Shown here: positions 1 through 64,000 of the stretch, one piece after another
Layout of the letters: each line of letters opens with the position of its first letter
Position numbering within the stretch: the stretch's first letter is position 1
Assembly: GCF_038593265.1 (NCBI RefSeq)
Contig: NZ_CP151979.1
Location: 2,611,001-2,675,000, forward strand
DNA: 64,000 nucleotides
Direction: 5' to 3'
DNA from: Ureibacillus sp. FSL W7-1570
GTDB taxonomy: Bacteria > Bacillota > Bacilli > Bacillales_A > Planococcaceae
The notes under the pieces: generated by a model
What the model saw: only the letters and a program-made list of their open reading frames with translations
Databases searched by the model: none
What the model was told of the DNA's origin: nothing
Translations under genes and position numbers: made by a program

Positions 1-1
1 A

Positions 2-1309
2 GCATTCTTTAATGTACCAGGCCATCATTTCGCAAGCTGGCGTCATCCTTCAACGCAGCCGGAACGTACACTGGATTTGGATTATTTCGTGGAACTGGCG
101 AAAATCGCTGAGCGTGGCAAGTTTGACACCATTTTCTTTGCGGACGGTTTTGGTCAGGAGTTGGAGGAATATTCACCATCAGGCATTAAATTGGATCCAA
201 TTATCATCCAATCCGCCTTGGCTGCTGTGACAAAGAAAATCGGTTTAGTGGCGACGGTCACAACATCGTATAATGAGCCATTCCAATTAGCGCGGAAATT
301 TATCGGCTTGGATCATTTGTCAAAAGGGCGCGCTGCATGGAATGTGGTTACATCTAACAGTGAAAGGGAAGCCCCACTTTTCGGAAGAGATAAACATTTG
401 GCTCATGCAGAGCGTTATGAACGTGCGGAAGAGTTTGTAGATGTGGTGAAAAAGCTGTGGTTATCCATTGATAAAGATGCACTTGTCATTGACAAGGAAT
501 CAGGAAGATATCTTGATTTATCGAAAGTTCAACCTGTAAATCACGAAGGCAAGTGGTTCAAAGTGCGGGGAACGCTGGATGCACCGACATCTCCACAAGG
601 GCACCCGGTCATCGTCCAGGCGGGTTCCTCCGAAGCGGGGAAAGAGTTGGCAGCCCGTACAGCGGATGTCGTTTTTACAGCGTGGCAAACGTTAGAAGAA
701 GCACAGGCTTTTTACCGTGATCTGAAAGGACGTTTGGCAAAATACGGACGAAATCCGGAAGACTTGCTAATTATGCCGGGTGTCTATATTACGGTAGCAA
801 AAACGGAAGAAGAAGCGGTTGCAAAACGGAAAGAATTGGATCAATATATTCATCCAAAGGCCGGGTTAAAGTATTTATCCCATTTCTTCGGAGCGGATTT
901 AACACGTTATCATATCGATGATCCACTTCCGGAACATTTCGATGGGGAAGATAAGACAAATCCGCGCATCCGTGCGAACATTGTGCGAAATATCGCCAAA
1001 CGCGAAAATTTAAAAACCATTCGTGAGCTATACGAATTTATCGCAGGGGCCCGCGGACATCGTGAAATTGTTGGTACACCGGAGCAAATTGCCGATCAAT
1101 TGCAAGAATGGTTTGAGCAGGGAGCCGCAGATGGATTCAATGTGATGGCGCCGACTTTCCCGGATGGACTTAACGATATTGTTGACTTGGTTATTCCGGA
1201 ATTGCAACGCAGAGGCTTATTCCGGACTGAATATGAAGGAACAACTTTACGCGAGAATTTAGGATTAAAAAATCCTGCACGTACGGTAATTGAAAACGTG
1301 AAAGGTTAA
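2..1309 (+). CDS. LLM-class flavin-dependent monooxygenase, NtaA/SnaA/DszA family (5' end outside window)
   Basis: The reading frame is open from base 2, so the true start lies upstream. The first visible residues (PGHHFASWRHP, then DLDYFVELAKIAERGKFD and FFAD) are the N-terminal signature of the NtaA/SnaA/DszA/NmoA flavin monooxygenases, which are usually 430-450 aa; about 435 codons are visible, so few residues are missing. Members oxidise nitrilotriacetate-, alkanesulfonate- or sulfone-like substrates with FMNH2 supplied by a separate reductase. Further matches are the WNVVTS segment, the QAGSSEAGKELAARTADVVF segment, and a C-terminal region that picks the flavin pocket (GTPEQIADQLQEWF). 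Family assignment is strong; the substrate cannot be read from the sequence. An intrinsic terminator follows directly. Confidence 0.88.
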   Translation, partial: AFFNVPGHHFASWRHPSTQPERTLDLDYFVELAKIAERGKFDTIFFADGFGQELEEYSPSGIKLDPIIIQSALAAVTKKIGLVATVTTSYNEPFQLARKFIGLDHLSKGRAAWNVVTSNSEREAPLFGRDKHLAHAERYERAEEFVDVVKKLWLSIDKDALVIDKESGRYLDLSKVQPVNHEGKWFKVRGTLDAPTSPQGHPVIVQAGSSEAGKELAARTADVVFTAWQTLEEAQAFYRDLKGRLAKYGRNPEDLLIMPGVYITVAKTEEEAVAKRKELDQYIHPKAGLKYLSHFFGADLTRYHIDDPLPEHFDGEDKTNPRIRANIVRNIAKRENLKTIRELYEFIAGARGHREIVGTPEQIADQLQEWFEQGAADGFNVMAPTFPDGLNDIVDLVIPELQRRGLFRTEYEGTTLRENLGLKNPARTVIENVKG

Positions 1310-1328
1310 TGGATGATTTTCCCTACTA

Positions 1329-1362
1329 AATGGCTCACTAGGAAACTGGAGGCCATTTTTTT
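1329..1362 (+). terminator. Intrinsic terminator after the monooxygenase gene
   Basis: AATGGC pairs with GCCATT around a 17-nt loop and is followed by a run of T. It lies 20 nt after the stop codon. Confidence 0.65.
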
Positions 1363-1489
1363 ATTGAATGGGGTTTTCTTATTGTTGAAAAATGGGAAGG
1401 GAATTTCCTGATTGCCGGATTTGCGGTTTGCATAGTGGATGTGCAATAACAATAATGAATGAGGTTCAGTGACGCTTATGGTATATAAG

Positions 1490-1534
1490 AAAAAAATATC
1501 CCACAGAAAGCCATATATTGCTATTCCGTGGGAT
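1490..1534 (-). terminator. Intrinsic terminator of the thioredoxin-like gene
   Basis: Read on the minus strand, ATCCCAC pairs with GTGGGAT and is followed by a T-rich tail, just after the stop of the thioredoxin-like gene. Confidence 0.75.
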
Positions 1535-1549
1535 TGGTTATGTAAAACC

Positions 1550-1867
1550 TTAAAGAGGTAACCCATCAATAAAGTTTTCAATTTCCTCTTGCGTTTTTCT
1601 GTCCCGGCTAACGAAACGGCCAATTTCTTCCCCTTTATTGTAGGCAATGAAACTTGGAATTCCAAAAACGTCCAGTTCACCGCATAAATCAATAAATTCA
1701 TCCCGATCTACTTTTACAAAAGTATATTGAGCATATTTTTCTTCGATGGCAGGAAGAAACGGTTTAATAAATACGCAGTCTTTGCACCAATCTGCAGAAA
1801 ACACAAATATGATGCGCTCTTCGTTTTTCAGTTCATGAAATTGTTCTACGGATTGCAATGATTGCAT
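1550..1867 (-). CDS. Thioredoxin-like protein (YtpP-type)
   Basis: A 105-aa single thioredoxin-fold domain. The active-site motif is CKDC in the context SADWCKDCVFIKP (about residues 27-39), not the classical CGPC. The cis-proline loop is at FGIPSFI (about 70-76). The length and the missing signal peptide indicate a small cytoplasmic thiol-disulfide protein. The family is known in Bacillus as YtpP-like. A good ribosome binding site (GGGGGAGTC) lies before the ATG. The gene stands alone, with its own terminator downstream and an AT-rich upstream region holding an inverted repeat. The acidic/basic residues between the two cysteines imply a redox potential different from TrxA, which is inference. 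Confidence 0.85.
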   Translation of the reverse strand: MQSLQSVEQFHELKNEERIIFVFSADWCKDCVFIKPFLPAIEEKYAQYTFVKVDRDEFIDLCGELDVFGIPSFIAYNKGEEIGRFVSRDRKTQEEIENFIDGLPL

Positions 1868-1892
1868 TTATGACTCCCCCAAATATAAATAG

Positions 1893-1911
1893 TATGATAA
1901 ATGGTATCATA
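1893..1911. promoter_or_regulatory. Inverted repeat upstream of the thioredoxin-like gene
   Basis: TATGATA, five bases, TATCATA forms a perfect 7-5-7 dyad 26 nt upstream of the thioredoxin-like start. It could be an operator, but I cannot match it to a known regulator. Confidence 0.3.
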
Positions 1912-2006
1912 TCATAATATTTACTACAAAACAAACAGATTTACTCTGAATATATAGGTGGGGAATTCCATTATGAGGCTGGGACAAAACCCCCTCTAAA
2001 ATGGAA

Positions 2007-2057
2007 ACAGCTCATGAAATTTTGGAATGAAATTTCATGAGCTGTTCTTCATTTTTT
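2007..2057 (+). terminator. Inbound terminator at the left end of the IS1182-type element
   Basis: ACAGCTCATGAAATT and its complement form a 15-bp stem, followed by a T run. It lies between the element's left end and the transposase start, so it should insulate the transposase from external promoters. Confidence 0.65.
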
Positions 2058-2126
2058 CAATAAAAAATAAGGACCTCTTCTGTTAAAATTAAGTTACCAC
2101 CAAAACTAACAGAAAGAAGGGTCCTT

Positions 2127-3773
2127 ATGTTCAAATATTATAACATGAATCAATTAGTTTTGCCTCTAGATTTAGAAATAAAATTACAAGAAAATGATAT
2201 TGCCTTCCACATTCACCATTTAGTTGAAAGTATTCCAGATGAAGCCTTCCAGCCGTTTCTTCGAAATACAGGTTGTCCTGCTTATCATCCACGCATGATG
2301 CTAAAAATTATTTTGTGTGCCTATTCGCAGTCTGTCTTTTCAGGTCGAAAAATTGAAGCGCTATTAAAGGACAGTATACGAATGATGTGGTTGGCACAAG
2401 GATATGAACCAAGTTATCGGACGATCAATCGTTTTCGTGTGCATCCGGAAGTAAAAGAATTAATTCGTCAATGTTTTGTCCAATTCCGTTGCCAACTGGT
2501 GGAAGAAAAGTTAATCGATCAAGAAGCCATTTTTATCGATGGTACGAAGATTGAAGCGAATGCCAATAAATTTACTTTCGTATGGAAGAAATCCATTGAA
2601 AAATACAACCAAAACTTAATTGAAAAGTCCAATCAGTTATACAACGAACTATTAGAAAAAGAAATCATCCCTGAAATGGAGCGGGAAAATGAGGGAGAAC
2701 TGTCCGTTGAAGAACTCGCTCAAATGGTGCAACAAGTCGATGAAGTCATTAAGGAATATGACCAAAAGATAGAAACATCGCCCGATGCCACAGAACGAAA
2801 AGCATTAAGAAGCGAACGGAAATATCCGAAGCGAGTGTACAAACAGTTGATTGACTTGATTTTACGTAAACAAAAGTATCAAAAAGACTTCGAAATCTTG
2901 GGTGAACGGAATAGTTATTCCAAAACAGACTTAGATGCGACGTTCATGCGAATGAAAGACGACTATATGAAAAACGGTCAATTGAAAGCTGGATACAACG
3001 TACAAATCGCAACAGAAGGTCAATACGCACTAGCTTATAGCATCTTTCCAAATCCTACTGATACACGTACATTAATTCCGTTCTTGAATAAGATAGAAAA
3101 GGATTATTTTCCGTTGCCAAAGTATATTGTCGCAGATGCTGGTTATGGTAGTGAACAAAACTATGAAGACATCCTTTCGAATCGAAAATGTGAGGCACTC
3201 ATTCCATATACCATGTATGAGAAAGAACAAAAGAAGAAATATAAACAAAATCCATTTCATCCAGACAATTGGATGTACGACGAAGAAAGTGATACCTACA
3301 TTTGTCCAAATCAGCAGCGAGTAACCTTCCGTTATCGTTCTGTACGTACAGATAAGACTGGTTTCAAACGAGAATTGAAAATCTATGAATGTGAAAACTG
3401 TTCAGGATGTCCATTTCGTTCATCATGCACAAAAGCAAAGGAAGGCAATCACCGAAAGGTCATGGTGAATGAAAAATGGGAACAACAAAAAGAATATGTA
3501 AGAGCGAAGCTTTCAGAAGAAAAAGCTGGTTCTATTTTCCGTCAACGTAAAATAGACGTAGAACCAGTTTTTGGATTCTTGAAGGCTAATTTGCGTTTCA
3601 CTCGATTTTCCGTTCGAGGAAAATCGAAAGTGGAAAATGAAATGGGCATTGCCTTAATGGCCGTGAATTTACGAAAATACACGGCCAACAAAGATCAACT
3701 AACAAAAAATAATGGGGATAAATGGAAAAAGGAGAATTTGAGCCAACTCAAATTCTCCTTTTTCCTATTTTGA
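2127..3773 (+). CDS. IS1182-family transposase (548 aa)
   Basis: A DDE-type transposase of the IS1182 family. The N-terminal DUF772-like part (YHPRMMLKIILCAYSQSVFSGRKIE) is followed by the first catalytic Asp in IFIDGTKIEANANK (about 137-150), a long charged insert, the second Asp in YIVADAGYGSEQNYE (about 335-349), a C-rich segment (CENCSGCPFRSSC) and the C-terminal IDVEPVFGFLK block carrying the catalytic Glu. The length is typical. The reading frame is intact, so the element is probably active. The start has a strong AGAAAGAAGG ribosome binding site. The final 14 codons also form the element's own terminator stem. Confidence 0.93.
   Translation: MFKYYNMNQLVLPLDLEIKLQENDIAFHIHHLVESIPDEAFQPFLRNTGCPAYHPRMMLKIILCAYSQSVFSGRKIEALLKDSIRMMWLAQGYEPSYRTINRFRVHPEVKELIRQCFVQFRCQLVEEKLIDQEAIFIDGTKIEANANKFTFVWKKSIEKYNQNLIEKSNQLYNELLEKEIIPEMERENEGELSVEELAQMVQQVDEVIKEYDQKIETSPDATERKALRSERKYPKRVYKQLIDLILRKQKYQKDFEILGERNSYSKTDLDATFMRMKDDYMKNGQLKAGYNVQIATEGQYALAYSIFPNPTDTRTLIPFLNKIEKDYFPLPKYIVADAGYGSEQNYEDILSNRKCEALIPYTMYEKEQKKKYKQNPFHPDNWMYDEESDTYICPNQQRVTFRYRSVRTDKTGFKRELKIYECENCSGCPFRSSCTKAKEGNHRKVMVNEKWEQQKEYVRAKLSEEKAGSIFRQRKIDVEPVFGFLKANLRFTRFSVRGKSKVENEMGIALMAVNLRKYTANKDQLTKNNGDKWKKENLSQLKFSFFLF
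3731..3764 (+). terminator. Terminator inside the transposase 3' end
   Basis: GGAGAATTTGAG, CCAA loop, and the exact complement form a 12-bp stem followed by TTTTTCC. It is embedded in the last codons of the transposase gene. Confidence 0.8.
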
Positions 3774-3901
3774 AGCTAGTTTTGTCCCAGCCCCGTTTTT
3801 TATGTAAAAAAATCTTTGCATTTAATAAAAATTTTTCATCCCATAAAGGACTCATGGTTTGAAAAAAACGGGATATTCTAAGGGGGAAAGGAGGATTGAT
3901 T

Positions 3902-4894
3902 TTGGTCCGAAAAATAATTCTCTCCTTGGTTCTTGTGCTTGCATGTTTAACGGCCTTTTCCTCTTTTGCAAACGCAAGCGAACATAAGGAAGATGTGTAC
4001 AATGAGCGGATGAATTTGTATAAAAGCTATGAAACGCCATTTGTTCCCTGGTATCGTTTGGCGGCTGTCGATCAATATGAACGGAATATTCAGGAAGTGC
4101 GAAAGGATATTCCAAAGCGGGAAAGCGCCATCGCCATTCATTTTTCCCATGAATTCTGGGCAGGTGAACTGAATCCTGACACAGATGACACTACGCCGTT
4201 TACCATTCAGTATTTTGGCGGCAAGGGTCTTGATGGGAACGGCGATGGCAAAGCCGATCGGAATGATGACCAAGATATTTTATTTACGATGGCCACCTAT
4301 TTAGGGAAATTTGGCCCATCGGAAGAAGATTTTAAAACGGCTTTATGGGAATATTACAAAGATGAAAAAATCATCAATCAAATTATAACCATTCAAACGC
4401 TTTATAAACATTTCAATACAATTCAGCTGGACAAGCATATTTTTCCCCTCCCGGTCCGTGGATACAATTACAGTTATAAAGGGACTTGGGGTGCCAGCAG
4501 GGGATGGGGCGGAAGACGAATCCATGAAGGAACGGATATTTTTGCCGGTTATGGCACACCGGTTTTATCTACGTCTTATGGCGTTGTTGAAGTAATGGGT
4601 TGGAACCAATTTGGCGGTTGGCGGGTCGGCATCCGGGATCATCATAATACTTATCATTATTATGCTCATTTGGCGTATTTCAATAAAGAGTTGAAGGTGG
4701 GCGACATCGTGGAGCCTGGAACCATTCTTGGCGGTGTTGGAAGTTCGGGATATGGGAAGGAAGGAACGAGCGGCAAATTCCCTCCGCATTTGCATTATGG
4801 CATGTATAAATTCAACGGTCGGACTGAATGGGCTTTTGACCCGTATCCGCATCTTTTGCAATGGGAAAAGCAGACGAAGCAGGAACGCAAATAA
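3902..4894 (+). CDS. lytH: Secreted M23 metallopeptidase, LytH-like
   Basis: About 330 aa with an N-terminal signal peptide (basic VRKK-like start, hydrophobic stretch, ANAS cleavage region). The C-terminal M23 (LytM) domain (about 195-320) carries the zinc ligands: HEGTD (first His and Asp), HYYAH and HLHYG. The length and the HEGTDIFAGYG block resemble Bacillus LytH (YunA), an L-Ala-D-Glu peptidase that matures spore cortex peptidoglycan; this assignment rests on recalled similarity. I place the start at TTG 3902, seven bases after a GGAGG at 3890-3894, because the in-frame TTG at 3896 would sit directly on that site. The gene is monocistronic with a clear terminator downstream and lies just right of the IS element. 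Confidence 0.72.
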   Translation: MVRKIILSLVLVLACLTAFSSFANASEHKEDVYNERMNLYKSYETPFVPWYRLAAVDQYERNIQEVRKDIPKRESAIAIHFSHEFWAGELNPDTDDTTPFTIQYFGGKGLDGNGDGKADRNDDQDILFTMATYLGKFGPSEEDFKTALWEYYKDEKIINQIITIQTLYKHFNTIQLDKHIFPLPVRGYNYSYKGTWGASRGWGGRRIHEGTDIFAGYGTPVLSTSYGVVEVMGWNQFGGWRVGIRDHHNTYHYYAHLAYFNKELKVGDIVEPGTILGGVGSSGYGKEGTSGKFPPHLHYGMYKFNGRTEWAFDPYPHLLQWEKQTKQERK

Positions 4895-4897
4895 TAA

Positions 4898-4936
4898 GGT
4901 TGCTTTAGCGTGCCATTCGCTAGGGCAACTTTTTTG
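4898..4936 (+). terminator. Intrinsic terminator after the LytH-like gene
   Basis: GTTGC pairs with GCAAC, extended by TTTAGCG with CGCTA, and is followed by a T run. Confidence 0.75.
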
Positions 4937-5123
4937 TTGCGAGAACATTTTGATAAAAGCCGCAAGGGATCTGTTGAAAATGCAAGTCCTCCAGCATCTC
5001 CTTGGATTTATCCAAAGTCGCAAAGTCTTGAAAAAAATTCCAAATAAATTATCCATTTTATCCTATTGAAATATTTTCTTGCCCATGTCACAATGATTGT
5101 AATTTCATAGTGCATTATCCAAT

Positions 5124-5206
5124 CACTAGGGGTGCTAGTTTTAGCTGAGAGAGGCATTGCCTCAACCCTTTGAACCTGCACTAGGTAATGCTAGCGAAGG
5201 GAAGTG
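5124..5206 (+). promoter_or_regulatory. TPP (THI-box) riboswitch
   Basis: The conserved elements appear in order: GGGGTGCT, CTGAGA, an ACCCTTTGAACCTG core, and TAATGCTAGCGAAGGGAAGTG. P1 closes by CACT with AGTG. The 3' strand of P1 (GAAGTGG) can also pair with CCACTTC of the terminator's 5' arm at 5270-5276. The switch is therefore legible: TPP bound keeps P1 closed and lets the terminator form; without TPP, the antiterminator forms and the thiazole operon is transcribed. Confidence 0.95.
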
Positions 5207-5266
5207 GTTGCTGGGACTCGTATTGTCTTTTTATGTTTTTTTACAGTTTGCCGATTTCGGGTTTTC

Positions 5267-5297
5267 AAGCCACTTCTTTCAGGAAGTGGCTTTTTTT
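5267..5297 (+). terminator. Riboswitch-controlled terminator of the thi operon
   Basis: AAGCCACTTC pairs with GAAGTGGCTT around a six-base loop and is followed by seven T. It lies 60 nt after the TPP riboswitch and 29 nt before tenA. Confidence 0.93.
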
Positions 5298-5325
5298 CAT
5301 GAACAAAAAAAGATGGGGGATAGGA

Positions 5326-6012
5326 ATGCAATTCACAGATCGACTTTTTGAAAAGTATCATACCGTTTGGAGAAAAAATCATGAACATCCTTTTGTGAAA
5401 GAGTTGGGAACAGGAACACTGGATCCTGACAAGTTCCGTTTTTACATGATACAAGATTATTTATACTTAATCGATTATTCCAAATTGTTTGCATTAGGTG
5501 CTGTGAAAGCGCCAAATCTCGAAGTGATGACGGTGTTTGCCAACCTGCTTTATTACACGATGAATGAGGAAATGGCGTTGCACAGAAAATATGCCAGCCG
5601 TTTTGGAATCACGGAAAAAGAGTTGGAAGAGGCAAAACCTTCCCCGGTAACCCTTGCTTACACCCACTACATGTTGGCGGTTGCCCAAAACGGCTCCATC
5701 GCCGAATTGGCGGCTGCCCATTTGGCTTGTGCATGGAGCTATTGGGAGATTGGATGTGAATTGGCTGAAATCCCGGGGGCAAAAAATCATGAATTATACG
5801 GCGATTGGGTAAAAACGTACAGTTCAGAAGAGTTTGGCCAGTCTGCGCAATGGAATCTCGATTTGCTCAATCAATTGGCGGAAGGGAAGCCGGAATCCGA
5901 ACTTCAGCGGCTGGAAGAAATCTTTTTAAATACGACCCGATTTGAATACATGTTCTGGGATATGGCTTATCATCAACAAATGTGGCCGATGGATGAACAG
6001 GTGACTGCATAA
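5326..6012 (+). CDS. tenA: Thiaminase II / aminopyrimidine aminohydrolase TenA
   Basis: A 228-aa all-helical TenA protein that hydrolyses amino-aminomethyl-methylpyrimidine to HMP, salvaging base-degraded thiamine in the cytoplasm. The catalytic Cys is C135 in HLACAWSYWEIG. The other active-site residues expected for the family are present: Asp in IQDYLYL (D44), and Glu in FEYMFWDMAY (about E207). I choose ATG 5326, which has a GGGGGATAGG site; an in-frame ATG at 5300 falls beside the terminator stem. It is the first gene of the TPP-controlled operon and is followed after 25 nt by tenI. Confidence 0.95.
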   Translation: MQFTDRLFEKYHTVWRKNHEHPFVKELGTGTLDPDKFRFYMIQDYLYLIDYSKLFALGAVKAPNLEVMTVFANLLYYTMNEEMALHRKYASRFGITEKELEEAKPSPVTLAYTHYMLAVAQNGSIAELAAAHLACAWSYWEIGCELAEIPGAKNHELYGDWVKTYSSEEFGQSAQWNLDLLNQLAEGKPESELQRLEEIFLNTTRFEYMFWDMAYHQQMWPMDEQVTA

Positions 6013-6037
6013 TTTTTTGCGAAGGGAAGTCGTTTGG

Positions 6038-6685
6038 TTGGAACTGCACATAATCACCGATGGGAAAAAGACAAATGAAGAGTTGAAGGAAATCATTACA
6101 TCGGTTTCTGCTGTTGTGGATTACATTCATATACGCGAAAAAAATAAATCGCCCCATGAGATTGTTGCTCTAGTAGAGGAGTTACTAAAGGCAGGGGTGC
6201 CGAAAGAAAAGCTTGTCATCAATGACCGGCTGGATATTGCTCTTGTGACTGGAATTCCGAATGTGCATCTGCCAGGGAAGGGGCTTCCGGTAGAAAAGGT
6301 CAAAACGGCATTTCCACATATGAAAGTGGGGGTCAGCATCCATTCCCTTGAAGAAGCGGAAAGAGCGGAAGAAGCAGGAGCTGATTACTGTTTATTCGGC
6401 CATGTTTTTGAAACGGACAGCAAAAAGGGATTAATGGGAAGAGGAACGGGTGCCCTTGGTGTAATTGTTGAACATGTAAAGATTCCAGTGATTGCCATCG
6501 GCGGAATTACTCCTGAGAATGCCGGAAAAGTGCTGGAGAAAAAAGTGCGCGGCATTGCAGTGATGTCTTACATTTTCTCATCGAAACACCCAAAAGAAGC
6601 GGCAACCCGTTTAAAACAAGTGTCAAAGGGGAAGGGGGATGACGTTGCAACTTTATATCAATGGACAGAAGACGGAAGTGGATAA
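6038..6685 (+). CDS. tenI: Thiazole tautomerase TenI
   Basis: A 215-aa TIM-barrel protein of the ThiE/TenI family. Its place between tenA and thiS matches Bacillus tenI, whose product aromatises the thiazole carboxylate phosphate made by ThiG. Visible family blocks are YIHIREK, LVINDRLDIA, VHLPGKGLP, GVSIHSLEEA, CLFGHVFETDSKKG and AIGGITPEN. A ThiE synthase normally carries a phosphate and pyrimidine pocket of the QLREK and NDRVDVA type; here the divergent REKNK and FGHVFETDSK blocks favour TenI. The likely start is TTG 6038 after AGGGAAG. The end overlaps thiS by 47 nt, suggesting translational coupling. Confidence 0.88.
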   Translation: MELHIITDGKKTNEELKEIITSVSAVVDYIHIREKNKSPHEIVALVEELLKAGVPKEKLVINDRLDIALVTGIPNVHLPGKGLPVEKVKTAFPHMKVGVSIHSLEEAERAEEAGADYCLFGHVFETDSKKGLMGRGTGALGVIVEHVKIPVIAIGGITPENAGKVLEKKVRGIAVMSYIFSSKHPKEAATRLKQVSKGKGDDVATLYQWTEDGSG

Positions 6686-6848
6686 CAATGTGAAAAATGT
6701 GGCAGATTTGCTGAAGTCTTTTCAATTGCAAGGACGGATTGTCGTTGTTGAACAGAATGGAAAAATTATACTGAAAGAGCAATATGACAAACAGCCGGTA
6801 AATGATGGCGACAAAATCGAAATCGTCCATTTTGTTGGAGGGGGATAA
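6639..6848 (+). CDS. thiS: Sulfur carrier protein ThiS
   Basis: A 69-aa ubiquitin-like sulfur carrier that ends in the required Gly-Gly (HFVGGG). ThiF adenylates this terminus and it is then thiocarboxylated; the sulfur is handed to ThiG for thiazole formation. The start ATG lies within the end of tenI, preceded by AAGGGGAAGGGGG, so it is probably co-translated. The thiG start follows two bases after the stop. Confidence 0.95.
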
Positions 6849-6850
6849 AC

Positions 6851-7618
6851 ATGTTAAAAATTGCAGATAAAGTATTCCAATCAAGATTATTGCTAGGTAC
6901 AGGGAAGTTCCCGAATTTTGAGGTCCAAAAGGAAGCGGTGGAAGCATCCGGAGCGGAAATTTTGACTTTTGCCGTAAGAAGAATGAATATTTATGAACCG
7001 TCACAGCCGAATTTTCTGGAAATGCTCGATCTTTCAAAATATACCCTCCTGCCGAATACTGCCGGGGCAAAAACGGCGGAAGAAGCGGTGAGGATCGCAA
7101 GACTCGCCAAAGCATCAGGACTGTGCGACATGGTGAAAGTGGAAGTCATTGGGGATGATAAAACCCTTCTTCCGGATCCGGTTGAAACACTAAAAGCTTC
7201 AGAAATGTTATTGGAAGAAGGTTTCATTGTCCTTCCTTATACTTCCGATGATGTAGTCTTAGCGAAGAGACTCGAAGAATTGGGGGTGCATGCCATCATG
7301 CCGGGCGCTTCACCCATTGGTTCAGGGCAAGGGATTGTGAATCCGCTGAATCTCTCCCTCATCATTGAGCAGGCGGGTATTCCGGTCATAGTGGATGCGG
7401 GAATCGGCTCGCCTGCGGATTGTGCCATTGCGATGGAGTTGGGGGCAGATGGCATCTTATTGAATTCAGCGGTGTCCGGGGCAAAAGATCCGGTGAAAAT
7501 GGCAAAGGCCATGAAGCTGGCCATCGAAGCGGGAAGACTTGGATATGAAGCTGGCAGAATTCCGAAAAAACGGTATGCTGTTGCCTCCAGTCCAATAGAA
7601 GGGATGCTTCTTTCCTAA
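6851..7618 (+). CDS. thiG: Thiazole synthase ThiG
   Basis: A 255-aa TIM barrel that condenses deoxyxylulose 5-phosphate, dehydroglycine and ThiS thiocarboxylate into the thiazole phosphate carboxylate. The Schiff-base lysine is K96 in [11 protein letters not shown]. Other family blocks are [47 protein letters not shown] and the phosphate-binding [17 protein letters not shown]. The length is standard. The stop codon overlaps the thiF start (TAATG). Confidence 0.97.
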
Positions 7619-8628
7619 TGGAACGGTATTCCCGGCAACGGTTGTTTTCCCCTATTGGTGAGGAAGGACAGAAGAAATTATTGGAAAGCCATGTGCTAAT
7701 TGTCGGGGCAGGAGCGTTAGGTTGTGCCAATGCGGAGATGTTGGCACGGGCGGGCATCGGGAAAATCACCATTATCGACCGGGATTACGTTGATTGGACG
7801 AATCTCGGCCGGCAGCAACTTTATACGGAAGAGGATGCAAAACGGAACATCCCAAAGGCCATTGCGGCACAAAACCATTTACAAGTAATCAATTCAACGA
7901 TTGATATTAAAGGGATTGTTGGAGACTTCTATATTGATTCAGAAGAAATAGTGAAAGATGCCGATCTCATCATGGATGGGACAGATAATTTTGAAACGAG
8001 ATTTGTCATCAATGATATGGCAATGAAACATGGCATTCCCTGGATTCACGGGGCAGTGGTAAGAAGTTATGGAATGACCGTTTCCATTGTGCCAAAACAA
8101 ACACCATGTTATCATTGTTTGCTCCAAACGCTTCCTTCCGAGGGTTTAACTTGCGATACCGTCGGGGTGATCAGTCCGGCAGTGCAAATGGTTGCATCCT
8201 ATCAAACAGCCGAGGCTTTGAAATATCTGGTGAGCGGAGAAGTGTCCAAAGAATTGGTTTCCTTTGATGTATGGAAAAGGGAACACTCGATCATCGATGT
8301 ATCATCATTAAAGAGGGCGGATTGCCCTTCGTGCGGGGGAAATCCCTCATTCCCATATTTGAGGAAGGGGACGGGTTTAAAAACCGCGGTGTTGTGCGGC
8401 AGAAATACCGTGCAGATTCGTCCGCAGCAAACGCAGCAATTTTCATTAGAAAGGATTTCAAAAAGGCTCCATACAATCGTTAAAAACTTAAAAGTGACCC
8501 CTTACTTAATGTCCTTCCAGGTGGAAGATGTCCAAATGGTTCTTTTTCAAGATGGCAGGGCATTGATCCATGGAACGAAAGAGGAAGAAAAGGCGAAAAG
8601 GATTTATCAACGGTATGTGGGGGCATGA
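7618..8628 (+). CDS. thiF: ThiS adenylyltransferase ThiF (ThiF/MoeB family)
   Basis: A 336-aa E1-like enzyme that activates the ThiS C terminus with ATP. The nucleotide-binding loop is VGAGALGC (about 29-36), with the family Asp in IDRDYVDWTNLGRQQLY and DGTDNFETR. The Cys in GLTCDTVGV is in the position used for sulfur transfer. A CPSC pair (about residues 236-239) corresponds to half of the zinc site; the other half is CYHC near residue 162. The C-terminal 70 residues after the zinc site are variable. It is the last gene of the operon; neither thiO nor thiD follows, unlike the Bacillus subtilis operon. Confidence 0.93.
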   Translation: MERYSRQRLFSPIGEEGQKKLLESHVLIVGAGALGCANAEMLARAGIGKITIIDRDYVDWTNLGRQQLYTEEDAKRNIPKAIAAQNHLQVINSTIDIKGIVGDFYIDSEEIVKDADLIMDGTDNFETRFVINDMAMKHGIPWIHGAVVRSYGMTVSIVPKQTPCYHCLLQTLPSEGLTCDTVGVISPAVQMVASYQTAEALKYLVSGEVSKELVSFDVWKREHSIIDVSSLKRADCPSCGGNPSFPYLRKGTGLKTAVLCGRNTVQIRPQQTQQFSLERISKRLHTIVKNLKVTPYLMSFQVEDVQMVLFQDGRALIHGTKEEEKAKRIYQRYVGA

Positions 8629-8648
8629 AAGACCGTTGAATGCCAAAA

Positions 8649-8680
8649 TAAAAAAGCTCTCCTGAACAGAGAGCTTTTTT
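8649..8680 (+). terminator. Intrinsic terminator of the thi operon
   Basis: AAAAAAGCTCTC pairs with GAGAGCTTTTTT around an eight-base loop, 20 nt after the thiF stop. Confidence 0.9.
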
Positions 8681-8703
8681 ACAAACCATTGTTTTACCAA
8701 TGT

Positions 8704-8865
8704 TTGCAGTGAAAGCCGCCTTGCCGTAATATTAATAGAAAGTTTTAAAACCACGACTCCACCAGGTGGGTGTTCGCAGAAGATTTCCTGTCTATCGTCA
8801 TTCACCGCAGTGTGACGCCCGCCATTCCATCTTCGATCTAAAACTCCCTTTTACAGTTCAAAGGT
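8704..8865 (+). ncRNA. Candidate small RNA: promoter followed by a rod-like hairpin
   Basis: This gene-free stretch holds a plausible sigma-A promoter (TTGCAG, 17 bases, TAATAT at 8704-8732). The predicted start near 8739 is followed by a rod: 8742-8747 with 8839-8844, then CGA with TCG, then GGTGGGTGT (8765-8773) with ACGCCCGCC (8815-8823), and CGCA with TGTG further in. Two G-U pairs inside the nine-base stem favour transcription of the plus strand. A small hairpin (8847-8864) may end it. The rod shape recalls 6S RNA, but I cannot identify the family. Confidence 0.35.
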
Positions 8866-9003
8866 TAAAACTTAATATGTGTACGTACAACGCAGCTTTA
8901 ATGTAATAGTAATGGAATATGTAGCTTGCCGCAAGTAAGTATCTTTTAATAAAAAAGTCAATTATTTAATATAAAAAGCGTTGGAGGTATTTTTTGCAAG
9001 CAA

Positions 9004-9054
9004 AAATAAAAGCCTCATTCGATTTAACCAAATCAATCCTGAGGCTTTATTTTG
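9004..9054 (-). terminator. Terminator of the HD-domain gene
   Basis: On the minus strand AATAAAGCCTCA and TGAGGCTTTTATT form a stem with a T-rich tail. The stem begins inside the last codons of the HD-domain gene. It can act in both directions. Confidence 0.7.
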
Positions 9055-9719
9055 TCCAATATTTCATTGGTCAATTTGGCGACGTCAATTTGCGTATCTT
9101 CTTTCATGACGTCCTTCAAAATTTCATTCCGGAAATAACGGACACTTACTTTCAAAGGCATTTGAAGAAGTTTCGTTAATGCTTGTTGATACATAATGAT
9201 AAATTCTTTATCTGTATTGCCCCGCTTCAGCTCGGCAAAGGATTCATAAAATTGATCGAGCTTATCCGCAAATTCCAGCAGACGGCCTTCCAATGTCCCA
9301 TCTTTTCCTTCCTTCATCCGCTCGAAGAAAATTTCTTGAAATTCAGCTGGAATCTCTTCTTTTATAAATTTTTCCATCATTTTTTCTTCCACATGGGCAA
9401 GCATCTGTTTCAATTCTTCACTGGCATGTTTGACCGGTGTTTTAATATCTCCAATGAACACTTCGGCAAAGTCGTGATTGATGGTTTTTTCATAAAGGGA
9501 CTTCCAATTGACTTTTGCCCCGTGCATTTCTTCCAAAGTTCCAAAAAACAAAGCGTATTGGGAAACTTTCCATGAATGGGCGGCCACATTATGTTCTTCG
9601 AATTTAAAACGTCCCGGCGCCCGAAAAATACGTTCCAAATCATTTAAGCTGGTAAAAAATTTATGGATGCCTATTGCCAACACTCCCATCAATTGATGTT
9701 TTGTATAAATATACACCAT
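9033..9719 (-). CDS. HD-domain phosphohydrolase, YfbR-like (5'-deoxynucleotidase type)
   Basis: Up to 228 aa. An HD domain is visible: EEHNVAAHSWKV (first His), TINHDFAEVFIGDIKTP (the HD pair), and LLEFADKLDQFYE (distal Asp). The arrangement matches YfbR-like enzymes, which hydrolyse deoxynucleoside monophosphates with a divalent metal in the cytoplasm. Family members usually begin close to the IHKFFTSLNDLERI segment. The real start may therefore be a TTG near 9673, after GGGAG, rather than the upstream ATG at 9719. It is a single gene with its own terminator and a sodC-side neighbour of unrelated function. Confidence 0.75.
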   Translation of the reverse strand: MVYIYTKHQLMGVLAIGIHKFFTSLNDLERIFRAPGRFKFEEHNVAAHSWKVSQYALFFGTLEEMHGAKVNWKSLYEKTINHDFAEVFIGDIKTPVKHASEELKQMLAHVEEKMMEKFIKEEIPAEFQEIFFERMKEGKDGTLEGRLLEFADKLDQFYESFAELKRGNTDKEFIIMYQQALTKLLQMPLKVSVRYFRNEILKDVMKEDTQIDVAKLTNEILDKIKPQD

Positions 9720-9834
9720 ATTCTATCCAAAGGGGCATCTTTTACACAAATAATGCAACATAAAAGAGAATTGTCACGAATTTTATAAATAAAGTATCTG
9801 AAATACATGTTATACTAAGAAGCAGGAAGACGAA

Positions 9835-10284
9835 ATGGATGTGATGGATATGTTGCATACGTTTTTTTTATTCATTCATATTTTGAGTGCGGTGGTTTCC
9901 ATAGGCCCGTTGGTTACATTAATTCCGTTGACAAAGAAAATGGAGTCCGCCGATGAAAATGAAATGGTCGGTTATGTGAGATCCTTCCAAGTGGCTATTA
10001 CCACAGTCAAGCATGCCGGACACGTCCTAGTGCTCTCAGGTGCGATTCTTGTCATAATCAGCGGATGGACTTGGAAAGATTCATGGATTGTTTTAACCTT
10101 GGCCGTCATGTTCCTTTCCATTGTGTTTTTGGCAAGGGCCTTCAAACCGACTCTGCAAACCTTTGGAACAAGCGGGTATCGGAAAGAAGAGTTTGTTGCA
10201 AAATTGAGGAAAGCAACATGGAAATATATTCTCTTATTATTGATTATGCTTTGGTTAATGGTGGATAAACCGATGCTGTGGTAA
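9835..10284 (+). CDS. DUF2269-type small integral membrane protein
   Basis: A 149-aa protein with four predicted membrane segments (about 7-25, 55-78, 83-101 and 128-146). A conserved-looking HILSAVVSIGPLVTLIPL start and a KHAGHVLVLSGAILVIISG segment match DUF2269 membrane proteins as I recall them. No catalytic motif is evident, and function is unknown. A ribosome binding site (CAGGAAG) precedes ATG 9835; ATG codons at 9841 and 9850 are alternatives. Confidence 0.6.
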   Translation: MDVMDMLHTFFLFIHILSAVVSIGPLVTLIPLTKKMESADENEMVGYVRSFQVAITTVKHAGHVLVLSGAILVIISGWTWKDSWIVLTLAVMFLSIVFLARAFKPTLQTFGTSGYRKEEFVAKLRKATWKYILLLLIMLWLMVDKPMLW

Positions 10285-10414
10285 AAAGCTCATCGGGTTC
10301 TCAATTTTATGAAGTTTTGAAAAGATTGTAATATTATACATATGATGAACTGTAAGAAAAGGTACTTTTATAGTATTATAATATTGTGTGCGTTGCGAAG
10401 GGCACTTTATAAAG

Positions 10415-10460
10415 AAAAGCGAATTGAGAAAACGGTGTGTTTTCCAATTCGCTTTTTTAT
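10415..10460 (+). terminator. Strong intrinsic terminator
   Basis: AAAAGCGAATTG pairs with CAATTCGCTTTT and the T run continues. It lies 130 nt after the DUF2269 gene, which is the only gene it can serve on this strand. Confidence 0.75.
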
Positions 10461-10518
10461 TTTTTGGAACAACTTGCGATCCAATTTGAATAATGGGGAT
10501 GTTTTCACTAAATTTTTA

Positions 10519-10704
10519 TTATACTGAAATATCAATAATGTTTCCTTTATATGGATGATTCATTGGTGGTTGGTTTTGAGTTGATTTATCCAACATTTCG
10601 ATTACACCTGTCGCTCCCATATTCAGCGATTTATCCAAAATGCTCAGTTGCACCGTATGTTGGAGCGATGCCAACTGACTGGACATAATGGAATTGATAT
10701 CCAT
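10519..10704 (-). CDS. YjfB family putative motility protein
   Basis: A 61-aa protein. The N-terminal block MDINSIMSSQLASLQHTVQLSILDKSLN fits the YjfB_motility family (about 60 aa, SigD-linked in Bacillus). A textbook AAAGGAGGG site precedes the ATG. No signal peptide or membrane segment is present. Function in the family is not established. No flagellar genes are nearby. Confidence 0.7.
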   Translation of the reverse strand: MDINSIMSSQLASLQHTVQLSILDKSLNMGATGVIEMLDKSTQNQPPMNHPYKGNIIDISV

Positions 10705-10811
10705 GGAAATCCCTCCTTTAGATTAATATCGGACAATCGTTCGACATTCACATCCGTTTTTGAATATTTGTCCAATTCGTTGTCAAAGCTTTTCTAGGAG
10801 GAGGGAGAAAC

Positions 10812-11384
10812 ATGAAAAAAATATTTATGGCCGGTTTGCCGATCAGTTTGCTCCTATTGGGAGGATGCGGTTGGTTTGGAACGGCAACTGATGATGAAAC
10901 GGAACAAATACCGGCAAATGCCGAAGCCGCTTTATCAGCCCAAGCGACCATGATCAACAGTGAAGGAAGTGAATTGGGGGTTGTCGAGTTTACAGAATCG
11001 AAAGAAGGTGTGAGAATCCATTTGAAATTGGAAAATGTGCCGGAAGGGGAACATGGTTTCCACATCCATGAAGTCGGAAAGTGCGAAAAGCCGACTTTTG
11101 AATCGGCAGGGGGCCATTTTAATCCCGGTGGGAAAGAACATGGGTTTAAAAATCCAAAGGGCTTCCATGCGGGGGATTTGCTGAATGTGAAGGCTGATGA
11201 GAATGGCAAAGTCGATGTAGTGTTCATTGACAGAAATATTACATTGGAAAAAGGAAAAGAACATTCATTATTTGATGAAGACGGAAGTTCCGTGATTTTG
11301 CATGAAGCTCCTGATGATTATAAAACGGATCCTTCGGGAAATTCCGGTGCGCGAATTGCTTGTGGGGTAATAGAGTCAAAATAG
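10812..11384 (+). CDS. sodC: Lipoprotein Cu/Zn superoxide dismutase
   Basis: A 190-aa extracytoplasmic protein. A type II signal peptide ends in the lipobox LLGGC (Cys19). The SOD domain carries the Cu and Zn ligands HGFHIHE (two His), GGHFNP (His), GFHAGDL (His and Asp) and VILHE (His). The disulfide pair is formed by the Cys in GKCEKP and the one in ARIACGV. It dismutates superoxide outside the membrane. In some Bacillus homologues (YojM) copper ligands are reported missing; here all expected His positions appear to be present. It is preceded by AGGAGGAGGG and is monocistronic. Confidence 0.93.
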   Translation: MKKIFMAGLPISLLLLGGCGWFGTATDDETEQIPANAEAALSAQATMINSEGSELGVVEFTESKEGVRIHLKLENVPEGEHGFHIHEVGKCEKPTFESAGGHFNPGGKEHGFKNPKGFHAGDLLNVKADENGKVDVVFIDRNITLEKGKEHSLFDEDGSSVILHEAPDDYKTDPSGNSGARIACGVIESK

Positions 11385-11393
11385 TATTATTTT

Positions 11394-11433
11394 TTGGGTT
11401 GTTGCTCATAGGGAGTGACAACCCAATATTTTT
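11394..11433 (+). terminator. Intrinsic terminator after sodC
   Basis: TTGGGTTGT pairs exactly with ACAACCCAA around a 15-base loop and is followed by a T-rich tail. Confidence 0.85.
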
Positions 11434-11589
11434 CTACAAAAAGAAAGAATAATATTATTATTTAGAAAATTTAAAAATTATATGTAATATAACAATTTTG
11501 GATGCCTAGGAAACATTGACGCGACAATAAAAATTCTATTTTGAAAATAGTATTTACTACTTTATGTTCTATTATTCTATAAAAAAGAT

Positions 11590-11620
11590 TTGACATGAGT
11601 AAATTGTAATAGTTACAATT
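11590..11620 (+). promoter_or_regulatory. Promoter with overlapping operator-like dyad (TAXI-TRAP operon)
   Basis: TTGACA at 11590-11595 and TACAAT at 11614-11619 are spaced by 18 bases, a good sigma-A promoter. A perfect 8-3-8 inverted repeat (AATTGTAA, TAG, TTACAATT; 11602-11620) covers the spacer end and the -10 box. Such placement is typical of a repressor site. The regulator is not in the window as far as I can tell. Confidence 0.65.
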
Positions 11621-11669
11621 GTACTGTGTTAATACACATTTTTGTGGAAACAAAGAGGAGGGGATTTGT

Positions 11670-12665
11670 TTGAAAAGCAAAAAGTTTTTATTTTTGACAG
11701 TCATTAGCATTATGCTGCTGATGCTACTTGCTGCCTGTGGAGGAAAAGAAGACAATTCCGGCACAGATGAAGGTTCAACAAATGGGGATAACAATACATC
11801 ATCATCTGACATCAAGTTCTTAAGCATGGTTACGGGCGGTACACAAGGTACTTACTATGCATTGGGTGGTACATTTGCGGAATTGATTTCAAAAGAAACT
11901 GGAATTAAAACAACTGCGGAAGTTTCACAAGCATCTGCTGCAAACATCAATGCATTAAAAGCGGGCGATGCTGAAATCGCTTTCGTTCAAACAGACATTG
12001 CTTACTATGCGAAAAACGGTCTAATGATGTTTGACGGAGAACCAATGGATGATTTAGCGGCGATCGGTGCCCTATATCCAGAAACGGTTCATCTTGTAAC
12101 AACAGCCAAAACAGGCATCAAATCTTTCGAAGATTTAAAAGGTAAAAAAGTTTCTGTCGGAGCCCCAGGTTCCGGTACTTACGCAAACGCTGAACAATTG
12201 TTGGAAGTGCACGGTTTAACAATGGATGATATCCAAGCGCAAAACTTAGACTTCGGTGAATCTGTAGACGGTTTACAAGCTGGACAAATCGATGCGGCAT
12301 TCATTACTGCAGGTTACCCTACAGCCGCTGTAGAAGCGTTAAGTGCACAAGCGGATGTGGTGATTGTTCCAGTGGATCCAGAAAAAGCAAAAGCGTTAAT
12401 TGAAAAATATCCATATTACACTGAAGACACAATTCCGGCAGGCACATATGGTTTAGCTGAAGATGTGCCAACTGTATCAGTACTTGCGATGCTTGCAGTG
12501 AAGAAAGATTTGCCTGAAGATGTGGCATACGGAATTGCAAAAGCAATCTACAACAACACAGACAAAATTGGACATGCGAAAGCTGAATACATTAAGAAAG
12601 AAACTGCTTTAGATGGCATCGGTATTGATGTGCATCCAGGCGCGAAAAAATTCTTTGAAGAATAA
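11670..12665 (+). CDS. TAXI-family TRAP transporter solute-binding lipoprotein
   Basis: A 331-aa lipoprotein starting at TTG 11670, six bases after GAGGAGGGG. The signal peptide ends in LLAAC (Cys23). The mature part has TAXI features: VTGGTQGTYYALGG (ligand-binding start), QTDIAYYA, GKKVSVGAPGSGTYANA and GVHPGA-like C terminus (GIDVHPGAKKFFEE). It captures an anionic substrate outside the cell for the fused TRAP permease two genes downstream. A stem-loop after the gene (12685-12719) probably raises its level over the permease. The substrate is not readable; the downstream enzymes hint at an amino acid, an acyl amino acid or glutamate-like acid. Confidence 0.9.
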   Translation: MKSKKFLFLTVISIMLLMLLAACGGKEDNSGTDEGSTNGDNNTSSSDIKFLSMVTGGTQGTYYALGGTFAELISKETGIKTTAEVSQASAANINALKAGDAEIAFVQTDIAYYAKNGLMMFDGEPMDDLAAIGALYPETVHLVTTAKTGIKSFEDLKGKKVSVGAPGSGTYANAEQLLEVHGLTMDDIQAQNLDFGESVDGLQAGQIDAAFITAGYPTAAVEALSAQADVVIVPVDPEKAKALIEKYPYYTEDTIPAGTYGLAEDVPTVSVLAMLAVKKDLPEDVAYGIAKAIYNNTDKIGHAKAEYIKKETALDGIGIDVHPGAKKFFEE

Positions 12666-12684
12666 TTATTGACTGAGCAAAGTG

Positions 12685-12719
12685 AAGGGCTTGAAGGCTG
12701 ATGCTTCTTCAGGCCCTTT
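12685..12719 (+). terminator. Stem-loop between binding protein and permease genes
   Basis: AAGGGC plus CTTGAAG pair with CTTCTTCA plus GGCCCTT. The T run is short, so partial termination or 3'-end protection of the binding-protein message is more likely than a full stop. Confidence 0.6.
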
Positions 12720-12736
12720 ATACATGGAGCGGTAAG

Positions 12737-13246
12737 ATGAAAAAATTAGCAGCATTTCTGATTTTGGTCGTTTTGACAATACTTTTCTTTATCCCTCTTT
12801 TTCCGATTATATCTTTTACGGAAACGAAAACAAATAATCCGCAAATGTATTATATAGATTTGAGGAAAGATGCACCTTTTCAAATTCGCTTTACCCATTC
12901 CATTCATCGTACGGATGTTTTAGAGTCCTATGAAGTGGAAGACGGAAAGATTAAAATGATTTCGATGGAATATGAAGATGTGGCAATTGGTATGCCGGCC
13001 CATGCGGAAGAAGGACAAAAGTTAACGTATGAGGATGGGAAGTATAAACTTTATTCGAATAAAATGGTGGAAAACTTTGTCCTCTATGTCGGAGATATAA
13101 ATATGGACTTGTTTTTTTATTATGGAGGCCGGGAATATAATTTGAAAAAAACCCTTCACCGCGGAAGTTCTTATATGGTTGAGGCAAAAAGGGTTTCCTT
13201 TTATGAAAAGTTGAAAGGAGTGCGAATAGTGCATGGTGAATACTGA
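12737..13246 (+). CDS. DUF1850 membrane-anchored protein of TAXI-TRAP operons
   Basis: A 169-aa protein with one N-terminal membrane segment (about 5-24) followed by an extracytoplasmic domain. Blocks such as FQIRFTHSIHRTDVLESYEV fit DUF1850, a family repeatedly found beside TAXI-type TRAP systems. Start ATG 12737 follows GGAGCGG. Its end overlaps the permease start by 14 nt, so the two are translationally coupled. The role is unknown; an accessory of the transporter is the obvious inference. Confidence 0.8.
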   Translation: MKKLAAFLILVVLTILFFIPLFPIISFTETKTNNPQMYYIDLRKDAPFQIRFTHSIHRTDVLESYEVEDGKIKMISMEYEDVAIGMPAHAEEGQKLTYEDGKYKLYSNKMVENFVLYVGDINMDLFFYYGGREYNLKKTLHRGSSYMVEAKRVSFYEKLKGVRIVHGEY

Positions 13247-15239
13247 GAAGCAACTGGATATTGATGTATTAACGGAAGAACAGCAACAAGAACTGTTAGA
13301 GAAGTATGACACCGAATCGAATGTAAGGAAAGTCGGCGGATGGGTGAAGTGGCTTGTTTTCACGCTTCTCCTTGCTTTTTCGTTATTCCAACTATATACG
13401 GCGATTTTTGGACAATTTACAGCCTACTTACAACGTAGTATTCACTTAGGATTCGGTTTGACGATAATATTCTTGTTATATCCAATACGCAAGAAGGGTT
13501 TGAAAACGAAAGTTCCTTTTTATGACTATATATTGGCAATTACTGCAGCGGCTACAGGCATGTATTGGACACTCAATTATGAAAGACTTGTAACTAGTTT
13601 GGGAAAGATTAATCAAACGGATTTTATCGTTGGTGCGATTGTAATTTTGCTCGTGCTAGAAGCTGCAAGAAGAGCGGTTGGTCTGCCAATTACCATTATT
13701 GCATCGCTTTTTTTGGTATATGCGTTTTTCGGGCCTTATATGCCGGACTTTTTGGCGCACCGGGGGCAATCGCTTGAGCAAATCGTCAACTTGATGTATT
13801 TCTCGACTGATGGTATTTTGGGTACTCCGATTAGCGTATCGGCCACTTATATCTTTGCCTTTCTATTATTCGGTGCTTTTCTAGTAAAAACAGGAGTAGG
13901 ATCCTACTTCAACGATTTGGCGGTTGCCATTGCAGGGAAGTTGGTAGGTGGACCTGCGAAAGTGGCCATTTTCTCATCCGCATTGCAAGGAACCATTTCG
14001 GGAAGTTCCGTTGCCAATGTGGTGACATCCGGTTCTTATACCATTCCGATGATGAAAAAGTTGGGGTATAAAAAAGAGTTTGCCGGCGCTGTAGAAGCAG
14101 CCGCTTCAACTGGTGGACAAATCATGCCGCCAATTATGGGTGCGGCAGCATTCCTGATGGTGGAGTTTATCGGCCGTGGCGTCACATATTGGGATATTGC
14201 CAAAGCAGCGATTATTCCAGCCCTTTTGTATTTCTCGGGAATATGGATTATGACCCATTTTGAAGCGAAAAAATTGGGGCTTCGTGGCTTGTCGGAAGAA
14301 GAGTTGCCGAACCGAAAAGAGATTTTCAAAAAATTATATTTGCTTATTCCGATTCTATTGATCATCGTGTTAATGATGACTGGAGTACCGGTTATCCATG
14401 CAGCGTTATATGGAATTCTATCTTGCATCATTATCGGGTTTATCAACAGAGATGTAAAATTCGGTGTGAAAGATATCATCGAAGCGCTTGTGGATGGTGC
14501 AAGAACAGCGTTGGCCGTTGTTGCGGCAACTGCTTGTGCAGGGATTATTGTAGGGGTTGTTGTTAAAACGGGTCTTGGTTTAAGTCTGGCAAACAGCTTG
14601 GTGGAATTGGCAGGAGGAAATATCTTATTAACTTTATTCTTCGTCATGATCGCTTCCCTCATTTTAGGGATGGGTGCTCCAACTACAGCGAACTACGTAA
14701 TTACTTCAACGATTGCAGCACCTGCGATTGTTACATTGCTTGCACCTGATGTTCCACAAGCAGCTGTGCCGGTTGTGGTATTATTATCCGCGCACTTTTT
14801 CGTATTCTACTTTGGCATCATCGCGGATATCACGCCTCCAGTCGCTTTGGCAGCCTTTGCCGCATCAGGTATTTCCGGCGGAGACCCGATCAAAACAGGT
14901 GTAAACTCTGCAAAACTGGCCATCGCAGCGTTCATCATTCCGTATATGATTGTGTTCTCGCCAGCATTGTTAATGATTGATGTTACGTTCTTACAAGTGA
15001 TTTGGGTTGTATTTACTGCATTTATGGGTATGATCGCCATTGGTTCAGGGGTTATTGGATATTGGTACCGAAAAATCAATTTTATTGAAAGAATCCTTTT
15101 GATTATAGCTGGGCTATTAATGATTTATCCTGAATCCTTCTCAGATATTGCAGGGTTGATCATATTCGGAATTATGTTTGCAATTCAACTATTCACAAAA
15201 AATAAAGGGAATAATAAAATAGAAACGTCTATTGGCTAA
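13233..15239 (+). CDS. TRAP transporter fused permease (DctQ-DctM type)
   Basis: A 668-aa protein with about 17 membrane segments. The N-terminal quarter corresponds to the small DctQ-like subunit; the rest is the DctM-like translocation subunit. Family signatures include GTISGSSVANVVTSGSYTIPMMKK and AAASTGGQIMPPIMGAAAFLM (helix-hairpin substrate and sodium sites), then LGMGAPTTANYVITSTIAAPA, and the C-terminal repeat AVVVLLSAHFFVFYFGIIADITPPVALAAFA. It imports the binding-protein ligand with a sodium gradient. AAAGGAGTG precedes ATG 13233. A terminator follows. Confidence 0.93.
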   Translation: MVNTEKQLDIDVLTEEQQQELLEKYDTESNVRKVGGWVKWLVFTLLLAFSLFQLYTAIFGQFTAYLQRSIHLGFGLTIIFLLYPIRKKGLKTKVPFYDYILAITAAATGMYWTLNYERLVTSLGKINQTDFIVGAIVILLVLEAARRAVGLPITIIASLFLVYAFFGPYMPDFLAHRGQSLEQIVNLMYFSTDGILGTPISVSATYIFAFLLFGAFLVKTGVGSYFNDLAVAIAGKLVGGPAKVAIFSSALQGTISGSSVANVVTSGSYTIPMMKKLGYKKEFAGAVEAAASTGGQIMPPIMGAAAFLMVEFIGRGVTYWDIAKAAIIPALLYFSGIWIMTHFEAKKLGLRGLSEEELPNRKEIFKKLYLLIPILLIIVLMMTGVPVIHAALYGILSCIIIGFINRDVKFGVKDIIEALVDGARTALAVVAATACAGIIVGVVVKTGLGLSLANSLVELAGGNILLTLFFVMIASLILGMGAPTTANYVITSTIAAPAIVTLLAPDVPQAAVPVVVLLSAHFFVFYFGIIADITPPVALAAFAASGISGGDPIKTGVNSAKLAIAAFIIPYMIVFSPALLMIDVTFLQVIWVVFTAFMGMIAIGSGVIGYWYRKINFIERILLIIAGLLMIYPESFSDIAGLIIFGIMFAIQLFTKNKGNNKIETSIG

Positions 15240-15246
15240 TGATTTG

Positions 15247-15281
15247 AATCCGCCTCGATTCCGGGGCGGATAATTTTTTTG
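15247..15281 (+). terminator. Intrinsic terminator of the TRAP operon
   Basis: ATCCGCC pairs with GGCGGAT and is followed by a run of seven T. Confidence 0.85.
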
Positions 15282-15316
15282 TAATATCTCAACAAATGGT
15301 ATATATTATTGAGTCT

Positions 15317-15356
15317 GGGGAAGAGGTATGAATTTTACCCTAGGCCTTCCCTTTTT
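15317..15356 (+). terminator. Second terminator-like hairpin before the M20 gene
   Basis: GGGAAG and GGT pair with ACC and CTTCCC, followed by five T. It separates the TRAP operon from the amidohydrolase, which appears to have its own promoter (TATAAT at 15476-15481). Confidence 0.6.
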
Positions 15357-15513
15357 GAAAGTACTTAAGAACCAAAGGGATTCATTTGGTGCCAAAACCT
15401 TTGAATGATTATTTTATGTGTGAAGTATTTGTTAAGGTGTGGGCAAAAGCAATTAATAAATAATTAGACATTATGTATAATAGAGTAAGCAAAATTATCG
15501 AGGTGCGAGGGAT

Positions 15514-16629
15514 ATGGGTCAAGTTAAAACATATGAAGAAGTCGTCTTTAGTTGGTTCGATCTTTTTCATAGTTGTCCGGAAGTAAGTTGGAAAGAGTAT
15601 CAAACAACGAATAAAATTGCCGCCATCCTGGATGAATTGAAAGTTCCGTACAAACGGTTCGATGATATGACGGGACTGGTGGCGGAAATAGGCCAAGGGG
15701 AAGAAGTGGTCGCTGTAAGAGCCGATATTGATGCTCTCTGGCAAGAAGTGGACGGGGAAATGAGAGCGAATCATTCCTGCGGACACGATGCCAATATATC
15801 CATGGTGTTAGGCGCTTTATTAAGAATTAAAGACTACCCTTTAAAGAAACGCGTCCGGTTCATCTTCCAACCCGCTGAAGAAGTTGGGGGAGGAGCCATT
15901 GAGATGGTGAAACGGGGGATCATCGATGATGTGTCCTACCTCTTTGGCATTCATTTAAGACCGATTGAAGAACTGCCGTTTGGCAAAGTTTCTCCTGCGG
16001 TCCAACACGGTGCGGCATTGTTCCTGCAAGGTGAGGTGCGGGGGGTTGATGCCCACGGAGCAAGACCGCATCAAGGAAAAAATGCCATCGATGTGATTTT
16101 TGCCATCCAACAAATGTTGAAAAATATTTATTTAAATCCTTTTGAAGTGCATAGCGTGAAGTTGACAAAAGTGGTGGCGGATGGCGGCAGTGTCAATATC
16201 ATTCCAGGTAATGCTACCTTTTCAATAGACATTCGGGCGCAAAAAAATCGCGTGATCGATGCGATACAATTCCATGTAGAACATGGACTTCGGAATATCA
16301 GCAAAATGTTTGAAACGGAAATAGTTTGGGATTGGTATGACAAAACACCAGGCGCAGAAGTGTCTGAAGAAGCGAAAAAAATTGCGGAAACAGCCATTAT
16401 GGATACGGTCGGAGAAGGATTTTTGGCAGAGCCGGTTCAAACGCCGGGCAGCGATGATTTCCATTTTTATACGGTTTCCAAACCTGAATTGAAAGCGACG
16501 ATGATTGGCATTGGTGCAGATCTGAAACCGGGCCTTCATCACCCGCATATGACCTTTAATAAAGATGCGCTCATTATCGGCGCAAAAGTATTGGCAAAAA
16601 CATTATTTAATGCAACTGAGTATAAATAG
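15514..16629 (+). CDS. M20 family amidohydrolase (N-acyl-L-amino-acid hydrolase, AmhX-like)
   Basis: A 371-aa M20 metallopeptidase-like enzyme. Metal and catalytic motifs are visible: AVRADIDAL (Asp), NHSCGHDAN (Cys/His), FQPAEEVGGGA (Glu-Glu), FGIHLRP (His) and LHHPHMTF (distal His). The dimerisation domain lies at about 180-290. Bacillus AmhX-type enzymes hydrolyse N-acyl amino acids. It is immediately followed by an enolase-superfamily gene (16 nt gap) and a GNAT gene, a trio matching the N-acyl D-to-L amino acid pathway described for Geobacillus kaustophilus. In that scheme it would remove the acyl group from the L-isomer. Confidence 0.85.
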   Translation: MGQVKTYEEVVFSWFDLFHSCPEVSWKEYQTTNKIAAILDELKVPYKRFDDMTGLVAEIGQGEEVVAVRADIDALWQEVDGEMRANHSCGHDANISMVLGALLRIKDYPLKKRVRFIFQPAEEVGGGAIEMVKRGIIDDVSYLFGIHLRPIEELPFGKVSPAVQHGAALFLQGEVRGVDAHGARPHQGKNAIDVIFAIQQMLKNIYLNPFEVHSVKLTKVVADGGSVNIIPGNATFSIDIRAQKNRVIDAIQFHVEHGLRNISKMFETEIVWDWYDKTPGAEVSEEAKKIAETAIMDTVGEGFLAEPVQTPGSDDFHFYTVSKPELKATMIGIGADLKPGLHHPHMTFNKDALIIGAKVLAKTLFNATEYK

Positions 16630-16645
16630 AAGGAAGTAGGATTCA

Positions 16646-17764
16646 ATGAACATCAAGAAAATAGAGATTTTTGCGGTAGATTTCCCACTAATAAAACCGT
16701 TTATTGTAAGTTACGGCACTTTTCCGACGATGCCGTCAATCATTATAAAACTTACAACGGATGATGGTTACATCGGCTGGGGGGAAAGTGTACCGGATGA
16801 ACATGTAACTGGGGAAACATTTGAATCCACTTTTCATGTTCTAAAACATTCCTTGGCACCTGCAATGTTGAATGAGGACCCATGTCATTTTGAAAAAATC
16901 CATGACAAAATGGATCGTATCGTAAAAGGAGTGCCCAGTGCGAAGGCGGCCATTGATATCGCTTGTTTTGACGCAGTGGGGAAAAAGCTTGGGGTTCCGG
17001 TTTATCAGTTAATTGGCGGAAGATTTCATAAAAAATTCCCAATCACCCATGTGTTAAGCATTGATGAACCTGATAAAATGGCAGAAGAAGCGGAACAAAA
17101 AGTACAAGAAGGATACCGCTCCTTTAAGATGAAAGTTGGTACAGATGTGGAACGGGATGTAGAAAGGATTAAAGCGGTAAGAAAACGTGTTGGAGAACAA
17201 ATCGCCATTCGCGTCGATGTCAACCAGGGCTGGGTGAACAGTTCAAATACGCTAAAAGCCATGCGATCTTTGGAATCCCTTGGCATCGATTGGTTGGAAC
17301 AGCCGGTTCTTGCGGATGATATTGATGCAATGGTGGAAGTGAAGTCCAAATCCAACATTCCGCTCATGATTGACGAAGGTCTTTGCAATATTTTCGATAT
17401 GCGGGAAATCATTGCAAAAAGGGCGGCAGATAAAATCAACATAAAACTGATGAAATGCGGGGGAATCTACCCTGCGGCGAAACTTGCCACAATGGCGGAA
17501 ATGGCGGGCATTGATTGCCAAATCGGTTCGATGGTTGAATCTTCCATTGCTTCGGCAGCCGGTTTTCATGTAGCCTTTTCGAAAAAAAACATCAAGAGTG
17601 TGGAACTGACAGGCCCTCTTAAATTTAAAACGGATATCGGCGATTTGAAGAAAAGTTATAAAATTCCGTTTATCGAGCTGGGTGACAAGCCGGGGCTAGG
17701 CGTGGAAATTGACGAAGAAGTTTTATCCCGATTAACGGTTTATTCTTGCACAGTTAAATCATAA
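16646..17764 (+). CDS. Enolase-superfamily racemase/epimerase, MLE subgroup
   Basis: A 372-aa protein with the capping domain (1-125) and the barrel. The catalytic lysine pair is K163 in KMKVG and K267 in NIKLMKCGG. Metal ligands are D191 (DVNQGW), E218 (EQP) and D243 (DEG). Two opposing lysines are typical of racemases and epimerases of the MLE subgroup (dipeptide epimerases, N-succinylamino-acid racemase). The KxK motif is closer to general MLE enzymes than to the characterised Geobacillus NSAR. The genomic trio with an M20 hydrolase and a GNAT enzyme supports racemisation of an N-acylated amino acid. The exact substrate is open. Confidence 0.82.
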   Translation: MNIKKIEIFAVDFPLIKPFIVSYGTFPTMPSIIIKLTTDDGYIGWGESVPDEHVTGETFESTFHVLKHSLAPAMLNEDPCHFEKIHDKMDRIVKGVPSAKAAIDIACFDAVGKKLGVPVYQLIGGRFHKKFPITHVLSIDEPDKMAEEAEQKVQEGYRSFKMKVGTDVERDVERIKAVRKRVGEQIAIRVDVNQGWVNSSNTLKAMRSLESLGIDWLEQPVLADDIDAMVEVKSKSNIPLMIDEGLCNIFDMREIIAKRAADKINIKLMKCGGIYPAAKLATMAEMAGIDCQIGSMVESSIASAAGFHVAFSKKNIKSVELTGPLKFKTDIGDLKKSYKIPFIELGDKPGLGVEIDEEVLSRLTVYSCTVKS

Positions 17765-17779
17765 AGTAAGGTGGCTATT

Positions 17780-18487
17780 ATGTGTGAAGTGATCGAAGAA
17801 GGCGTTTTAAAAGATATTCCTTATCATGTGAAAAAGTTGAAGGTTGAACATATACCCCAAATTTTGGATCTCCAACAAGCTGTCGTTGATTCGCTCCCCG
17901 ATAAACAAACATTAGAACCCCTCTCTGATGAGGAATTCCGGTTTATTTTAGAGGGCAATGGATTGATGATCGGAGTACTTATTGAAGATCGCCTCATCGC
18001 ATTTCGTGCGCTTTTGATTCCGGAAATGGACGACCAGGGTCTGGGGAAAGATATCGGGTTGACGGAAGAAGAGGATTTGAAGCGGGTGCTTTACCAGGAA
18101 ATTTCAAATGTACATCCCGATTTCCGCGGATATGGGCTGCAAAAGAAAATGGCCCAAATTATTATGAAACATATCGATATGTCCAATTTTGACTATGTGT
18201 TGGCGACAGTGATGCCTTATAATATCCCGAGCATTAAAGATAAACTGCATCAGGGGATGTATATCGCCGCGTTGAAAGAAAAATACGGCGGAAAATTACG
18301 GTATATTTTCTTCAAACCGCTGCACAAAAAACCAAAATTAAAAAAAGAATCCGTCTTCATATCCATGGGGGATATTGAAGGGCAAAAGAACCTGTTACAT
18401 AATGGGTATATTGGGGTCGCCATCAAAGAGCAAGGCGACGACTGGTTTGTCGAATATAAAAAAGTATTGGATGAAGGCTTGGTGTAG
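17780..18487 (+). CDS. GNAT family acyltransferase, probable amino acid N-acyltransferase
   Basis: A 235-aa GNAT protein. The acyl-CoA loop region reads NVHPDFRGYGLQKKMAQIIM (about 113-132), the standard motif A, followed by FDYVLATVMPYNIPS (motif B region). I start it at ATG 17780, five bases after AAGGTGG, rather than at an in-frame GTG that overlaps that site. It follows the racemase gene by 15 nt. In the G. kaustophilus pathway an enzyme of this type uses succinyl-CoA to acylate D-amino acids before racemisation. The same role is inferred here from gene order only. Confidence 0.8.
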   Translation: MCEVIEEGVLKDIPYHVKKLKVEHIPQILDLQQAVVDSLPDKQTLEPLSDEEFRFILEGNGLMIGVLIEDRLIAFRALLIPEMDDQGLGKDIGLTEEEDLKRVLYQEISNVHPDFRGYGLQKKMAQIIMKHIDMSNFDYVLATVMPYNIPSIKDKLHQGMYIAALKEKYGGKLRYIFFKPLHKKPKLKKESVFISMGDIEGQKNLLHNGYIGVAIKEQGDDWFVEYKKVLDEGLV

Positions 18488-18503
18488 ACCAAGTCTTTTT
18501 ATT
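18477..18503 (+). terminator. Terminator overlapping the GNAT stop codon
   Basis: CTTGGT, four bases, ACCAAG, then a T-rich tail. The stop codon lies in the loop. Confidence 0.7.
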
Positions 18504-18545
18504 ATTTTAGGCACTTTAAGTGTTGAAAATAATATTGTAAAAAAA

Positions 18546-18582
18546 TAAAAAACAACAAAGCCGAAAGACTTGTTGCTTTTTT
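18546..18582 (-). terminator. Terminator of the YitT-family gene
   Basis: AACAACAA and TTGTTG pair around an 11-base loop, with A and T runs on both sides; it can serve the minus-strand YitT-like gene and also back up the plus-strand operon. Confidence 0.6.
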
Positions 18583-18589
18583 AAGTTGA

Positions 18590-19489
18590 TTAGTGGATAT
18601 TTCTTTTCTTGAAATTTCCGCCCCGGACTTCTGCAATTTCGTCAAAGGTAACGAAAGCATCCGGATCTTTTTGTTTGACAATGTATCTTAATTTACTTTC
18701 TTCCATTCGGTTGATGACACAATAAATAATTTCGACCGGTTCATTCGTATATCCGCCAACACCATTGATATAAGTCACGCTACGGCCGAGACGGTTGATG
18801 ATGGCTTGACCGATTTCCCTTGAATTTTTGCTGATAATGGTAACGGATTTCGCATCTTCCAGACCTGTTTCAATGATGCTGATGACTTTTGAAGCGATAT
18901 AGTAGGCGATTGCCGAAGAAAGGGCTCCTTCAATGCCGAATACAAAGCCGACAAAAATGAAGATGAATACATTGATGACTAAGATGATTTCACCTGTTGA
19001 AAAGGGTACTTTTCTGCTGATTAATACGGCCAGCATATCCGTGCCATCCAAGGCGCCGCCGTTACGTAAAGCTAAGCCCATACCTATACCAAGCAAAATA
19101 CCGCCTGAAATGGTAACTAATAGTGAATCGCCATTGATAATCGTTGGTATATGATGCATCAAGGAAGTGGCGATGGATAATGTGGCAATTCCAATGATGG
19201 AGTTGATCGCAAAGGTTTTTCCGACCATTTTATAACCTAGAAATATAAAAGGGATATTTAAAATCGCTAAGAAAAGACCCAATGGAAGAGGGGTGAGTGT
19301 GGACAGCATAATGGAAATACCGGTGATTCCACCGTCAGAAACGCTGTTTGGAATTAGCACAGCTTCCAATCCGTAAGCGGCGATAAATGCTCCGATGACA
19401 ATAAAGATGATGCTTGTTATTCTGCTCAATAAAGCGGGTTCATGATTTTCATGCATTGCATTTGCGTTCATTTGATTCACTTCATTCAT
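18590..19489 (-). CDS. YitT family (DUF161/DUF2179) membrane protein
   Basis: A 299-aa protein if started at ATG 19489 (MNEVNQMN). An upstream TTG-type start is possible, but would add a non-family extension. Five or six membrane segments occupy about 25-200, including VSDGGITGISIML and LALRNGGALDGTDMLAV, which are characteristic of YitT proteins. The C-terminal DUF2179 domain spans about 210-290 (SVTIISKNSREIGQAII). The family is abundant in Bacilli; function is not established. It is transcribed alone, convergent to the GNAT gene. Confidence 0.88.
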   Translation of the reverse strand: MNEVNQMNANAMHENHEPALLSRITSIIFIVIGAFIAAYGLEAVLIPNSVSDGGITGISIMLSTLTPLPLGLFLAILNIPFIFLGYKMVGKTFAINSIIGIATLSIATSLMHHIPTIINGDSLLVTISGGILLGIGMGLALRNGGALDGTDMLAVLISRKVPFSTGEIILVINVFIFIFVGFVFGIEGALSSAIAYYIASKVISIIETGLEDAKSVTIISKNSREIGQAIINRLGRSVTYINGVGGYTNEPVEIIYCVINRMEESKLRYIVKQKDPDAFVTFDEIAEVRGGNFKKRNIH

Positions 19490-19688
19490 ATGTATGGAAT
19501 CCAATCCTTTCTCCACAGAGTGCTTTTTTATTTTAACAAAAAATAAAATCTCTTGCACTTGTGAACATTAACAAATTTTTGATGAATTTAGAAGATTGTG
19601 CAAAAAAAAGAAAAAGATTTCCAATGCTCAAATGAAGTGATCATAAACCAATATCCGTTCACACTTCATAGGCAGGAAATCTTGAAAG

Positions 19689-20396
19689 TTACTTCATTGG
19701 ACAAAAGGTGCAAGCTTCAAGTCCCGGAATATCCTTCGAGAAGCAGCAGCTTTTTCTTACCGATTTGTTGATGAGATCCAACGGGCTTTTTCCGTTTGTG
19801 TATTGATAGAACCATGATTTGTTGGAGAAACGTTGCCATACTTTGGTGTCTTCCAGTATTTCTATGTCTTCAAAAGCCCGGTCTGCAAGCAACGGATTTT
19901 GAAGCAGTTCGTAATAATTCCACAACATATAGCCGAAAATGTTTTCCCAAAGAGTCAAAGGGGAAATGGTCGTCGTTTCGCGAAGCTGCATAATGATTTG
20001 ATGGGCCTGATAAAGAATTTTGGAAATCACATATTCCCTTTCCTTTTCTTCCACATAACGATAGTCCGTCGGGGTAATGTAAGTGCCGAGCGTATCGATT
20101 CCGTATTCATGGACATGGAAGTAACGGACGTCTTCCAATTTGCCGTCCCAAATTTCATCATAGGCAGCAAGAAAATAAAATTGGGCCGCGACAAACATCC
20201 CGTAGCGCCGGCCGAAGTGGGAGATGGCAGCGGCTTCTGTTCCTGCTTGGGTAATTTCCATCATGAGCTTCAAAAAATCGGGCAGAAAGAATTCCTTATG
20301 TAAATTTTCCAAAGTGAATAAAGGAGTTCTTGGTTCCTCTGTTATGATGCCGTATGAATTCAAAAAAGCAAGCTGTTCATAGGTCAAGGATGGCAT
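19689..20396 (-). CDS. FhuF-like ferric reductase domain protein
   Basis: About 235 aa. The C terminus has a Cys-Cys, ten residues, Cys, two residues, Cys pattern (SCCFSKDIPGLEACTFCP), the [2Fe-2S] ligand set of FhuF-type ferric siderophore reductases. The body is helical, with TLWENIFGYMLWNYYELL matching the IucA/IucC-FhuF-like fold. FhuF releases iron from hydroxamate siderophores in the cytoplasm. No siderophore transporter genes are adjacent, so the partner is unknown. The likely start is ATG 20396, eight bases after GAGGTG; ATG 20402 is too close to that site. Confidence 0.72.
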   Translation of the reverse strand: MPSLTYEQLAFLNSYGIITEEPRTPLFTLENLHKEFFLPDFLKLMMEITQAGTEAAAISHFGRRYGMFVAAQFYFLAAYDEIWDGKLEDVRYFHVHEYGIDTLGTYITPTDYRYVEEKEREYVISKILYQAHQIIMQLRETTTISPLTLWENIFGYMLWNYYELLQNPLLADRAFEDIEILEDTKVWQRFSNKSWFYQYTNGKSPLDLINKSVRKSCCFSKDIPGLEACTFCPMK

Positions 20397-20488
20397 AGAC
20401 ATATCACCTCGAATCAATTATAACATGGGATTGGAATGGCTATTATTTTTGCGAAGTTTCCCATACCCTTTCTCTGCCAAACAAGAAA

Positions 20489-20528
20489 TGAAGGACTGCC
20501 CGAAAAGACTTTTCTTTCCAGGCAGCCC
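20489..20528 (-). terminator. Weak terminator-like hairpin after pepT
   Basis: GGGCTGCC pairs with GGGCAGTCC on the minus strand; the tail is only moderately T-rich. Confidence 0.4.
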
Positions 20529-20534
20529 ATAAAA

Positions 20535-21764
20535 TCATTTCTCTTCCGCTTCAAAGAGTTTGACGATTTCAACGATGACTTTTGCAGCGAGTTCCATCGT
20601 TTCGGCGGATACAAATTCAAATTTGCCGTGCATGTTTTCGCCACCGGCAAAAATATTCGGTGTCGGCAGACCCATGTAGGACAATTGGGAGCCGTCCGTT
20701 CCGCCCCGAACCGGCTCAATGATTGGCGAAATGTTTAGATTTTCCATGGCGCGTTTGGCGATGTCGACAATTTCTTTCACCGGTTCAATTTTTTCTCTCA
20801 TGTTGTAATATTGGTCTTCCAACTCAACAGTGATGGCGTCCTCGCCAAATTCTTCCTTGATGCGTTGCTCCACTACGCGGAAGTATTCTTTTTTCGCCTC
20901 GAATTTCTCCCGGTCGTGGTCGCGGATGATGTAAGAAAGGGTTGCTTCTTCTATGGAACCGTTGAAACTCATAAGATGGATGAACCCTTCGTAGCCTTCC
21001 GTTTTTTCCGGAACGGCTTCTTGAGGCATAAAGTTATGGAACTTGATGGCCATCGTGATGGCATTGACCATTTTCCCTTTGGCAGAGCCGGGATGAACAC
21101 TGATTCCGTGTGTTGTCACTTTTGCAGCGGCTGCGTTGAAGCTTTCGTACTGCAATTCGCCAAGTGGCCCGCCGTCCATCGTGTAGGCAAAGTCCGCCCC
21201 AAAAGCTGCTACGTCAAATTTATGTGGTCCTCGTCCGATTTCTTCGTCAGGGGTAAAAGCCACCCGGATTTTCCCATGCTTAATTTCAGGATGTTCCACC
21301 AAATATTCCATGGCGGTCATGATTTCCGCAATGCCCGCTTTATCATCAGCTCCAAGCAGCGTTGTGCCGTCGGTCGTGATCAATGTTTGTCCGACATAAT
21401 TTTTCAGATTTGGGAATTGGTTTGGGGATAAAACGATTCCATCATTCAGTTGGATATCCCCGCCATCATAATTGTCGATCCGTTTCGGTTGGACATTCGC
21501 GCCTGAAAAATCAGGGGAAGTGTCGACATGGGCCAAAAATCCGATTGTTGGCACTTCTTTGTCTGTATTGGATGGCAATGTGGCGAATAAATACCCGTTT
21601 TCATCCAGAGAGATTTCTGTCAGCCCGATTTCGGCAAGTTCATCTTTTAAAATATTCAACAAGTCCCATTGCTTTTTGGTGGAAGGGGTTGAGGAACTTT
21701 CCGGATCCGATTGGGTGTCAATTTGGGCGTATCGAATCAATCGTTCAATCACTTTTTCTTTCAT
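20535..21764 (-). CDS. pepT: Peptidase T (tripeptide aminopeptidase)
   Basis: A 409-aa M20 metallopeptidase. Zinc and catalytic motifs are [11 protein letters not shown] (His, Asp), [15 protein letters not shown] (bridging Asp), [11 protein letters not shown] (Glu-Glu) and YTMDGG (Asp), with the distal His in [12 protein letters not shown]. PepT removes N-terminal residues from tripeptides in the cytoplasm. The length is typical. It is a single gene with a GGAGGC-type site before the ATG. Confidence 0.97.
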
Positions 21765-21904
21765 GACGTTGCCTCCTTCAACTTTTCTGCCCCCATTGTA
21801 TCATTTTTCCTTTTTTCTGATGAGAAATATGCTGCGGGAATCGGCAAATAATTGAAACTATTTCTTCATCTCTTCCGTAGAAAAGTACAAGGAAGGTGAA
21901 AAGG

Positions 21905-23602
21905 ATGACTCAACTGATCTTAACGACCCTAATTTTTTCAATCATTACAACGGTTCTCATTGTTCCGGTTACGAGGAAATTGCCGAAGGGCGATGTATTG
22001 CCGTTCAAACAATTGTTGCAGACTTTCGTTTTTGTTTTTATTACAAGCTGGATCCTGTATTTCCTAATTGTTTATTTGACGAAGATTGATGTGCAGTGGA
22101 CGGTTGCCCTATACGCAATGCCGGTGATTTTGCTGTTCGGCGTTCTTGCATCCGGTGGAGCGGAACGGGCGCTAAAAGGGCTCCTGTTTTTTGCCAGCTT
22201 AATTGGACTCATTTATTTGTTGATTGTTCCGATTTTTAATGCGGATGAAAAGTACGAATCTGCAAAAATGGAACAAGAAGTGGAAATTGAACCCTTTGAT
22301 GAAACAAAAACCCCGGCCAGCGTCCCTCCTCAATTTGCGGAAAACAAAATGAAGAAAGCCTTTGGGCAAGTGCCGAATACGAGTTATTATGAGCTTGGCA
22401 ACTTGCAGATCCAGAAGGTGAATGGGGAGTTCGTTTATATTGCCCCTGTTGAGTTTTCCGGGTTTTTCAAATGGCTGAATGGAGATACGACGCCCGGCTA
22501 TTTCAAAATGAGCGCAACGGATTCCAATGATAATCCTGTATTTGTTGCCAAGGAAATGGTCTATGTGCCGTCTGCATTCTTTAATAAAAATTTGGAACGC
22601 CATATCCGTCTGCAGTATCCAACGCTCATTTTCTACGGCGATCCGCAACTTGAGGTGGATGATGACGGAACCCCTTATTACATCCGTTCTTACGGTGAAT
22701 TTATTTCAGCCCGGAATGGGTTTGATGTGAAAGGGATTGTCATGGTGGATGCATATTCTGGTGAAACAAAGAAAATTCCTTTGGAAGAAGTGCCGGAATT
22801 CATTGACGGGGCGGTTTCTCCGGAAGCGGTGAGCCTTCAGAACAGCTATTTTGGAAAATATGTTCATGGCTTCTGGAACAGCATCTTTGGCAAAAAAGAC
22901 GTGAAATTGCCTTCCGATGAAGGGACGGAAGCGAATGTGAGCCCGGTCTTTAATCAGGATGGGGAAATGTATTACTTTACGGATTTTACAAGCCCGAAAG
23001 AAGGCGTAGATTCCATGCTCGGCTATTCCTTGACCCATGCGCGGACAGGGAAAGCGGTGTATTATACGGGGAATATGGAAGAATCTTATATGGATTCCCA
23101 AGGGGCTTTGGACATCATTGAGAAGAAATTTATCGAAAAAGAATGGCATGGGGCTATGCCAATCCTTTACAATTTCTACGGAGAAGCGAGCTGGCTTGCA
23201 CCGGTTCTTGACACCAACGGCTTCTTGCAAAATTACTTTATTGTATCCGCGGTGAATCCGGAAATATCCGTATACGGTTCAACACCTAATGAAGCATTGA
23301 GACAGTATAAAACGGCTTTAACACGGGGGGCAAGTTCGGTGGATGGTTCAAGTAATGCAGAAGAAAAAACGATTACCGGAACGGTCCTTCGCGTTTACAA
23401 AGAACAGGTAGGGGATTATACGCTTGTTTCCTTCTTGCTGAATAATGGGCAAAATTTTGTGGTAAGTTCCCAAAACGAACCGCTGTCCATCTACTTGCGG
23501 GAAGGGGATCAAGTGGTCATCCGTTATTTTGAGACCGGTGAAACGTTCCTGCCGGTAAAAGCGTTGCAAATTGAAGGAGTCGTTAATATCGGCCAATCAT
23601 AA
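21905..23602 (+). CDS. Membrane-anchored protein of unknown function with large outside domain
   Basis: About 565 aa from ATG 21905 (GGAAGG eight bases upstream). Four hydrophobic segments lie in the first 115 residues (about 5-22, 42-62, 70-88, 95-115). A long soluble domain follows, predicted to be outside, containing repeated aromatic motifs such as YYIRSYGEF, VMVDAYSGETKK and YSLTHARTGKAVYYTG. These resemble the PepSY-like repeats that use DAxTGE patterns (inference). The C-terminal 90 residues (EEKTITGTVLRVYKEQVGDYTL) look like an OB-type domain. No enzyme motif is evident. It is monocistronic and ends at a strong terminator shared with the opposite gene. Confidence 0.7.
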   Translation: MTQLILTTLIFSIITTVLIVPVTRKLPKGDVLPFKQLLQTFVFVFITSWILYFLIVYLTKIDVQWTVALYAMPVILLFGVLASGGAERALKGLLFFASLIGLIYLLIVPIFNADEKYESAKMEQEVEIEPFDETKTPASVPPQFAENKMKKAFGQVPNTSYYELGNLQIQKVNGEFVYIAPVEFSGFFKWLNGDTTPGYFKMSATDSNDNPVFVAKEMVYVPSAFFNKNLERHIRLQYPTLIFYGDPQLEVDDDGTPYYIRSYGEFISARNGFDVKGIVMVDAYSGETKKIPLEEVPEFIDGAVSPEAVSLQNSYFGKYVHGFWNSIFGKKDVKLPSDEGTEANVSPVFNQDGEMYYFTDFTSPKEGVDSMLGYSLTHARTGKAVYYTGNMEESYMDSQGALDIIEKKFIEKEWHGAMPILYNFYGEASWLAPVLDTNGFLQNYFIVSAVNPEISVYGSTPNEALRQYKTALTRGASSVDGSSNAEEKTITGTVLRVYKEQVGDYTLVSFLLNNGQNFVVSSQNEPLSIYLREGDQVVIRYFETGETFLPVKALQIEGVVNIGQS

Positions 23603-23610
23603 TGAAGATG

Positions 23611-23646
23611 AAAAAACCCGAAGCATCATTTGGCTTCGGGTTTTTC
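23611..23646. terminator. Bidirectional terminator between convergent genes
   Basis: AAAAAACCCGAAGC pairs with GCTTCGGGTTTTT around an eight-base loop. Its right arm codes the final residues of the minus-strand gene. Confidence 0.92.
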
Positions 23647-24084
23647 ATGTTCAGAAGCGGATGGTTCGGAGCGATTTTTTATATAATCAAGCATCTCCTG
23701 TTTTCTTGATTGTATTTGTTCCGCTTTATAGGGATTGACTGTAAAAAAGCGCTCCTTCTGCTCTTCAAGCAGCTTGCGTTCCGTAGCAAAGCGATTCTCC
23801 GGTTCATGTTCAAAAATGTAATCCAAATGGAAAATCTGAAGGAGGGCCACTTCAGGGTTTTCCAAATTATAGACAAATTTAATATTCCAGACGTTTGTGT
23901 AGGAAATATATTGATTGACGTATTCCGTTGCATACCGGTATTTTTGTTTATCAATTCGTGGTTGGATGCTGCGGTGGATATTCCCTAAACACATGTTGAT
24001 GTCCGCCAATGTTTTATAGTAACTTTTTACATATTTCAGATGTTGACGTTCAAGGGATAAAGCAACTTGTTTATGTTGTTTCAT
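23626..24084 (-). CDS. Hypothetical cytoplasmic protein, 152 aa
   Basis: No family recognised. I start it at ATG 24084 (MKQHKQVALS), directly after a GGGAAGAGGAAG site; an upstream in-frame start would add 17 charged residues. The protein is rich in Tyr, Lys and Glu, mostly helical in appearance, without signal peptide or membrane segments. The C-terminal 40 residues are highly charged. It is convergent with the preceding membrane-protein gene and shares its terminator. Confidence 0.65.
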   Translation of the reverse strand: MKQHKQVALSLERQHLKYVKSYYKTLADINMCLGNIHRSIQPRIDKQKYRYATEYVNQYISYTNVWNIKFVYNLENPEVALLQIFHLDYIFEHEPENRFATERKLLEEQKERFFTVNPYKAEQIQSRKQEMLDYIKNRSEPSASEHEKPEAK

Positions 24085-24324
24085 CTTCCTCTTCCCTTCG
24101 TGGTCATCATTATCCAATTGAGGAAATCTCTTCATTAATTTTAATCTATTTGAAATGTCAAAAAAAAGAAGTATACGACAAAATAGGAATTTTCCATCAG
24201 GGTAATTGTTGAATCTATGAGAAAAGATTCGATTTTTGTTATCCGATATTAAGATAATAGTCCTTTTCCCCGTACTGTTTCCAATCTATGTTGGAGTGGA
24301 CGAAACGCCATTGCATTCATCCAA
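24085..24324. other. Intergenic stretch without recognisable gene
   Basis: About 240 bases between the minus-strand hypothetical gene and the nfrA terminator. It presumably holds the promoter of the hypothetical gene. I see no RNA, repeat or reading frame of note. Confidence 0.6.
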
Positions 24325-24379
24325 AATAAAAATCCCTATTAGGAGATAATTTTTTCAATGATCAGCCTAATAGGGATTT
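24325..24379 (-). terminator. Terminator of the nitroreductase gene
   Basis: AAATCCCTATTAGG pairs exactly with CCTAATAGGGATTT (14 bp) around a 22-base loop, with a T-rich tail on the minus strand. Confidence 0.88.
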
Positions 24380-24399
24380 CATTTATTCAGGTAATATGA

Positions 24400-25134
24400 T
24401 TATTTCCAAGTGAATCCTTTGGAAGCTAAAAATTCCTTAATATGAGGACGGCGTTGATCGATTAGGAAATCAGCCATTTGTTTCGTCCAATTGGACACTT
24501 TTTGATTGGAGCTTCTGGATGCATAATATCTTTCCATAATGGCATCATATTCATCCAGAATTTCGTCGTACTTATCCACGTCGTATCCATTTTCGTGCAA
24601 TACGGCTTCAACAGGAAGTCTCGGTTTTGTTTCATTTTTCTTTGTCGGTTTTCCAACGGTCATCGCGAAGAGCGGGAATACATGTTCAGGCAAGTTGAAT
24701 AATTCGCTGATCGCTTCAGGATTGTTTCTGGCACCTCCGATATAGCAGATACCATAGCCTTCCGATTCTGCGGCAATGACAAAATTTTGCGCAAAAATCG
24801 CCACATCAACGACACCTACTAAGACATTTTCCGCTGTATCCACCGTAATATCGACACCGTGCTTTCTTCCTGCCACTTCCAATCGTTTGAAATCGACACA
24901 GAATAACAAAGCGGCTCCGGCCGTTTGGAATTGGAATTCATTGTTGGAAAGTTCCCCAAGCTTTTGTTTCTTTTCCTCATCCGTCACCAAAATGACGCTA
25001 TAAGCTTGTACAAAGTGGGAAGAAGCGGCCATCTGGGCTGTCTGAATCAAGTCGATGATTTTTTCTTTCGGTATTTCTTCTCCTGTATATTTACGAACAG
25101 AAGTATGACTGCGCAATAATTCTTTTACACTCAA
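24400..25134 (-). CDS. nfrA: NADPH-dependent flavin oxidoreductase, NfrA type
   Basis: A 244-aa nitroreductase-fold protein that binds FMN. N-terminal HTSVRKYTGEEIP and AASSHFVQAYSVILVTD match NfrA/FRP-type NADPH:FMN oxidoreductases, with GYGICYIGGARNNPEAISELF and PLFAMTVGKPTKK further on. The length and the C-terminal extension (SNWTKQMADFLIDQRRPHIKEFL) fit the Bacillus NfrA family, which reduces FMN, nitro compounds and quinones and is stress-induced. It is monocistronic. Confidence 0.9.
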   Translation of the reverse strand: MSVKELLRSHTSVRKYTGEEIPKEKIIDLIQTAQMAASSHFVQAYSVILVTDEEKKQKLGELSNNEFQFQTAGAALLFCVDFKRLEVAGRKHGVDITVDTAENVLVGVVDVAIFAQNFVIAAESEGYGICYIGGARNNPEAISELFNLPEHVFPLFAMTVGKPTKKNETKPRLPVEAVLHENGYDVDKYDEILDEYDAIMERYYASRSSNQKVSNWTKQMADFLIDQRRPHIKEFLASKGFTWK

Positions 25135-25516
25135 TCTTTACACCCCTTTTATGTACTAATTGGTTGGAATATCGCTTCATCAAGCGATGTTTCTCTTCTT
25201 AAAGGTATCATATTATACTTTTTTGCCAATGGCAAAAATTTGAATTATTCAAACCACCGTCCCCAAAATACAAAGCTGAACATTGCAAGGGAGGAAGGCG
25301 GTGGCAGGAGGGGATCACCGTGAGAGGATTGTGCCGCTTGTGGGCATATTAAGAGGGTCGGGCACAGCGCCCAAAAAGCAAAAAGGAATCCATTGATTTG
25401 CAGGGATAAAGTTGTTTCAAGGGCAAAGGATTGATGATTATAAAATAGCGGTATGTATTGTTGAAAAACGAATACCCTAAATTGAAACAGTTCTCCCGCA
25501 AAGCGAGGTCGTATAA
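25135..25516. other. 382-base gene-free region upstream of the YtcJ-like gene
   Basis: It includes the promoter side of nfrA and a purine-rich stretch (25285-25380) containing GGGAGGAAGGCGG and GAGGGG motifs. Only very short reading frames are present. I see nothing that I can name. Confidence 0.5.
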
Positions 25517-27148
25517 ATGAAAAAATTGCTTTTCATTGTACTGCTCTTGCTATGTTTGATAGCCGTCCCTTACAAGGGGATCGGAGCTGAAGAGATAGTC
25601 CAAGCGGATTTGGTGATTGAATATGTCCGCGTATTTACGATGGATAAAGCCAATGAAGAGGCGGAAGCGGTTGCAGTGAAAAACGGAAAATTTGTTTATG
25701 TAGGAGACCGGGAAGGGGTGCAAGCCTATAAGGGCCCTCAAACAAGAGTGATGTATATGGACAACCGATTGATGTTGCCGGGGTTTATTGACGGCCACAA
25801 TGCCGCTTATTTAAAAGCGGAGAAGATGTTTTGGTTGGATTTGAGTTCCTTTTCCACCTTCGAAGAATATGAAAAAGCCATATTTTCGTACCGTGCACAG
25901 CATCCACAATTAAAACAGCTGTGCGCAGTTGGATGGAATCAAAAAGTGACGGAAGAAGCATGGGGGAAAAGCGGAAAAACGCCAAGAGACCTTATTGACC
26001 AACTTGTGCATGATATCCCATTTGTCGCATTTTCCGCTCACCGAGACGAGCTATGGGTCAATTCCAAAACATTGGAAATATCCGGGTTAGATCATATTGA
26101 GCATGGCCTAACGGAAACTGGAGAAGCGTCCGGAATCATTCCGGGACAATTCACTGATATGGTCGTACAAGCGCTGCCGCAGCCGGACTTTTCCGTGGAA
26201 CAATATAAAAAGGCGCTGATTAAATATCAAGAAGATGCAGCCAGATACGGTATTACGGCCGCATTTGTTCCCCTGGGAAACCATTCGGAAAATGTGCTGA
26301 AAGCCTTTGATGAACTGGATCGGAAAAATCTATTGACCATGACCTATGAGTTGGGAATCTACGTGGATCCCCTCAAGGATTTGGATCAGATCGAACTTTT
26401 TAAAGAGTGGAGGGAGATTTACCAAGGGAAAAATTACAGCGTCCAAACGGCAAAAATGAATTATACAGAAAATGCGGTTTGGGAGAAGGAGAAATTTCTT
26501 GATATGTTGGATTTGCTGGATCGGGAAGGTTTTCGGATTCATGTGGAAGCAGAAAAAGAGTTGCACATGATTTTTGAAGGATTTGAATATGCGCGGGTAC
26601 GAAATGGAAAAAAGAATTTTAAACATGTCATTTCCCATATGCCGATCGTAACGAATGATGATTTGACAAACTTCCGGAAGTTTCGGATTATTCCATCCGT
26701 CCAGCCGGCCATCTTTCATCAATCCATAGATGCCGGCAAGGAAGACGAACTTAAAAACTGGCATCGAATGAAAAGCTACTTTGAAAAGGGATTGCCGGTC
26801 TCATCTTTCAGCAACTTTCCTGATGGTGAGTTGAACCCGCTTTATGGAATTGAGACAGGAATGACAAGACTTCACTGGAATGATGAAAAAAGTCAAAAGC
26901 CTTTGTGGCCGAAAGAAAGCGCCACATTGAAGCAGATGCTCCGAAGCTACACCATTTATGCGGCGAGGCAAATAGGCAGGGAAGCACAATTGGGAAAAAT
27001 CCGGGTAGGCATGCAGGCGGACTTTATTATATTGGATAAAAATATTTTCAGGGTTCCGCCAGGTGAAATCAGCGAAGCAAAAGTCATACTTACTTATTTT
27101 AAAGGAAAAGAAACATACCGGGATGAATCGGAAATCGGCGGACAATAA
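25517..27148 (+). CDS. Secreted YtcJ-like amidohydrolase-fold protein with degenerate active site
   Basis: A 543-aa protein with a signal peptide (hydrophobic 3-18, GIGAEE cleavage region). Overall it follows the YtcJ/amidohydrolase-3 family: an N-terminal composite beta domain, PGFIDGH, then the barrel and a C-terminal GKIRVGMQADFIILDKN block. However, the metal site is eroded. The usual His-x-His after GFID is H94-N95-A96. The usual Gly-Asp after the barrel His (H342) is Ala-Glu. The usual Ser-Asp-x-Pro is S431-N432-F433-P434. It is therefore probably a non-catalytic or metal-free relative; a binding role outside the cell is inference. Monocistronic. Confidence 0.8.
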   Translation: MKKLLFIVLLLLCLIAVPYKGIGAEEIVQADLVIEYVRVFTMDKANEEAEAVAVKNGKFVYVGDREGVQAYKGPQTRVMYMDNRLMLPGFIDGHNAAYLKAEKMFWLDLSSFSTFEEYEKAIFSYRAQHPQLKQLCAVGWNQKVTEEAWGKSGKTPRDLIDQLVHDIPFVAFSAHRDELWVNSKTLEISGLDHIEHGLTETGEASGIIPGQFTDMVVQALPQPDFSVEQYKKALIKYQEDAARYGITAAFVPLGNHSENVLKAFDELDRKNLLTMTYELGIYVDPLKDLDQIELFKEWREIYQGKNYSVQTAKMNYTENAVWEKEKFLDMLDLLDREGFRIHVEAEKELHMIFEGFEYARVRNGKKNFKHVISHMPIVTNDDLTNFRKFRIIPSVQPAIFHQSIDAGKEDELKNWHRMKSYFEKGLPVSSFSNFPDGELNPLYGIETGMTRLHWNDEKSQKPLWPKESATLKQMLRSYTIYAARQIGREAQLGKIRVGMQADFIILDKNIFRVPPGEISEAKVILTYFKGKETYRDESEIGGQ

Positions 27149-27211
27149 AAAAGTATCTTCCGTAGCCAAGTGTGTTCAACGAATAACCCCTTTACGGAAG
27201 ATACTATTTTT
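27147..27211. terminator. Bidirectional terminator
   Basis: AGTATCTTCCGTA and TACGGAAGATACT (13 bp) with A and T runs outside. It lies between the convergent YtcJ-like and plsY-like genes. Confidence 0.85.
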
Positions 27212-27854
27212 ATACGGATGGGCCTTTCTTCTTTTTTAAGGCGGAACGAATCGTCGGTTCTGTGCCGCGCTTCATCCGTTTTATGTTTTCTAAATGCAAA
27301 ATGATTGCGACCAAAAGAAGGAACAGAACAATGATAAAAGGCCAGAGGGATGGCTCATAAAGCAAAGCGCTGATTGCAAATGCAAAATAAAAGAAAAACA
27401 CGCCCAGAATCAAATAATTGGTCAATAAAGAGACAACGATAAGACCGACTACGGCAAGAAGACCCATTTTCCAATTGATCGCAACGAAAATGCCGATCAG
27501 GGAAGCGGTTCCTTTTCCTCCCCGAAAATTCATATGGATAGGAAAATTATGGCCAAAAATGACCGCCGCGCCTATCAAATAAAGGAATATGGAAATTTGC
27601 TCCGCATCCAATGAAGTGAAGTGATTTAAGAAATATTTTGCCAAGATTATGGCAAGGACGCCTTTTCCGATATCAATGAGGCCTACGAGTATGCCGTATT
27701 TCCAGCCAAGGGTCAAGGTGGCATTGGAAGCCCCCGCATTTCCATGGCCCGCTTCTTTCAGATTCACCCCGGAAAGGTATTGGGCCACATTTGATCCATG
27801 GATGCAACCGATAAAATATCCCGCAATAAGTGAAATAATCAGCTCTATCAACAT
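27210..27854 (-). CDS. PlsY-family glycerol-3-phosphate acyltransferase (divergent)
   Basis: A 214-aa protein with five to six membrane segments. PlsY motifs are recognisable but altered: HGSNVAQYL and GHGNAGASNATLTLGW (motif 1 region, usually GSGNIGATN) and GHNFPIHMNFRGGKGTASLIG (motif 2, usually GHxFPVFLxFKGGKGVAT). PlsY transfers acyl from acyl-phosphate to glycerol 3-phosphate in phospholipid synthesis. A genuine housekeeping plsY would normally be closer to consensus, so this may be a second paralogue. The C terminus is basic (KKKKG). Monocistronic, opposite to metY. Confidence 0.75.
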   Translation of the reverse strand: MLIELIISLIAGYFIGCIHGSNVAQYLSGVNLKEAGHGNAGASNATLTLGWKYGILVGLIDIGKGVLAIILAKYFLNHFTSLDAEQISIFLYLIGAAVIFGHNFPIHMNFRGGKGTASLIGIFVAINWKMGLLAVVGLIVVSLLTNYLILGVFFFYFAFAISALLYEPSLWPFIIVLFLLLVAIILHLENIKRMKRGTEPTIRSALKKKKGPSV

Positions 27855-27940
27855 AATATTTGCTCCTTTTATAGAAAAAAACGCTTTAATCTATTATACT
27901 CAATAAAATAAAAAAAGATTTAAAAATTTCAAAAAAATAG

Positions 27941-27970
27941 TTGACAGAGTGGGTTACTATGTTTTATAGT
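27941..27970 (+). promoter_or_regulatory. Sigma-A type promoter of the S-box metY unit
   Basis: TTGACA at 27941-27946 and TATAGT at 27965-27970 with an 18-base spacer, 29 bases upstream of the riboswitch. Confidence 0.7.
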
Positions 27971-27998
27971 TAATCCAACGATGGAAAATTAATCATTA

Positions 27999-28102
27999 CT
28001 CTTATCAAGAGTGGCGGAGGGAATAGGCCCAAAGATGCCCGGCAACCGGCAAGAATTTGCAAAGGTGCTAAATCCTACAGACGTTTGTCTGAAAGATAAG
28101 AG
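27999..28102 (+). promoter_or_regulatory. SAM-I (S-box) riboswitch
   Basis: P1 is CTCTTATC with GATAAGAG. The internal conserved parts follow the class: AGAGTGGCGGAGGGA, GGCCC, AAGATGCCCGGCAACC, AAGGTGCTAAATCCTACAG and GAAAGATAAGAGG. The 3' arm of P1 (AAGAGG) can instead pair with CCTCTT of the downstream terminator, giving the usual SAM-dependent off switch for methionine genes. Confidence 0.97.
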
Positions 28103-28124
28103 GAGGAAATGTACGTGTACAGAG

Positions 28125-28156
28125 CCCTCTTCTTATATGAAGAGGGTTTTTGTTTT
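28125..28156 (+). terminator. S-box-controlled terminator
   Basis: CCCTCTTC, six-base loop, GAAGAGGG, then a T run, 22 nt after the SAM riboswitch. Confidence 0.93.
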
Positions 28157-28213
28157 ATCTTCCATGCCTTCTCGAAACCTTCCATCTCAAATTTATGTTT
28201 AGGAGGAAATATC

Positions 28214-29515
28214 ATGTCCGAATTCAAACCAGAAACGTTATTACTTCACGGTGGTCAACAACCTGATCCAGTTACAGGTGCAATCGCGGTTCCAATTTAT
28301 CGCACAACGGCTTATGCCTTCAAAAACACGGAACATGCCCGTAAACTCTTTGCTCTTGAAGAAGCAGGAAATATTTATTCCCGCATCATGAACCCTACAG
28401 TTGATGTGTTTGAAAAGCGTGTTGCCTTGCTAGAAGGTGGCTCTGCAGCTGTTGCTCTATCTTCCGGTCAGGCGGCAGTTGCCTTCTCCATTTTAAATAT
28501 CGCCAATGCGGGAGATGAAATTGTCTCTGCTGGATCATTGTATGGCGGAACATATAACTTATTTGCTAACACATTACCTCGTTGGGGCATTACAACAACA
28601 TTTGTAGATGAAAGAGATCCGGAAAACTTCCGCAAAGCAATTACGGACAAAACAAAAGCAATCTATGCCGAAGTGGTGGGCAATCCAAGCCTAAACATTT
28701 TAGATATTGAAGCAGTGGCAAACATCGCCCATGAACATGGCCTTCCATTAATCATCGACAATACATTCCCATCACCATATGGATGCAATCCAATTGATTT
28801 TGGAGCAGATGTTGTTATCCATTCAGCAACAAAATGGATTGGCGGTCATGGTACAACAATCGGAGGAATTGTTGTTGATGCAGGAAAATTCGACTGGACA
28901 CAAGGCCGATTCCCTGGATTCACAGAGCCTGACCACACTTATCACGGCATCCGTTACGGCATCGATACAGCAGGCGCAGCTTTTGCAACAAAATTGCGCG
29001 TTCAATTATTGCGCGACTTAGGCCCAACTTTAGGTCCGGATGCGGCTTTCAGTTTCCTTCAAGGATTGGAAACTCTTCACCTCCGCTATCCAAGACATAG
29101 TGAAAATGCGGAAAAAGTAGTGGCGTTTTTGAAAAACCACCCATACGTGGAATACGTGAATTATCCAGGAGATGAATCATTCGAATCTCACCATTTAGCG
29201 AAAAAATACTTGAAAAACGGTTATGGTTCTATGGTGACATTCGGCATTAAAGGTGGCCGTGAAGCAGGCAGTGTCGTTATTGACAACGTGAAATTGTTCT
29301 CTCATGTTGCAAACGTTGGAGATGCAAGATCATTGATTATTCATCCGGCTTCAACAACTCACCAACAATTATCTCCTGAAGAATTGAAAATTGCCGGTGT
29401 TGGAGAAGAGCTCATCCGCCTATCCATCGGCTTGGAAAACGCAGATGATATTATTGCGGATTTAGATCAGGCTTTAGCCAAAGCAGCAGCTGAATTTGGT
29501 GTAAAGAACGCTTAA
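28214..29515 (+). CDS. metY: O-acetylhomoserine sulfhydrylase (aminocarboxypropyltransferase)
   Basis: A 433-aa PLP enzyme of the Cys/Met metabolism family. The PLP lysine lies in HSATKWIGGHGTTIGG. SRIMNPTVDVFEKRVALLEGG, SSGQAAVAFSIL and the YPGDESFESH segment match OAH sulfhydrylases rather than cystathionine synthases (the long insert around 230-270 is present). It makes homocysteine from O-acetylhomoserine and sulfide. AGGAGG stands six bases before ATG 28214. Control by the S-box leader agrees with a methionine function. No metX follows; the gene is alone on its transcript. Confidence 0.95.
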   Translation: MSEFKPETLLLHGGQQPDPVTGAIAVPIYRTTAYAFKNTEHARKLFALEEAGNIYSRIMNPTVDVFEKRVALLEGGSAAVALSSGQAAVAFSILNIANAGDEIVSAGSLYGGTYNLFANTLPRWGITTTFVDERDPENFRKAITDKTKAIYAEVVGNPSLNILDIEAVANIAHEHGLPLIIDNTFPSPYGCNPIDFGADVVIHSATKWIGGHGTTIGGIVVDAGKFDWTQGRFPGFTEPDHTYHGIRYGIDTAGAAFATKLRVQLLRDLGPTLGPDAAFSFLQGLETLHLRYPRHSENAEKVVAFLKNHPYVEYVNYPGDESFESHHLAKKYLKNGYGSMVTFGIKGGREAGSVVIDNVKLFSHVANVGDARSLIIHPASTTHQQLSPEELKIAGVGEELIRLSIGLENADDIIADLDQALAKAAAEFGVKNA

Positions 29516-29668
29516 GTTGATCATTTATAAAAGCCCCTCTATTTGCATATAAAAGAAAGAACGGTCATTTGATACCGGAAAATCCCAATTCGGCTCTCAT
29601 TTGAGCTGAAGAACCCAGTGTCAGCGGATCAAAGCATGTAAATCCGGCACTGGCTATATGGATTCAAA

Positions 29669-29844
29669 GCTGCTCATTCGCAGCAGTTGCAAAATCCAAA
29701 AACAAATGCTGCCCATCCGTAGCAAAATAAAACGCTGCCCATTTGCAGCGGGTAAAAATCCAAAGCTCGTTACTAAAAAATGCTTACTCAGCGGTTTGAA
29801 GCAATAAATATGGTCGATTCCTATAAAAGCTGCCCATTCGCAGC
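29669..29844 (+). repeat. Four dispersed copies of a 16-bp mini-hairpin repeat
   Basis: GCTGCYCATYYGYAGC occurs at 29669-29684, 29708-29723, 29734-29749 and 29829-29844. Each copy is a GCTGC/GCAGC dyad around a CATT-like centre; the second copy has GTAGC. Spacing is irregular (39, 26 and 95 bases). The surrounding 650-base intergenic region between metY and the next gene has no coding frame. Confidence 0.7.
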
Positions 29845-29898
29845 CATGAAGACGCCCCTTTACAGAAAAAGTTCGCCAAACATCAAGTTGTTACTTTT

Positions 29899-29936
29899 GA
29901 TGTGAATTGTATTCCCATTCGAATGCAATTCACATC
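29899..29936. repeat. Isolated 11-bp inverted repeat
   Basis: GATGTGAATTG and CAATTCACATC form a perfect stem, with ATTC and GAAT pairing further in the loop. There is no T tail, so it is not an ordinary terminator. Confidence 0.6.
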
Positions 29937-30120
29937 CTAATTAAAATTGCTGACCCGTCATTTAGCAGGTATAGTTGTTCGTTATAACCCCTATCCCCTT
30001 TTGTTGAAATAAAACCTAGTAAATTAATTAGGATACTTGAAATTTTAAATTGGATCGTATATATTAGTTATAAGAGAATGATTAGATTCCATCGTATCTG
30101 ATCCCCCCTAAAATAAAAAC

Positions 30121-30142
30121 GGAAAGCCTTTAATGGCTTTCC
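30121..30142 (+). promoter_or_regulatory. Leader hairpin upstream of the Panacea-like gene
   Basis: GGAAAGCC, six bases, GGCTTTCC ends 28 bases before the start codon. The tail is CCCTT rather than a T run, so it may act on translation or message stability. Confidence 0.45.
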
Positions 30143-30169
30143 CCCTTAACTTATAAAGGAGCTGGTCCG

Positions 30170-30559
30170 ATGAGTAAGGTTTATAGCGCCCAAAATTTTG
30201 CGGCTTATATCATATATGAATTAAATGAAACGAATACCTTTGTGAATGCAAAAGCGTTGCAGCATTTGCTTGAAATCGTCGATAGACGCTGGGAAAGTGT
30301 TTTTGGGTACAGACCATATAAAGAACAGACATATTCCTTGCTAACCCATGATTATGTCGTCAAAGAAGTATATGATGAATACAAAGAATTTGGTGAGCAA
30401 CATATTTCAGAGCCGGCAAAAGAATGGTATTTAAAATATGGAGATTTCCAATTGATTCGAAGACCTTACGGAGTTCCAGACTTTACAGCGGAAGAAGAAG
30501 AGCTGATGAGAAAAATTTTGGTCCAATACCGAAATGTTTTGTTGGCAAATGCATCGTGA
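30170..30559 (+). CDS. Small Panacea (DUF4065)-like protein
   Basis: A 129-aa protein. The pattern NFAAYIIYELN, KALQHLLEIVDRRW, then HDYVVKEVYDEYKEFGEQHI resembles Panacea/DUF4065 domains (helix, LQKLLY-like helix, GPVVPEVYREYKxYG-like helix). Panacea proteins act as antitoxins or phage-associated regulators, usually beside a toxin gene. Here no partner is next to it. The gene has AAAGGAG before ATG 30170 and its own terminator. The similarity is pattern-level, so the assignment is tentative. Confidence 0.5.
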   Translation: MSKVYSAQNFAAYIIYELNETNTFVNAKALQHLLEIVDRRWESVFGYRPYKEQTYSLLTHDYVVKEVYDEYKEFGEQHISEPAKEWYLKYGDFQLIRRPYGVPDFTAEEEELMRKILVQYRNVLLANAS

Positions 30560-30573
30560 ACAGGTGAATGACA

Positions 30574-30606
30574 GGTCAGTACAATGTTTGTACTGGCTTT
30601 TTTTAT
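30574..30606 (+). terminator. Terminator after the Panacea-like gene
   Basis: CAGTACAA, two bases, TTTGTACTG, followed by seven T. Confidence 0.88.
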
Positions 30607-30859
30607 TTTAAAAGTGAGCAAGTTTGCTATATTATAATAGTTGTATGCCCTTTCGTAGAAAACAAATGTCCATCTTGAGTAGAATTCCCTTGAGTTCCTT
30701 TCAAATATACGTTAAAATTTCTGTATGTTTCAAAAAATATTGAATTTTATTATTTTTTATATCTGCAAATAAAGAGTGTTTGTATAGTATAGAATTTCAG
30801 CACTCGTTGTTCAACAATGAAATTTCAATTCGAAAGAAAAGATGGAGGCGAAAAGGAAA

Positions 30860-31846
30860 ATGGCAACAATCAAGGCGGCCATCTTAGGATTTGGCACAGT
30901 TGGCCAAGGCATTTATCATATATTGAACGAAAAACGGGAAGATTTGCGCAAAAAACTGGGTGTCGAGTTAGAGGTTGCAAAAATATTGGTTCGGGACACA
31001 ACAAAAGAGAGAGTTCCAGGAACACGGCATTTGTTGACAGATAACATTGATGACTGCTTAAACGTTAAAGGTTTGCAAGTGGTATTCGAAGCGATTGTAG
31101 GCGAGGAGCCTGCATACACATATTTAAAGAAAGCGGTAATGAAAAAGTGCCACGTCATTACGGCAAATAAGGTGATGTTTGCAAAATACGGGCTTGAACT
31201 GCAAGAACTTGCAAAGCAAAACGGTGTATTTGTAGGCTATGAAGCGACGGTTGCAGGCGGGGTGCCTGTCATCAAGACAATGAAAAACATTTTGCTCGTC
31301 AACGATGTGACAAGAATTCAGGGAATTTTAAACGGCACTTCCAATTACATTTTGACAAAAATGCGCGCTGAAGGCTGGTCTTTTGATAAAGCGTTGAAAG
31401 AAGCGCAAGCCCTTGGATATGCAGAAGCGGATCCGTATATGGATATTTCCGGCCAAGATGCATTTAAAAAGCTTATGGTTTTATCGGCATTGGCCTTTGG
31501 TGAGCAGCCAAACTGGGCAGATGTAAAAGTTGTTGGAATCGACGGCATTACGCCGGAACAAGTGAAAGAAGCAAAAGAAAAAGGTCTCAGGTATCGTCAC
31601 GTGGCAGAGGTGGAAAAGTTGCCTGATGGCACAATTTTTGCTCAAGTGGGGCCAATGCTTGTAAGCAAGGAGCATCCTCTATATCCGATTGATGATGTGT
31701 TCAATGCGGTAACAATGGAAACAAACTACATTGGCACATTGACACTTATTGGACCGGGTGCGGGGATGTATCCGACTGCCAGCGTGATGGTGGAAGATTA
31801 TGCGGAAATTATCGGCAAACGTGCCGGTTTTGTAGTGACAATTTAA
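30860..31846 (+). CDS. hom: Homoserine dehydrogenase without ACT domain
   Basis: A 328-aa enzyme reducing aspartate semialdehyde to homoserine. The NAD(P) loop is GFGTVGQG (near residue 10). Catalytic-domain blocks include TANKVMFAKYG, YEATVAGGVPVI, GILNGTSNYIL and ADPYMDISGQDAFKKLMVLS. It ends shortly after GPGAGMYPTASVMVEDYAEI, so the C-terminal ACT domain (about 90 residues) of the Bacillus subtilis enzyme is absent. It should therefore escape threonine feedback through that domain. The start ATG 30860 is preferred over ATG 30842, since GGAGG lies between them. It stands alone, without thrC or thrB. Confidence 0.92.
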   Translation: MATIKAAILGFGTVGQGIYHILNEKREDLRKKLGVELEVAKILVRDTTKERVPGTRHLLTDNIDDCLNVKGLQVVFEAIVGEEPAYTYLKKAVMKKCHVITANKVMFAKYGLELQELAKQNGVFVGYEATVAGGVPVIKTMKNILLVNDVTRIQGILNGTSNYILTKMRAEGWSFDKALKEAQALGYAEADPYMDISGQDAFKKLMVLSALAFGEQPNWADVKVVGIDGITPEQVKEAKEKGLRYRHVAEVEKLPDGTIFAQVGPMLVSKEHPLYPIDDVFNAVTMETNYIGTLTLIGPGAGMYPTASVMVEDYAEIIGKRAGFVVTI

Positions 31847-31851
31847 AAAGG

Positions 31852-31900
31852 GTGCTTCTTGGATGCTTCTCGGGGAGCTTTTTTCAAGAAGCATTTTTTC
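31852..31900 (+). terminator. Terminator after hom
   Basis: GTGCTTCTTG and CAAGAAGCAT flank an inner hairpin and are followed by TTTTTTC. Confidence 0.8.
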
Positions 31901-31913
31901 TTGATGTGCAAGA

Positions 31914-31955
31914 AAAAGATCATCCATATCCATGATGGATTTGGATGATCTTTTT
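31914..31955. terminator. Second, bidirectional hairpin after hom
   Basis: AAAAGATCATCCA pairs with TGGATGATCTTTT; inside, ATCCAT pairs with ATGGAT. T runs lie on both sides. It may also end the minus-strand HTH gene, though about 75 bases away. Confidence 0.7.
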
Positions 31956-32031
31956 GTTCATGAGCGGTCCATTCGGTTTCATTGAATTGCTTGTGAAAGG
32001 TACATGTTTTCAGGAAAAGCGTCCGTAATCG

Positions 32032-32262
32032 TTAATCTTCATCCCGGACATCCATGTCATCCGGAATTGGGGTGTTTTGCCAAAGTTCCATTTCTTCCTT
32101 CAGGAGTTTTAATTGTTCAAGGTACGTGTCAAATTGGTCGCTGTTGATGAGGAATTGTTCACCATCGTGGACAGCTTTGATGCGGCCTTCGTAAATGTAG
32201 CGCAGGACCATTTCTTCAGGCATTGAGAGATCTTTTGCCGTTTCGCTAACGGTTTTATACAT
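32032..32262 (-). CDS. Small excisionase-like helix-turn-helix protein
   Basis: A 76-aa protein. The N-terminal half (VSETAKDLSMPEEMVLRYIYEGRIKAVHDGEQFLIN) is a MerR/Xis-type winged HTH with the usual wing. The C-terminal half is acidic and probably helical (EQLKLLKEEMELW, then PDDMDVRDED). It may be a DNA-binding regulator. There is no integrase nearby to make it an excisionase. Start ATG 32262 follows GGCGGGTCGT, a modest site. Confidence 0.75.
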   Translation of the reverse strand: MYKTVSETAKDLSMPEEMVLRYIYEGRIKAVHDGEQFLINSDQFDTYLEQLKLLKEEMELWQNTPIPDDMDVRDED

Positions 32263-32439
32263 ATTACGACCCGCCTTTCATTTTATGATTTCACTGTGTA
32301 AACGATCCGTCATTTCTTACTTTTATTTTACATTATTATTATAGGAAACGGCGAGGATTTTAAGCGGTTTTCGAAATGATGTAATCATCTGAAAAATATG
32401 GTAGCATTACAGTAAAATAGCATTTCGGGAGGATATGCA

Positions 32440-33327
32440 ATGAACATATTACCATATATATTCGTGTTGCTTGCGGCAATGTTGTGGGGAACCGTTGGAA
32501 CCACCCAAACTTTTTTGCGGGAAGGCATTTCGCCAATCGCTGTTGCAGGAGTGCGTTCAGCGATTGGGGGAGGGGTATTGCTCATTGCAGTCCTCATCAT
32601 GCGGAAAATCAATTTTAAAAAATGGTCTTGGAAATGGACCGTTTTTGCAGCACTGACGATCGCTTTATTCCAATGTTTATTTTTCACTTCTGTCCGCTAT
32701 ACGGGAGTGGCGGTTGGAACGGTGGTAACCATTGGCAGTTCACCGGTCTTTTCTGGAATCATTGAATGGCTGCTTTTTAAACGACGTCCGAACAGAGTGT
32801 GGGGAATTGCAACATTGCTCGCCATTATAGGCTGCATTTTGTTATTTGTAACGCGGGGGGATACAACGATTCATCCTTTGGGCATTTTGCTTGCTTTATG
32901 TGCCGGGTCCATGTTTGCCCTTTATACAAATTGCAGCAAGAAATTGACGGAAAGGGAAGAGACGTTGCCGAGCGTGGCGATGACCTTTACTTTATGTGCG
33001 CTGTTTCTGTTGCCCTTTTCGGGAAGTGGCGTTTCCTGGGTGTTGGAAGGGCAAAATCTGTGGCCAATGCTTTTTATGGGCCTATTTGCAACGAGTTTAG
33101 CCTACATCTTCTATTTGGCGGGTCTTGAAAAAATCAGTTCTTCTTCAGCGGTGACATTGTCTTTGGCGGAGCCTTTGACAGCGGCTTTACTCGGGGTCTT
33201 TTTGGTAGGGGAGTATTTAAGCCCAATGAGTTGGATGGGCGTGCTGCTGCTGCTTGGCGGGATTCTTGTATTGACCATTGGAAGCAGGAAAACCGTTAAA
33301 TATTTGAAAGACGCAAGTTCACAATAA
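32440..33327 (+). CDS. EamA/DMT-family transporter
   Basis: A 295-aa protein with ten membrane segments in two EamA repeats (about 1-140 and 150-285). Typical sequences are LLAAMLWGTVGTTQTFLREGISPI at the start of repeat one, and LVGEYLSPMSWMGVLLLLGGILVL at the end of repeat two (residues 255-278). DMT proteins export metabolites or amino acids; the substrate is not predictable. A GGGAGGA site precedes ATG 32440. Its terminator is the palindrome that was later the target of an IS element. Confidence 0.9.
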   Translation: MNILPYIFVLLAAMLWGTVGTTQTFLREGISPIAVAGVRSAIGGGVLLIAVLIMRKINFKKWSWKWTVFAALTIALFQCLFFTSVRYTGVAVGTVVTIGSSPVFSGIIEWLLFKRRPNRVWGIATLLAIIGCILLFVTRGDTTIHPLGILLALCAGSMFALYTNCSKKLTEREETLPSVAMTFTLCALFLLPFSGSGVSWVLEGQNLWPMLFMGLFATSLAYIFYLAGLEKISSSSAVTLSLAEPLTAALLGVFLVGEYLSPMSWMGVLLLLGGILVLTIGSRKTVKYLKDASSQ

Positions 33328-33343
33328 ATCATTAAAATGAATT

Positions 33344-33371
33344 AAATGCCTGCAAAATTTTGCAGGCATTT
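33344..33371. terminator. 28-bp perfect palindrome, terminator of the DMT gene; left copy of the IS target duplication
   Basis: AAATGCCTGCAAAA and its exact complement with no extra loop. It directly abuts the left end of the second IS1182-type element. An identical 28-bp copy abuts the right end at 34911-34938. Confidence 0.9.
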
Positions 33372-34910
33372 CAGACTGTCGACAAACCCCAACTCAAATG
33401 CTTCATTTGAGTTGGGATTTGTCTTTTTTTGCTCATCATTTTCTAAGATTCTTCTCTTATTTAGGCTGGACATGGTCTTTTCCATGTCCAGTTTGCCATT
33501 TTCTTTAAGTTCATGGCAGCGAAAGTAAGCATCGCCTGCATGGACAATTTTTCCAGTCCTCGTAGAGTTGTCCATCGCATGCCATGCTTCTCTTTTCCAT
33601 CGGCAAAGACCCGTTCAATCGTTTCTTTGCGCTTATCATATATATTTCTATTGATTTCTGTATGTCTTAAGTGGTCGACTTCTTCCACATAGTGCTCCCA
33701 AATGTGGCGATGAATAAATTTAGTGTGATCTTTACTTTGGGTACACTTTTCTAAAAATGGGCACGTTTTACATATTTCCGGTTTCGAAGCGTACTGTCGA
33801 TATCCTTCTCTTGTTGTTGTTCGGTATTCAAGAGTTTGGTTGTTTGGGCAGATGTAACAATCATAATGCTCATCGTATACATATTCATACTTTTTAAAGA
33901 AACCGTCCTTTGTTCTAGGCCTTGTATATGGCATGACTGGACGAATCTCTTTATCCAATAGACTTTTCGCATTCGCTGGGGTTTTGTATCCGGCATCTAC
34001 GGCTACTGCAGTTGGTTTGCCTACTTTTTCGATGACTTGTTCGAGTAATTGACCAAACACCTGACTATCATGAATATTCGCTCCCGTTACCTTGGTAGCT
34101 AAGACAAAGCCTTTTGCATCACAGGCGGTATGAAAAGAATAGGCAAACATCTTTTCCCGTTCATCTTTTACGTAATAGCCACTATCAGGATCGGTTGTAC
34201 TGACCTTTATTTCCTTGGTTTCTTCCTTCTCTTTCGGGGGAAAGGGCTTTTTTCCATGGTTTTCACGGTCTTGGTTAATCTCTAACTCTAATTGCGCTTG
34301 ATAGCTTTTTGTTTCTGCCCGGACAATTTTCTTATCGAACTTCTTTTTATTGGCGCTCGCTTTGACATGTGTTGAATCAATAAAGGCAACAGATGCATCC
34401 ACTAATCCTTTATTCATCGCTTCTTTTAAAATACGATAAAAAATCTGTTCAAATAAATCAGTACCTTGAAAACGACGAACATAATTCTTGCCGAACGTTG
34501 AAAAATGAGGAATTTTCTCTGTGAAACCATATCCTAAGAACCATCGATACGCCACGTTGGTTTCAATTTCTTTGATCGTTTGACGCATGGATCGAATACC
34601 AAATAAATACTGCACAAAGACCATTTTAATGAGCACAACAGGATCAATACTAGGCCTTCCGTTATCTAGGCAATAGGTATCTTTGACAAGATCGTAAATA
34701 AAATCAAAGTCTATGGCTTGTTCAATCTTCCTTACCAAATGATTTTCTGGAACCAATTGATCAAGAGCCACCATTTCCAATTGATTTCGATTATTGTCAG
34801 TACGCTTCGATAACATCCTAAATTTCCCCCGTTAACCAAGAATTCTATCCCTATTATACAAAAAAAGCCTGTAGATTTGGCCCCTAGTTAGGGACTTTGT
34901 CTACAAGCTG
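33372..34910 (-). mobile_element. IS1182-family insertion sequence flanked by duplicated palindrome
   Basis: A 1539-bp element. Its imperfect terminal repeats begin CAGACTGTCGACAAA at the left and CAGCTTGTAGACAAA (complement) at the right. The 28-bp target duplication is a complete terminator palindrome. Stem-loops lie just inside both ends: 33388-33416 (AACTCAAATG with CATTTGAGTT, T run on the plus strand) and 34868-34907 (TGTAGA/CCC with GGG/TCTACA, T run on the minus strand). Each is oriented to stop transcription coming in from its own side. Confidence 0.93.
33461..34816 (-). CDS. IS1182-family transposase (451 aa)
   Basis: A DDE transposase, shorter than and clearly different from the one at 2 kb. 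The N-terminal DUF772 part contains FVQYLFGIRSMRQTIKEIE. Catalytic Asp residues lie in VAFIDSTHVKASANK (about 145-158) and TAVAVDAGYKTPAN (about 269-282). A Cys cluster reads CKTCPFLEKC, and the C-terminal block KETIERVFADGKEKHGM carries the Glu. Both catalytic parts and the frame are intact, so it may be active. The fresh, exact target duplication agrees with recent movement. Confidence 0.93.
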   Translation of the reverse strand: MLSKRTDNNRNQLEMVALDQLVPENHLVRKIEQAIDFDFIYDLVKDTYCLDNGRPSIDPVVLIKMVFVQYLFGIRSMRQTIKEIETNVAYRWFLGYGFTEKIPHFSTFGKNYVRRFQGTDLFEQIFYRILKEAMNKGLVDASVAFIDSTHVKASANKKKFDKKIVRAETKSYQAQLELEINQDRENHGKKPFPPKEKEETKEIKVSTTDPDSGYYVKDEREKMFAYSFHTACDAKGFVLATKVTGANIHDSQVFGQLLEQVIEKVGKPTAVAVDAGYKTPANAKSLLDKEIRPVMPYTRPRTKDGFFKKYEYVYDEHYDCYICPNNQTLEYRTTTREGYRQYASKPEICKTCPFLEKCTQSKDHTKFIHRHIWEHYVEEVDHLRHTEINRNIYDKRKETIERVFADGKEKHGMRWTTLRGLEKLSMQAMLTFAAMNLKKMANWTWKRPCPA

Positions 34911-34938
34911 AAATGCCTGCAAAATTTTGCAGGCATTT
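34911..34938. repeat. Right copy of the 28-bp target duplication
   Basis: Identical to 33344-33371. Bases outside both copies do not match, so the duplication is exactly the palindrome. Confidence 0.92.
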
Positions 34939-35281
34939 ATTATATGTATAGATGTTTCTTTAACGAATCAGCAGGAAATGCGTAAAATATAGGGACTAAG
35001 TACTGTATTTCGGAGTATGTAATAAAAATATAATATCAGAAAAGAAATTGAAATATATTTAACATAAAGAAATATTTGTCGAATCCAAAGGAAAACGACC
35101 TATTTGTTCGGTCGAATAATGGTATTTATTTGTATGTAACGGCAAATTTTTGAGAAAAGTGTAATTGAATGCTTATATTTAACTATAACAATTAACCATT
35201 TTATTATTAAAATATCGACATGTTTTATACATTTTTTTTATACTAGTTTTCATCATTTTTATATTATGTATATGGAAAGAA
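34939..35281. other. AT-rich gene-free stretch at the left edge of the secretion island
   Basis: About 340 bases, very AT-rich, with no reading frame, RNA or repeat that I recognise. It marks a change in base composition between the chromosomal genes on the left and the secretion island on the right. Confidence 0.5.
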
Positions 35282-35572
35282 TCATCCCTCCGCTTTTCTG
35301 TTCATTTTTTCCATCATTTTTTTATGCATTTTTTTGGGAGGTATTTCCGCTATTTTGAATAAATCGCTTTGAAAAAATTCATGCAGCGAAATACCGCAAC
35401 CTTGGCAATACTTCGTTATTGTATCAATCTTAGGATGCTTTGATCTTCCTTGAAGGATTTCTGAAATGGTGGATTGTCTCAGACCACCCAGTTTGCCGAT
35501 TTCTGCTGGTGTTTTGCCCCGTTCTTCCGCAAGTTCTTTCATCCGTAAGGCCAGAGCTGTATGTATATCCAA
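35282..35572 (-). CDS. XRE-family helix-turn-helix regulator
   Basis: About 96 aa. The HTH reads MKELAEERGKTPAEIGKLGGLRQSTISEILQGRSKHPKIDTITKYCQ, a standard XRE domain over about residues 10-60. The C-terminal tail is basic (PPKKMHKKMMEKMNRK). I start it at TTG 35572 because GGAAGGAGG lies ten bases upstream, inside the longer open frame. It is divergent from a second XRE gene, with a 340-base AT-rich region between them. The layout suggests paired control of the secretion operon. Confidence 0.82.
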   Translation of the reverse strand: MDIHTALALRMKELAEERGKTPAEIGKLGGLRQSTISEILQGRSKHPKIDTITKYCQGCGISLHEFFQSDLFKIAEIPPKKMHKKMMEKMNRKAEG

Positions 35573-35913
35573 TGATGCCGATCCTCCTTCCTTCAATGAA
35601 ATCTTTTTCTCCCCAACACTGTATTTTTATCCACTCTTTAGAATGACAGCTTTTTTGAAACTAATATAACTATACATATTTCAAAATCCACATTCCAGCG
35701 AAACGAATCAAAGAAAATATAAAGAAAAAGATAAATTTTGCACAAATCGGTGCTTTTTGACTAATGGACCAATTTTTTTAGGAATTATGGATAAATTGAC
35801 TAATAACAAAACTTTGTTAAAATTTAAATGCCAATTAATATTGAATATTCAATAAATTTTTAAATATTCATTGTTGTGCGGGATATCGTAACTAATAAAT
35901 GGTGGTGAAATGT
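35573..35913. other. Divergent promoter region between two XRE regulators
   Basis: About 340 AT-rich bases with several TAAAAT- and TATAAC-like boxes. I could not fix individual promoters or operators by eye. Confidence 0.45.
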
Positions 35914-36387
35914 TTGTTACTCGGAGATTGGATGAAACGGGAACGGGAAAAGCGCAATATCACACAGTTGGAAGTGGCGGAATCCGTTGGTGTTTCGCAA
36001 GCAAAAATTAGTTTCTGGGAAAATAATAAAACACTGCCTTCTGTTTACGATCTATATAAATTTTCTTGTCTGATCGGTTTAACTTCTTTGGGAGAGATCC
36101 CCTTCGACAAAATAGACTTTGATAAAGGTGAGAGAGTAATGGAAAGAATGAGTTTATATGAGTTGCCTGCAAATGATTCGATAAGAACTTTTGAAGGTAA
36201 AACATATGAACTTAAAGGCTTCGTGGGTATCGAAAAGGAAACGGGCGAAATTGAAAAAGTGACAGAGTTATATTATCGGGCAAGAACCGTTGTAAAAAAC
36301 AATCATGTGATTGCAAAGCGCAAGAATGAAACAGATGAATTAAAAAAAGTGAAACCTAAAAAAATCAAAGTGAAAGCAAATGTATAA
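35914..36387 (+). CDS. XRE-family regulator with C-terminal extension, upstream of the T4SS operon
   Basis: About 157 aa if started at TTG 35914, six bases after GGTGGTG; ATG 35932 is an alternative. The HTH is WMKREREKRNITQLEVAESVGVSQAKISFWENNKTLP (about 6-42). The rest contains a small beta-rich segment (RTFEGKTYELKGFVGIEKETGEIEKVTELYYRAR) and a very basic tail (KKVKPKKIKVK). It lies 34 bases before the large structured segment and is co-oriented with the secretion genes, so it is a candidate regulator or antiterminator partner for them (inference). Confidence 0.8.
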   Translation: MLLGDWMKREREKRNITQLEVAESVGVSQAKISFWENNKTLPSVYDLYKFSCLIGLTSLGEIPFDKIDFDKGERVMERMSLYELPANDSIRTFEGKTYELKGFVGIEKETGEIEKVTELYYRARTVVKNNHVIAKRKNETDELKKVKPKKIKVKANV

Positions 36388-36420
36388 ATAGATAAATATA
36401 AACTTAACCATTTGGGGCCG

Positions 36421-36677
36421 ACAACACACTCAATAAGGACGGTTATTAAAAAAACAATTGAATAACGATGTGTCTGTTGCCTGGTAGTCGGGCAGACGGA
36501 TATACATAAGTGAAGGTTCAACAAGTGACTCCTAAAACTTGTTCATGAAAAAGGCTACATGGATAGTTCTGTGTTATCTAAAAACACTGTGCATTGCAGC
36601 TATATGCTGCATAGAGTTTGTGAGTGAACGGCTATAAACTCACCGAATCCCCAAACTGTCCTTATTGAGTGTGTTGT
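36421..36677 (+). ncRNA. Candidate structured leader RNA of the secretion operon, closed by a 24-bp stem
   Basis: ACAACACACTCAATAAGGAC (36421-36440) pairs perfectly with 36658-36677; GGTT with AACT adds four pairs including one G-U. The 210 enclosed bases carry several hairpins: GTCTG with CAGAC (36472-36497), AACAAG with CTTGTT (36520-36543), GTGTT with AACAC (36571-36587), GCAGC with GCTGC (36596-36610), and GAGTTT with AAACTC (36614-36641). No coding frame is present. It lies between a regulator gene and the pilin gene. Alternative: a MITE-like element with 24-bp inverted ends. Confidence 0.55.
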
Positions 36678-36774
36678 GGGGGGCTCTTTTGCGGAATTTT
36701 TGAGAATCAGTTCAAGTGGAAATCAGGATGTGAACGATCGAATCGGCACCTTGGAGTAAAAGGGAGGGAAATGA

Positions 36775-37002
36775 ATGGAGAGTTTAATCGCTACGGGACA
36801 AGCCTTTCTTGAATGGCTGCAAATGCCTGCCGTTATAGCGACTGCCATTGCATTTTGTATCGGCGGATATTATTTGATTTTCGGAGGGGAACAAGGCCGT
36901 CAAAAAGCCGTCAAATGGTTTATTGGCGGGGTGGTCGGTTTAATTGTTGTTTTAGGCGCATATTCTCTTGCGAATTCGATCAGTTCAAATATTAAATTTT
37001 AA
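36775..37002 (+). CDS. VirB2/TrbC-like pilin subunit
   Basis: A 75-aa protein with two hydrophobic helices (about 17-35 and 46-66) separated by a short basic loop (GGEQGRQKAVKW). This is the size and layout of VirB2/TrbC-type pilins of type IV secretion systems. GGGAGG lies seven bases before ATG 36775. It is the first gene of the operon. Two terminator-like hairpins follow it, which would make its transcript the most abundant. There is no obvious signal peptide. Confidence 0.72.
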   Translation: MESLIATGQAFLEWLQMPAVIATAIAFCIGGYYLIFGGEQGRQKAVKWFIGGVVGLIVVLGAYSLANSISSNIKF

Positions 37003-37010
37003 GATTTCAG

Positions 37011-37050
37011 AGCTACTCTAAAAATCATTGGGAAGAGTAGCTTTTATTGT
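37011..37050 (+). terminator. Terminator-like hairpin after the pilin gene
   Basis: AGCTACTC, 16-base loop, GAGTAGCT, then TTTATTGTTT. It lies 9 bases after the pilin stop, inside the operon. Confidence 0.75.
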
Positions 37051-37078
37051 TTGCGGGATATCATCATCGATAAATATG

Positions 37079-37117
37079 TTTAAGCCATCTATGCATGCGG
37101 GATGGCTTAAATTTTTG
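37079..37117 (+). terminator. Second terminator-like hairpin before the next operon gene
   Basis: TTTAAGCCATC pairs exactly with GATGGCTTAAA (11 bp), followed by five T. It ends 16 bases before the next start codon. Confidence 0.8.
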
Positions 37118-37132
37118 GAAAGGAGATTACAG

Positions 37133-38251
37133 ATGAAGGTAATTTTTTACAACGTTCCAAATTCAAAAATAAAGAATTTCGAACTCATGTCATTCGCTGA
37201 AGCGGTCAAATTGAGCCATAAAATTGAACACGAATGCCGCAAAGAAAAGGAGCAATTCACCAGCGAATTTCAAGTCTTGGGGGATAACAACAAAGTTTAT
37301 TATAGAGGAACATTTGAATTTGGTTCTTATGAATTTCCGAATATATATCACAAAATCAAAAATATGGCCAACCGCATTAAGGTGGATAAACAATTTCAGG
37401 CCGATAAGCTGTATCTGTTAGATCAAATCGAGAAGTTGACACCGGAGAAATACAAAAAGGAAGAAAAGGTAGATAAATTCCTCGCCAAAGTGGATAAAAG
37501 TCAAATTTCAAAATTAAAAGGATGGCAGCGTAAAAGCGTTTATGCAATTGCCGTATTGGGTCTGACAGGATCTTTAGTGACAGGATTTACATACGTGGTT
37601 CAAAAAGACAACTATGAAAAAGCCCTCGCAGACAGCGGCGAAGAATTGAAACAATCGCAGGAATTAATAGCGATATATGAGAGTGCTTTAATGGGCGACA
37701 AAAACGAAATGTTTGCCAAACTTGAACAATTAGATAAGAAGAAGCTGACGGATAATCAAGTGCAAATTTTATTTCTTGAATATATAAACAATAACAAATT
37801 CCAAAAAGCGGTTGAGTTATTTGATGGAGATCATATTCAGGCTGAAACAATGATCATGAGTTCAACGCTTCCAAAGAAAACAAAAAGGGAAAAAATAGCG
37901 GCATTTAACGAAATTTATCCCACAAATGAGGCAAGATATGATTTGGCTTATTTGGACGGGGACTGGAAACTGATGCTGAACATCCAAAATGTAAGAATGA
38001 ATGTGAAACGCTCCGAAATGAAAACTTATGCATTATTGAAACTTGGAAAAATAGATGAGGCGAAACTGGAATTAAACAATAACAATAGTGATGAATTATC
38101 TAAAAAGATTACGAAATATGAGGTTATCACTGCTGAAATTAAAACATTGGAAGAAAAATATAAAGTCATGGTGAATGAGCGGAAAATTAATGAAGCGAAC
38201 CAACTGGCCAAACAAATTACAGATAAAAGAAAAGAATTGCAAAGTTTATAA
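37133..38251 (+). CDS. Single-pass membrane protein of the T4SS operon
   Basis: A 372-aa protein. The N-terminal 130 residues are soluble and probably cytoplasmic; one membrane helix spans about 135-156; the remaining 215 residues are helical and presumably outside, with TPR-like stretches (YALLKLGKIDEAKLELNNN). The layout is like EssB/YukC of type VII systems, but I see no sequence match and do not claim one. AAAGGAG precedes ATG 37133; the longer frame upstream overlaps a terminator. It is probably a structural part of the secretion channel. Confidence 0.7.
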   Translation: MKVIFYNVPNSKIKNFELMSFAEAVKLSHKIEHECRKEKEQFTSEFQVLGDNNKVYYRGTFEFGSYEFPNIYHKIKNMANRIKVDKQFQADKLYLLDQIEKLTPEKYKKEEKVDKFLAKVDKSQISKLKGWQRKSVYAIAVLGLTGSLVTGFTYVVQKDNYEKALADSGEELKQSQELIAIYESALMGDKNEMFAKLEQLDKKKLTDNQVQILFLEYINNNKFQKAVELFDGDHIQAETMIMSSTLPKKTKREKIAAFNEIYPTNEARYDLAYLDGDWKLMLNIQNVRMNVKRSEMKTYALLKLGKIDEAKLELNNNNSDELSKKITKYEVITAEIKTLEEKYKVMVNERKINEANQLAKQITDKRKELQSL

Positions 38252-38373
38252 AGAAAAGCAATGGAAGCCGGCGGGGCGCATTTTTGCGGCATAGATAATA
38301 TTTAAACTGGAAAGGTCGGTTTCCACAAAAGCGGAATAGAAACGAAGGAAAATCATTAGGAAGGAGATCAAAG

Positions 38374-38577
38374 GTGCAAAATGCTTTATACCAAATTATC
38401 CAAAAAAATAAATCATTACTTGAGAGAGGCGGAAAAATAAGGGTTTTGTTAAACGATTGTTTCATCACCATTTTTAATGAAACGGATGAGGAAACTTCCG
38501 CCCAAAAAACAATCACCCTTGTGGACACATACGATTATAAAATCAATCGAAATCTTTCGGAAATTATTGAAATGTAA
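38374..38577 (+). CDS. Small hypothetical protein of the T4SS operon
   Basis: A 67-aa protein starting at GTG 38374 after AGGAAGGAG. It is polar, without signal peptide or membrane segment, and ends in DYKINRNLSEIIEM. No family recognised. It lies between two secretion-membrane genes on the same strand, 122 and 67 bases away. The good ribosome binding site is the main reason to accept it. Confidence 0.6.
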   Translation: MQNALYQIIQKNKSLLERGGKIRVLLNDCFITIFNETDEETSAQKTITLVDTYDYKINRNLSEIIEM

Positions 38578-38644
38578 AAGATGAAACGCTGCAATCGAAG
38601 TTGATGCAAAATTGAACGGTAATAAAAGGCGGTGAGAAAATCAC

Positions 38645-40306
38645 GTGAGTAATCAAGAAACCATTGATATTTTGGAAAAATTCGAGGATTTCCTTTCGAT
38701 AGGAAATGTTTTTATGGATGGAATGCGTACGGTTGGTTGGGTGGTCATCAAAGGTTTATCCATCTTAGTGGACGGGATGGAAAATGTCATTGACACCATA
38801 TTACTGACGAAGCAATTTTTCCAAAACCCGGAAGTGGTCTCGTTTATAGATTCCATCAGACCGTTGTTATGGGTTTTATTAGCCCTTAGTTTAATTATTA
38901 CCGGGTATATGTTGATTTTCCAAAGAAAATTGGATGCTGAAACAATCGGGATCAATTTAATCGTATCCATTTCCGTTTTAGTATTGATGTTCAGCGGGAT
39001 GGAAAGGGTGAATCAGTTTACGGATGAAGCGATCCGCGCCATCAATAACGGATCATTATACAGTGTTGATAATGGAACCATATCGGAAAACATCATTTCC
39101 AGGAATATAACAGACTTAGTGGAGTTTGATAAAAATAACTGGGAGAACCCGGAGAAAATCCAAAGCTTGCCATTGAGTATCGTACGCAATATTAAAATTA
39201 CAGAAAAACTCAAACATGAAGAATTGAATCTCCAGCATCCCGAAGTCGCCCAGCATTATTTGACATGGAAAAACGGCTCTGTCGAATTGGCCGAACTTGA
39301 ACAAGACGGGGAAAACGGATGGAATGAAGAATACTACTATAGATTCTCGGTTGATTGGCTGACCATCGTCATTACTCTTGGCGCATTGGGATTTACATTG
39401 TTCGCCATTGCTTATAAGCTGGCAAGGCTGTCATTTGAATTGGTGTTTAATCAGTTGCTCGCAACGATTATCGCCCCTGTTGATATCCATGACGGACAAA
39501 AAACAAAAAAGATTTTGCAAAATATATTGGGCATTTTTATCGTGGTCATCTTAATCTTCCTGTCGATGAAACTTTATATGATCGGGACTGTCTGGTTGGA
39601 AAATAATTTGGATGGATGGGCGTATTTAATCGCTTTAATCGGTTTCAGTGTGGCGGTGATCGACTGCCCGAATATAGTGGAAAGGCTGTTTGGCATCGAT
39701 GCCGGCCTCAGAAATGGTTGGGGATTGGCGGTCGGAGCGTATGCTACCGAAAAATTCGGAAACGGATTGGCCAAAGCGATCAAAGGCAAATTATCAGCGG
39801 AGCATACTCTTGAAGATATAAACCAAGGCCAATCCAAAAATCAAAGAATTGAAACTGAACATGTAATCGGAAATCAATCGCCTTTAAGTAAATTGCAACC
39901 CAAATCCCCATTTGAAAGTAATGTTAATCAATCGCTGGCAGGGCATTTGGCGGGCTCCGGTATGAAAGCTGTCAGCCAAACAGGAACAGAAGCCCAAGAT
40001 ATCAACCTTGCAATCGGGAAAAACCGCCAAGGCCATCTAAATGCGGCAAGTTCTCCTTACAGCGAAGATTTATCAGTGAACAATAAAGGGCAACAAACTT
40101 CAACTCAAAATGTCCAAAATCATCAAACCAAAAAACATTCAATCGATTTCTCCAATGGATTCGCAGATGAAAATGAATCATTGGCATATGAAACGAATCG
40201 CCATTCCCAAGAAAACGGAAACGATCAACGAAAATATATTATTAAAAGTCAAAGTGCGGAAGAACGATTAAAACGAATCAAAAAACGTGAAAAAGTGAAG
40301 TCATAA
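38645..40306 (+). CDS. VirB6-like multi-pass conjugation membrane protein
   Basis: A 553-aa protein. Hydrophobic segments occur at about 74-92, 102-120, 240-262, 297-316 and 328-346, with a soluble loop (125-235) between the second and third. The C-terminal 180 residues are hydrophilic and Gln/Asn/Ser-rich, ending in basic residues. This is the architecture of the pLS20-type conjugation transmembrane proteins, the Gram-positive VirB6 counterparts. The start is GTG 38645 after AAGGCGGTGAG. A strong hairpin follows the gene. Confidence 0.78.
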   Translation: MSNQETIDILEKFEDFLSIGNVFMDGMRTVGWVVIKGLSILVDGMENVIDTILLTKQFFQNPEVVSFIDSIRPLLWVLLALSLIITGYMLIFQRKLDAETIGINLIVSISVLVLMFSGMERVNQFTDEAIRAINNGSLYSVDNGTISENIISRNITDLVEFDKNNWENPEKIQSLPLSIVRNIKITEKLKHEELNLQHPEVAQHYLTWKNGSVELAELEQDGENGWNEEYYYRFSVDWLTIVITLGALGFTLFAIAYKLARLSFELVFNQLLATIIAPVDIHDGQKTKKILQNILGIFIVVILIFLSMKLYMIGTVWLENNLDGWAYLIALIGFSVAVIDCPNIVERLFGIDAGLRNGWGLAVGAYATEKFGNGLAKAIKGKLSAEHTLEDINQGQSKNQRIETEHVIGNQSPLSKLQPKSPFESNVNQSLAGHLAGSGMKAVSQTGTEAQDINLAIGKNRQGHLNAASSPYSEDLSVNNKGQQTSTQNVQNHQTKKHSIDFSNGFADENESLAYETNRHSQENGNDQRKYIIKSQSAEERLKRIKKREKVKS

Positions 40307-40310
40307 ACTG

Positions 40311-40354
40311 AAAGAAAGGTAGTGTTGCCATTTAAAATACTACTTTTCTTTTTT
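40311..40354 (+). terminator. Intrinsic terminator inside the T4SS operon
   Basis: A 13-bp stem with one G-U pair (40311-40323 with 40339-40351) followed by a T run. It separates the VirB6-like gene from the VirB3-like gene, although four of the genes beyond it need transcription from upstream. Confidence 0.8.
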
Positions 40355-40368
40355 AACGGGGTGTGATT

Positions 40369-40662
40369 ATGCGCATTTATCGGATTCCTAGGGAAATTTC
40401 CAGTGAATTGAAAATTACGAAATTCATTTATTTGTTCGATTTACTTTTTATTGTCGGATTAATTTTATTCAGAGCAATCACCATCGAATATGTACACAGT
40501 GATTTAAAAGTCTGGTACACGGTTTTCTTGGTGCTGTTTGGCATATTTATGATTATTCGACCGAAAAGCAATCCGAACAAACGGATGTTTCATGCGATAT
40601 ATTATGCGATTGTGCGAAAAAAAAATACTTATTGTGCAATCGATCATTCTGAAAGTGAGTGA
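40369..40662 (+). CDS. VirB3-like small membrane protein (DUF5592/PrgI type)
   Basis: A 97-aa protein with two membrane helices (about 21-38 and 48-65) and a basic tail (PKSNPNKRMFHAIYYAIVRKKNTY). The start motif RIYRIPREISSELK and the KSNPNK block are typical of the VirB3/PrgI-like proteins that stand just before VirB4 in Gram-positive conjugation clusters. ATG 40369 follows GGGGTG; an upstream GTG overlaps that site. Confidence 0.72.
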   Translation: MRIYRIPREISSELKITKFIYLFDLLFIVGLILFRAITIEYVHSDLKVWYTVFLVLFGIFMIIRPKSNPNKRMFHAIYYAIVRKKNTYCAIDHSESE

Positions 40663-40667
40663 CATGA

Positions 40668-41303
40668 ATGGTATTTTTAGATGAAAAAAAGACGAAGCAG
40701 AAAAGTTCGCAAAACGGTTTTGCGATTCTTGATGAGAACAACGTCATTTCCGAAAAACAGGAGAAACAGAAAAAAACGGCCGTTAAATCTTCTTTCGCAG
40801 AAATCTGTCCAATTATTGATATCACCAACAATGATTTTTTCGAAATGAGGAGCGGCGAATATCTGGAAATTGTTCAAATCGAATCGAAGGACATTTACTC
40901 GCTTAATGAAACAGATTTGCAGAATGATATTAATACCTTGGCCATATTTTACGCCACCTATATTGACGATCTGAAAATCGTCCCGTTGGATGTGCCTTTG
41001 AGTTTGGAACGGCAAAAAGCCTATATTGCCCAACGAATGAGAAACAATAAAAATCCGGCCTACGAAACTTTTTTAAAAGCGAGAATGAAAGAATTGGAAA
41101 ACCTTGAAAAATACCGTACGAACCGGGAGTACTTCTTATTTCTTTATTCTGACGATGAAAAGAAGTTATTGGAAAAGGTACAGCGGGTGAAAAGTTTGTT
41201 AAGCCGAAGCAATCCGGTGATTGGGATTCCTTTGGAGAAAAAGACCAATATTCTATTCCAATTGTTTAACCCTAACACAAAACCGTTGAACGAAAATGAA
41301 TAA
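40668..41303 (+). CDS. VirB4 N-terminal-domain-like protein
   Basis: A 211-aa protein, soluble. Residues about 45-200 (ICPIIDITNNDFFEMRSGEYLEIVQIESKDIYSLNETD) look like the N-terminal domain of VirB4/TrbE ATPases, which is normally fused to the motor domain. There is no Walker motif here. It starts five bases after the VirB3-like gene ends and is followed 15 bases later by the VirB4-like ATPase. A docking subunit for that ATPase is the likely role. Confidence 0.68.
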   Translation: MVFLDEKKTKQKSSQNGFAILDENNVISEKQEKQKKTAVKSSFAEICPIIDITNNDFFEMRSGEYLEIVQIESKDIYSLNETDLQNDINTLAIFYATYIDDLKIVPLDVPLSLERQKAYIAQRMRNNKNPAYETFLKARMKELENLEKYRTNREYFLFLYSDDEKKLLEKVQRVKSLLSRSNPVIGIPLEKKTNILFQLFNPNTKPLNENE

Positions 41304-41318
41304 GGGGGCAGGAAGGGC

Positions 41319-43283
41319 ATGGATCTGATTGAAAAATTGCAACGTATCATCCGAAAGAAATCCGACGAAGAAGTAAAAGTTGAAAAAGGCTACAACCCCA
41401 ATCTGGTTGCGGCGATACAGCCACAAGGCGGGATTAAATTTGAACCGAATTATATACGTTTGGGAGACGGGTACATAACGTGTTTGCATGTCTATAAATA
41501 TCAAAGCATCGTACAAGATTATTGGTTGGAACCCATTTTAAACATGCCCAATGTCATTGCCACAATTGATATTGCCAATGCCAATAAACATGAAGTGGTT
41601 GAAAAAATCAATCGTGCGATGGCCGAGCAGAACGCCCGTTTTTACAACGCCAAAGAAAATATTGAGCGCATTGATGCACGAAATCTGTATCAGGAATTGG
41701 ATCAGCTTTACAATGACATAGCGCTCGGGGAAATTGTCAAATGTATTCATCTCCGTTTATACGTGAAAGGCAAAACTTTGGAAGAATTGGAGATTAATAC
41801 ACGCAGAGTAATGGAAGAATTGGAAGCGATGAATTTCCGTTCCGCTGTTTTTCTAAATGAACAGGAATGGGAATGGGAAAGTATGTTTACGAGCTATCAT
41901 ACACAATTGAAATATGTCAATAAACGAAAAGGAAAAGAAATTTCCGCTACCACATTGGCTGGAGGATATCCTTTCCACTACACCGCTTTGCACGATCCGA
42001 ATGGCACTTATCTAGGCACAACCTATACTGGAGGAACCGTGCTGTTCGATCTTTTCCATAAAGACAAACAAAGGAAGCATTATAATGCTTTAATGGTCGG
42101 CGTGATGGGAAGTGGGAAGTCGACATTGTTGAAAAAAATGGTTCTTGAACAGGCGATACGCGGAAACAAAGTTCGCATCCTCGATATAACCGGTGAATTC
42201 AGCGAGTTGGTGGAAGCCCTTGGTGGAAAACAGATTGCATTGGACGGTTCGGAAGGGATCATTAACCCTCTGCATGTATATAAAACAGCGGTCAATGATG
42301 ATGGCAGCACGAATGAAGAACTGTCTTTCATGCAGCATCTATCCAAGTTGAAAGTTTTTTATAATTATCTGAAGCCGACAGCGACCGACGATGAAAAGTC
42401 GATGTTTTCTTCTCTATTATTAAAGTTATATATTCGAAAGGGTTTGTGGTCGGAAAAGAAAGTATTGCCGATTACAACCTTCAAAGCACATGAATATCCA
42501 ACTTTCAGCGAGTTCCTTCAGTTAATCCGGGATGAACTTTACGAGGACTTTCCAAACAGAATCATCAAACAAAATTTGTCGGAAAGCAATGTGGCCATAT
42601 TAAGCAGTATCGAGTTGACGATAAAAAATCTGATTGAAATTTATAGTCAAATTTTCGATGGACATTCATCCATCCGGTCCTTTGATGATGAACTGATTGT
42701 GTCGTTTCCTTTGCGTTCATTGTTATCATTGCAAGGGGAGATTTTCCAGGCGCAATTGTTCAATATCATGAACACCCTATGGGATGGGATGATTGTCAAC
42801 GGATCCAACCAATTCAGAAAGTTCAATCACGGGGAATTGACGGTGGAAGATGCTGTCAAATACCTCATTATTATGGACGAAGCGCATAACATCATCAACA
42901 CAAGGGATATTTCAAAGCCGGCCGTCCAATATATTGAACGGTTTATGCGTGAAGCCAGAAAATACTTCGGAGGCATATTCTTTGTAAGCCATTCGATTAA
43001 TGACTTCGTGCCGAACTATGATGGGAAAATTACCAATGACAACGCTGAAAATATTAAAAAATTGTTCCAACTTACCCAATACAAATTTATCGCGCAACAG
43101 GATGCCATTACTTTGCCGATCATCAAATCCATTTTTGAAGGTCAGATAACCGATTCTGAATTGCAGCTAATTCCTAGGTTCGAAACGGGCCACTTAATCC
43201 TTTCCATTTCCGGGGTTAAAAATATAACGTTTAAAGTCGAAATTCCGCCTAATGAATTAACTTTATTCGGTGGTGGCGCATAA
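41319..43283 (+). CDS. VirB4-like conjugative transfer ATPase
   Basis: A 654-aa ATPase that powers assembly and substrate transport of type IV secretion systems. Walker A is GVMGSGKST at about 261-269. Walker B is YLIIMDEAHNI at about 513-523. Downstream motifs ERFMREARKYFGGIFFVSHS and FKFIAQQDA fit the VirB4 motor domain. The stop overlaps the next start (TAATG). No second ATPase of VirD4 or VirB11 type occurs in the island. Confidence 0.93.
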   Translation: MDLIEKLQRIIRKKSDEEVKVEKGYNPNLVAAIQPQGGIKFEPNYIRLGDGYITCLHVYKYQSIVQDYWLEPILNMPNVIATIDIANANKHEVVEKINRAMAEQNARFYNAKENIERIDARNLYQELDQLYNDIALGEIVKCIHLRLYVKGKTLEELEINTRRVMEELEAMNFRSAVFLNEQEWEWESMFTSYHTQLKYVNKRKGKEISATTLAGGYPFHYTALHDPNGTYLGTTYTGGTVLFDLFHKDKQRKHYNALMVGVMGSGKSTLLKKMVLEQAIRGNKVRILDITGEFSELVEALGGKQIALDGSEGIINPLHVYKTAVNDDGSTNEELSFMQHLSKLKVFYNYLKPTATDDEKSMFSSLLLKLYIRKGLWSEKKVLPITTFKAHEYPTFSEFLQLIRDELYEDFPNRIIKQNLSESNVAILSSIELTIKNLIEIYSQIFDGHSSIRSFDDELIVSFPLRSLLSLQGEIFQAQLFNIMNTLWDGMIVNGSNQFRKFNHGELTVEDAVKYLIIMDEAHNIINTRDISKPAVQYIERFMREARKYFGGIFFVSHSINDFVPNYDGKITNDNAENIKKLFQLTQYKFIAQQDAITLPIIKSIFEGQITDSELQLIPRFETGHLILSISGVKNITFKVEIPPNELTLFGGGA

Positions 43284-44398
43284 TGGTAAAAGTCATAAAT
43301 GCCACTGCCGCTGTCGGAAAAAAATCTGTAAAAAACCGAATCAAAGAAAAATATAGAGTTCTTACGGTCAGAAAGAAAATCATCCTTTGGAGCATTGCGA
43401 TCATTGCTTTGCTCTTTTTTATTATCATGATCGGCATCATCGGGGCCATACAAGGTGTTTTAAAGACAGGGGAAAATGTGGAAATGTCGGCTTTTGGTAC
43501 GGCTCAAGTATCGCCGGAAGTTGAACGGTATCGGGAACAAATCGCTTCCGAATTATCCAAATTTGAGCTTGAACAATATACAGATTTATTGCTTGCTTTA
43601 ATGATGCAGGAGAGTGGAGGAAGAGGCAATGATCCGATGCAGGCAAGTGAATCAAAATGCGGGCGAATCGGATGTATCAAGAACCCGGACGAAAGTATTG
43701 TGTATGGTGTAAAACACTTCGTCAATGTTTTGCAAAAGGCGAATTACGATGTAAAATTGACGCTTCAAAGCTATAACTTCGGAAGCGGATTTATTGACTA
43801 TGTGATGGCCAATGGAGGAGCGTACACAAAGGAATTGGCGATTGAGTATTCGCAAAAAATGTATCAAAAGTTCAAAAACACCGGGTTGTATAAATGCCAT
43901 AGACCTGCCGCCATTCAATATCAAGCTTGCTATGGGGACATTGAATATGTGGATGCCGTATTGAGATACTTGCCTTCTGCGATGATGGGCAATTCAGCCA
44001 CACTTTCAAACGGTTTCTCCTCTCCATTGAAACGGTCGTTGGAAATCACTTCACCTTATGGATGGCGCACTTTGGACGGGGTAAGAGAGTTTCATTTGGG
44101 AGTGGATTTGAGTTGCAATGAATCGAATACAGTCCATGCCGTTCAGGATGGTGTAGTGGTTTATGCAGGCGTAAGAGGCACGTACGGAAACCTGGTTCAA
44201 ATCCAGCATGGCAATTTCATCAGCGCTTACGCCCATTTAAGTAAAATCAATGTAAAAAACGGCCAAAGTGTTTCAAGCGGGCAATCAATCGGTGCTTGCG
44301 GAAAAACCGGACGTGCTACGGGTACTCACTTGCATTTTGAACTCAAGACGGAAATGTGGGGTGGCCAATTTGACCCAACACCATTTTTATTCAAATAA
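43283..44398 (+). CDS. Bifunctional cell-wall hydrolase of the T4SS (lysozyme-like plus M23)
   Basis: A 371-aa protein. A membrane anchor lies at about 33-55. A lysozyme/transglycosylase-like domain follows (about 80-190; the catalytic Glu in LMMQESGGRGNDPMQ, and LTLQSYNFG). An M23 endopeptidase domain occupies about 245-371 with HLGVDL (His, Asp), YAHLS and HLHFE. Such VirB1/CwlT-type enzymes open peptidoglycan for the secretion channel. Both active sites look intact. It is translationally coupled to the VirB4-like gene. Confidence 0.92.
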   Translation: MVKVINATAAVGKKSVKNRIKEKYRVLTVRKKIILWSIAIIALLFFIIMIGIIGAIQGVLKTGENVEMSAFGTAQVSPEVERYREQIASELSKFELEQYTDLLLALMMQESGGRGNDPMQASESKCGRIGCIKNPDESIVYGVKHFVNVLQKANYDVKLTLQSYNFGSGFIDYVMANGGAYTKELAIEYSQKMYQKFKNTGLYKCHRPAAIQYQACYGDIEYVDAVLRYLPSAMMGNSATLSNGFSSPLKRSLEITSPYGWRTLDGVREFHLGVDLSCNESNTVHAVQDGVVVYAGVRGTYGNLVQIQHGNFISAYAHLSKINVKNGQSVSSGQSIGACGKTGRATGTHLHFELKTEMWGGQFDPTPFLFK

Positions 44399-44413
44399 GG
44401 GGAGAATCGCGGT

Positions 44414-45043
44414 ATGCAAGCCAAATATCTCAGCATAATGGTGACGCTTGGTATTGTCCTTGTCCTTTCTCTTTCGGGAAACATCTACTCTTTTAAGAAA
44501 TTGGCAAACAACGAATCGGAAATACATGAAAGATACGCGAAATTGCTGGAAGAAAAAGAAAAGGAAATCTCGGATTTGCAGCAGGAAATCCTTGCTTTGG
44601 AGAATCAACCGGATATACAAAATGGGGAAAATACAAAGAAAAGTGATAATGGGGGATATTCATCCGGTAACCAGTCGACTGAAAACTTAAAGAATACAGC
44701 GCGGAGATTTATAGAATACACCTATAACGTGAATTCGGAAAACTATGTGACCGCCAAACAAAACGCTTCACATTATATGACCGATGAACTGACCGAAACC
44801 CTTTTTCCCAGCGATGGCTTGGACGAATCCCAATTCAAATCCACCACGAAAGTGAGCAACATTCATGTGTATTTAAACAGCGAAGATGATAAAAAAGTGA
44901 TTGTCAGTTATGATTTGAAAATCGATTATAAGAATGGCTATGTGGAGAAAAGAAATGACTTTGTTTTACTTCACATGGTTGAAACTGGCGGAATTTATAA
45001 AGTGAAAGGGATAGAGCCCATCAATAATATAGGAGGTGTTTGA
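44414..45043 (+). CDS. VirB8-like membrane-anchored protein
   Basis: A 209-aa protein. The N-terminal membrane helix spans about 5-25; a short coiled coil follows at about 30-65; then comes an NTF2-like domain (about 95-205; ARRFIEYTYNVNSENY, VIVSYDLKIDYKNGYVEKRNDFVLL). This order is that of VirB8/TcpC-type channel components. It overlaps or abuts the next gene within a few bases. Assignment is based on architecture and context. Confidence 0.68.
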   Translation: MQAKYLSIMVTLGIVLVLSLSGNIYSFKKLANNESEIHERYAKLLEEKEKEISDLQQEILALENQPDIQNGENTKKSDNGGYSSGNQSTENLKNTARRFIEYTYNVNSENYVTAKQNASHYMTDELTETLFPSDGLDESQFKSTTKVSNIHVYLNSEDDKKVIVSYDLKIDYKNGYVEKRNDFVLLHMVETGGIYKVKGIEPINNIGGV

Positions 45044-45048
45044 CCGGA

Positions 45049-45903
45049 ATGAAGAAGAAAAAGAGGAAAAATTTGACTACCCAATGGTCCAATTTATATA
45101 TCGTCATCACCCTTTTCTTTATTGTAGGATTTGCGTTTTTTTTAACAAGCAAAGTGTTCATTGCGGATGAATTGGACATTTTGAATACGGAAATCGGGAA
45201 AGAACATAATCTCAATTCGAACGGCAAATTCATCATCAAAGATTGGGTTTATGATGAAAAAAACCATAAAATGCAAGTCACTTTAATTACATCGAATATG
45301 AGAAGTTACTTATCCGAATTGAACTTCAGGGCTGTGGCGAGAGTGAACTTGGACAAGGAATTGCCGACGGAAGTGGTTTATTCCAGCAATGATATTTACA
45401 TCATTGACATTCATGAAGTGCCGAAAAACTTCCAACAAGTAGCGTTGCGTCTGGTGAAAAAAGATATTTTATTGGGCGAAGAATTCGAACAGGAATCAAC
45501 GGAAAATCATAATGAAGAAAAATTGATAACCAGCATTTATGCGGATGAAAGGGTGGTCAAAAGAGGTTCCATCACGGAAAGAAATGTTAAGGATTATGCC
45601 ATCCAGGTAACGGATGAAATGATTGAAGAAAGTAAAAAAGAAATTGAAGAATTGAACAATAAAATCAAAAATGAGAAGAGTGTAATCAATCGCATCAATG
45701 AGGAAATTGCCACATTAAAAAATGAAATTATTTATCAGACATTGGAAGAGCAGGAGCAGACAAACAACAGCATTTATAATATGGAAAAGGAAATCCAAAA
45801 ATCCAACAATACAATTGAAAATTTAGAGCTGGACATTAAATCGTTGGAAGCCAAAATAGAAAGGTTGGAACAACGGAAACGTGATTTGAAGTATTTTAAT
45901 TGA
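45049..45903 (+). CDS. Membrane-anchored coiled-coil protein, last gene of the T4SS operon
   Basis: About 284 aa. A basic start (KKKKRK) precedes one membrane helix at about 18-37. An outside beta-rich domain (about 55-145) is followed by a long coiled coil (about 180-284: IEESKKEIEELNNKIKNEKSVINRINEEIATL and onward). I prefer ATG 45049 to the TTG nine bases earlier, which is only three bases from AGGAGG. No family recognised. It could bridge the channel to the cell wall or the mating partner (inference). Confidence 0.7.
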   Translation: MKKKKRKNLTTQWSNLYIVITLFFIVGFAFFLTSKVFIADELDILNTEIGKEHNLNSNGKFIIKDWVYDEKNHKMQVTLITSNMRSYLSELNFRAVARVNLDKELPTEVVYSSNDIYIIDIHEVPKNFQQVALRLVKKDILLGEEFEQESTENHNEEKLITSIYADERVVKRGSITERNVKDYAIQVTDEMIEESKKEIEELNNKIKNEKSVINRINEEIATLKNEIIYQTLEEQEQTNNSIYNMEKEIQKSNNTIENLELDIKSLEAKIERLEQRKRDLKYFN

Positions 45904-45954
45904 TAGGTTTTTCTTAAGCATCAGGAAAGACCTGTTTTATGGAAATGGAAGAAT

Positions 45955-45990
45955 GCGCGGCCGGAAAGAAAAAGTCCGGCTGCGCTTTTT
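45955..45990 (+). terminator. Terminator of the T4SS operon, split by group II introns
   Basis: GCGCGGCCGGA pairs with TCCGGCTGCGC (one G-U) and is followed by five T. The first intron begins at the next base. The T tract resumes after the second intron (49762). Confidence 0.9.
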
Positions 45991-47875
45991 GTGCGCCCGG
46001 CATGTACATGAACTATAGGGTGTAAGTCCCGAACCCCGAAGACAGAAGTAGAGGTTAGCCAAGAGCAAGGGTGTCCGTGGTGACGCGGAATCTGAAGGAA
46101 GCTGGAGGCAAAACACCGGTCCGAGGAACACGAACCTCATATAAGGCTAGGTATGATTGAGTGAGTTTGCAAAACAAAACAAAGCTCTTTCTGTCGAAGG
46201 TCATATCGAGTAGATGAGGCGGATAGATGGTGTGAAAGTGCATGTACTTACCCGGGGAGGTCTGGCGGATAGGTGAAGTACGCTTCATAACCTACTTAGT
46301 GATAAGTAGCTGAACCGTCAGAAGTCAGCAGAGGTCATAGTATTAGTTGGTCTAGAACAACTAAGAAGGACCGAACAATTAAGAGAGAATAGCCCTTGGC
46401 ATTCAGTGAGTCATGATGAAAACAGAAAACGTAGTACCTCACTTGAGGAAGGAAGCGGTGAATCCCGTGGGGGACCTCTTGGAGGGTGGAGTGACCACTG
46501 GCATAAAGAGAACAGCTATTCACGGAAGGAGAATAACGATGCTTTTGAATCAAATCCTGTCACGGGAGAACATGCTTCAAGCACTAAAACGTGTAGAACA
46601 GAATAAAGGAAGCCACGGAGTAGATATGATGCCCGTACAAAACCTACGACAGCACATAGTCGAAAACTGGCTATCTATTAAGGAGGCAATTCTCAAGGGA
46701 ACTTATGAACCAATGCCAGTCCGCAGAGTCGAAATCCCGAAACCTGACGGCGGTGTTCGTTTACTAGGAATCCCTACCGTAACAGACCGTTTGATTCAAC
46801 AAGCAATCGCCCAAGTACTTTCAAAAGTGTATGACCCTACATTCTCTGAAAACAGCTACGGATTTAGACCAAACCGAAGTGCCCATGATGCGGTGAGGAA
46901 AGCGAAAGAATATATAAGAGATGGACATCGATGGGTTGTAGATATGGACTTGGAGAAATTCTTTGATAAGGTCAACCATGACAGATTAATGGGTACACTC
47001 GCGAAGAGAATCCAAGATAAACCATTACTGAAATTGATTCGTAAGTATTTACAATCGGGAGTCATGATTAATGGTGTGGTGTCAAGCACATTAGAAGGAA
47101 CTCCACAAGGAGGACCATTAAGTCCGCTACTATCTAACATTGTACTAGATGAACTAGATAAAGAATTGGAAAGAAGAGGACACAAATTCGTTCGATATGC
47201 GGATGACTGTAACATTTACGTGAAAAGTAAACGAGCAGGACTTCGCACAATGGCAAGCATTCAACGATTCATTGAAGGAAAACTACGACTGAAAGTAAAT
47301 GAAAAGAAATCAGCGGTCGACCGTCCATGGAAACGTAAGTTTCTAGGATTTAGCTTTACCTATCATAAAGAGCCAAAGGTTCGTATCGCAAAAGAAAGCC
47401 TTAAACGAATGAAGAATAAAGTTCGTGAAATCACATCACGCAAGATGCCCTACCCGATGGAATACCGCATTCAGAAACTGAATCAATATCTAATGGGATG
47501 GTGTGGATATTTTGCGTTAGCAGACACCAAATCTATATTCCTTGAATTAGATAAATGGATTCGTAGAAGACTTCGAATGTGTCTATGGAAGAACTGGAAG
47601 AAACCGAAAACAAAGATACGCAACCTTATTCAACTTGGCGTACCACAATGGCAAGCGTATGAATGGGGAAATACTCGGAAGAGTTATTGGCGTATTTCAA
47701 ATAGTCCAATATTACACAGAACCCTTGGTAACTCCTATTGGAGAAACCAAGGGCTGAAAAGTCTTGAAGCTCGTTATGAAAACTTGCGTCAATGATCTTA
47801 ATTGAACCGCCGTATACGGAACCGTACGTACGGTGGTGTGAGAGGACGGGAGTTAATCGCTCCCTCCTACTCGAT
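45991..47875 (+). mobile_element. Group IIC intron with intact reverse transcriptase, copy 1
   Basis: The 1885-base intron begins GTGCGCCCGG and ends in a domain V/VI region: GAACCGCCGTATACGG with CCGTACGTACGGTGG, then the DVI stem GGGAG/CTCCC with a bulged A-like TTAAT segment, and CTACTCGAT at the 3' end. Insertion directly after a terminator stem and T run is the known target choice of class C introns. The internal protein is of the GsI-IIC kind. It is followed after one base by an identical copy. Confidence 0.92.
46539..47795 (+). CDS. ltrA: Group II intron reverse transcriptase/maturase, copy 1
   Basis: A 418-aa protein started at ATG 46539 (MLLNQILSRENM) after AAGGAG; an upstream frame reaching 46413 translates intron RNA domains. 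RT blocks are VEIPKPDGGVRLLGIPTV, YGFRPNRSAHDAV, VVDMDLEKFFDKVNHD, GTPQGGPLSPLLSNI and the catalytic RYADDCNIYV. The maturase domain X follows (PWKRKFLGFSFTY, LNQYLMGWCGYF). There is no HNH endonuclease, as usual for class C. It closely resembles the thermostable Geobacillus GsI-IIC RT as I remember it. Apparently functional. Confidence 0.96.
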   Translation: MLLNQILSRENMLQALKRVEQNKGSHGVDMMPVQNLRQHIVENWLSIKEAILKGTYEPMPVRRVEIPKPDGGVRLLGIPTVTDRLIQQAIAQVLSKVYDPTFSENSYGFRPNRSAHDAVRKAKEYIRDGHRWVVDMDLEKFFDKVNHDRLMGTLAKRIQDKPLLKLIRKYLQSGVMINGVVSSTLEGTPQGGPLSPLLSNIVLDELDKELERRGHKFVRYADDCNIYVKSKRAGLRTMASIQRFIEGKLRLKVNEKKSAVDRPWKRKFLGFSFTYHKEPKVRIAKESLKRMKNKVREITSRKMPYPMEYRIQKLNQYLMGWCGYFALADTKSIFLELDKWIRRRLRMCLWKNWKKPKTKIRNLIQLGVPQWQAYEWGNTRKSYWRISNSPILHRTLGNSYWRNQGLKSLEARYENLRQ

Positions 47876-47876
47876 T

Positions 47877-49761
47877 GTGCGCCCGGCATGTACATGAACT
47901 ATAGGGTGTAAGTCCCGAACCCCGAAGACAGAAGTAGAGGTTAGCCAAGAGCAAGGGTGTCCGTGGTGACGCGGAATCTGAAGGAAGCTGGAGGCAAAAC
48001 ACCGGTCCGAGGAACACGAACCTCATATAAGGCTAGGTATGATTGAGTGAGTTTGCAAAACAAAACAAAGCTCTTTCTGTCGAAGGTCATATCGAGTAGA
48101 TGAGGCGGATAGATGGTGTGAAAGTGCATGTACTTACCCGGGGAGGTCTGGCGGATAGGTGAAGTACGCTTCATAACCTACTTAGTGATAAGTAGCTGAA
48201 CCGTCAGAAGTCAGCAGAGGTCATAGTATTAGTTGGTCTAGAACAACTAAGAAGGACCGAACAATTAAGAGAGAATAGCCCTTGGCATTCAGTGAGTCAT
48301 GATGAAAACAGAAAACGTAGTACCTCACTTGAGGAAGGAAGCGGTGAATCCCGTGGGGGACCTCTTGGAGGGTGGAGTGACCACTGGCATAAAGAGAACA
48401 GCTATTCACGGAAGGAGAATAACGATGCTTTTGAATCAAATCCTGTCACGGGAGAACATGCTTCAAGCACTAAAACGTGTAGAACAGAATAAAGGAAGCC
48501 ACGGAGTAGATATGATGCCCGTACAAAACCTACGACAGCACATAGTCGAAAACTGGCTATCTATTAAGGAGGCAATTCTCAAGGGAACTTATGAACCAAT
48601 GCCAGTCCGCAGAGTCGAAATCCCGAAACCTGACGGCGGTGTTCGTTTACTAGGAATCCCTACCGTAACAGACCGTTTGATTCAACAAGCAATCGCCCAA
48701 GTACTTTCAAAAGTGTATGACCCTACATTCTCTGAAAACAGCTACGGATTTAGACCAAACCGAAGTGCCCATGATGCGGTGAGGAAAGCGAAAGAATATA
48801 TAAGAGATGGACATCGATGGGTTGTAGATATGGACTTGGAGAAATTCTTTGATAAGGTCAACCATGACAGATTAATGGGTACACTCGCGAAGAGAATCCA
48901 AGATAAACCATTACTGAAATTGATTCGTAAGTATTTACAATCGGGAGTCATGATTAATGGTGTGGTGTCAAGCACATTAGAAGGAACTCCACAAGGAGGA
49001 CCATTAAGTCCGCTACTATCTAACATTGTACTAGATGAACTAGATAAAGAATTGGAAAGAAGAGGACACAAATTCGTTCGATATGCGGATGACTGTAACA
49101 TTTACGTGAAAAGTAAACGAGCAGGACTTCGCACAATGGCAAGCATTCAACGATTCATTGAAGGAAAACTACGACTGAAAGTAAATGAAAAGAAATCAGC
49201 GGTCGACCGTCCATGGAAACGTAAGTTTCTAGGATTTAGCTTTACCTATCATAAAGAGCCAAAGGTTCGTATCGCAAAAGAAAGCCTTAAACGAATGAAG
49301 AATAAAGTTCGTGAAATCACATCACGCAAGATGCCCTACCCGATGGAATACCGCATTCAGAAACTGAATCAATATCTAATGGGATGGTGTGGATATTTTG
49401 CGTTAGCAGACACCAAATCTATATTCCTTGAATTAGATAAATGGATTCGTAGAAGACTTCGAATGTGTCTATGGAAGAACTGGAAGAAACCGAAAACAAA
49501 GATACGCAACCTTATTCAACTTGGCGTACCACAATGGCAAGCGTATGAATGGGGAAATACTCGGAAGAGTTATTGGCGTATTTCAAATAGTCCAATATTA
49601 CACAGAACCCTTGGTAACTCCTATTGGAGAAACCAAGGGCTGAAAAGTCTTGAAGCTCGTTATGAAAACTTGCGTCAATGATCTTAATTGAACCGCCGTA
49701 TACGGAACCGTACGTACGGTGGTGTGAGAGGACGGGAGTTAATCGCTCCCTCCTACTCGAT
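47877..49761 (+). mobile_element. Group IIC intron, copy 2 (identical tandem copy)
   Basis: It begins one base after copy 1 ends and has the same 1885-base length. The period between copies is exactly 1886 bases, and no difference was seen in the portions compared. Its 3' end (CTACTCGAT) joins the remainder of the T tract of the T4SS terminator. Confidence 0.92.
48425..49681 (+). CDS. ltrA: Group II intron reverse transcriptase/maturase, copy 2
   Basis: Amino-acid identical to the RT in copy 1 over all 418 residues, with the same AAGGAG site and RYADD catalytic motif. Two intact identical RT genes 1886 bases apart imply a very recent duplication or ongoing homogenisation by recombination. 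Either could supply RT in trans to the ORF-less copy at 58.5 kb. Confidence 0.95.
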   Translation: MLLNQILSRENMLQALKRVEQNKGSHGVDMMPVQNLRQHIVENWLSIKEAILKGTYEPMPVRRVEIPKPDGGVRLLGIPTVTDRLIQQAIAQVLSKVYDPTFSENSYGFRPNRSAHDAVRKAKEYIRDGHRWVVDMDLEKFFDKVNHDRLMGTLAKRIQDKPLLKLIRKYLQSGVMINGVVSSTLEGTPQGGPLSPLLSNIVLDELDKELERRGHKFVRYADDCNIYVKSKRAGLRTMASIQRFIEGKLRLKVNEKKSAVDRPWKRKFLGFSFTYHKEPKVRIAKESLKRMKNKVREITSRKMPYPMEYRIQKLNQYLMGWCGYFALADTKSIFLELDKWIRRRLRMCLWKNWKKPKTKIRNLIQLGVPQWQAYEWGNTRKSYWRISNSPILHRTLGNSYWRNQGLKSLEARYENLRQ

Positions 49762-50212
49762 TTTTTACAAACTTGGATAAGTAAAAGTCCGGCTTCATTA
49801 TTGGCCTCAAGCAAGCATCCTCTTTTGCAACCCCTCTTACGTTCCATGCTTATTCCCCATAAGTCTTCTTAAATCTCTTCACGCATGCCAAGGGATCGTT
49901 TTTGCAATCAGCAGAGCGGACATGCAGGAAGATGGGCAAAGCCGCCGTCAGATCCCCCTTTTTTGATGTGTGATAAAGTTATCTTCATCGAACAAAAATG
50001 AAGAAGTGTTTAAACTTCTCCAACTTTTTTAATAGAGCTGCTATCAACCAAAATATACCAGTAAACGGCCTGTTTTCGTGTTAAAATTATATTTACATCT
50101 ATACATAAAAATGAAGTGGGAATCTTAAGGATTTCTTAAGATTTTCAACCCCAATTTTGTAAGAAACATATTTTATGATTAAACTGTAAGAAAAAGAGAT
50201 GAGGTGGTACGG
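49762..50212. other. Gene-free stretch between intron copy 2 and the two-component operon
   Basis: It starts with the rest of the interrupted T tract. Short frames on the minus strand run into intron sequence and are not convincing. The last 120 bases presumably hold the response-regulator promoter. This is the right edge of the secretion island; I see no attachment-site repeat matching the left edge. Confidence 0.5.
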
Positions 50213-50905
50213 ATGGATTTGACTGTGCTTGTCACAGACGATGATCGGGACATTCGTGACGGCATCGAAATTTATTTAAAAAACGAAGGCTATAACGTGT
50301 TGAAGGCAAAAGACGGAAAAGAGGCGCTCGAGATTCTTTCCAAAAATGAAGTGCATCTGATTATTTTGGATATCATGATGCCAAATTTGGATGGTATACA
50401 AGCAACGTTTAAAATCCGGGAAGAGCGCAACATTCCGATTATTATGCTAAGTGCAAAAGCCGAGGAAACGGACAAAATTCACGGACTCTCGATTGGTGCG
50501 GATGACTACATTACAAAGCCGTTTCATCCACTGGAGCTGATTGCCCGTGTGAAATCCCAGCTTAGACGATACACCCAGCTTGGTACATACAACGGTGCGT
50601 CCCATTCGAAAATCGAAGTCAACGGTCTGTCCATCGATCGGGAAGCGAAAGAAGTGCGGCTCAACGGGGAGATTGTGAAGCTCACCCCAATCGAATACAA
50701 AATCACCGAGCTGCTCCTTGCAAATGCGGGCCGCGTCTTTTCAATACAGGAAATCTATGAACGGGTATGGAATGAAGAGGCGTACAATGCGGAAAATATC
50801 GTTCCGGTGCACATTCGGAAAATCCGTGAAAAAATCGAAGCAGATCCGAAAAATCCAAGATATTTAAAGGTTGTGTGGGGAATTGGATACAAAATTGAGA
50901 AATAA
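50213..50905 (+). CDS. OmpR/PhoB-family response regulator
   Basis: A 230-aa regulator. The receiver domain has the acidic pocket DDD (9-11), phospho-acceptor D53 (IILDIMMPN) and the switch Lys in ITKPFHPLEL. The winged-helix output domain spans about 130-228 and ends in KVVWGIGYKIEK. It should act with the sensor kinase encoded downstream. ATG 50213 follows GAGGTGG. The receiver and output sequences resemble VanR-like regulators with wall-stress roles, but the target genes are unknown. Confidence 0.92.
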   Translation: MDLTVLVTDDDRDIRDGIEIYLKNEGYNVLKAKDGKEALEILSKNEVHLIILDIMMPNLDGIQATFKIREERNIPIIMLSAKAEETDKIHGLSIGADDYITKPFHPLELIARVKSQLRRYTQLGTYNGASHSKIEVNGLSIDREAKEVRLNGEIVKLTPIEYKITELLLANAGRVFSIQEIYERVWNEEAYNAENIVPVHIRKIREKIEADPKNPRYLKVVWGIGYKIEK

Positions 50906-50921
50906 GTTGGAAAACGGTTTG

Positions 50922-51038
50922 ATGGGTATCAGCTTTATCGCTTCAATAATAGGAATCATCTTAATCATTCGTTTTACAATTCTCTTTTTGGCAAGAGAAT
51001 GGGCTACCATTATCACCTTTATGGCAAAGGTGTTTTGA
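50922..51038 (+). CDS. Possible 38-aa membrane microprotein between regulator and kinase
   Basis: A short frame ATG 50922 to TGA 51038 encodes a single hydrophobic helix (ISFIASIIGIILIIRFTILFLA) followed by REWATIITFMAKVF. An in-frame TTG at 50895 would extend it to 47 aa and overlap the regulator stop. The ribosome binding site is weak (TTGGAAAACGG). It fills the otherwise unexplained 148-base gap between regulator and kinase, and the strong amphipathic/hydrophobic pattern is unlike random non-coding sequence. Expression is unproven; a kinase-modulating peptide is speculation. Confidence 0.45.
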   Translation: MGISFIASIIGIILIIRFTILFLAREWATIITFMAKVF

Positions 51039-51053
51039 GAAGGAGAGAACCGC

Positions 51054-53252
51054 ATGAAAAATAAATGGAAAACCCTCCTCTCTCTTTTTCTTATGACATG
51101 GGTTATATTTTCATTTTTTTTGCTTATTAATTTTGGTACGCAATATATCGGGAAATCTTATTTCGATTCAGGCAATTTTAATGCGAATCTGGGACGATTT
51201 AAAGATGGAATAGGCCGCTACGTCTTGGAACCTTTTGATTTGGAAGAGGCAAAAAAGCAGATAACGGTGACACAAGAAGAAATTGAATATCACCGGAATT
51301 ATTATGGATCATTGACCGATCAAGTGGCAAACATCAAAGCGCAGTACCAGGAACGAATTGAACAGGCTGCCGATGACCCGGAATTGCAAAAGATGCTGAC
51401 GGAAGAGCGGGATCGGAAAATCGACGATATTAAGAAAAACTTTAGCGATGATGAATATGTAGAAGAAAAAGTCCGCAAGCAAAAAGAAGAGATTATCGAT
51501 AAGTATGCCGCATCGCAAAAAGAAGAAGAAAAAGTCTTTTTGGATGAATTTAACTATTTTGCATATGAGTTGCGGAATGTGGAGACGGGAGAAACCTTCC
51601 AGTCTGGAGATGTGAATGCGGATGCCGTTTTTACAGAAAGTTTTGGAAGAAAAAATGGCTATTTAGTCGTAAACAGTTCCAGAACCATTCAACCGGATTA
51701 TTATGATGACACATTAATGAATCATGAAATTCCGGTGACTGGAAAAGTGTTCCGTTTTGAAGGGAAAATCACCATTCCGAAATCGATGATGAACAACGCC
51801 TACTTTAAAGAGGATTATCAAGCATTCATGCTGTCCAAAATGAGCCTTTACGGCATTTGGGCTACCGCCTTGTTAGCGATCGCAGCGCTGTTGACTTTCG
51901 CAAAACCTTCATTGGACAATTTATTAAGTCATAAGCGGGGAAAAGGATTATTTTTACAATTGCCGGTGGATGTCAGAATCGCAGTAGTCCTCATTTCCGC
52001 AAGTTTGGCTTATAAATTCATTTTGGATATGGGGAATTTGATTGTATATAACACCTATTATTTCCAAAACGAGTATTGGATACGATATATCTTTGATTTG
52101 GCTTATCATTTTGCATTCCTTTTCATTTTTGCGGCAGTGAGCATTTTGGGGGCTGTATGGATTTGGGAATCGTTGGACAATGAAGAAAAGGTAATAAGTG
52201 AATGGAAAAACGCCTTTCTGTACCGTTTGTCTGACGGTATCCAAGATTTATTTTTATCCCGTTCCATCGGGGTACAGGCGTTATTCATCTTATGCGTCGC
52301 TTTTTTTGCAGGGTTCGGCTTTGCGGTGGTGTTCATGGATCTCCAAGCAATCGTTGTTTATGTTCCATTGTTTCTTTTTATCGCACTGCCGGCCGTCATC
52401 GTTTTTTTAAGAAATGCAGGGTATTTAAACCGCATCATGAAGCAAACGGAAGAGATGGCGGAAGGGCGTTTGACGGCGGAGGTAGAGGTGAAAGGGAAGT
52501 CGCCGCTTGCCAAACACGCGCAAAATTTGAACGAATTGCAGGAAGGGGTTCGCAAATCTTTGACGGAGCAGGCGAAAAGCGAGCGTTTGAAAACGGAATT
52601 GATTACGAATGTCAGCCACGATTTGCGGACGCCTTTGACTTCCATTATTACGTATACGGATTTATTGAAAAATCCGGAGATAACGGAAGAAGAAAGGAAC
52701 AGATATATCGAAATATTGGATAATAAATCCCAACGATTGAAAACGCTGATTGAGGATCTCTTTGAAGTATCGAAAATGTCCAGCGGGAATGTGGAGCTGA
52801 AGAAGGAACGAATCAATCTGACGCAACTGTTGCAACAGGCGGTTGGCGAACATAAAGAAGATTTTGAAAAAGCGAACTTGGAATTGCGTGTCGTGTTGCC
52901 GGATGAACCGATTTACGCCGATGTGGACGGTCAAAAATGGTGGCGGGTGATTGATAATTTGATTGTCAATGCATTGAAATATTCACTGAGCGGCACGAGA
53001 GTTTATGTGACGTTGAAAAAGGTTGGCTCCATGGCTGAATTTTCGGTGAAAAATATAGCCAATTATGAATTGGGAGATAATGTGGAGGAATTGAAGGAAC
53101 GGTTCAAGCGGGCGGATGAGTCGAGACATACGGAAGGCTCCGGTCTTGGACTTGCCATCGCCCAATCGATTGTGGAGTTGCATCACGGGAAATTGGAGAT
53201 TGGCGTGGATGGAGATTTATTTAAAGTCGTTGTGACAGTGAGCGCAGTGTGA
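51054..53252 (+). CDS. Membrane sensor histidine kinase
   Basis: A 732-aa kinase. The first membrane helix is at about 9-28; an outside region (about 30-265) contains a charged coiled coil (QEEIEYHRNYY to KEEEKVFLDE). Several further membrane helices lie at about 265-460. A HAMP-like linker follows. The phospho-acceptor His is near residue 522 in NVSHDLRTPLTSIITYTD. ATPase motifs are NLIVNALKYS (N box) and GSGLGLAIAQSIVE (G2 box). It should phosphorylate the regulator encoded upstream. GAAGGAGAG precedes ATG 51054. Confidence 0.93.
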   Translation: MKNKWKTLLSLFLMTWVIFSFFLLINFGTQYIGKSYFDSGNFNANLGRFKDGIGRYVLEPFDLEEAKKQITVTQEEIEYHRNYYGSLTDQVANIKAQYQERIEQAADDPELQKMLTEERDRKIDDIKKNFSDDEYVEEKVRKQKEEIIDKYAASQKEEEKVFLDEFNYFAYELRNVETGETFQSGDVNADAVFTESFGRKNGYLVVNSSRTIQPDYYDDTLMNHEIPVTGKVFRFEGKITIPKSMMNNAYFKEDYQAFMLSKMSLYGIWATALLAIAALLTFAKPSLDNLLSHKRGKGLFLQLPVDVRIAVVLISASLAYKFILDMGNLIVYNTYYFQNEYWIRYIFDLAYHFAFLFIFAAVSILGAVWIWESLDNEEKVISEWKNAFLYRLSDGIQDLFLSRSIGVQALFILCVAFFAGFGFAVVFMDLQAIVVYVPLFLFIALPAVIVFLRNAGYLNRIMKQTEEMAEGRLTAEVEVKGKSPLAKHAQNLNELQEGVRKSLTEQAKSERLKTELITNVSHDLRTPLTSIITYTDLLKNPEITEEERNRYIEILDNKSQRLKTLIEDLFEVSKMSSGNVELKKERINLTQLLQQAVGEHKEDFEKANLELRVVLPDEPIYADVDGQKWWRVIDNLIVNALKYSLSGTRVYVTLKKVGSMAEFSVKNIANYELGDNVEELKERFKRADESRHTEGSGLGLAIAQSIVELHHGKLEIGVDGDLFKVVVTVSAV

Positions 53253-53330
53253 GTTTAAGAGTTTGATGATGAAAGGGAGCAAATGGGGAAATTCTCCGTT
53301 TGCTCTTTCTTTTAATTTGTGTGGATATTT

Positions 53331-53690
53331 GTATTAATTGGTGCGGAAAGTACGTGATTTGGTGAGGATCAGCATCTAATTGGTGTGGATAACACCCGAT
53401 TTGGTGAGGATCAGCATCTAATTGGTGTGGATAACACCCGATTTGGTGCGGATACAGCATTAATTGGTGTGGATAACACCCGATTTGGTGCGGATACAGC
53501 ATTAATTGGTGTGGATAACACCCGATTTGGTGCGGATGCAGCCTCTATTGGTGTGGATAACGCCCGATTTGGTGCGGATGCAGCATTAATTGGTGTGGAT
53601 AACGCCCGATTTGGTGCGGGTGCAGCCTCCATTGGTGTGGATAATACTTGATTTGGTGCGGATGCAGCCTCAATCAGTTCAGTCAACTTC
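53331..53690 (+). repeat. Degenerate 42-bp tandem repeat built of two related 21-bp halves
   Basis: The unit starts ATTGGTGTGGATAACACCCG and continues ATTTGGTGCGGATACAGCATTA. The halves share ATTNGGTGNGGATA. About eight 42-bp units are visible, older ones at the ends with more changes. Because 42 and 21 are multiples of three, long frames stay open on both strands (a 14-residue repeat IGVDNTRFGADTAL on one), but they lack ribosome binding sites. It lies 80 bases after the kinase gene. Confidence 0.85.
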
Positions 53691-53934
53691 CTTCCATTTT
53701 GAACGGTCATCCTCATTTAGTGGAACTTCGCTTATTCAATTTTCGAACGGAAATTTCAGGAAAATCCTATTCTTTTTTGATGGCATATTTTACTTTAACC
53801 GAAAATAGTGTATAAAGAGTGATAGATATGTTGCAACCAAATGAATAATAGAACGTTTTTATGGTGATAGACATTTTGGGAAGTATCGTGTATTGTAGAT
53901 TGAGTGATAAAGAGTGTAAGGGGAATAATGGTTT

Positions 53935-54762
53935 ATGGAATTCATTGAATTGTTGAAAGCGATCATCCTCGGTTTTGTGGAAGGGATGACGGAATTCGCT
54001 CCGGTTTCGTCCACCGGCCATATGATCATCGTGGATGACTTGTGGTTAAAGACAACGGAATTTTTGGGGCAGGGTTCTGCCAATACGTTTAAAATAGTCA
54101 TCCAGCTGGGCTCCATTTTGGCGGTTGTGGTCGTTATGTGGAAACGCATGTTGAGCCTTGTCGGGTTATACAAAATTGATGGACAAGAATATTCAAAACG
54201 CTTTAATTTATTGCACGTCATTGTCGGAATTATTCCAGCCGGCGTTTTCGGCGTATTGTTCGAAGATTTCATCGATGAACATTTATTCACAACAGAAACG
54301 GTTGTGGTCGGGTTGGTTATCGGCGCCCTTTGGATGATGATGGCCGATAAAATGGGTCCAAAACGCCCAACAGTCACTTCATTAGACAAGCTGTCTTACA
54401 GCAAAGCTTTTAAAATCGGCCTGGTACAATGCCTTTCTTTATGGCCGGGATTTTCCCGTTCCGGTGCAACGATTGCCGGGGGGGTAATCATGGGACTTGA
54501 CCATAAAACCGCTTCCGATTTTACCTTTATTATGGCCGTTCCGATCATGGCAGGAGCAAGCGGATTGTCTTTAGTGAAAAACTGGGATCAAATCAACCCG
54601 GACCATTTTTGGTTTTATGTTGTCGGCTTTATAAGCGCCTTCATTTTTGCATTAATTGCGATTAAATTCTTCTTAAAATTGATTTCACGCATCAAATTGG
54701 TGCCGTTTGCCATATACCGTCTAGTGCTGGCGGCGGTATTGATTGCAATCTTGTTCATATAA
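53935..54762 (+). CDS. uppP: Undecaprenyl-diphosphatase UppP (BacA)
   Basis: A 275-aa membrane enzyme that recycles the peptidoglycan lipid carrier; overproduction gives bacitracin resistance. Catalytic region one is EGMTEFAPVSSTGHMII (about 17-33) and region two is SLWPGFSRSGATIAGGVIMG (about 165-184). Seven or eight membrane helices. AAGGGG lies 11 bases before ATG 53935. Its position after a cell-envelope-type two-component system hints at shared control, but the repeat array lies between them. Confidence 0.96.
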   Translation: MEFIELLKAIILGFVEGMTEFAPVSSTGHMIIVDDLWLKTTEFLGQGSANTFKIVIQLGSILAVVVVMWKRMLSLVGLYKIDGQEYSKRFNLLHVIVGIIPAGVFGVLFEDFIDEHLFTTETVVVGLVIGALWMMMADKMGPKRPTVTSLDKLSYSKAFKIGLVQCLSLWPGFSRSGATIAGGVIMGLDHKTASDFTFIMAVPIMAGASGLSLVKNWDQINPDHFWFYVVGFISAFIFALIAIKFFLKLISRIKLVPFAIYRLVLAAVLIAILFI

Positions 54763-54763
54763 T

Positions 54764-54800
54764 AAAAAAATCCTTTCTCGAAACGGGAAAGGATTTTTTT
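54764..54800. terminator. Bidirectional terminator between uppP and the TIGR00266 gene
   Basis: AAAAAAATCCTTTCTCG and CGGGAAAGGATTTTTTT around a three-base loop. Confidence 0.93.
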
Positions 54801-54809
54801 ATGGCCACC

Positions 54810-55610
54810 TTAATCGTTGAATAGATTAAACACCCCGGCGATGCCACGTTCACCGACATCTTTTCCTCCTCCGCCTTGGGACACAGGAGCAGCTGCGAAT
54901 ACGCGGCTTGCAAGTCTGGAGAATGGCAATGATTGAATCCATACAGTTCCGGGACCTCTCAATGTTGCGAAGAAGATACCTTCTCCACCAAACAGAGCGG
55001 TTTTAATTCCGCCAACCGCTTCAATGCTGTAATCCACTTCCGAAGTCATTGCGACAAAGCATCCAGTATCCACTCGGAGCACTTCACCCGGTTGAAGTTC
55101 CAATTGATGAATCGCACCGCCTGCATGAATGAATGCCATACCGTCGCCTTCAAGTTTTTGCATAATGAAACCTTCTCCACCGAAGAAGCCGGCGGAAATT
55201 TTCCGTTGAAATTCAACGCCAATGGAAACGCCTTTTGCAGCGGCTAAGAAGGCATCCTTTTGGCAAATCACTTTCCCGTTTAATTGGCTTAAATCCATCG
55301 GAATAATTTTTCCAGGGTAAGGAGCGGCAAAGTAAACGCGTTTTTTGCCCATGCCCACATTCGTGAATGTCGTCATGAATAAACTTTCACCAGTAATCAG
55401 CCGTTTTCCGGCACCCTTTAATTTTCCCAAAAGTCCTCCACCACTGCTTTGGGAAGAGCCATCGCCAAAAATCGTTTCCATTTTGATGCCATCATCCATC
55501 ATCATTAAGTTGCCCGCTTCCGCAATCACCGTTTCATTTGGATCCAACTCGACCTCTACGTACTGCATATCATCGCCAAATACTTTGTAATCAATTTCAT
55601 GATTATTCAT
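54810..55610 (-). CDS. TIGR00266 (AIM24-like) family protein
   Basis: A 266-aa protein. The family features are a beta-rich fold with many glycine turns: EAGNLMMMDDGIKMETIFGDG near the start, GKRLITGESLFMTTFTNVG, QKDAFLAAAKGVSIGVEFQRK, and GGEGIFFATLRGPGTVWIQSLPFSRLASRV. The Gly-rich C terminus is also typical. Function is unknown in bacteria. AAAGGAGG precedes the ATG. Monocistronic. Confidence 0.9.
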   Translation of the reverse strand: MNNHEIDYKVFGDDMQYVEVELDPNETVIAEAGNLMMMDDGIKMETIFGDGSSQSSGGGLLGKLKGAGKRLITGESLFMTTFTNVGMGKKRVYFAAPYPGKIIPMDLSQLNGKVICQKDAFLAAAKGVSIGVEFQRKISAGFFGGEGFIMQKLEGDGMAFIHAGGAIHQLELQPGEVLRVDTGCFVAMTSEVDYSIEAVGGIKTALFGGEGIFFATLRGPGTVWIQSLPFSRLASRVFAAAPVSQGGGGKDVGERGIAGVFNLFND

Positions 55611-55778
55611 GCCGTTTCCTCCTTTTGCATTTACTTAATATATACATTACTTGCATACGTATTCCCTTTGGAAAAAGTTTCAATTACATTTAGTCTTATA
55701 TGAATTGGTGAGAAAAAAAGGGATTTAGCGAGAAAATGTTGAATTAATATTGCAATAATAAAAAATAAGGAGGGTGTT

Positions 55779-57254
55779 ATGAATTTAAAAAACTATATCA
55801 ATGGTCGGTGGGTGGAAAGGAATTTAGAAGCGGCTGCAGTGATTAATCCGGCAACGGGGGAGGAATTGGCAAAAGTCCCTCTTTCAACGGGAAATGAAGT
55901 GGATGAAGCGGTCCGCTCAGCCAAACAGGCGCAAAAGAAGTGGGCTCTCGTCCCGGCTCCGAAGCGTGCGGAATATTTATATGAAATTGGTTATAAATTG
56001 AAAGAAAAGAAAGAAATGCTGGCTGAGATTCTTACAAAGGAAATGGGCAAAGTGATTGAGGAAGCCCGCGGAGAAGTGCAAGAGGGCATTGATATGGCCT
56101 TTTATATGGCAGGGGAAGGCAGACGGTTATTTGGCGAGACGACTCCCTCCGAATTGCCGAATAAGTTTGCCATGAGTGTAAGAAGCCCCGTAGGCGTAGT
56201 CGGTCTTATCACGCCATGGAATTTCCCCATTGCAATCGCCACTTGGAAAGCCTTCCCGGCGATTGTTGCCGGTAATGCAGTGGTTTGGAAACCATCCGTT
56301 GAAACCCCTCTGATGGCATATGAATTAGGAAAAATAATGGAAGAAGTCGGGTTGCCGGACGGTGTGTTTAATATCGTGTTTGGCTCAGGATCTACGGTTG
56401 GTACGGCGCTCATTGAACATCCGGATGTAAAAGTGATTTCTTTCACAGGTTCAAATGAAACGGGACGCAAAGTGGCCGAGTTGGGCGGCCGGCATTTGAA
56501 AAAGGTCTCGCTTGAGATGGGCGGCAAGAACGCCGTCATTGTCATGGATGATGCGGATTTAAATTTGGCGGTGGAAGGGATTCTTTGGAGCGCCTTTGGG
56601 ACGACGGGGCAAAGATGCACCGCCTGCAGCCGGGTCATTGTTCATAAAGATGTGAAAAAGGAATTGGAAGAGAAGCTCGTTGCTGCAGCCCGTCAATTAA
56701 CGATTGGCAACGGTCTGGATCCAAAGGTGAAAGTGGGGCCTGTAATTAACAAAGCCGCATTGGAGAAAATCGAGTATTACGTGCAAGTTGGAAAAAAGGA
56801 AGGGGCAAAACTGCTGACGGGCGGAGAAATCTTGACAAAGCCTCCTTTCGATAAAGGTTATTATTTTGAACCGACCATTTTCACCGATGTAAAGCCGGAC
56901 ATGACCATTGCCCAAGAGGAGATCTTTGGACCGGTGCTCAGCATCATTGAAGTGAGCAGCTTGGAAGAAGCGATTGAAGTGAATAATAGTGTGAAGTTTG
57001 GTTTATCCAGCTCCATTTACTCACAAGATGTAAATAAGATATTCCAAGCCCAACGAGATTTGGATACAGGGATTGTATACATTAATGCGGGAACAATCGG
57101 TGCTGAAATCCACCTGCCATTTGGAGGCACAAAAGGAACGGGGAATGGTCACCGTGATTCCGGTCAAGCGGCTTTGGATGTCTTTACAGAATGGAAAAGT
57201 ATTTATGTGGATTACAGCGGTAAGCTTCAACGGGCACAAATTGATACAGATTGA
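55779..57254 (+). CDS. Aldehyde dehydrogenase, probable aminoadipate-semialdehyde dehydrogenase
   Basis: A 491-aa NAD(P)-dependent ALDH. Catalytic Cys is C280 in [10 protein letters not shown], general base E246 in SLEMGGKN, and the cofactor loop is [10 protein letters not shown]. Its gene abuts that of lysine 6-dehydrogenase, so the likely substrate is 2-aminoadipate 6-semialdehyde, in equilibrium with piperideine-6-carboxylate. Oxidation would give 2-aminoadipate. AAGGAGGG precedes ATG 55779. Confidence 0.9.
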
Positions 57255-57278
57255 ATGAAAAGAAAGGGGATGCGAGGA

Positions 57279-58448
57279 ATGAAGGTAGTAGTGTTAGGTG
57301 CAGGACTGATGGGGAAAGAAGTGGCGAGGGATTTAAATACAAGCGATCGAGTGGAAAAAGTATTTTTGGCAGATTTAGATATAGCGGCAGTGGAAGAATT
57401 CATTAAAGAAGCGGATTTGCAAAAAACGGAAGCAGTGCAATTGAATGCGGAAAATGAGGAACAATTGCGCGAGGTCATTGCCAAAGGAGACGTGTGTGTG
57501 AATGCGCTCTTCTATGCATTCAATGAGCGGGTGGCAAAAGCGGCCATTGATGTAGGCGTTCATGCGGTGGATTTAGGCGGACACATCGGTGATATTACGG
57601 AAAATGTGCTGAAGTTGGATGAACAGGCAAGAGAAAAAAATGTAACGATCATTCCGGATCTGGGGTTAGCACCAGGAATGATCAATATTTTGGTTGGCTA
57701 TGGCGCTTCGAAATTGGATAAGGTGGAGTCCATCCGGCTTTATGTTGGCGGAATTCCGGTAAAACCGGAACCTCCTTTGAATTATACACGCGTGTTTTCT
57801 CTTGAAGGGGTGATCGATCATTATACGCAGCCGGCCAAAATCATCCAAGATGGCCAACTGGTGGAAGTGGAGTCGCTTACAGGGTTGGAACCGATTTATT
57901 TTGACCAATTCGGCACTTTAGAAGCGTTTTATACATCCGGGGGAACATCCACTTTGTATAAAACATTCCCGAATGTAAAAACCCTTGAATATAAAACGGT
58001 CCGCTACAAAGGGCACGCTGAAAAGTTCCAACTGATGAGGGAACTGGGATTTTTCGACAGAGATAATGTTGTCGAAGTGGATGGCGTTCAGGTGAAAGTC
58101 CGGGATGTCGTTCGGGAAGCGTTAAAGAAAAAATTATATTTAGGGAAGAAACAGGATGCGGTTGTACTTCGGGCAATCATCGTCGGTGAAAAATCCGGGG
58201 AACAAGTCACTTATGAATATGAAACAATTTTAAAACGGGATGAAGATTCCGATGTAACGGCGATGGCCAAAGCGACTGCCGGAACGATCGCGTCAGCGGC
58301 GATCATGATCGCAGATGGCACGATTTCAAAACGGGGCGTGTTCCCGCCGGAAACGATTGTTCCAGGAAAAGAATATATCGAAAAAATGAATAAGCGCGGT
58401 GTTGTCATCAAAGAAACATCCCATCGTTCTTCCATTGTGAAATGGTAA
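57279..58448 (+). CDS. L-lysine 6-dehydrogenase (saccharopine dehydrogenase family)
   Basis: About 389 aa from ATG 57279, nine bases after AAAGGGG; two upstream ATG codons (57255, 57270) sit too close to that site. The NAD loop is VLGAGLMGKEVARDL. DVCVNALFYAFNERVAKAA, HAVDLGGHIGD, IIPDLGLAPGMINIL and YTSGGTSTLYKTFPN match the Geobacillus lysine 6-dehydrogenase as I recall it. The enzyme oxidatively deaminates the epsilon-amino group of lysine. Paired with the ALDH 24 bases upstream, it gives a two-step route from lysine to 2-aminoadipate. Confidence 0.85.
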   Translation: MKVVVLGAGLMGKEVARDLNTSDRVEKVFLADLDIAAVEEFIKEADLQKTEAVQLNAENEEQLREVIAKGDVCVNALFYAFNERVAKAAIDVGVHAVDLGGHIGDITENVLKLDEQAREKNVTIIPDLGLAPGMINILVGYGASKLDKVESIRLYVGGIPVKPEPPLNYTRVFSLEGVIDHYTQPAKIIQDGQLVEVESLTGLEPIYFDQFGTLEAFYTSGGTSTLYKTFPNVKTLEYKTVRYKGHAEKFQLMRELGFFDRDNVVEVDGVQVKVRDVVREALKKKLYLGKKQDAVVLRAIIVGEKSGEQVTYEYETILKRDEDSDVTAMAKATAGTIASAAIMIADGTISKRGVFPPETIVPGKEYIEKMNKRGVVIKETSHRSSIVKW

Positions 58449-58470
58449 ATGAAATAATGTTGGGTCAACG

Positions 58471-58505
58471 AAAACGTGAAGCGATGCGGCTTCACGTTTT
58501 TTTTA
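58471..58505 (+). terminator. Terminator of the lysine operon and intron target
   Basis: AAAACGTGAAGC pairs with GCTTCACGTTTT, then TTTTA, then the intron begins. Confidence 0.92.
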
Positions 58506-59145
58506 GTGCGCCTGGCATGGGTGTAATCTATAGGGTGTAAGTCCCGAACTGTGAAGGCAGAAGTAACAGTTAGCTTAACGCAAGGGTGTCCGTGGTGACG
58601 CGGAATCTGAAGGAAGCGAGCGGCAAACTTCCGGTCTGAGGAACACGAACTTCATATAAGGCTAGGTATCATTGGATGAGTTTGCTAAACAAAACAAAGT
58701 CCTTTCTGCCAAAGGTGGTACAGAGTAAATGAAGCAGATAGATGGAAGGAAAGATTACATTCTTACCCGGGGAGGTCTGGCGGATATGTGAAGTACGCTT
58801 CATAACCTACTTAGTGATAAGTAGCTGAACCGTCAGAAGTCAGCAGAGGTCATAGTATTAGTTGGTTTAGAACTACTAAGAAGGACCGAACAATTAAGAG
58901 AGAATAGCCCTTGGCATTCAGTGAGTCATGATGAACACAGAAAACGTAGTACCTCACTTGAGGAAGGAAGCGGTGAATCCCGTGGGAGACCTCTTGGAGG
59001 GTGGAGTGACCACTGGCATAAAGAGAACAGCTATTCACGGAAGTTATAAAGACTTGCGTCAATCATCTTAATTGAACCGCCGTATACGGAACCGTACGTA
59101 CGGTGGTGTGAGAGGACGGGAGTTAATCGCTCCCTCCTACTCGAT
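58506..59145 (+). mobile_element. ORF-less group IIC intron
   Basis: A 640-base intron with the same 5' (GTGCG) and 3' (CTACTCGAT) ends as the copies at 46-50 kb. The reverse transcriptase is missing: sequence equivalent to 46529-47773 of copy 1 (1245 bases) is absent and every other length matches (640 plus 1245 equals 1885). Domains I-III, V and VI remain. The first 300 bases differ at many positions from copy 1, some compensatory (AACC/GGTT replaced by AACT/AGTT); the last 340 bases are nearly identical. It sits right after a terminator. Confidence 0.92.
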
Positions 59146-59229
59146 TTGCAGAAACAAAATTTACAAAGAATGTAACAAAAAAGAAGTTCAGTAGTCTAAT
59201 CAAGTAAAGGGAGAAAGGAGTGAAAACGT

Positions 59230-61362
59230 ATGAAGAAGAGAATTTGGATATCAGCAGGCGTATTGATTCTGCTCATTATCGCTGTAACAGTGGGATTCTT
59301 GCTGCGAGAGAGAAAAGTGGAAGTGACCGCAGCCTCCGTCATTTTTTCCGGTCATCCTTATCATGTGTATCTCACCCAAAGTGTGGATCAGCAGGCGATT
59401 CGGGAAGGTAAAGTGTATGTGACCGACGAAAAGGGAAACAAGTTGGATGCAGCCATTTCATTGAATGACAATCAACGGACAATCACCATAGAAGATTTGA
59501 GCATGGGAAAATATATTCTTCATATTGATAAAAAGGCCTTTAAAAGAGCCGCTTCAAAAACGACGGTCGAATTTCAGGTGATTGAAAAATTGGAATCGGT
59601 GCAATCCGTTGAAGAATTAGAAAAGTATTTCGAAGCGGCACTCGCCATTCGTAAACAAAACGACCAGAAATTCGAAATGGAAGATGGTGTTGTGGAAGAA
59701 TCCGCCGCCGATACATCCGGTTCAGACCATTCAACGACGAATAATCAAGTGGAAGGAATTGATGAAGGGGATATTGTCATCACAGACGGCAAATATATTT
59801 ACACAGCCGTCAATCAGAAAATTAACATTGTGGATGCGCAAGACCCGAAAAATTTGCGGCATGTGGCGACAATTCAATTAAAAAACAGTTACCCCCAATT
59901 ATTGTTAAAGGAAGGAAATTATTTAATCGCCTTGCTTGATGAGATGGTGCTTAATTCAAAGGACAATAAGGAAAATTACATCTGGCAATCTTTCACCAAA
60001 GCGGCGATTTATGATGTGAGTGATGCTTCCAATCCGAAATTGGCAAAGGAATTTGGCCAGGAAGGATATATGAATGGCGTACGAAAATATAACGGGGTGC
60101 TTTACATGGTATCCGGCTATTCGCCAAATTATTGGTTTATGGAAGAGAGGGAAGTCGAGCTGAGGCCCTATATTTCTGACGGAGGCGAAACAACTCCGCT
60201 GGAAATAGAAAACATTTCGATTATTCCGGGATCATTGGAGCCATCCTATACCATTATTTCCGCGATTGACTTGAACAATCTGACATCCAAAGAAGTCATC
60301 ACAAAGGGATATTTGGGCAGCAGTTCTGCATTATATATGTCCCCCAATGCCCTTTATTTGACGGCTTTTGATTATGGGGAGGGGGCCCCTATGCCAATCG
60401 ATCTCAATATAACCGTTTCAGATGGAGATACCCCGGTCAGTTCAGGACAAACTGCAGATCAAAAAACAAATATTTATAAATTTATCATCAGCGGAACAAA
60501 TATTGAGTTTGCAGCGTCTGAATCGGTGAAAGGGCATGTACTTAATCAATTCTCCATGGATGAACATAATGGATATTTCCGTATTGCGACAACGGAAGGA
60601 GTTGCCTGGGGTTCGCAACCAACTTCAAAAAATCATTTGTTTATTTTGAACGGGAACTTGGAGAAAGTGGGGGAAGTCACGGATTTGGCAAAAGGTGAAC
60701 GCATTTATTCCGTCCGGTTTATGGGGGATAAGGCGTATATCGTGACTTTCAAAGAGACAGACCCTCTTTTTGTCATAGATACTTCTGACCCGGGAAATCC
60801 GACCGTTTTGGGCGAATTAAAAATTCCGGGCTTCAGCAATTATCTGCATCCTCTTGGAGACCATCATTTGATTGGAATCGGTTATGATACGGAACAGCGT
60901 ATGGATTCCTGGTCGAAGGAACCGGTGACGGTGACGACCGGCATGAAAATTTCTTTATTTGATGTGTCCGATTTTGCCAATCCAAAGGAACAGGATACGG
61001 CAGTGATCGGCGGACGAGGAACGTATTCGGAAGCGCAATATAATCATAAGGCATTCTTTAGAAATGAAGAATTGAATTACTACGGCTTCCCGGTGATTTT
61101 GTACGAGGATGGAAAAAAAGACGAGATCCAGTATAAAGGATTGGGTGCGGTGATTTATGAAATCACACCAGAGCGCGGTATTCAATTGAAAGGGGATATC
61201 ATCACACCGGCCAAAACAGGCGAATTATATGAAGATTGGAATACAAGCATTTTGCGGTTAGCGTATATCGGCGATGTGTTATATACGGTTTCTCCGAATG
61301 AAGTGAAAAGCTATGATATCAACACTTTCAATCAGATTGGGCAAGTGGGTATCCATAATTGA
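59230..61362 (+). CDS. Membrane-anchored beta-propeller domain protein
   Basis: A 710-aa protein. An N-terminal membrane anchor spans about 5-25. A small beta domain (about 30-120) is followed by the beta-propeller family block beginning TNNQVEGIDEGDIVITDGKYIYTAV (about 173-197). Propeller repeats contain IVDAQDPKNLRHVATI, YDVSDASNPKLAKEF, VIDTSDPGNPTVLGEL and FDVSDFANPKEQD. This matches the secreted beta-propeller family of Bacilli and archaea whose function is unknown. AGAAAGGAG lies upstream of ATG 59230. Its promoter region starts right after the ORF-less intron. Confidence 0.85.
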   Translation: MKKRIWISAGVLILLIIAVTVGFLLRERKVEVTAASVIFSGHPYHVYLTQSVDQQAIREGKVYVTDEKGNKLDAAISLNDNQRTITIEDLSMGKYILHIDKKAFKRAASKTTVEFQVIEKLESVQSVEELEKYFEAALAIRKQNDQKFEMEDGVVEESAADTSGSDHSTTNNQVEGIDEGDIVITDGKYIYTAVNQKINIVDAQDPKNLRHVATIQLKNSYPQLLLKEGNYLIALLDEMVLNSKDNKENYIWQSFTKAAIYDVSDASNPKLAKEFGQEGYMNGVRKYNGVLYMVSGYSPNYWFMEEREVELRPYISDGGETTPLEIENISIIPGSLEPSYTIISAIDLNNLTSKEVITKGYLGSSSALYMSPNALYLTAFDYGEGAPMPIDLNITVSDGDTPVSSGQTADQKTNIYKFIISGTNIEFAASESVKGHVLNQFSMDEHNGYFRIATTEGVAWGSQPTSKNHLFILNGNLEKVGEVTDLAKGERIYSVRFMGDKAYIVTFKETDPLFVIDTSDPGNPTVLGELKIPGFSNYLHPLGDHHLIGIGYDTEQRMDSWSKEPVTVTTGMKISLFDVSDFANPKEQDTAVIGGRGTYSEAQYNHKAFFRNEELNYYGFPVILYEDGKKDEIQYKGLGAVIYEITPERGIQLKGDIITPAKTGELYEDWNTSILRLAYIGDVLYTVSPNEVKSYDINTFNQIGQVGIHN

Positions 61363-61367
61363 GGATG

Positions 61368-61404
61368 AAATCTGCTCTTGTTGTTGCAAGGGCAGATTTT
61401 TTGT
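61368..61404 (+). terminator. Terminator after the beta-propeller gene
   Basis: AAATCTGC and CTTG pair with CAAG and GCAGATTT, followed by a T run. Confidence 0.9.
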
Positions 61405-61435
61405 TATATATGGGGATTTATGCACCGTATGTGCT

Positions 61436-61710
61436 ATCCGAGCAAGTGAAGTTGGTATTTGAGCAAGCGAAGGGTTCATCCGAGCAAGCAGGGGAGGTAT
61501 CCGAGCAAGCAGGGGAGGTATCCGAGCAAGAGGAGGGAGTATCCGGGCAAGCGGAGGGGGCATCCGAGCAAGCAGGAGGGGTTATCCGAGCGAGCAGGAG
61601 GGGTTATCCGAGCGAGCAGGGGAGGTTATCCGAGCAAGCGGAGGAGTTATCCGAGCAAGCGCGGGGGGCATCCGCGCAAGAAGCGAAGATATCTCACAAG
61701 CGCGGAAGAT
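61436..61710 (+). repeat. Degenerate 21-bp tandem repeat
   Basis: The unit is TATCCGAGCAAGCAGGGGAGG with about 13 copies and increasing decay to the right, where copies of 20 or 22 bases break the phase. It lies directly after a terminator and before the convergent pdaC terminator. Frames through it (GEVSEQA on plus, LLARIPP on minus) lack ribosome binding sites. Confidence 0.88.
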
Positions 61711-61735
61711 ATCCGCAATATAATTTATCCATAAA

Positions 61736-61772
61736 ATAAAAAATCCCTAAGCTTTACTTTCGCTTAGGGATT
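61736..61772 (-). terminator. Terminator of pdaC
   Basis: AATCCCTAAGC pairs with GCTTAGGGATT; on the minus strand a T run follows. Confidence 0.9.
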
Positions 61773-61785
61773 AATCCATCCATTC

Positions 61786-63186
61786 TCAATTTTTTTCTGC
61801 CAAGATTTCGCTAACAGTTACACATTCGTAACCTTCCTGCTGCAAATAGGCCAATACGCTTTCGAGTCCATCGGCTGTTGATTGATGGATGTCATGCATT
61901 AAGATGATTGCGCCATCGTATAAATTTGCTTGAACGACAGGCAATATTTTATTTGGATCGCGGTATTTCCAATCATAAGTATCAATCGTCCATAAAACCA
62001 CCGGCAGATTAATTAGACTTTCAACGGTTTGATTCGTCGCACCATAAGGAGGTCTGAATACAGTCGGATATTCCCCGGTTATATCATGAATTATTTGGCT
62101 TGTGTAATCTACTTGCCAAGCCACCTGGGAGTTATTCTGTTTTGTCAATACAGGATGATTGTATGTATGATTGCCGATTTCATGGCCGCGATTTAATACT
62201 TCATGCACAATGTCCCTATTTTTTTCAACTTGTTTTCCAAGCATGAAGAATGTGGCCTTTGCATTGTATCGATCCAAAGTATCCAGAATTTGCATTGTCA
62301 CTTGTGGATGAGGGCCATCATCAAAAGTAAGAGCGACTTTCTTTTTAGGAGTGACAATGGTTACTGCGCTCGTTTCATTGCTTTGGAAATCGGATGACAA
62401 AATCGGGTTCAAGAAAGAGATCGGAATGCTGATGGCTGCTGAACCGGCACTTTCTTGGGCAAATTCTCCCTGGTTAAAATAAAATACAATCGAATCGTTT
62501 GTCACTGCAAAAAGATTGAAATGATTCCAACTTGGTGATGTCAATTCTTCGAGCTTTTCATCAATCACATTTGCACCATAATCATTTTCCAGTTCGGAAC
62601 GTAGATAGTTTGCAAGCAAATCCAGATTTCCGATATCATTATTGAACAATGCCTGGGCATCAACGATTTCTCCTGTTGCTTTATGGAAGGTGAAAGTTTT
62701 AAAAGTTTCATGATAGGAAACTTGATCATATGACAATTGTTTCTTTAGTACGATTGAATAATATTTGTCATTCACATCATTTATTTCCGTCGTGATAGTC
62801 AAATCGCCGATCGTTTTGTTTTCGCTGTTTTCATTTTTTTCATTTAACGTTCGAATGTAAACGCGTTTTGCATCTTCTATGTATTGATTAATTTGTTCAT
62901 TCACCAAATCGAAAGGAGTTTTCGGATACTCTAACGAATATGGTATTAAATCATCCGTGGATGATTCTGAGAAGATTTGAATGTCAGGAAACGGCGATTC
63001 TTTTTCTTCGGTTAGAGAGGAAACATCTAACGGATCTTCTGTTGTGGCCGATACGGTCGGCTGTTGAAATTTAAACTGGCCAGTAATGGAAACGGTAATA
63101 ATGATGACTGTGGTTAATGCAATGATGGAACCAATCAATAGAAAGTCAATCCATGCACCACGTTTGGACTTGCGGCAGCGTTTCAT
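61786..63186 (-). CDS. pdaC: Peptidoglycan deacetylase PdaC-like
   Basis: A 466-aa membrane-anchored enzyme. The membrane helix is at about 16-36. A PdaC/DUF3298-type domain spans about 75-265 (TITTEINDVNDKYYSIVLKKQLSYDQ; DAQALFNNDIGNLDLLANYL). The NodB deacetylase domain spans about 280-466: ALTFDDGPHP (Asp-Asp), HEIGNHTYNHPVL (two metal His), FRPPYGATN and ILMHDIH. Length and domain order match Bacillus PdaC, which removes acetyl groups from MurNAc and confers lysozyme resistance. Monocistronic. Confidence 0.9.
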   Translation of the reverse strand: MKRCRKSKRGAWIDFLLIGSIIALTTVIIITVSITGQFKFQQPTVSATTEDPLDVSSLTEEKESPFPDIQIFSESSTDDLIPYSLEYPKTPFDLVNEQINQYIEDAKRVYIRTLNEKNENSENKTIGDLTITTEINDVNDKYYSIVLKKQLSYDQVSYHETFKTFTFHKATGEIVDAQALFNNDIGNLDLLANYLRSELENDYGANVIDEKLEELTSPSWNHFNLFAVTNDSIVFYFNQGEFAQESAGSAAISIPISFLNPILSSDFQSNETSAVTIVTPKKKVALTFDDGPHPQVTMQILDTLDRYNAKATFFMLGKQVEKNRDIVHEVLNRGHEIGNHTYNHPVLTKQNNSQVAWQVDYTSQIIHDITGEYPTVFRPPYGATNQTVESLINLPVVLWTIDTYDWKYRDPNKILPVVQANLYDGAIILMHDIHQSTADGLESVLAYLQQEGYECVTVSEILAEKN

Positions 63187-63295
63187 CTTCGGTAGCTCTC
63201 CTCTCAGTAAACATCCTAAAATATGAAATAAGAAAAACTTGAGATTTGCCCTTCTGTTCGATATGATGGCAAGGAAAGAAAGGGAGAATTTGACA

Positions 63296-64000
63296 ATGAC
63301 ATATGAAAAGAACGATGATTTGGCGCTAGATTGCTTGTTGTTGGCGGGACAAATAATGATGGAAAGCGGTGCTGAGACTTATCGGGTTGAGGATACAATG
63401 CTCAGAATGGCTCGCTCCCAAAACTTGGACGCCCAAAGTTATGTAACGCCAACGGGAATCATTCTTTCTCTCGGTGAACAACAGAAAACCAAAATTATAT
63501 CTATATCAAATCGGATTACCGATTTGCATAAAATTGCGAAAGTGAATAACATTTCTAGAAAGCTTACACTTAAAATAATAACATTAGAAGAAGCCTATGA
63601 CGAGTTAAGAATGGTACAAAAAACGAACTATTTTCTACCAATTTGGTTGCAGATTTTAATGTCCGCAGTGTCTAGTGCCTGCTTCCTAATTTTGTTCAGA
63701 GGTGTTTGGTCCGATATGCCTGCCGCGTTTTTGGCAGGGGGTGCCGGGTACCTTGCTTTATTGGCCATTCAACATGTATCAAAAGTGAAATTTTTCTCTG
63801 AGTTCTTTGCTTCCTTTATCGTAGCGCTTGTTGCCTTTTTTGCTGTCAGATTTGGGTTTGGATATGAGCTCGACAAAATAATCATTAGCGGAGTGATGCC
63901 GCTCGTTCCGGGAATTTTAATTACCAATGCCGTCCGGGATTTGATGGCCGGCCATTTGACGGCGGGAATTGCCAAAGGTACGGAAGCATTTTTGACCGCT
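63296..64000 (+). CDS. ThrE-type threonine/serine exporter family protein (3' end outside window)
   Basis: The frame opens at ATG 63296, nine bases after AGGGAG, and runs off the window after 235 codons without a stop. The N-terminal soluble half (LLLAGQIMMESGAETYRVEDTML; ITDLHKIAKVNNISR) is the DUF1212/ThrE cytoplasmic domain. Five membrane segments follow, with MPLVPGILITNAVRDLMAGH, a hallmark of the family. It is divergent from pdaC. In Bacilli a small DUF3815 partner often follows, beyond this window. Confidence 0.88.
   Translation, partial: MTYEKNDDLALDCLLLAGQIMMESGAETYRVEDTMLRMARSQNLDAQSYVTPTGIILSLGEQQKTKIISISNRITDLHKIAKVNNISRKLTLKIITLEEAYDELRMVQKTNYFLPIWLQILMSAVSSACFLILFRGVWSDMPAAFLAGGAGYLALLAIQHVSKVKFFSEFFASFIVALVAFFAVRFGFGYELDKIIISGVMPLVPGILITNAVRDLMAGHLTAGIAKGTEAFLTA

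Follow-up and report, generated by a model that had tools for sequence, protein, structure and literature searches.

What is the structured segment of 257 bases between a regulator gene and a pilin gene in the chromosome of Ureibacillus sp. FSL W7-1570, and what does it do for the operon that follows? The window analysed here is the whole 64,000-nucleotide stretch NZ_CP151979.1, positions 2,611,001 to 2,675,000, and positions below are counted from its first letter unless another record is named. A sequence-only reading had proposed a large structured RNA of no recognised class at the head of a type IV secretion (T4SS) operon, perhaps a protein-plus-RNA antitermination leader like conAn of plasmid pLS20, or else a MITE with 24-bp inverted ends. 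The features of the locus are collected in Table 1.

Table 1. Features of the RNA element and the genes around it (window positions)
Feature	Position	Strand	Evidence
Divergent XRE/HTH_3 regulator, placed like Rco of pLS20	35282..35596	-	Pfam HTH_3 3.2e-9; 65.8% identity to P. maritimus plasmid XRE gene at matching place
Promoter-like TTGACT-16-TAAAAT with TG, 5′ of ConAn1-like gene	35796..35823	+	Consensus match only
HTH_3 domain fused to ConAn1-like domain (ORF)	35899..36387	+	Pfam HTH_3 5.6e-12; hhalign
conAn2-type structured RNA	36421..36677	+	Fold, covariation, R1 matches, G-U bias
P1 closing stem, 5′ strand	36421..36444	+	12/24 pairs changed both sides; 99.8% of cells paired (27 sequences)
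P1 closing stem, 3′ strand	36654..36677	+	Covariation alignment of 27 sequences
P2 hairpin	36469..36504	+	Fold; 4/9 pairs changed both sides
P3 module, AGG / stem / loop ending CCUAAAA / stem; candidate H-type pseudoknot	36514..36543	+	Stem 4/6 pairs changed both sides; GG/CC invariant; module scan
P5 module, UAG / stem / loop with CUAAAA / stem; candidate H-type pseudoknot	36564..36587	+	UAG/CUA middle pair C-G 19, A-U 8 of 27; module scan
P6 hairpin	36595..36611	+	6/6 pairs changed both sides
P7 module, AGAGUU-stem-AACnGCUAnAA-stem, common to pLS20-type RNA	36613..36643	+	Stem 3/5 pairs changed both sides
VirB2/TrbC-like pilin	36775..37002	+	T4SS_pilin 1.5e-5, TrbC 1.3e-4 (both below curated cut-offs); 74.7% identity to Planococcus pilin
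Second terminator-like hairpin 3′ of pilin	37007-37046
Terminator-like hairpin 3′ of pilin gene	37079..37111	+	-14.3 kcal/mol then TTTTT; matching position in two Planococcus operons
T4SS operon protein	37133..38251	+	54.6% identity to Planococcus 370-aa protein
pLS20_p028 family membrane protein, 553 aa vs Planococcus 939 aa	38645..40306	+	NF045890 2.3e-116, above cut-off
Terminator-like hairpin between p028 and DUF5592 genes	40313..40349	+	-14.7 kcal/mol then T-run; matching position in two Planococcus operons
DUF5592 protein, annotated in pLS20 too	40363..40662	+	PF17332 3.8e-30
VirB4 ATPase as two ORFs (40668-41303, 41319-43283), same in Planococcus	40668..43283	+	NF045975 1.1e-13 and 1.7e-85, both below curated cut-off
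Lysozyme-like + M23 peptidase	43283..44398	+	PF13702 1.5e-45, PF01551 3e-30
Two more T4SS operon genes (44414-45043, 45040-45903)	44414..45903	+	42% and 58% identity to Planococcus operon proteins
Terminator-like hairpin 3′ of last recognisable operon gene	45904..45934	+	Matching position in two Planococcus operons
Stronger hairpin past last operon gene	45955-45985

Structure and relatives of the RNA

The closing stem P1 stands as it had been drawn, with 24 contiguous pairs, one of them G-U, in both the sequence and the fold. The plus-strand MFE of the element, -92.6 kcal/mol, is lower than that of every one of 200 shuffles (-56.5, sd 4.6; z -7.85); the minus-strand fold of the same segment gives a z of -5.51. 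Six hairpins are predicted inside the closing stem, where at least five had been counted, and P2, P3, P5, P6, and P7 are kept in relatives. The plus strand within the element contains no ORF of at least 60 aa, in keeping with the earlier remark that it has no coding frame. At its gathering score Rfam 15 finds no match at the element, either in the window or in seven relatives, and at E ≤ 1 Rfam finds none in window 35600-37200 or in pLS20 2000-4600.

A DNA similarity search identified one plasmid, Planococcus maritimus pKRIBB-KS-1-3 (78.8% identity over 45% of a 501-base query), and among 261 genomes of the family two further genomes match (G095 and G114); in all three of these DNA-only finds a ConAn1-like protein gene adjoins the RNA. 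The P. maritimus RNA is flanked by an HTH gene, whose product is 50% identical to the 162-aa ORF of the window, and by a small gene plus the pilin gene, beyond which lie VirD4, a pLS20_p028 family protein, and others. Protein searches match 79 plasmid records, 22 of them at ≥80% query coverage, and 23 loci in a species-genome collection; most relatives were found in this way, and the linkage of protein and RNA is therefore partly by construction. Relatives in Planococcus, Domibacillus, and Exiguobacterium have the RNA between the ConAn1-like gene and the pilin gene, and a window-like pilin gene lies 3′ of the ConAn1-like gene in 37 of the 38 loci searched, the exception being a short-ended contig.

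The stretch 3′ of the ConAn1-like gene was examined in 46 regions, one of them a duplicate. In 40 of the 46, the top-scoring inverted repeat has a stem score of 21.2-32.3, with 23-29 positions, mismatched in some cases, and a span of 250-439 nt; the highest score among 300 shuffles, made from three other stretches, is 17.1. One locus, L075, scores 16.1 and is thus within the shuffle range, and five score ≤12.5: L045 and L015 of the Lysinibacillus type, B. arachidis, Marinococcus, and one short-ended contig. The L075 record, titled as a Stutzerimonas stutzeri plasmid, holds an Exiguobacterium-type ConAn1-like gene and RNA with the closing stem partly lost, and its title may mislabel a contaminant. 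In L045 (6481-6585) and L015 the HTH-ConAn1-like protein and the pilin are kept, and the ~105 nt between their genes hold a single module hairpin without a long closing stem, possibly a minimal form of the RNA.

The structure is conserved by compensatory change, as the sequence-only reading had asked of homologous loci. Alignment A4 comprises 27 of 28 window-type representatives, L075 being excluded, and RNAalifold recovers from it 59 pairs, 31 of them changed on both sides. In a 64-pair structure of 10 helices, including the candidate pseudoknot pairs and picked on the same 27 sequences, 99.2% of 1711 cells are paired (shuffles 89.3) and 32 pairs have changed on both sides (shuffles 17.7), a number reached by none of 500 shuffles. 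Cells changed on both sides total 162, compared with 37.4 in shuffles, although many of the A4 sequences are related Exiguobacterium and cells outnumber independent events; a slid control, in which partners are moved by 1-3 columns, leaves 37-45% paired. Across the 54 nested pairs we count 111 G-U cells at 22 pairs and three A-C cells at three pairs, and since G-U wobbles so far exceed A-C wobbles, the plus strand is the RNA, as the single G-U of the window stem had hinted. Judged from this alignment, the plus strand acts as RNA and its structure is under selection.

P3, P5, and P7 share a layout of a short strand, 2-5 bases, a stem, and then a loop in which the bases just ahead of an A-rich end can pair with the short strand, and pseudoknots are likely in all three from these patterns. 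In the middle pair of P5 nineteen sequences have C-G and eight have A-U, in effect one event, and the pseudoknot-pairing bases of P7 hardly vary. A module scan, devised after the sequences had been seen, finds three modules in seven of eight window-type RNAs and two in the eighth, with shuffle means of 0.3-0.63. Applied to 11 RNAs of other types, the scan gives zero to two, numbers reached by 1 to 60 of 60 shuffles and in several cases within chance.

For wider searches we used a covariance model, R1, which covers 130 positions from P3 to P7 and was built from window-type RNAs only, with no pLS20 data. Run with stricter filters over 398 genomes sampled from the phylum, R1 matches the own genome alone. 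Neither viral contigs searched with the pilin, the ConAn1-domain alignment, and two P7 patterns, nor phages searched by DNA, yielded relatives.

The ConAn1-like gene and the downstream operon

Placement of the RNA between an XRE-type regulator and a pilin gene needs amending on one side: the pilin is where it was said to be, and the gene directly upstream codes for an HTH domain fused to a ConAn1-like domain, with a second, divergent XRE gene further upstream, which we liken to Rco by its position. The fusion ORF probably starts at TTG 35914, by eye, and its ConAn1-like part (~36139-36384) is an 80-aa domain. Aligned as a family with hhalign, this domain matches pLS20-type ConAn1 with probability 98.2 and E 2.7e-14 over 68 columns, and one-to-one blastp of the window protein with pLS20 ConAn1 gives a weak match (E 0.002); by this profile comparison, the domain is homologous to pLS20 ConAn1. 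The pLS20 protein is itself 61% identical to the protein named ConAn1 in pBatNRS213, and pLS20 ORF28 is called ConAn1 in PMC11730352. In Priestia, Terribacillus, and B. arachidis the ConAn1-like domain is a separate small gene, directly preceded in Priestia and Terribacillus by an HTH gene. Promoter-like sites such as that 5′ of the fusion gene number 34 in the region, no more than in shuffles (41.0).

The RNA precedes the pilin and T4SS genes, as expected of the head of a type IV secretion operon; the operon is incomplete, however, without VirD4 or a relaxase. Comparison of 22 P. maritimus proteins with the window gives 12 collinear matches at 42-75% identity, p028 being matched over 431 of 939 residues, and no match for VirD4, MobP2, and eight others. 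P. maritimus genes beyond the 286-aa gene have no match within the window, and a search of the own genome, run without a positive control, did not find VirD4 or MobP2. VirB4 is present in one of 25 genus genomes, which is the own genome.

Terminator-like hairpins with loops ≤16 number eight sense and two antisense in the window operon, compared with 6/6 in P. maritimus, 13/4 in P. versutus, and 23/17 in pLS20, and a stricter scan with loops ≤8 finds 14 hairpins against 12.7 in shuffles, no excess. Such counts would prove little alone, and the weight rests on matching positions: the window, P. maritimus, and P. versutus all have a hairpin 3′ of the pilin gene, one separating p028 from DUF5592, and one past the 286-aa gene.

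From 45.98 kb onward there is a tandem of two identical group II introns, followed by a response regulator, a histidine kinase, and ordinary chromosomal genes (names by eye). The two intron units (45989-47876 and 47875-49762) are each 1888 bp, 100% identical, and arranged head-to-tail where the conjugation operon breaks off; a third copy, at 58500-59149, has no protein gene and is 90-96% identical to the other two. At the left edge of the conjugation remnant, ~0.5 kb away from the divergent XRE gene, there is an IS transposase gene (DDE_Tnp_1_6/DUF772, 33461-34816). Elsewhere in the window, 53221-53716 and 61279-61739 have repetitive reading frames on both strands, suggesting short-period repeats.

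Comparison with conAn of pLS20 and rival readings

We assumed the conAn2 of pLS20 to be the gap after ORF28. pLS20 has the same order as the window, and so has pBatNRS213, in the record of which ConAn1 and Rco are named: a repressor on the minus strand, ConAn1, a gap, and the next gene or operon. The gap 3′ of ConAn1 is 383 nt in pLS20 and 389 nt in pBatNRS213. Folded to a consensus, five pLS20-type gaps are closed by a stem of 25 pairs and have a P7-like 3′ hairpin. R1 matches the gap after ConAn1 in pLS20 (L040) at E 0.013 and four other pLS20-type loci at 8.5e-5 (L051), 1.9e-3 (L050), 4.2e-3 (L052), and 0.034 (L048), with a partial match at E 0.48 in the sixth (L049); scores in these loci are modest, at 10.5-23.5 bits, and the E-values are rough, the first off-site match coming at 0.32. 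By the same rough measure R1 matches Priestia loci L058, L046, L044, and L081 at E 3.5e-4 to 0.025 and L015, L045, and L057 at 0.054-0.18; L047 and L082 have no R1 match. The core common to window and pLS20 types reads AGAGUU-N1-2-GYGARU...AACnGCUAnAA-stem.

The two systems thus have in common an RNA of ~260-280 nt with a closing stem of ~25 pairs, lying between a ConAn1-domain gene and the conjugation operon and with a divergent repressor upstream, and the P7 motif close to the 3′ stem. They differ in that the window ConAn1-like domain has an HTH in place of the C-terminal half of the pLS20 protein; in that the window RNA has the A-rich-loop modules P3, P5, and P7, whereas pLS20 has P7 only (scan at the three-base setting); in the inner architecture outside P1 and P7; in sequence, the window RNA being 32-35% identical to the five pLS20-type RNAs; and in that the window operon is chromosomal and incomplete. 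Taking the features of conAn in turn, an RNA at the start of the conjugation operon is present here by position and structure, with a putative promoter; a ConAn1 gene beside it is present by domain homology; and homology of the RNA to pLS20 conAn2, so assigned, is indicated by R1, P7, and the closing stem. The recognisable operon is ~9 kb here and ~19.7 kb in P. maritimus, and conAn plasmids are reported to have operons longer than 30 kb (PMC8955417), a correlate rather than a mechanistic requirement. That source also describes conAn2 RNA as the antiterminator and ConAn1 as adding processivity, with only polymerases from the main promoter becoming loaded.

The element is probably a divergent conAn-type processive antitermination RNA, its activity being modelled on that of pLS20; we suggest such a mechanism because of the homologous protein domain, the shared RNA core, the gene order, and the terminator-like hairpins. 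A promoter lying 5′ of the HTH-ConAn1-like gene, and probably answering to the divergent XRE repressor, would give a single transcript running from the ConAn1-like protein through the RNA to the pilin and T4SS genes. The nascent RNA would fold behind RNA polymerase, the 24-bp stem closing the fold, and would bind the polymerase; the ConAn1-like protein would join and hold the RNA-polymerase complex together. Polymerase so modified would read through the hairpins after the pilin gene, p028, and the last T4SS gene, and stray transcripts would terminate there. Every step beyond structure and homology, including polymerase binding, antitermination, the role of the protein, and promoter control, we infer from pLS20.

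The RNA might instead be a self-sufficient antiterminator like EAR or Tn916 canT, with the HTH-ConAn1-like protein merely a regulator. Tn916 canT does act in cis without other genes of its element, according to PMC11658703, and in pLS20, according to PMC8955417, the RNA antiterminates and the protein adds processivity; we nonetheless think this unlikely, as the neighbouring domain is homologous to ConAn1, the three relatives found by DNA also carry the protein beside the RNA, an EAR-like RNA would have to reckon with the missing Rfam match, and a canT-like one with Tn916-like DNA in the pCF10 record (L087) that has no P7 match. A leader acting on pilin translation or on local attenuation, whether riboswitch-like or protein-bound, rather than as a processive antiterminator, is very unlikely. 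The large 5′ element ahead of a pilin gene would suit it, but the RNA ends 97 nt 5′ of the pilin start, annotated Planococcus and Exiguobacterium plasmids have another small gene separating the RNA from the pilin, so that the RNA is not tied to the pilin, and the matching hairpins far down the operon fit processive action.

A DNA feature, be it a MITE with inverted ends or an oriT/cruciform, has next to no probability left: such a feature would have a long inverted repeat, and the segment has one, but it is single-copy in the one-contig 3.28-Mb host genome, DNA-similar copies elsewhere sit at the same operon position, its wobbles are G-U rather than A-C, and the relaxase gene of the P. maritimus relative is ~14 kb away. 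The MITE that had been offered as the alternative, and the oriT/cruciform with it, we therefore rejected on copy number, position, and G-U bias. A question of present use rather than identity is whether the intact RNA is now a recent relic on a truncated operon, which is possible, if on balance doubtful. The unmatched VirD4, MobP2, and distal P. maritimus genes, the occurrence of VirB4 in a single genus genome, and the end of the operon at the tandem introns speak for a relic; against it, P1 is unbroken, the sequence fits the structure of the family, and the VirB4 ORF pair and the pilin ORF match those of Planococcus. On identity, the conAn-like protein-plus-RNA leader that the sequence-only reading had thought plausible emerges as the best-supported reading, given the compensatory changes, the single copy, and the ConAn1-homologous domain in the neighbour.

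Enterococcus pheromone plasmids and other known systems

In pCF10 (NC_006827) a 27-pair stem (9142-9168/9536-9562) lies directly 3′ of gene 8745-9125, for which the name PrgR is taken from other records, and a P7-like hairpin inside it (9473-9504) was seen by eye before the P7 pattern was written. An E. faecium plasmid (L088, 1981-2488) with a 40% identical PrgR has the same stem and hairpin. In pAM373 (NC_002630), fetched after the pattern was written, there is one P7 match in 36.7 kb on both strands, inside an unbroken 27-pair stem on the minus strand (33634-34033, plus coordinates); this RNA follows gene 34045-34356 and precedes a gene 63.7% identical to that following the pCF10 RNA. The 30 kb of pTEF1 scanned have no P7 match. 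Stem scores are 27.2 in pCF10, 32.2 in the E. faecium plasmid, and 31.3 in pAM373, and the highest among 100 shuffles of each are 16.4-17.1. MFE fold z values of the Enterococcus RNAs are only -3.4 and -3.9, which counts against a link with the window RNA. All 27 pairs hold in each stem; between pCF10 and E. faecium both bases differ in one pair and a single base in four, and between pCF10 and pAM373 in two and three, respectively, of 15 inner pairs. DNA like the pCF10 RNA occurs in 251 plasmid records and DNA like the pAM373 RNA in 52, all Enterococcus.

Over 91 sequences (736 kb, both strands), many of whose loci overlap, 31 of 32 matches to the P7 pattern, itself derived partly from the matched RNAs, are at such RNAs. 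The remaining match has a stem of three pairs, and the pattern misses most Exiguobacterium RNAs. Also counting against the link, annotated reading frames lie inside the pCF10 and pAM373 RNAs, at 9176-9397 in pCF10 and on the other strand at 33767-34024 in pAM373.

With hhalign we found no homology to ConAn1 in PrgR (probabilities 4.6 and 0.9), and the pAM373 protein 34471-34809 gives a probability of 0.3. The NCBIfam model TraE_Enteroc matches at E ≤ 5, below its cut-off, all six pLS20-type ConAn1 proteins (including L040 2564-3082) and eight of 13 window-type ConAn1 proteins, with best E values on ConAn1-type proteins of 3e-5 and 3.9e-4; it does not match the window's own domain or the three pCF10 and three pAM373 proteins tried. 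The TraE1 protein of pAD1 is a member of TraE_Enteroc. According to PMC7117660, TraE1 promotes transcription of conjugation genes, and antitermination is discussed there at IRS1, a different element; PMC8955417 names pCF10 among well-studied plasmids and in a reference.

The pCF10 prgR-prgS leader and its pAM373 counterpart thus resemble the window RNA in a long closing stem, here of 27 pairs, with a P7-like hairpin near its 3′ strand, and differ from it in being about 400-420 nt and, for pCF10, in escaping R1. Tentatively, and leaning slightly against the idea, we consider that one RNA superfamily, defined by a long closing stem and a P7 pseudoknot-like hairpin, may serve processive antitermination of conjugation operons in Bacillales and Enterococcus; the frame at the position of prgS would then be part of the RNA, and P3, P5, and P7 would be copies of a single H-type pseudoknot module of ~30 nt whose third loop is A-rich, down to one copy in Lysinibacillus-type operons. 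A 1992 paper on cis-acting positive control is cited to the pCF10 region with the RNA, and if the Enterococcus link holds, this pheromone-plasmid observation becomes testable.

Rfam holds EAR, the RNA of Bacillus eps operons, and has no match in the window at the RNA; neither EAR nor the HK022 put RNA is known to have a ConAn1-like partner. What both would have in common with the element is RNA-based processive antitermination (PMC8955417). Tn916 canT would resemble it as a cis-acting RNA antiterminator of a Gram-positive conjugative element (PMC11658703), and differs in lying between orf8 and xis, in needing no other Tn916 genes, and in the P7 match absent from the Tn916-like DNA considered above. 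The protein partner comes in two forms, fused to an HTH or encoded by a gene of its own next to the HTH one, which hints at how induction and processivity are linked. A 2021 paper reportedly described conAn and called it widespread; because conAn is already known, the element counts as a variant of conAn, with an HTH-fused partner, a different inner RNA architecture, and a covariation-backed structure. The conAn2-type RNA, which has no Rfam 15 match, thereby gains such a structure and a core motif that can be mutated.
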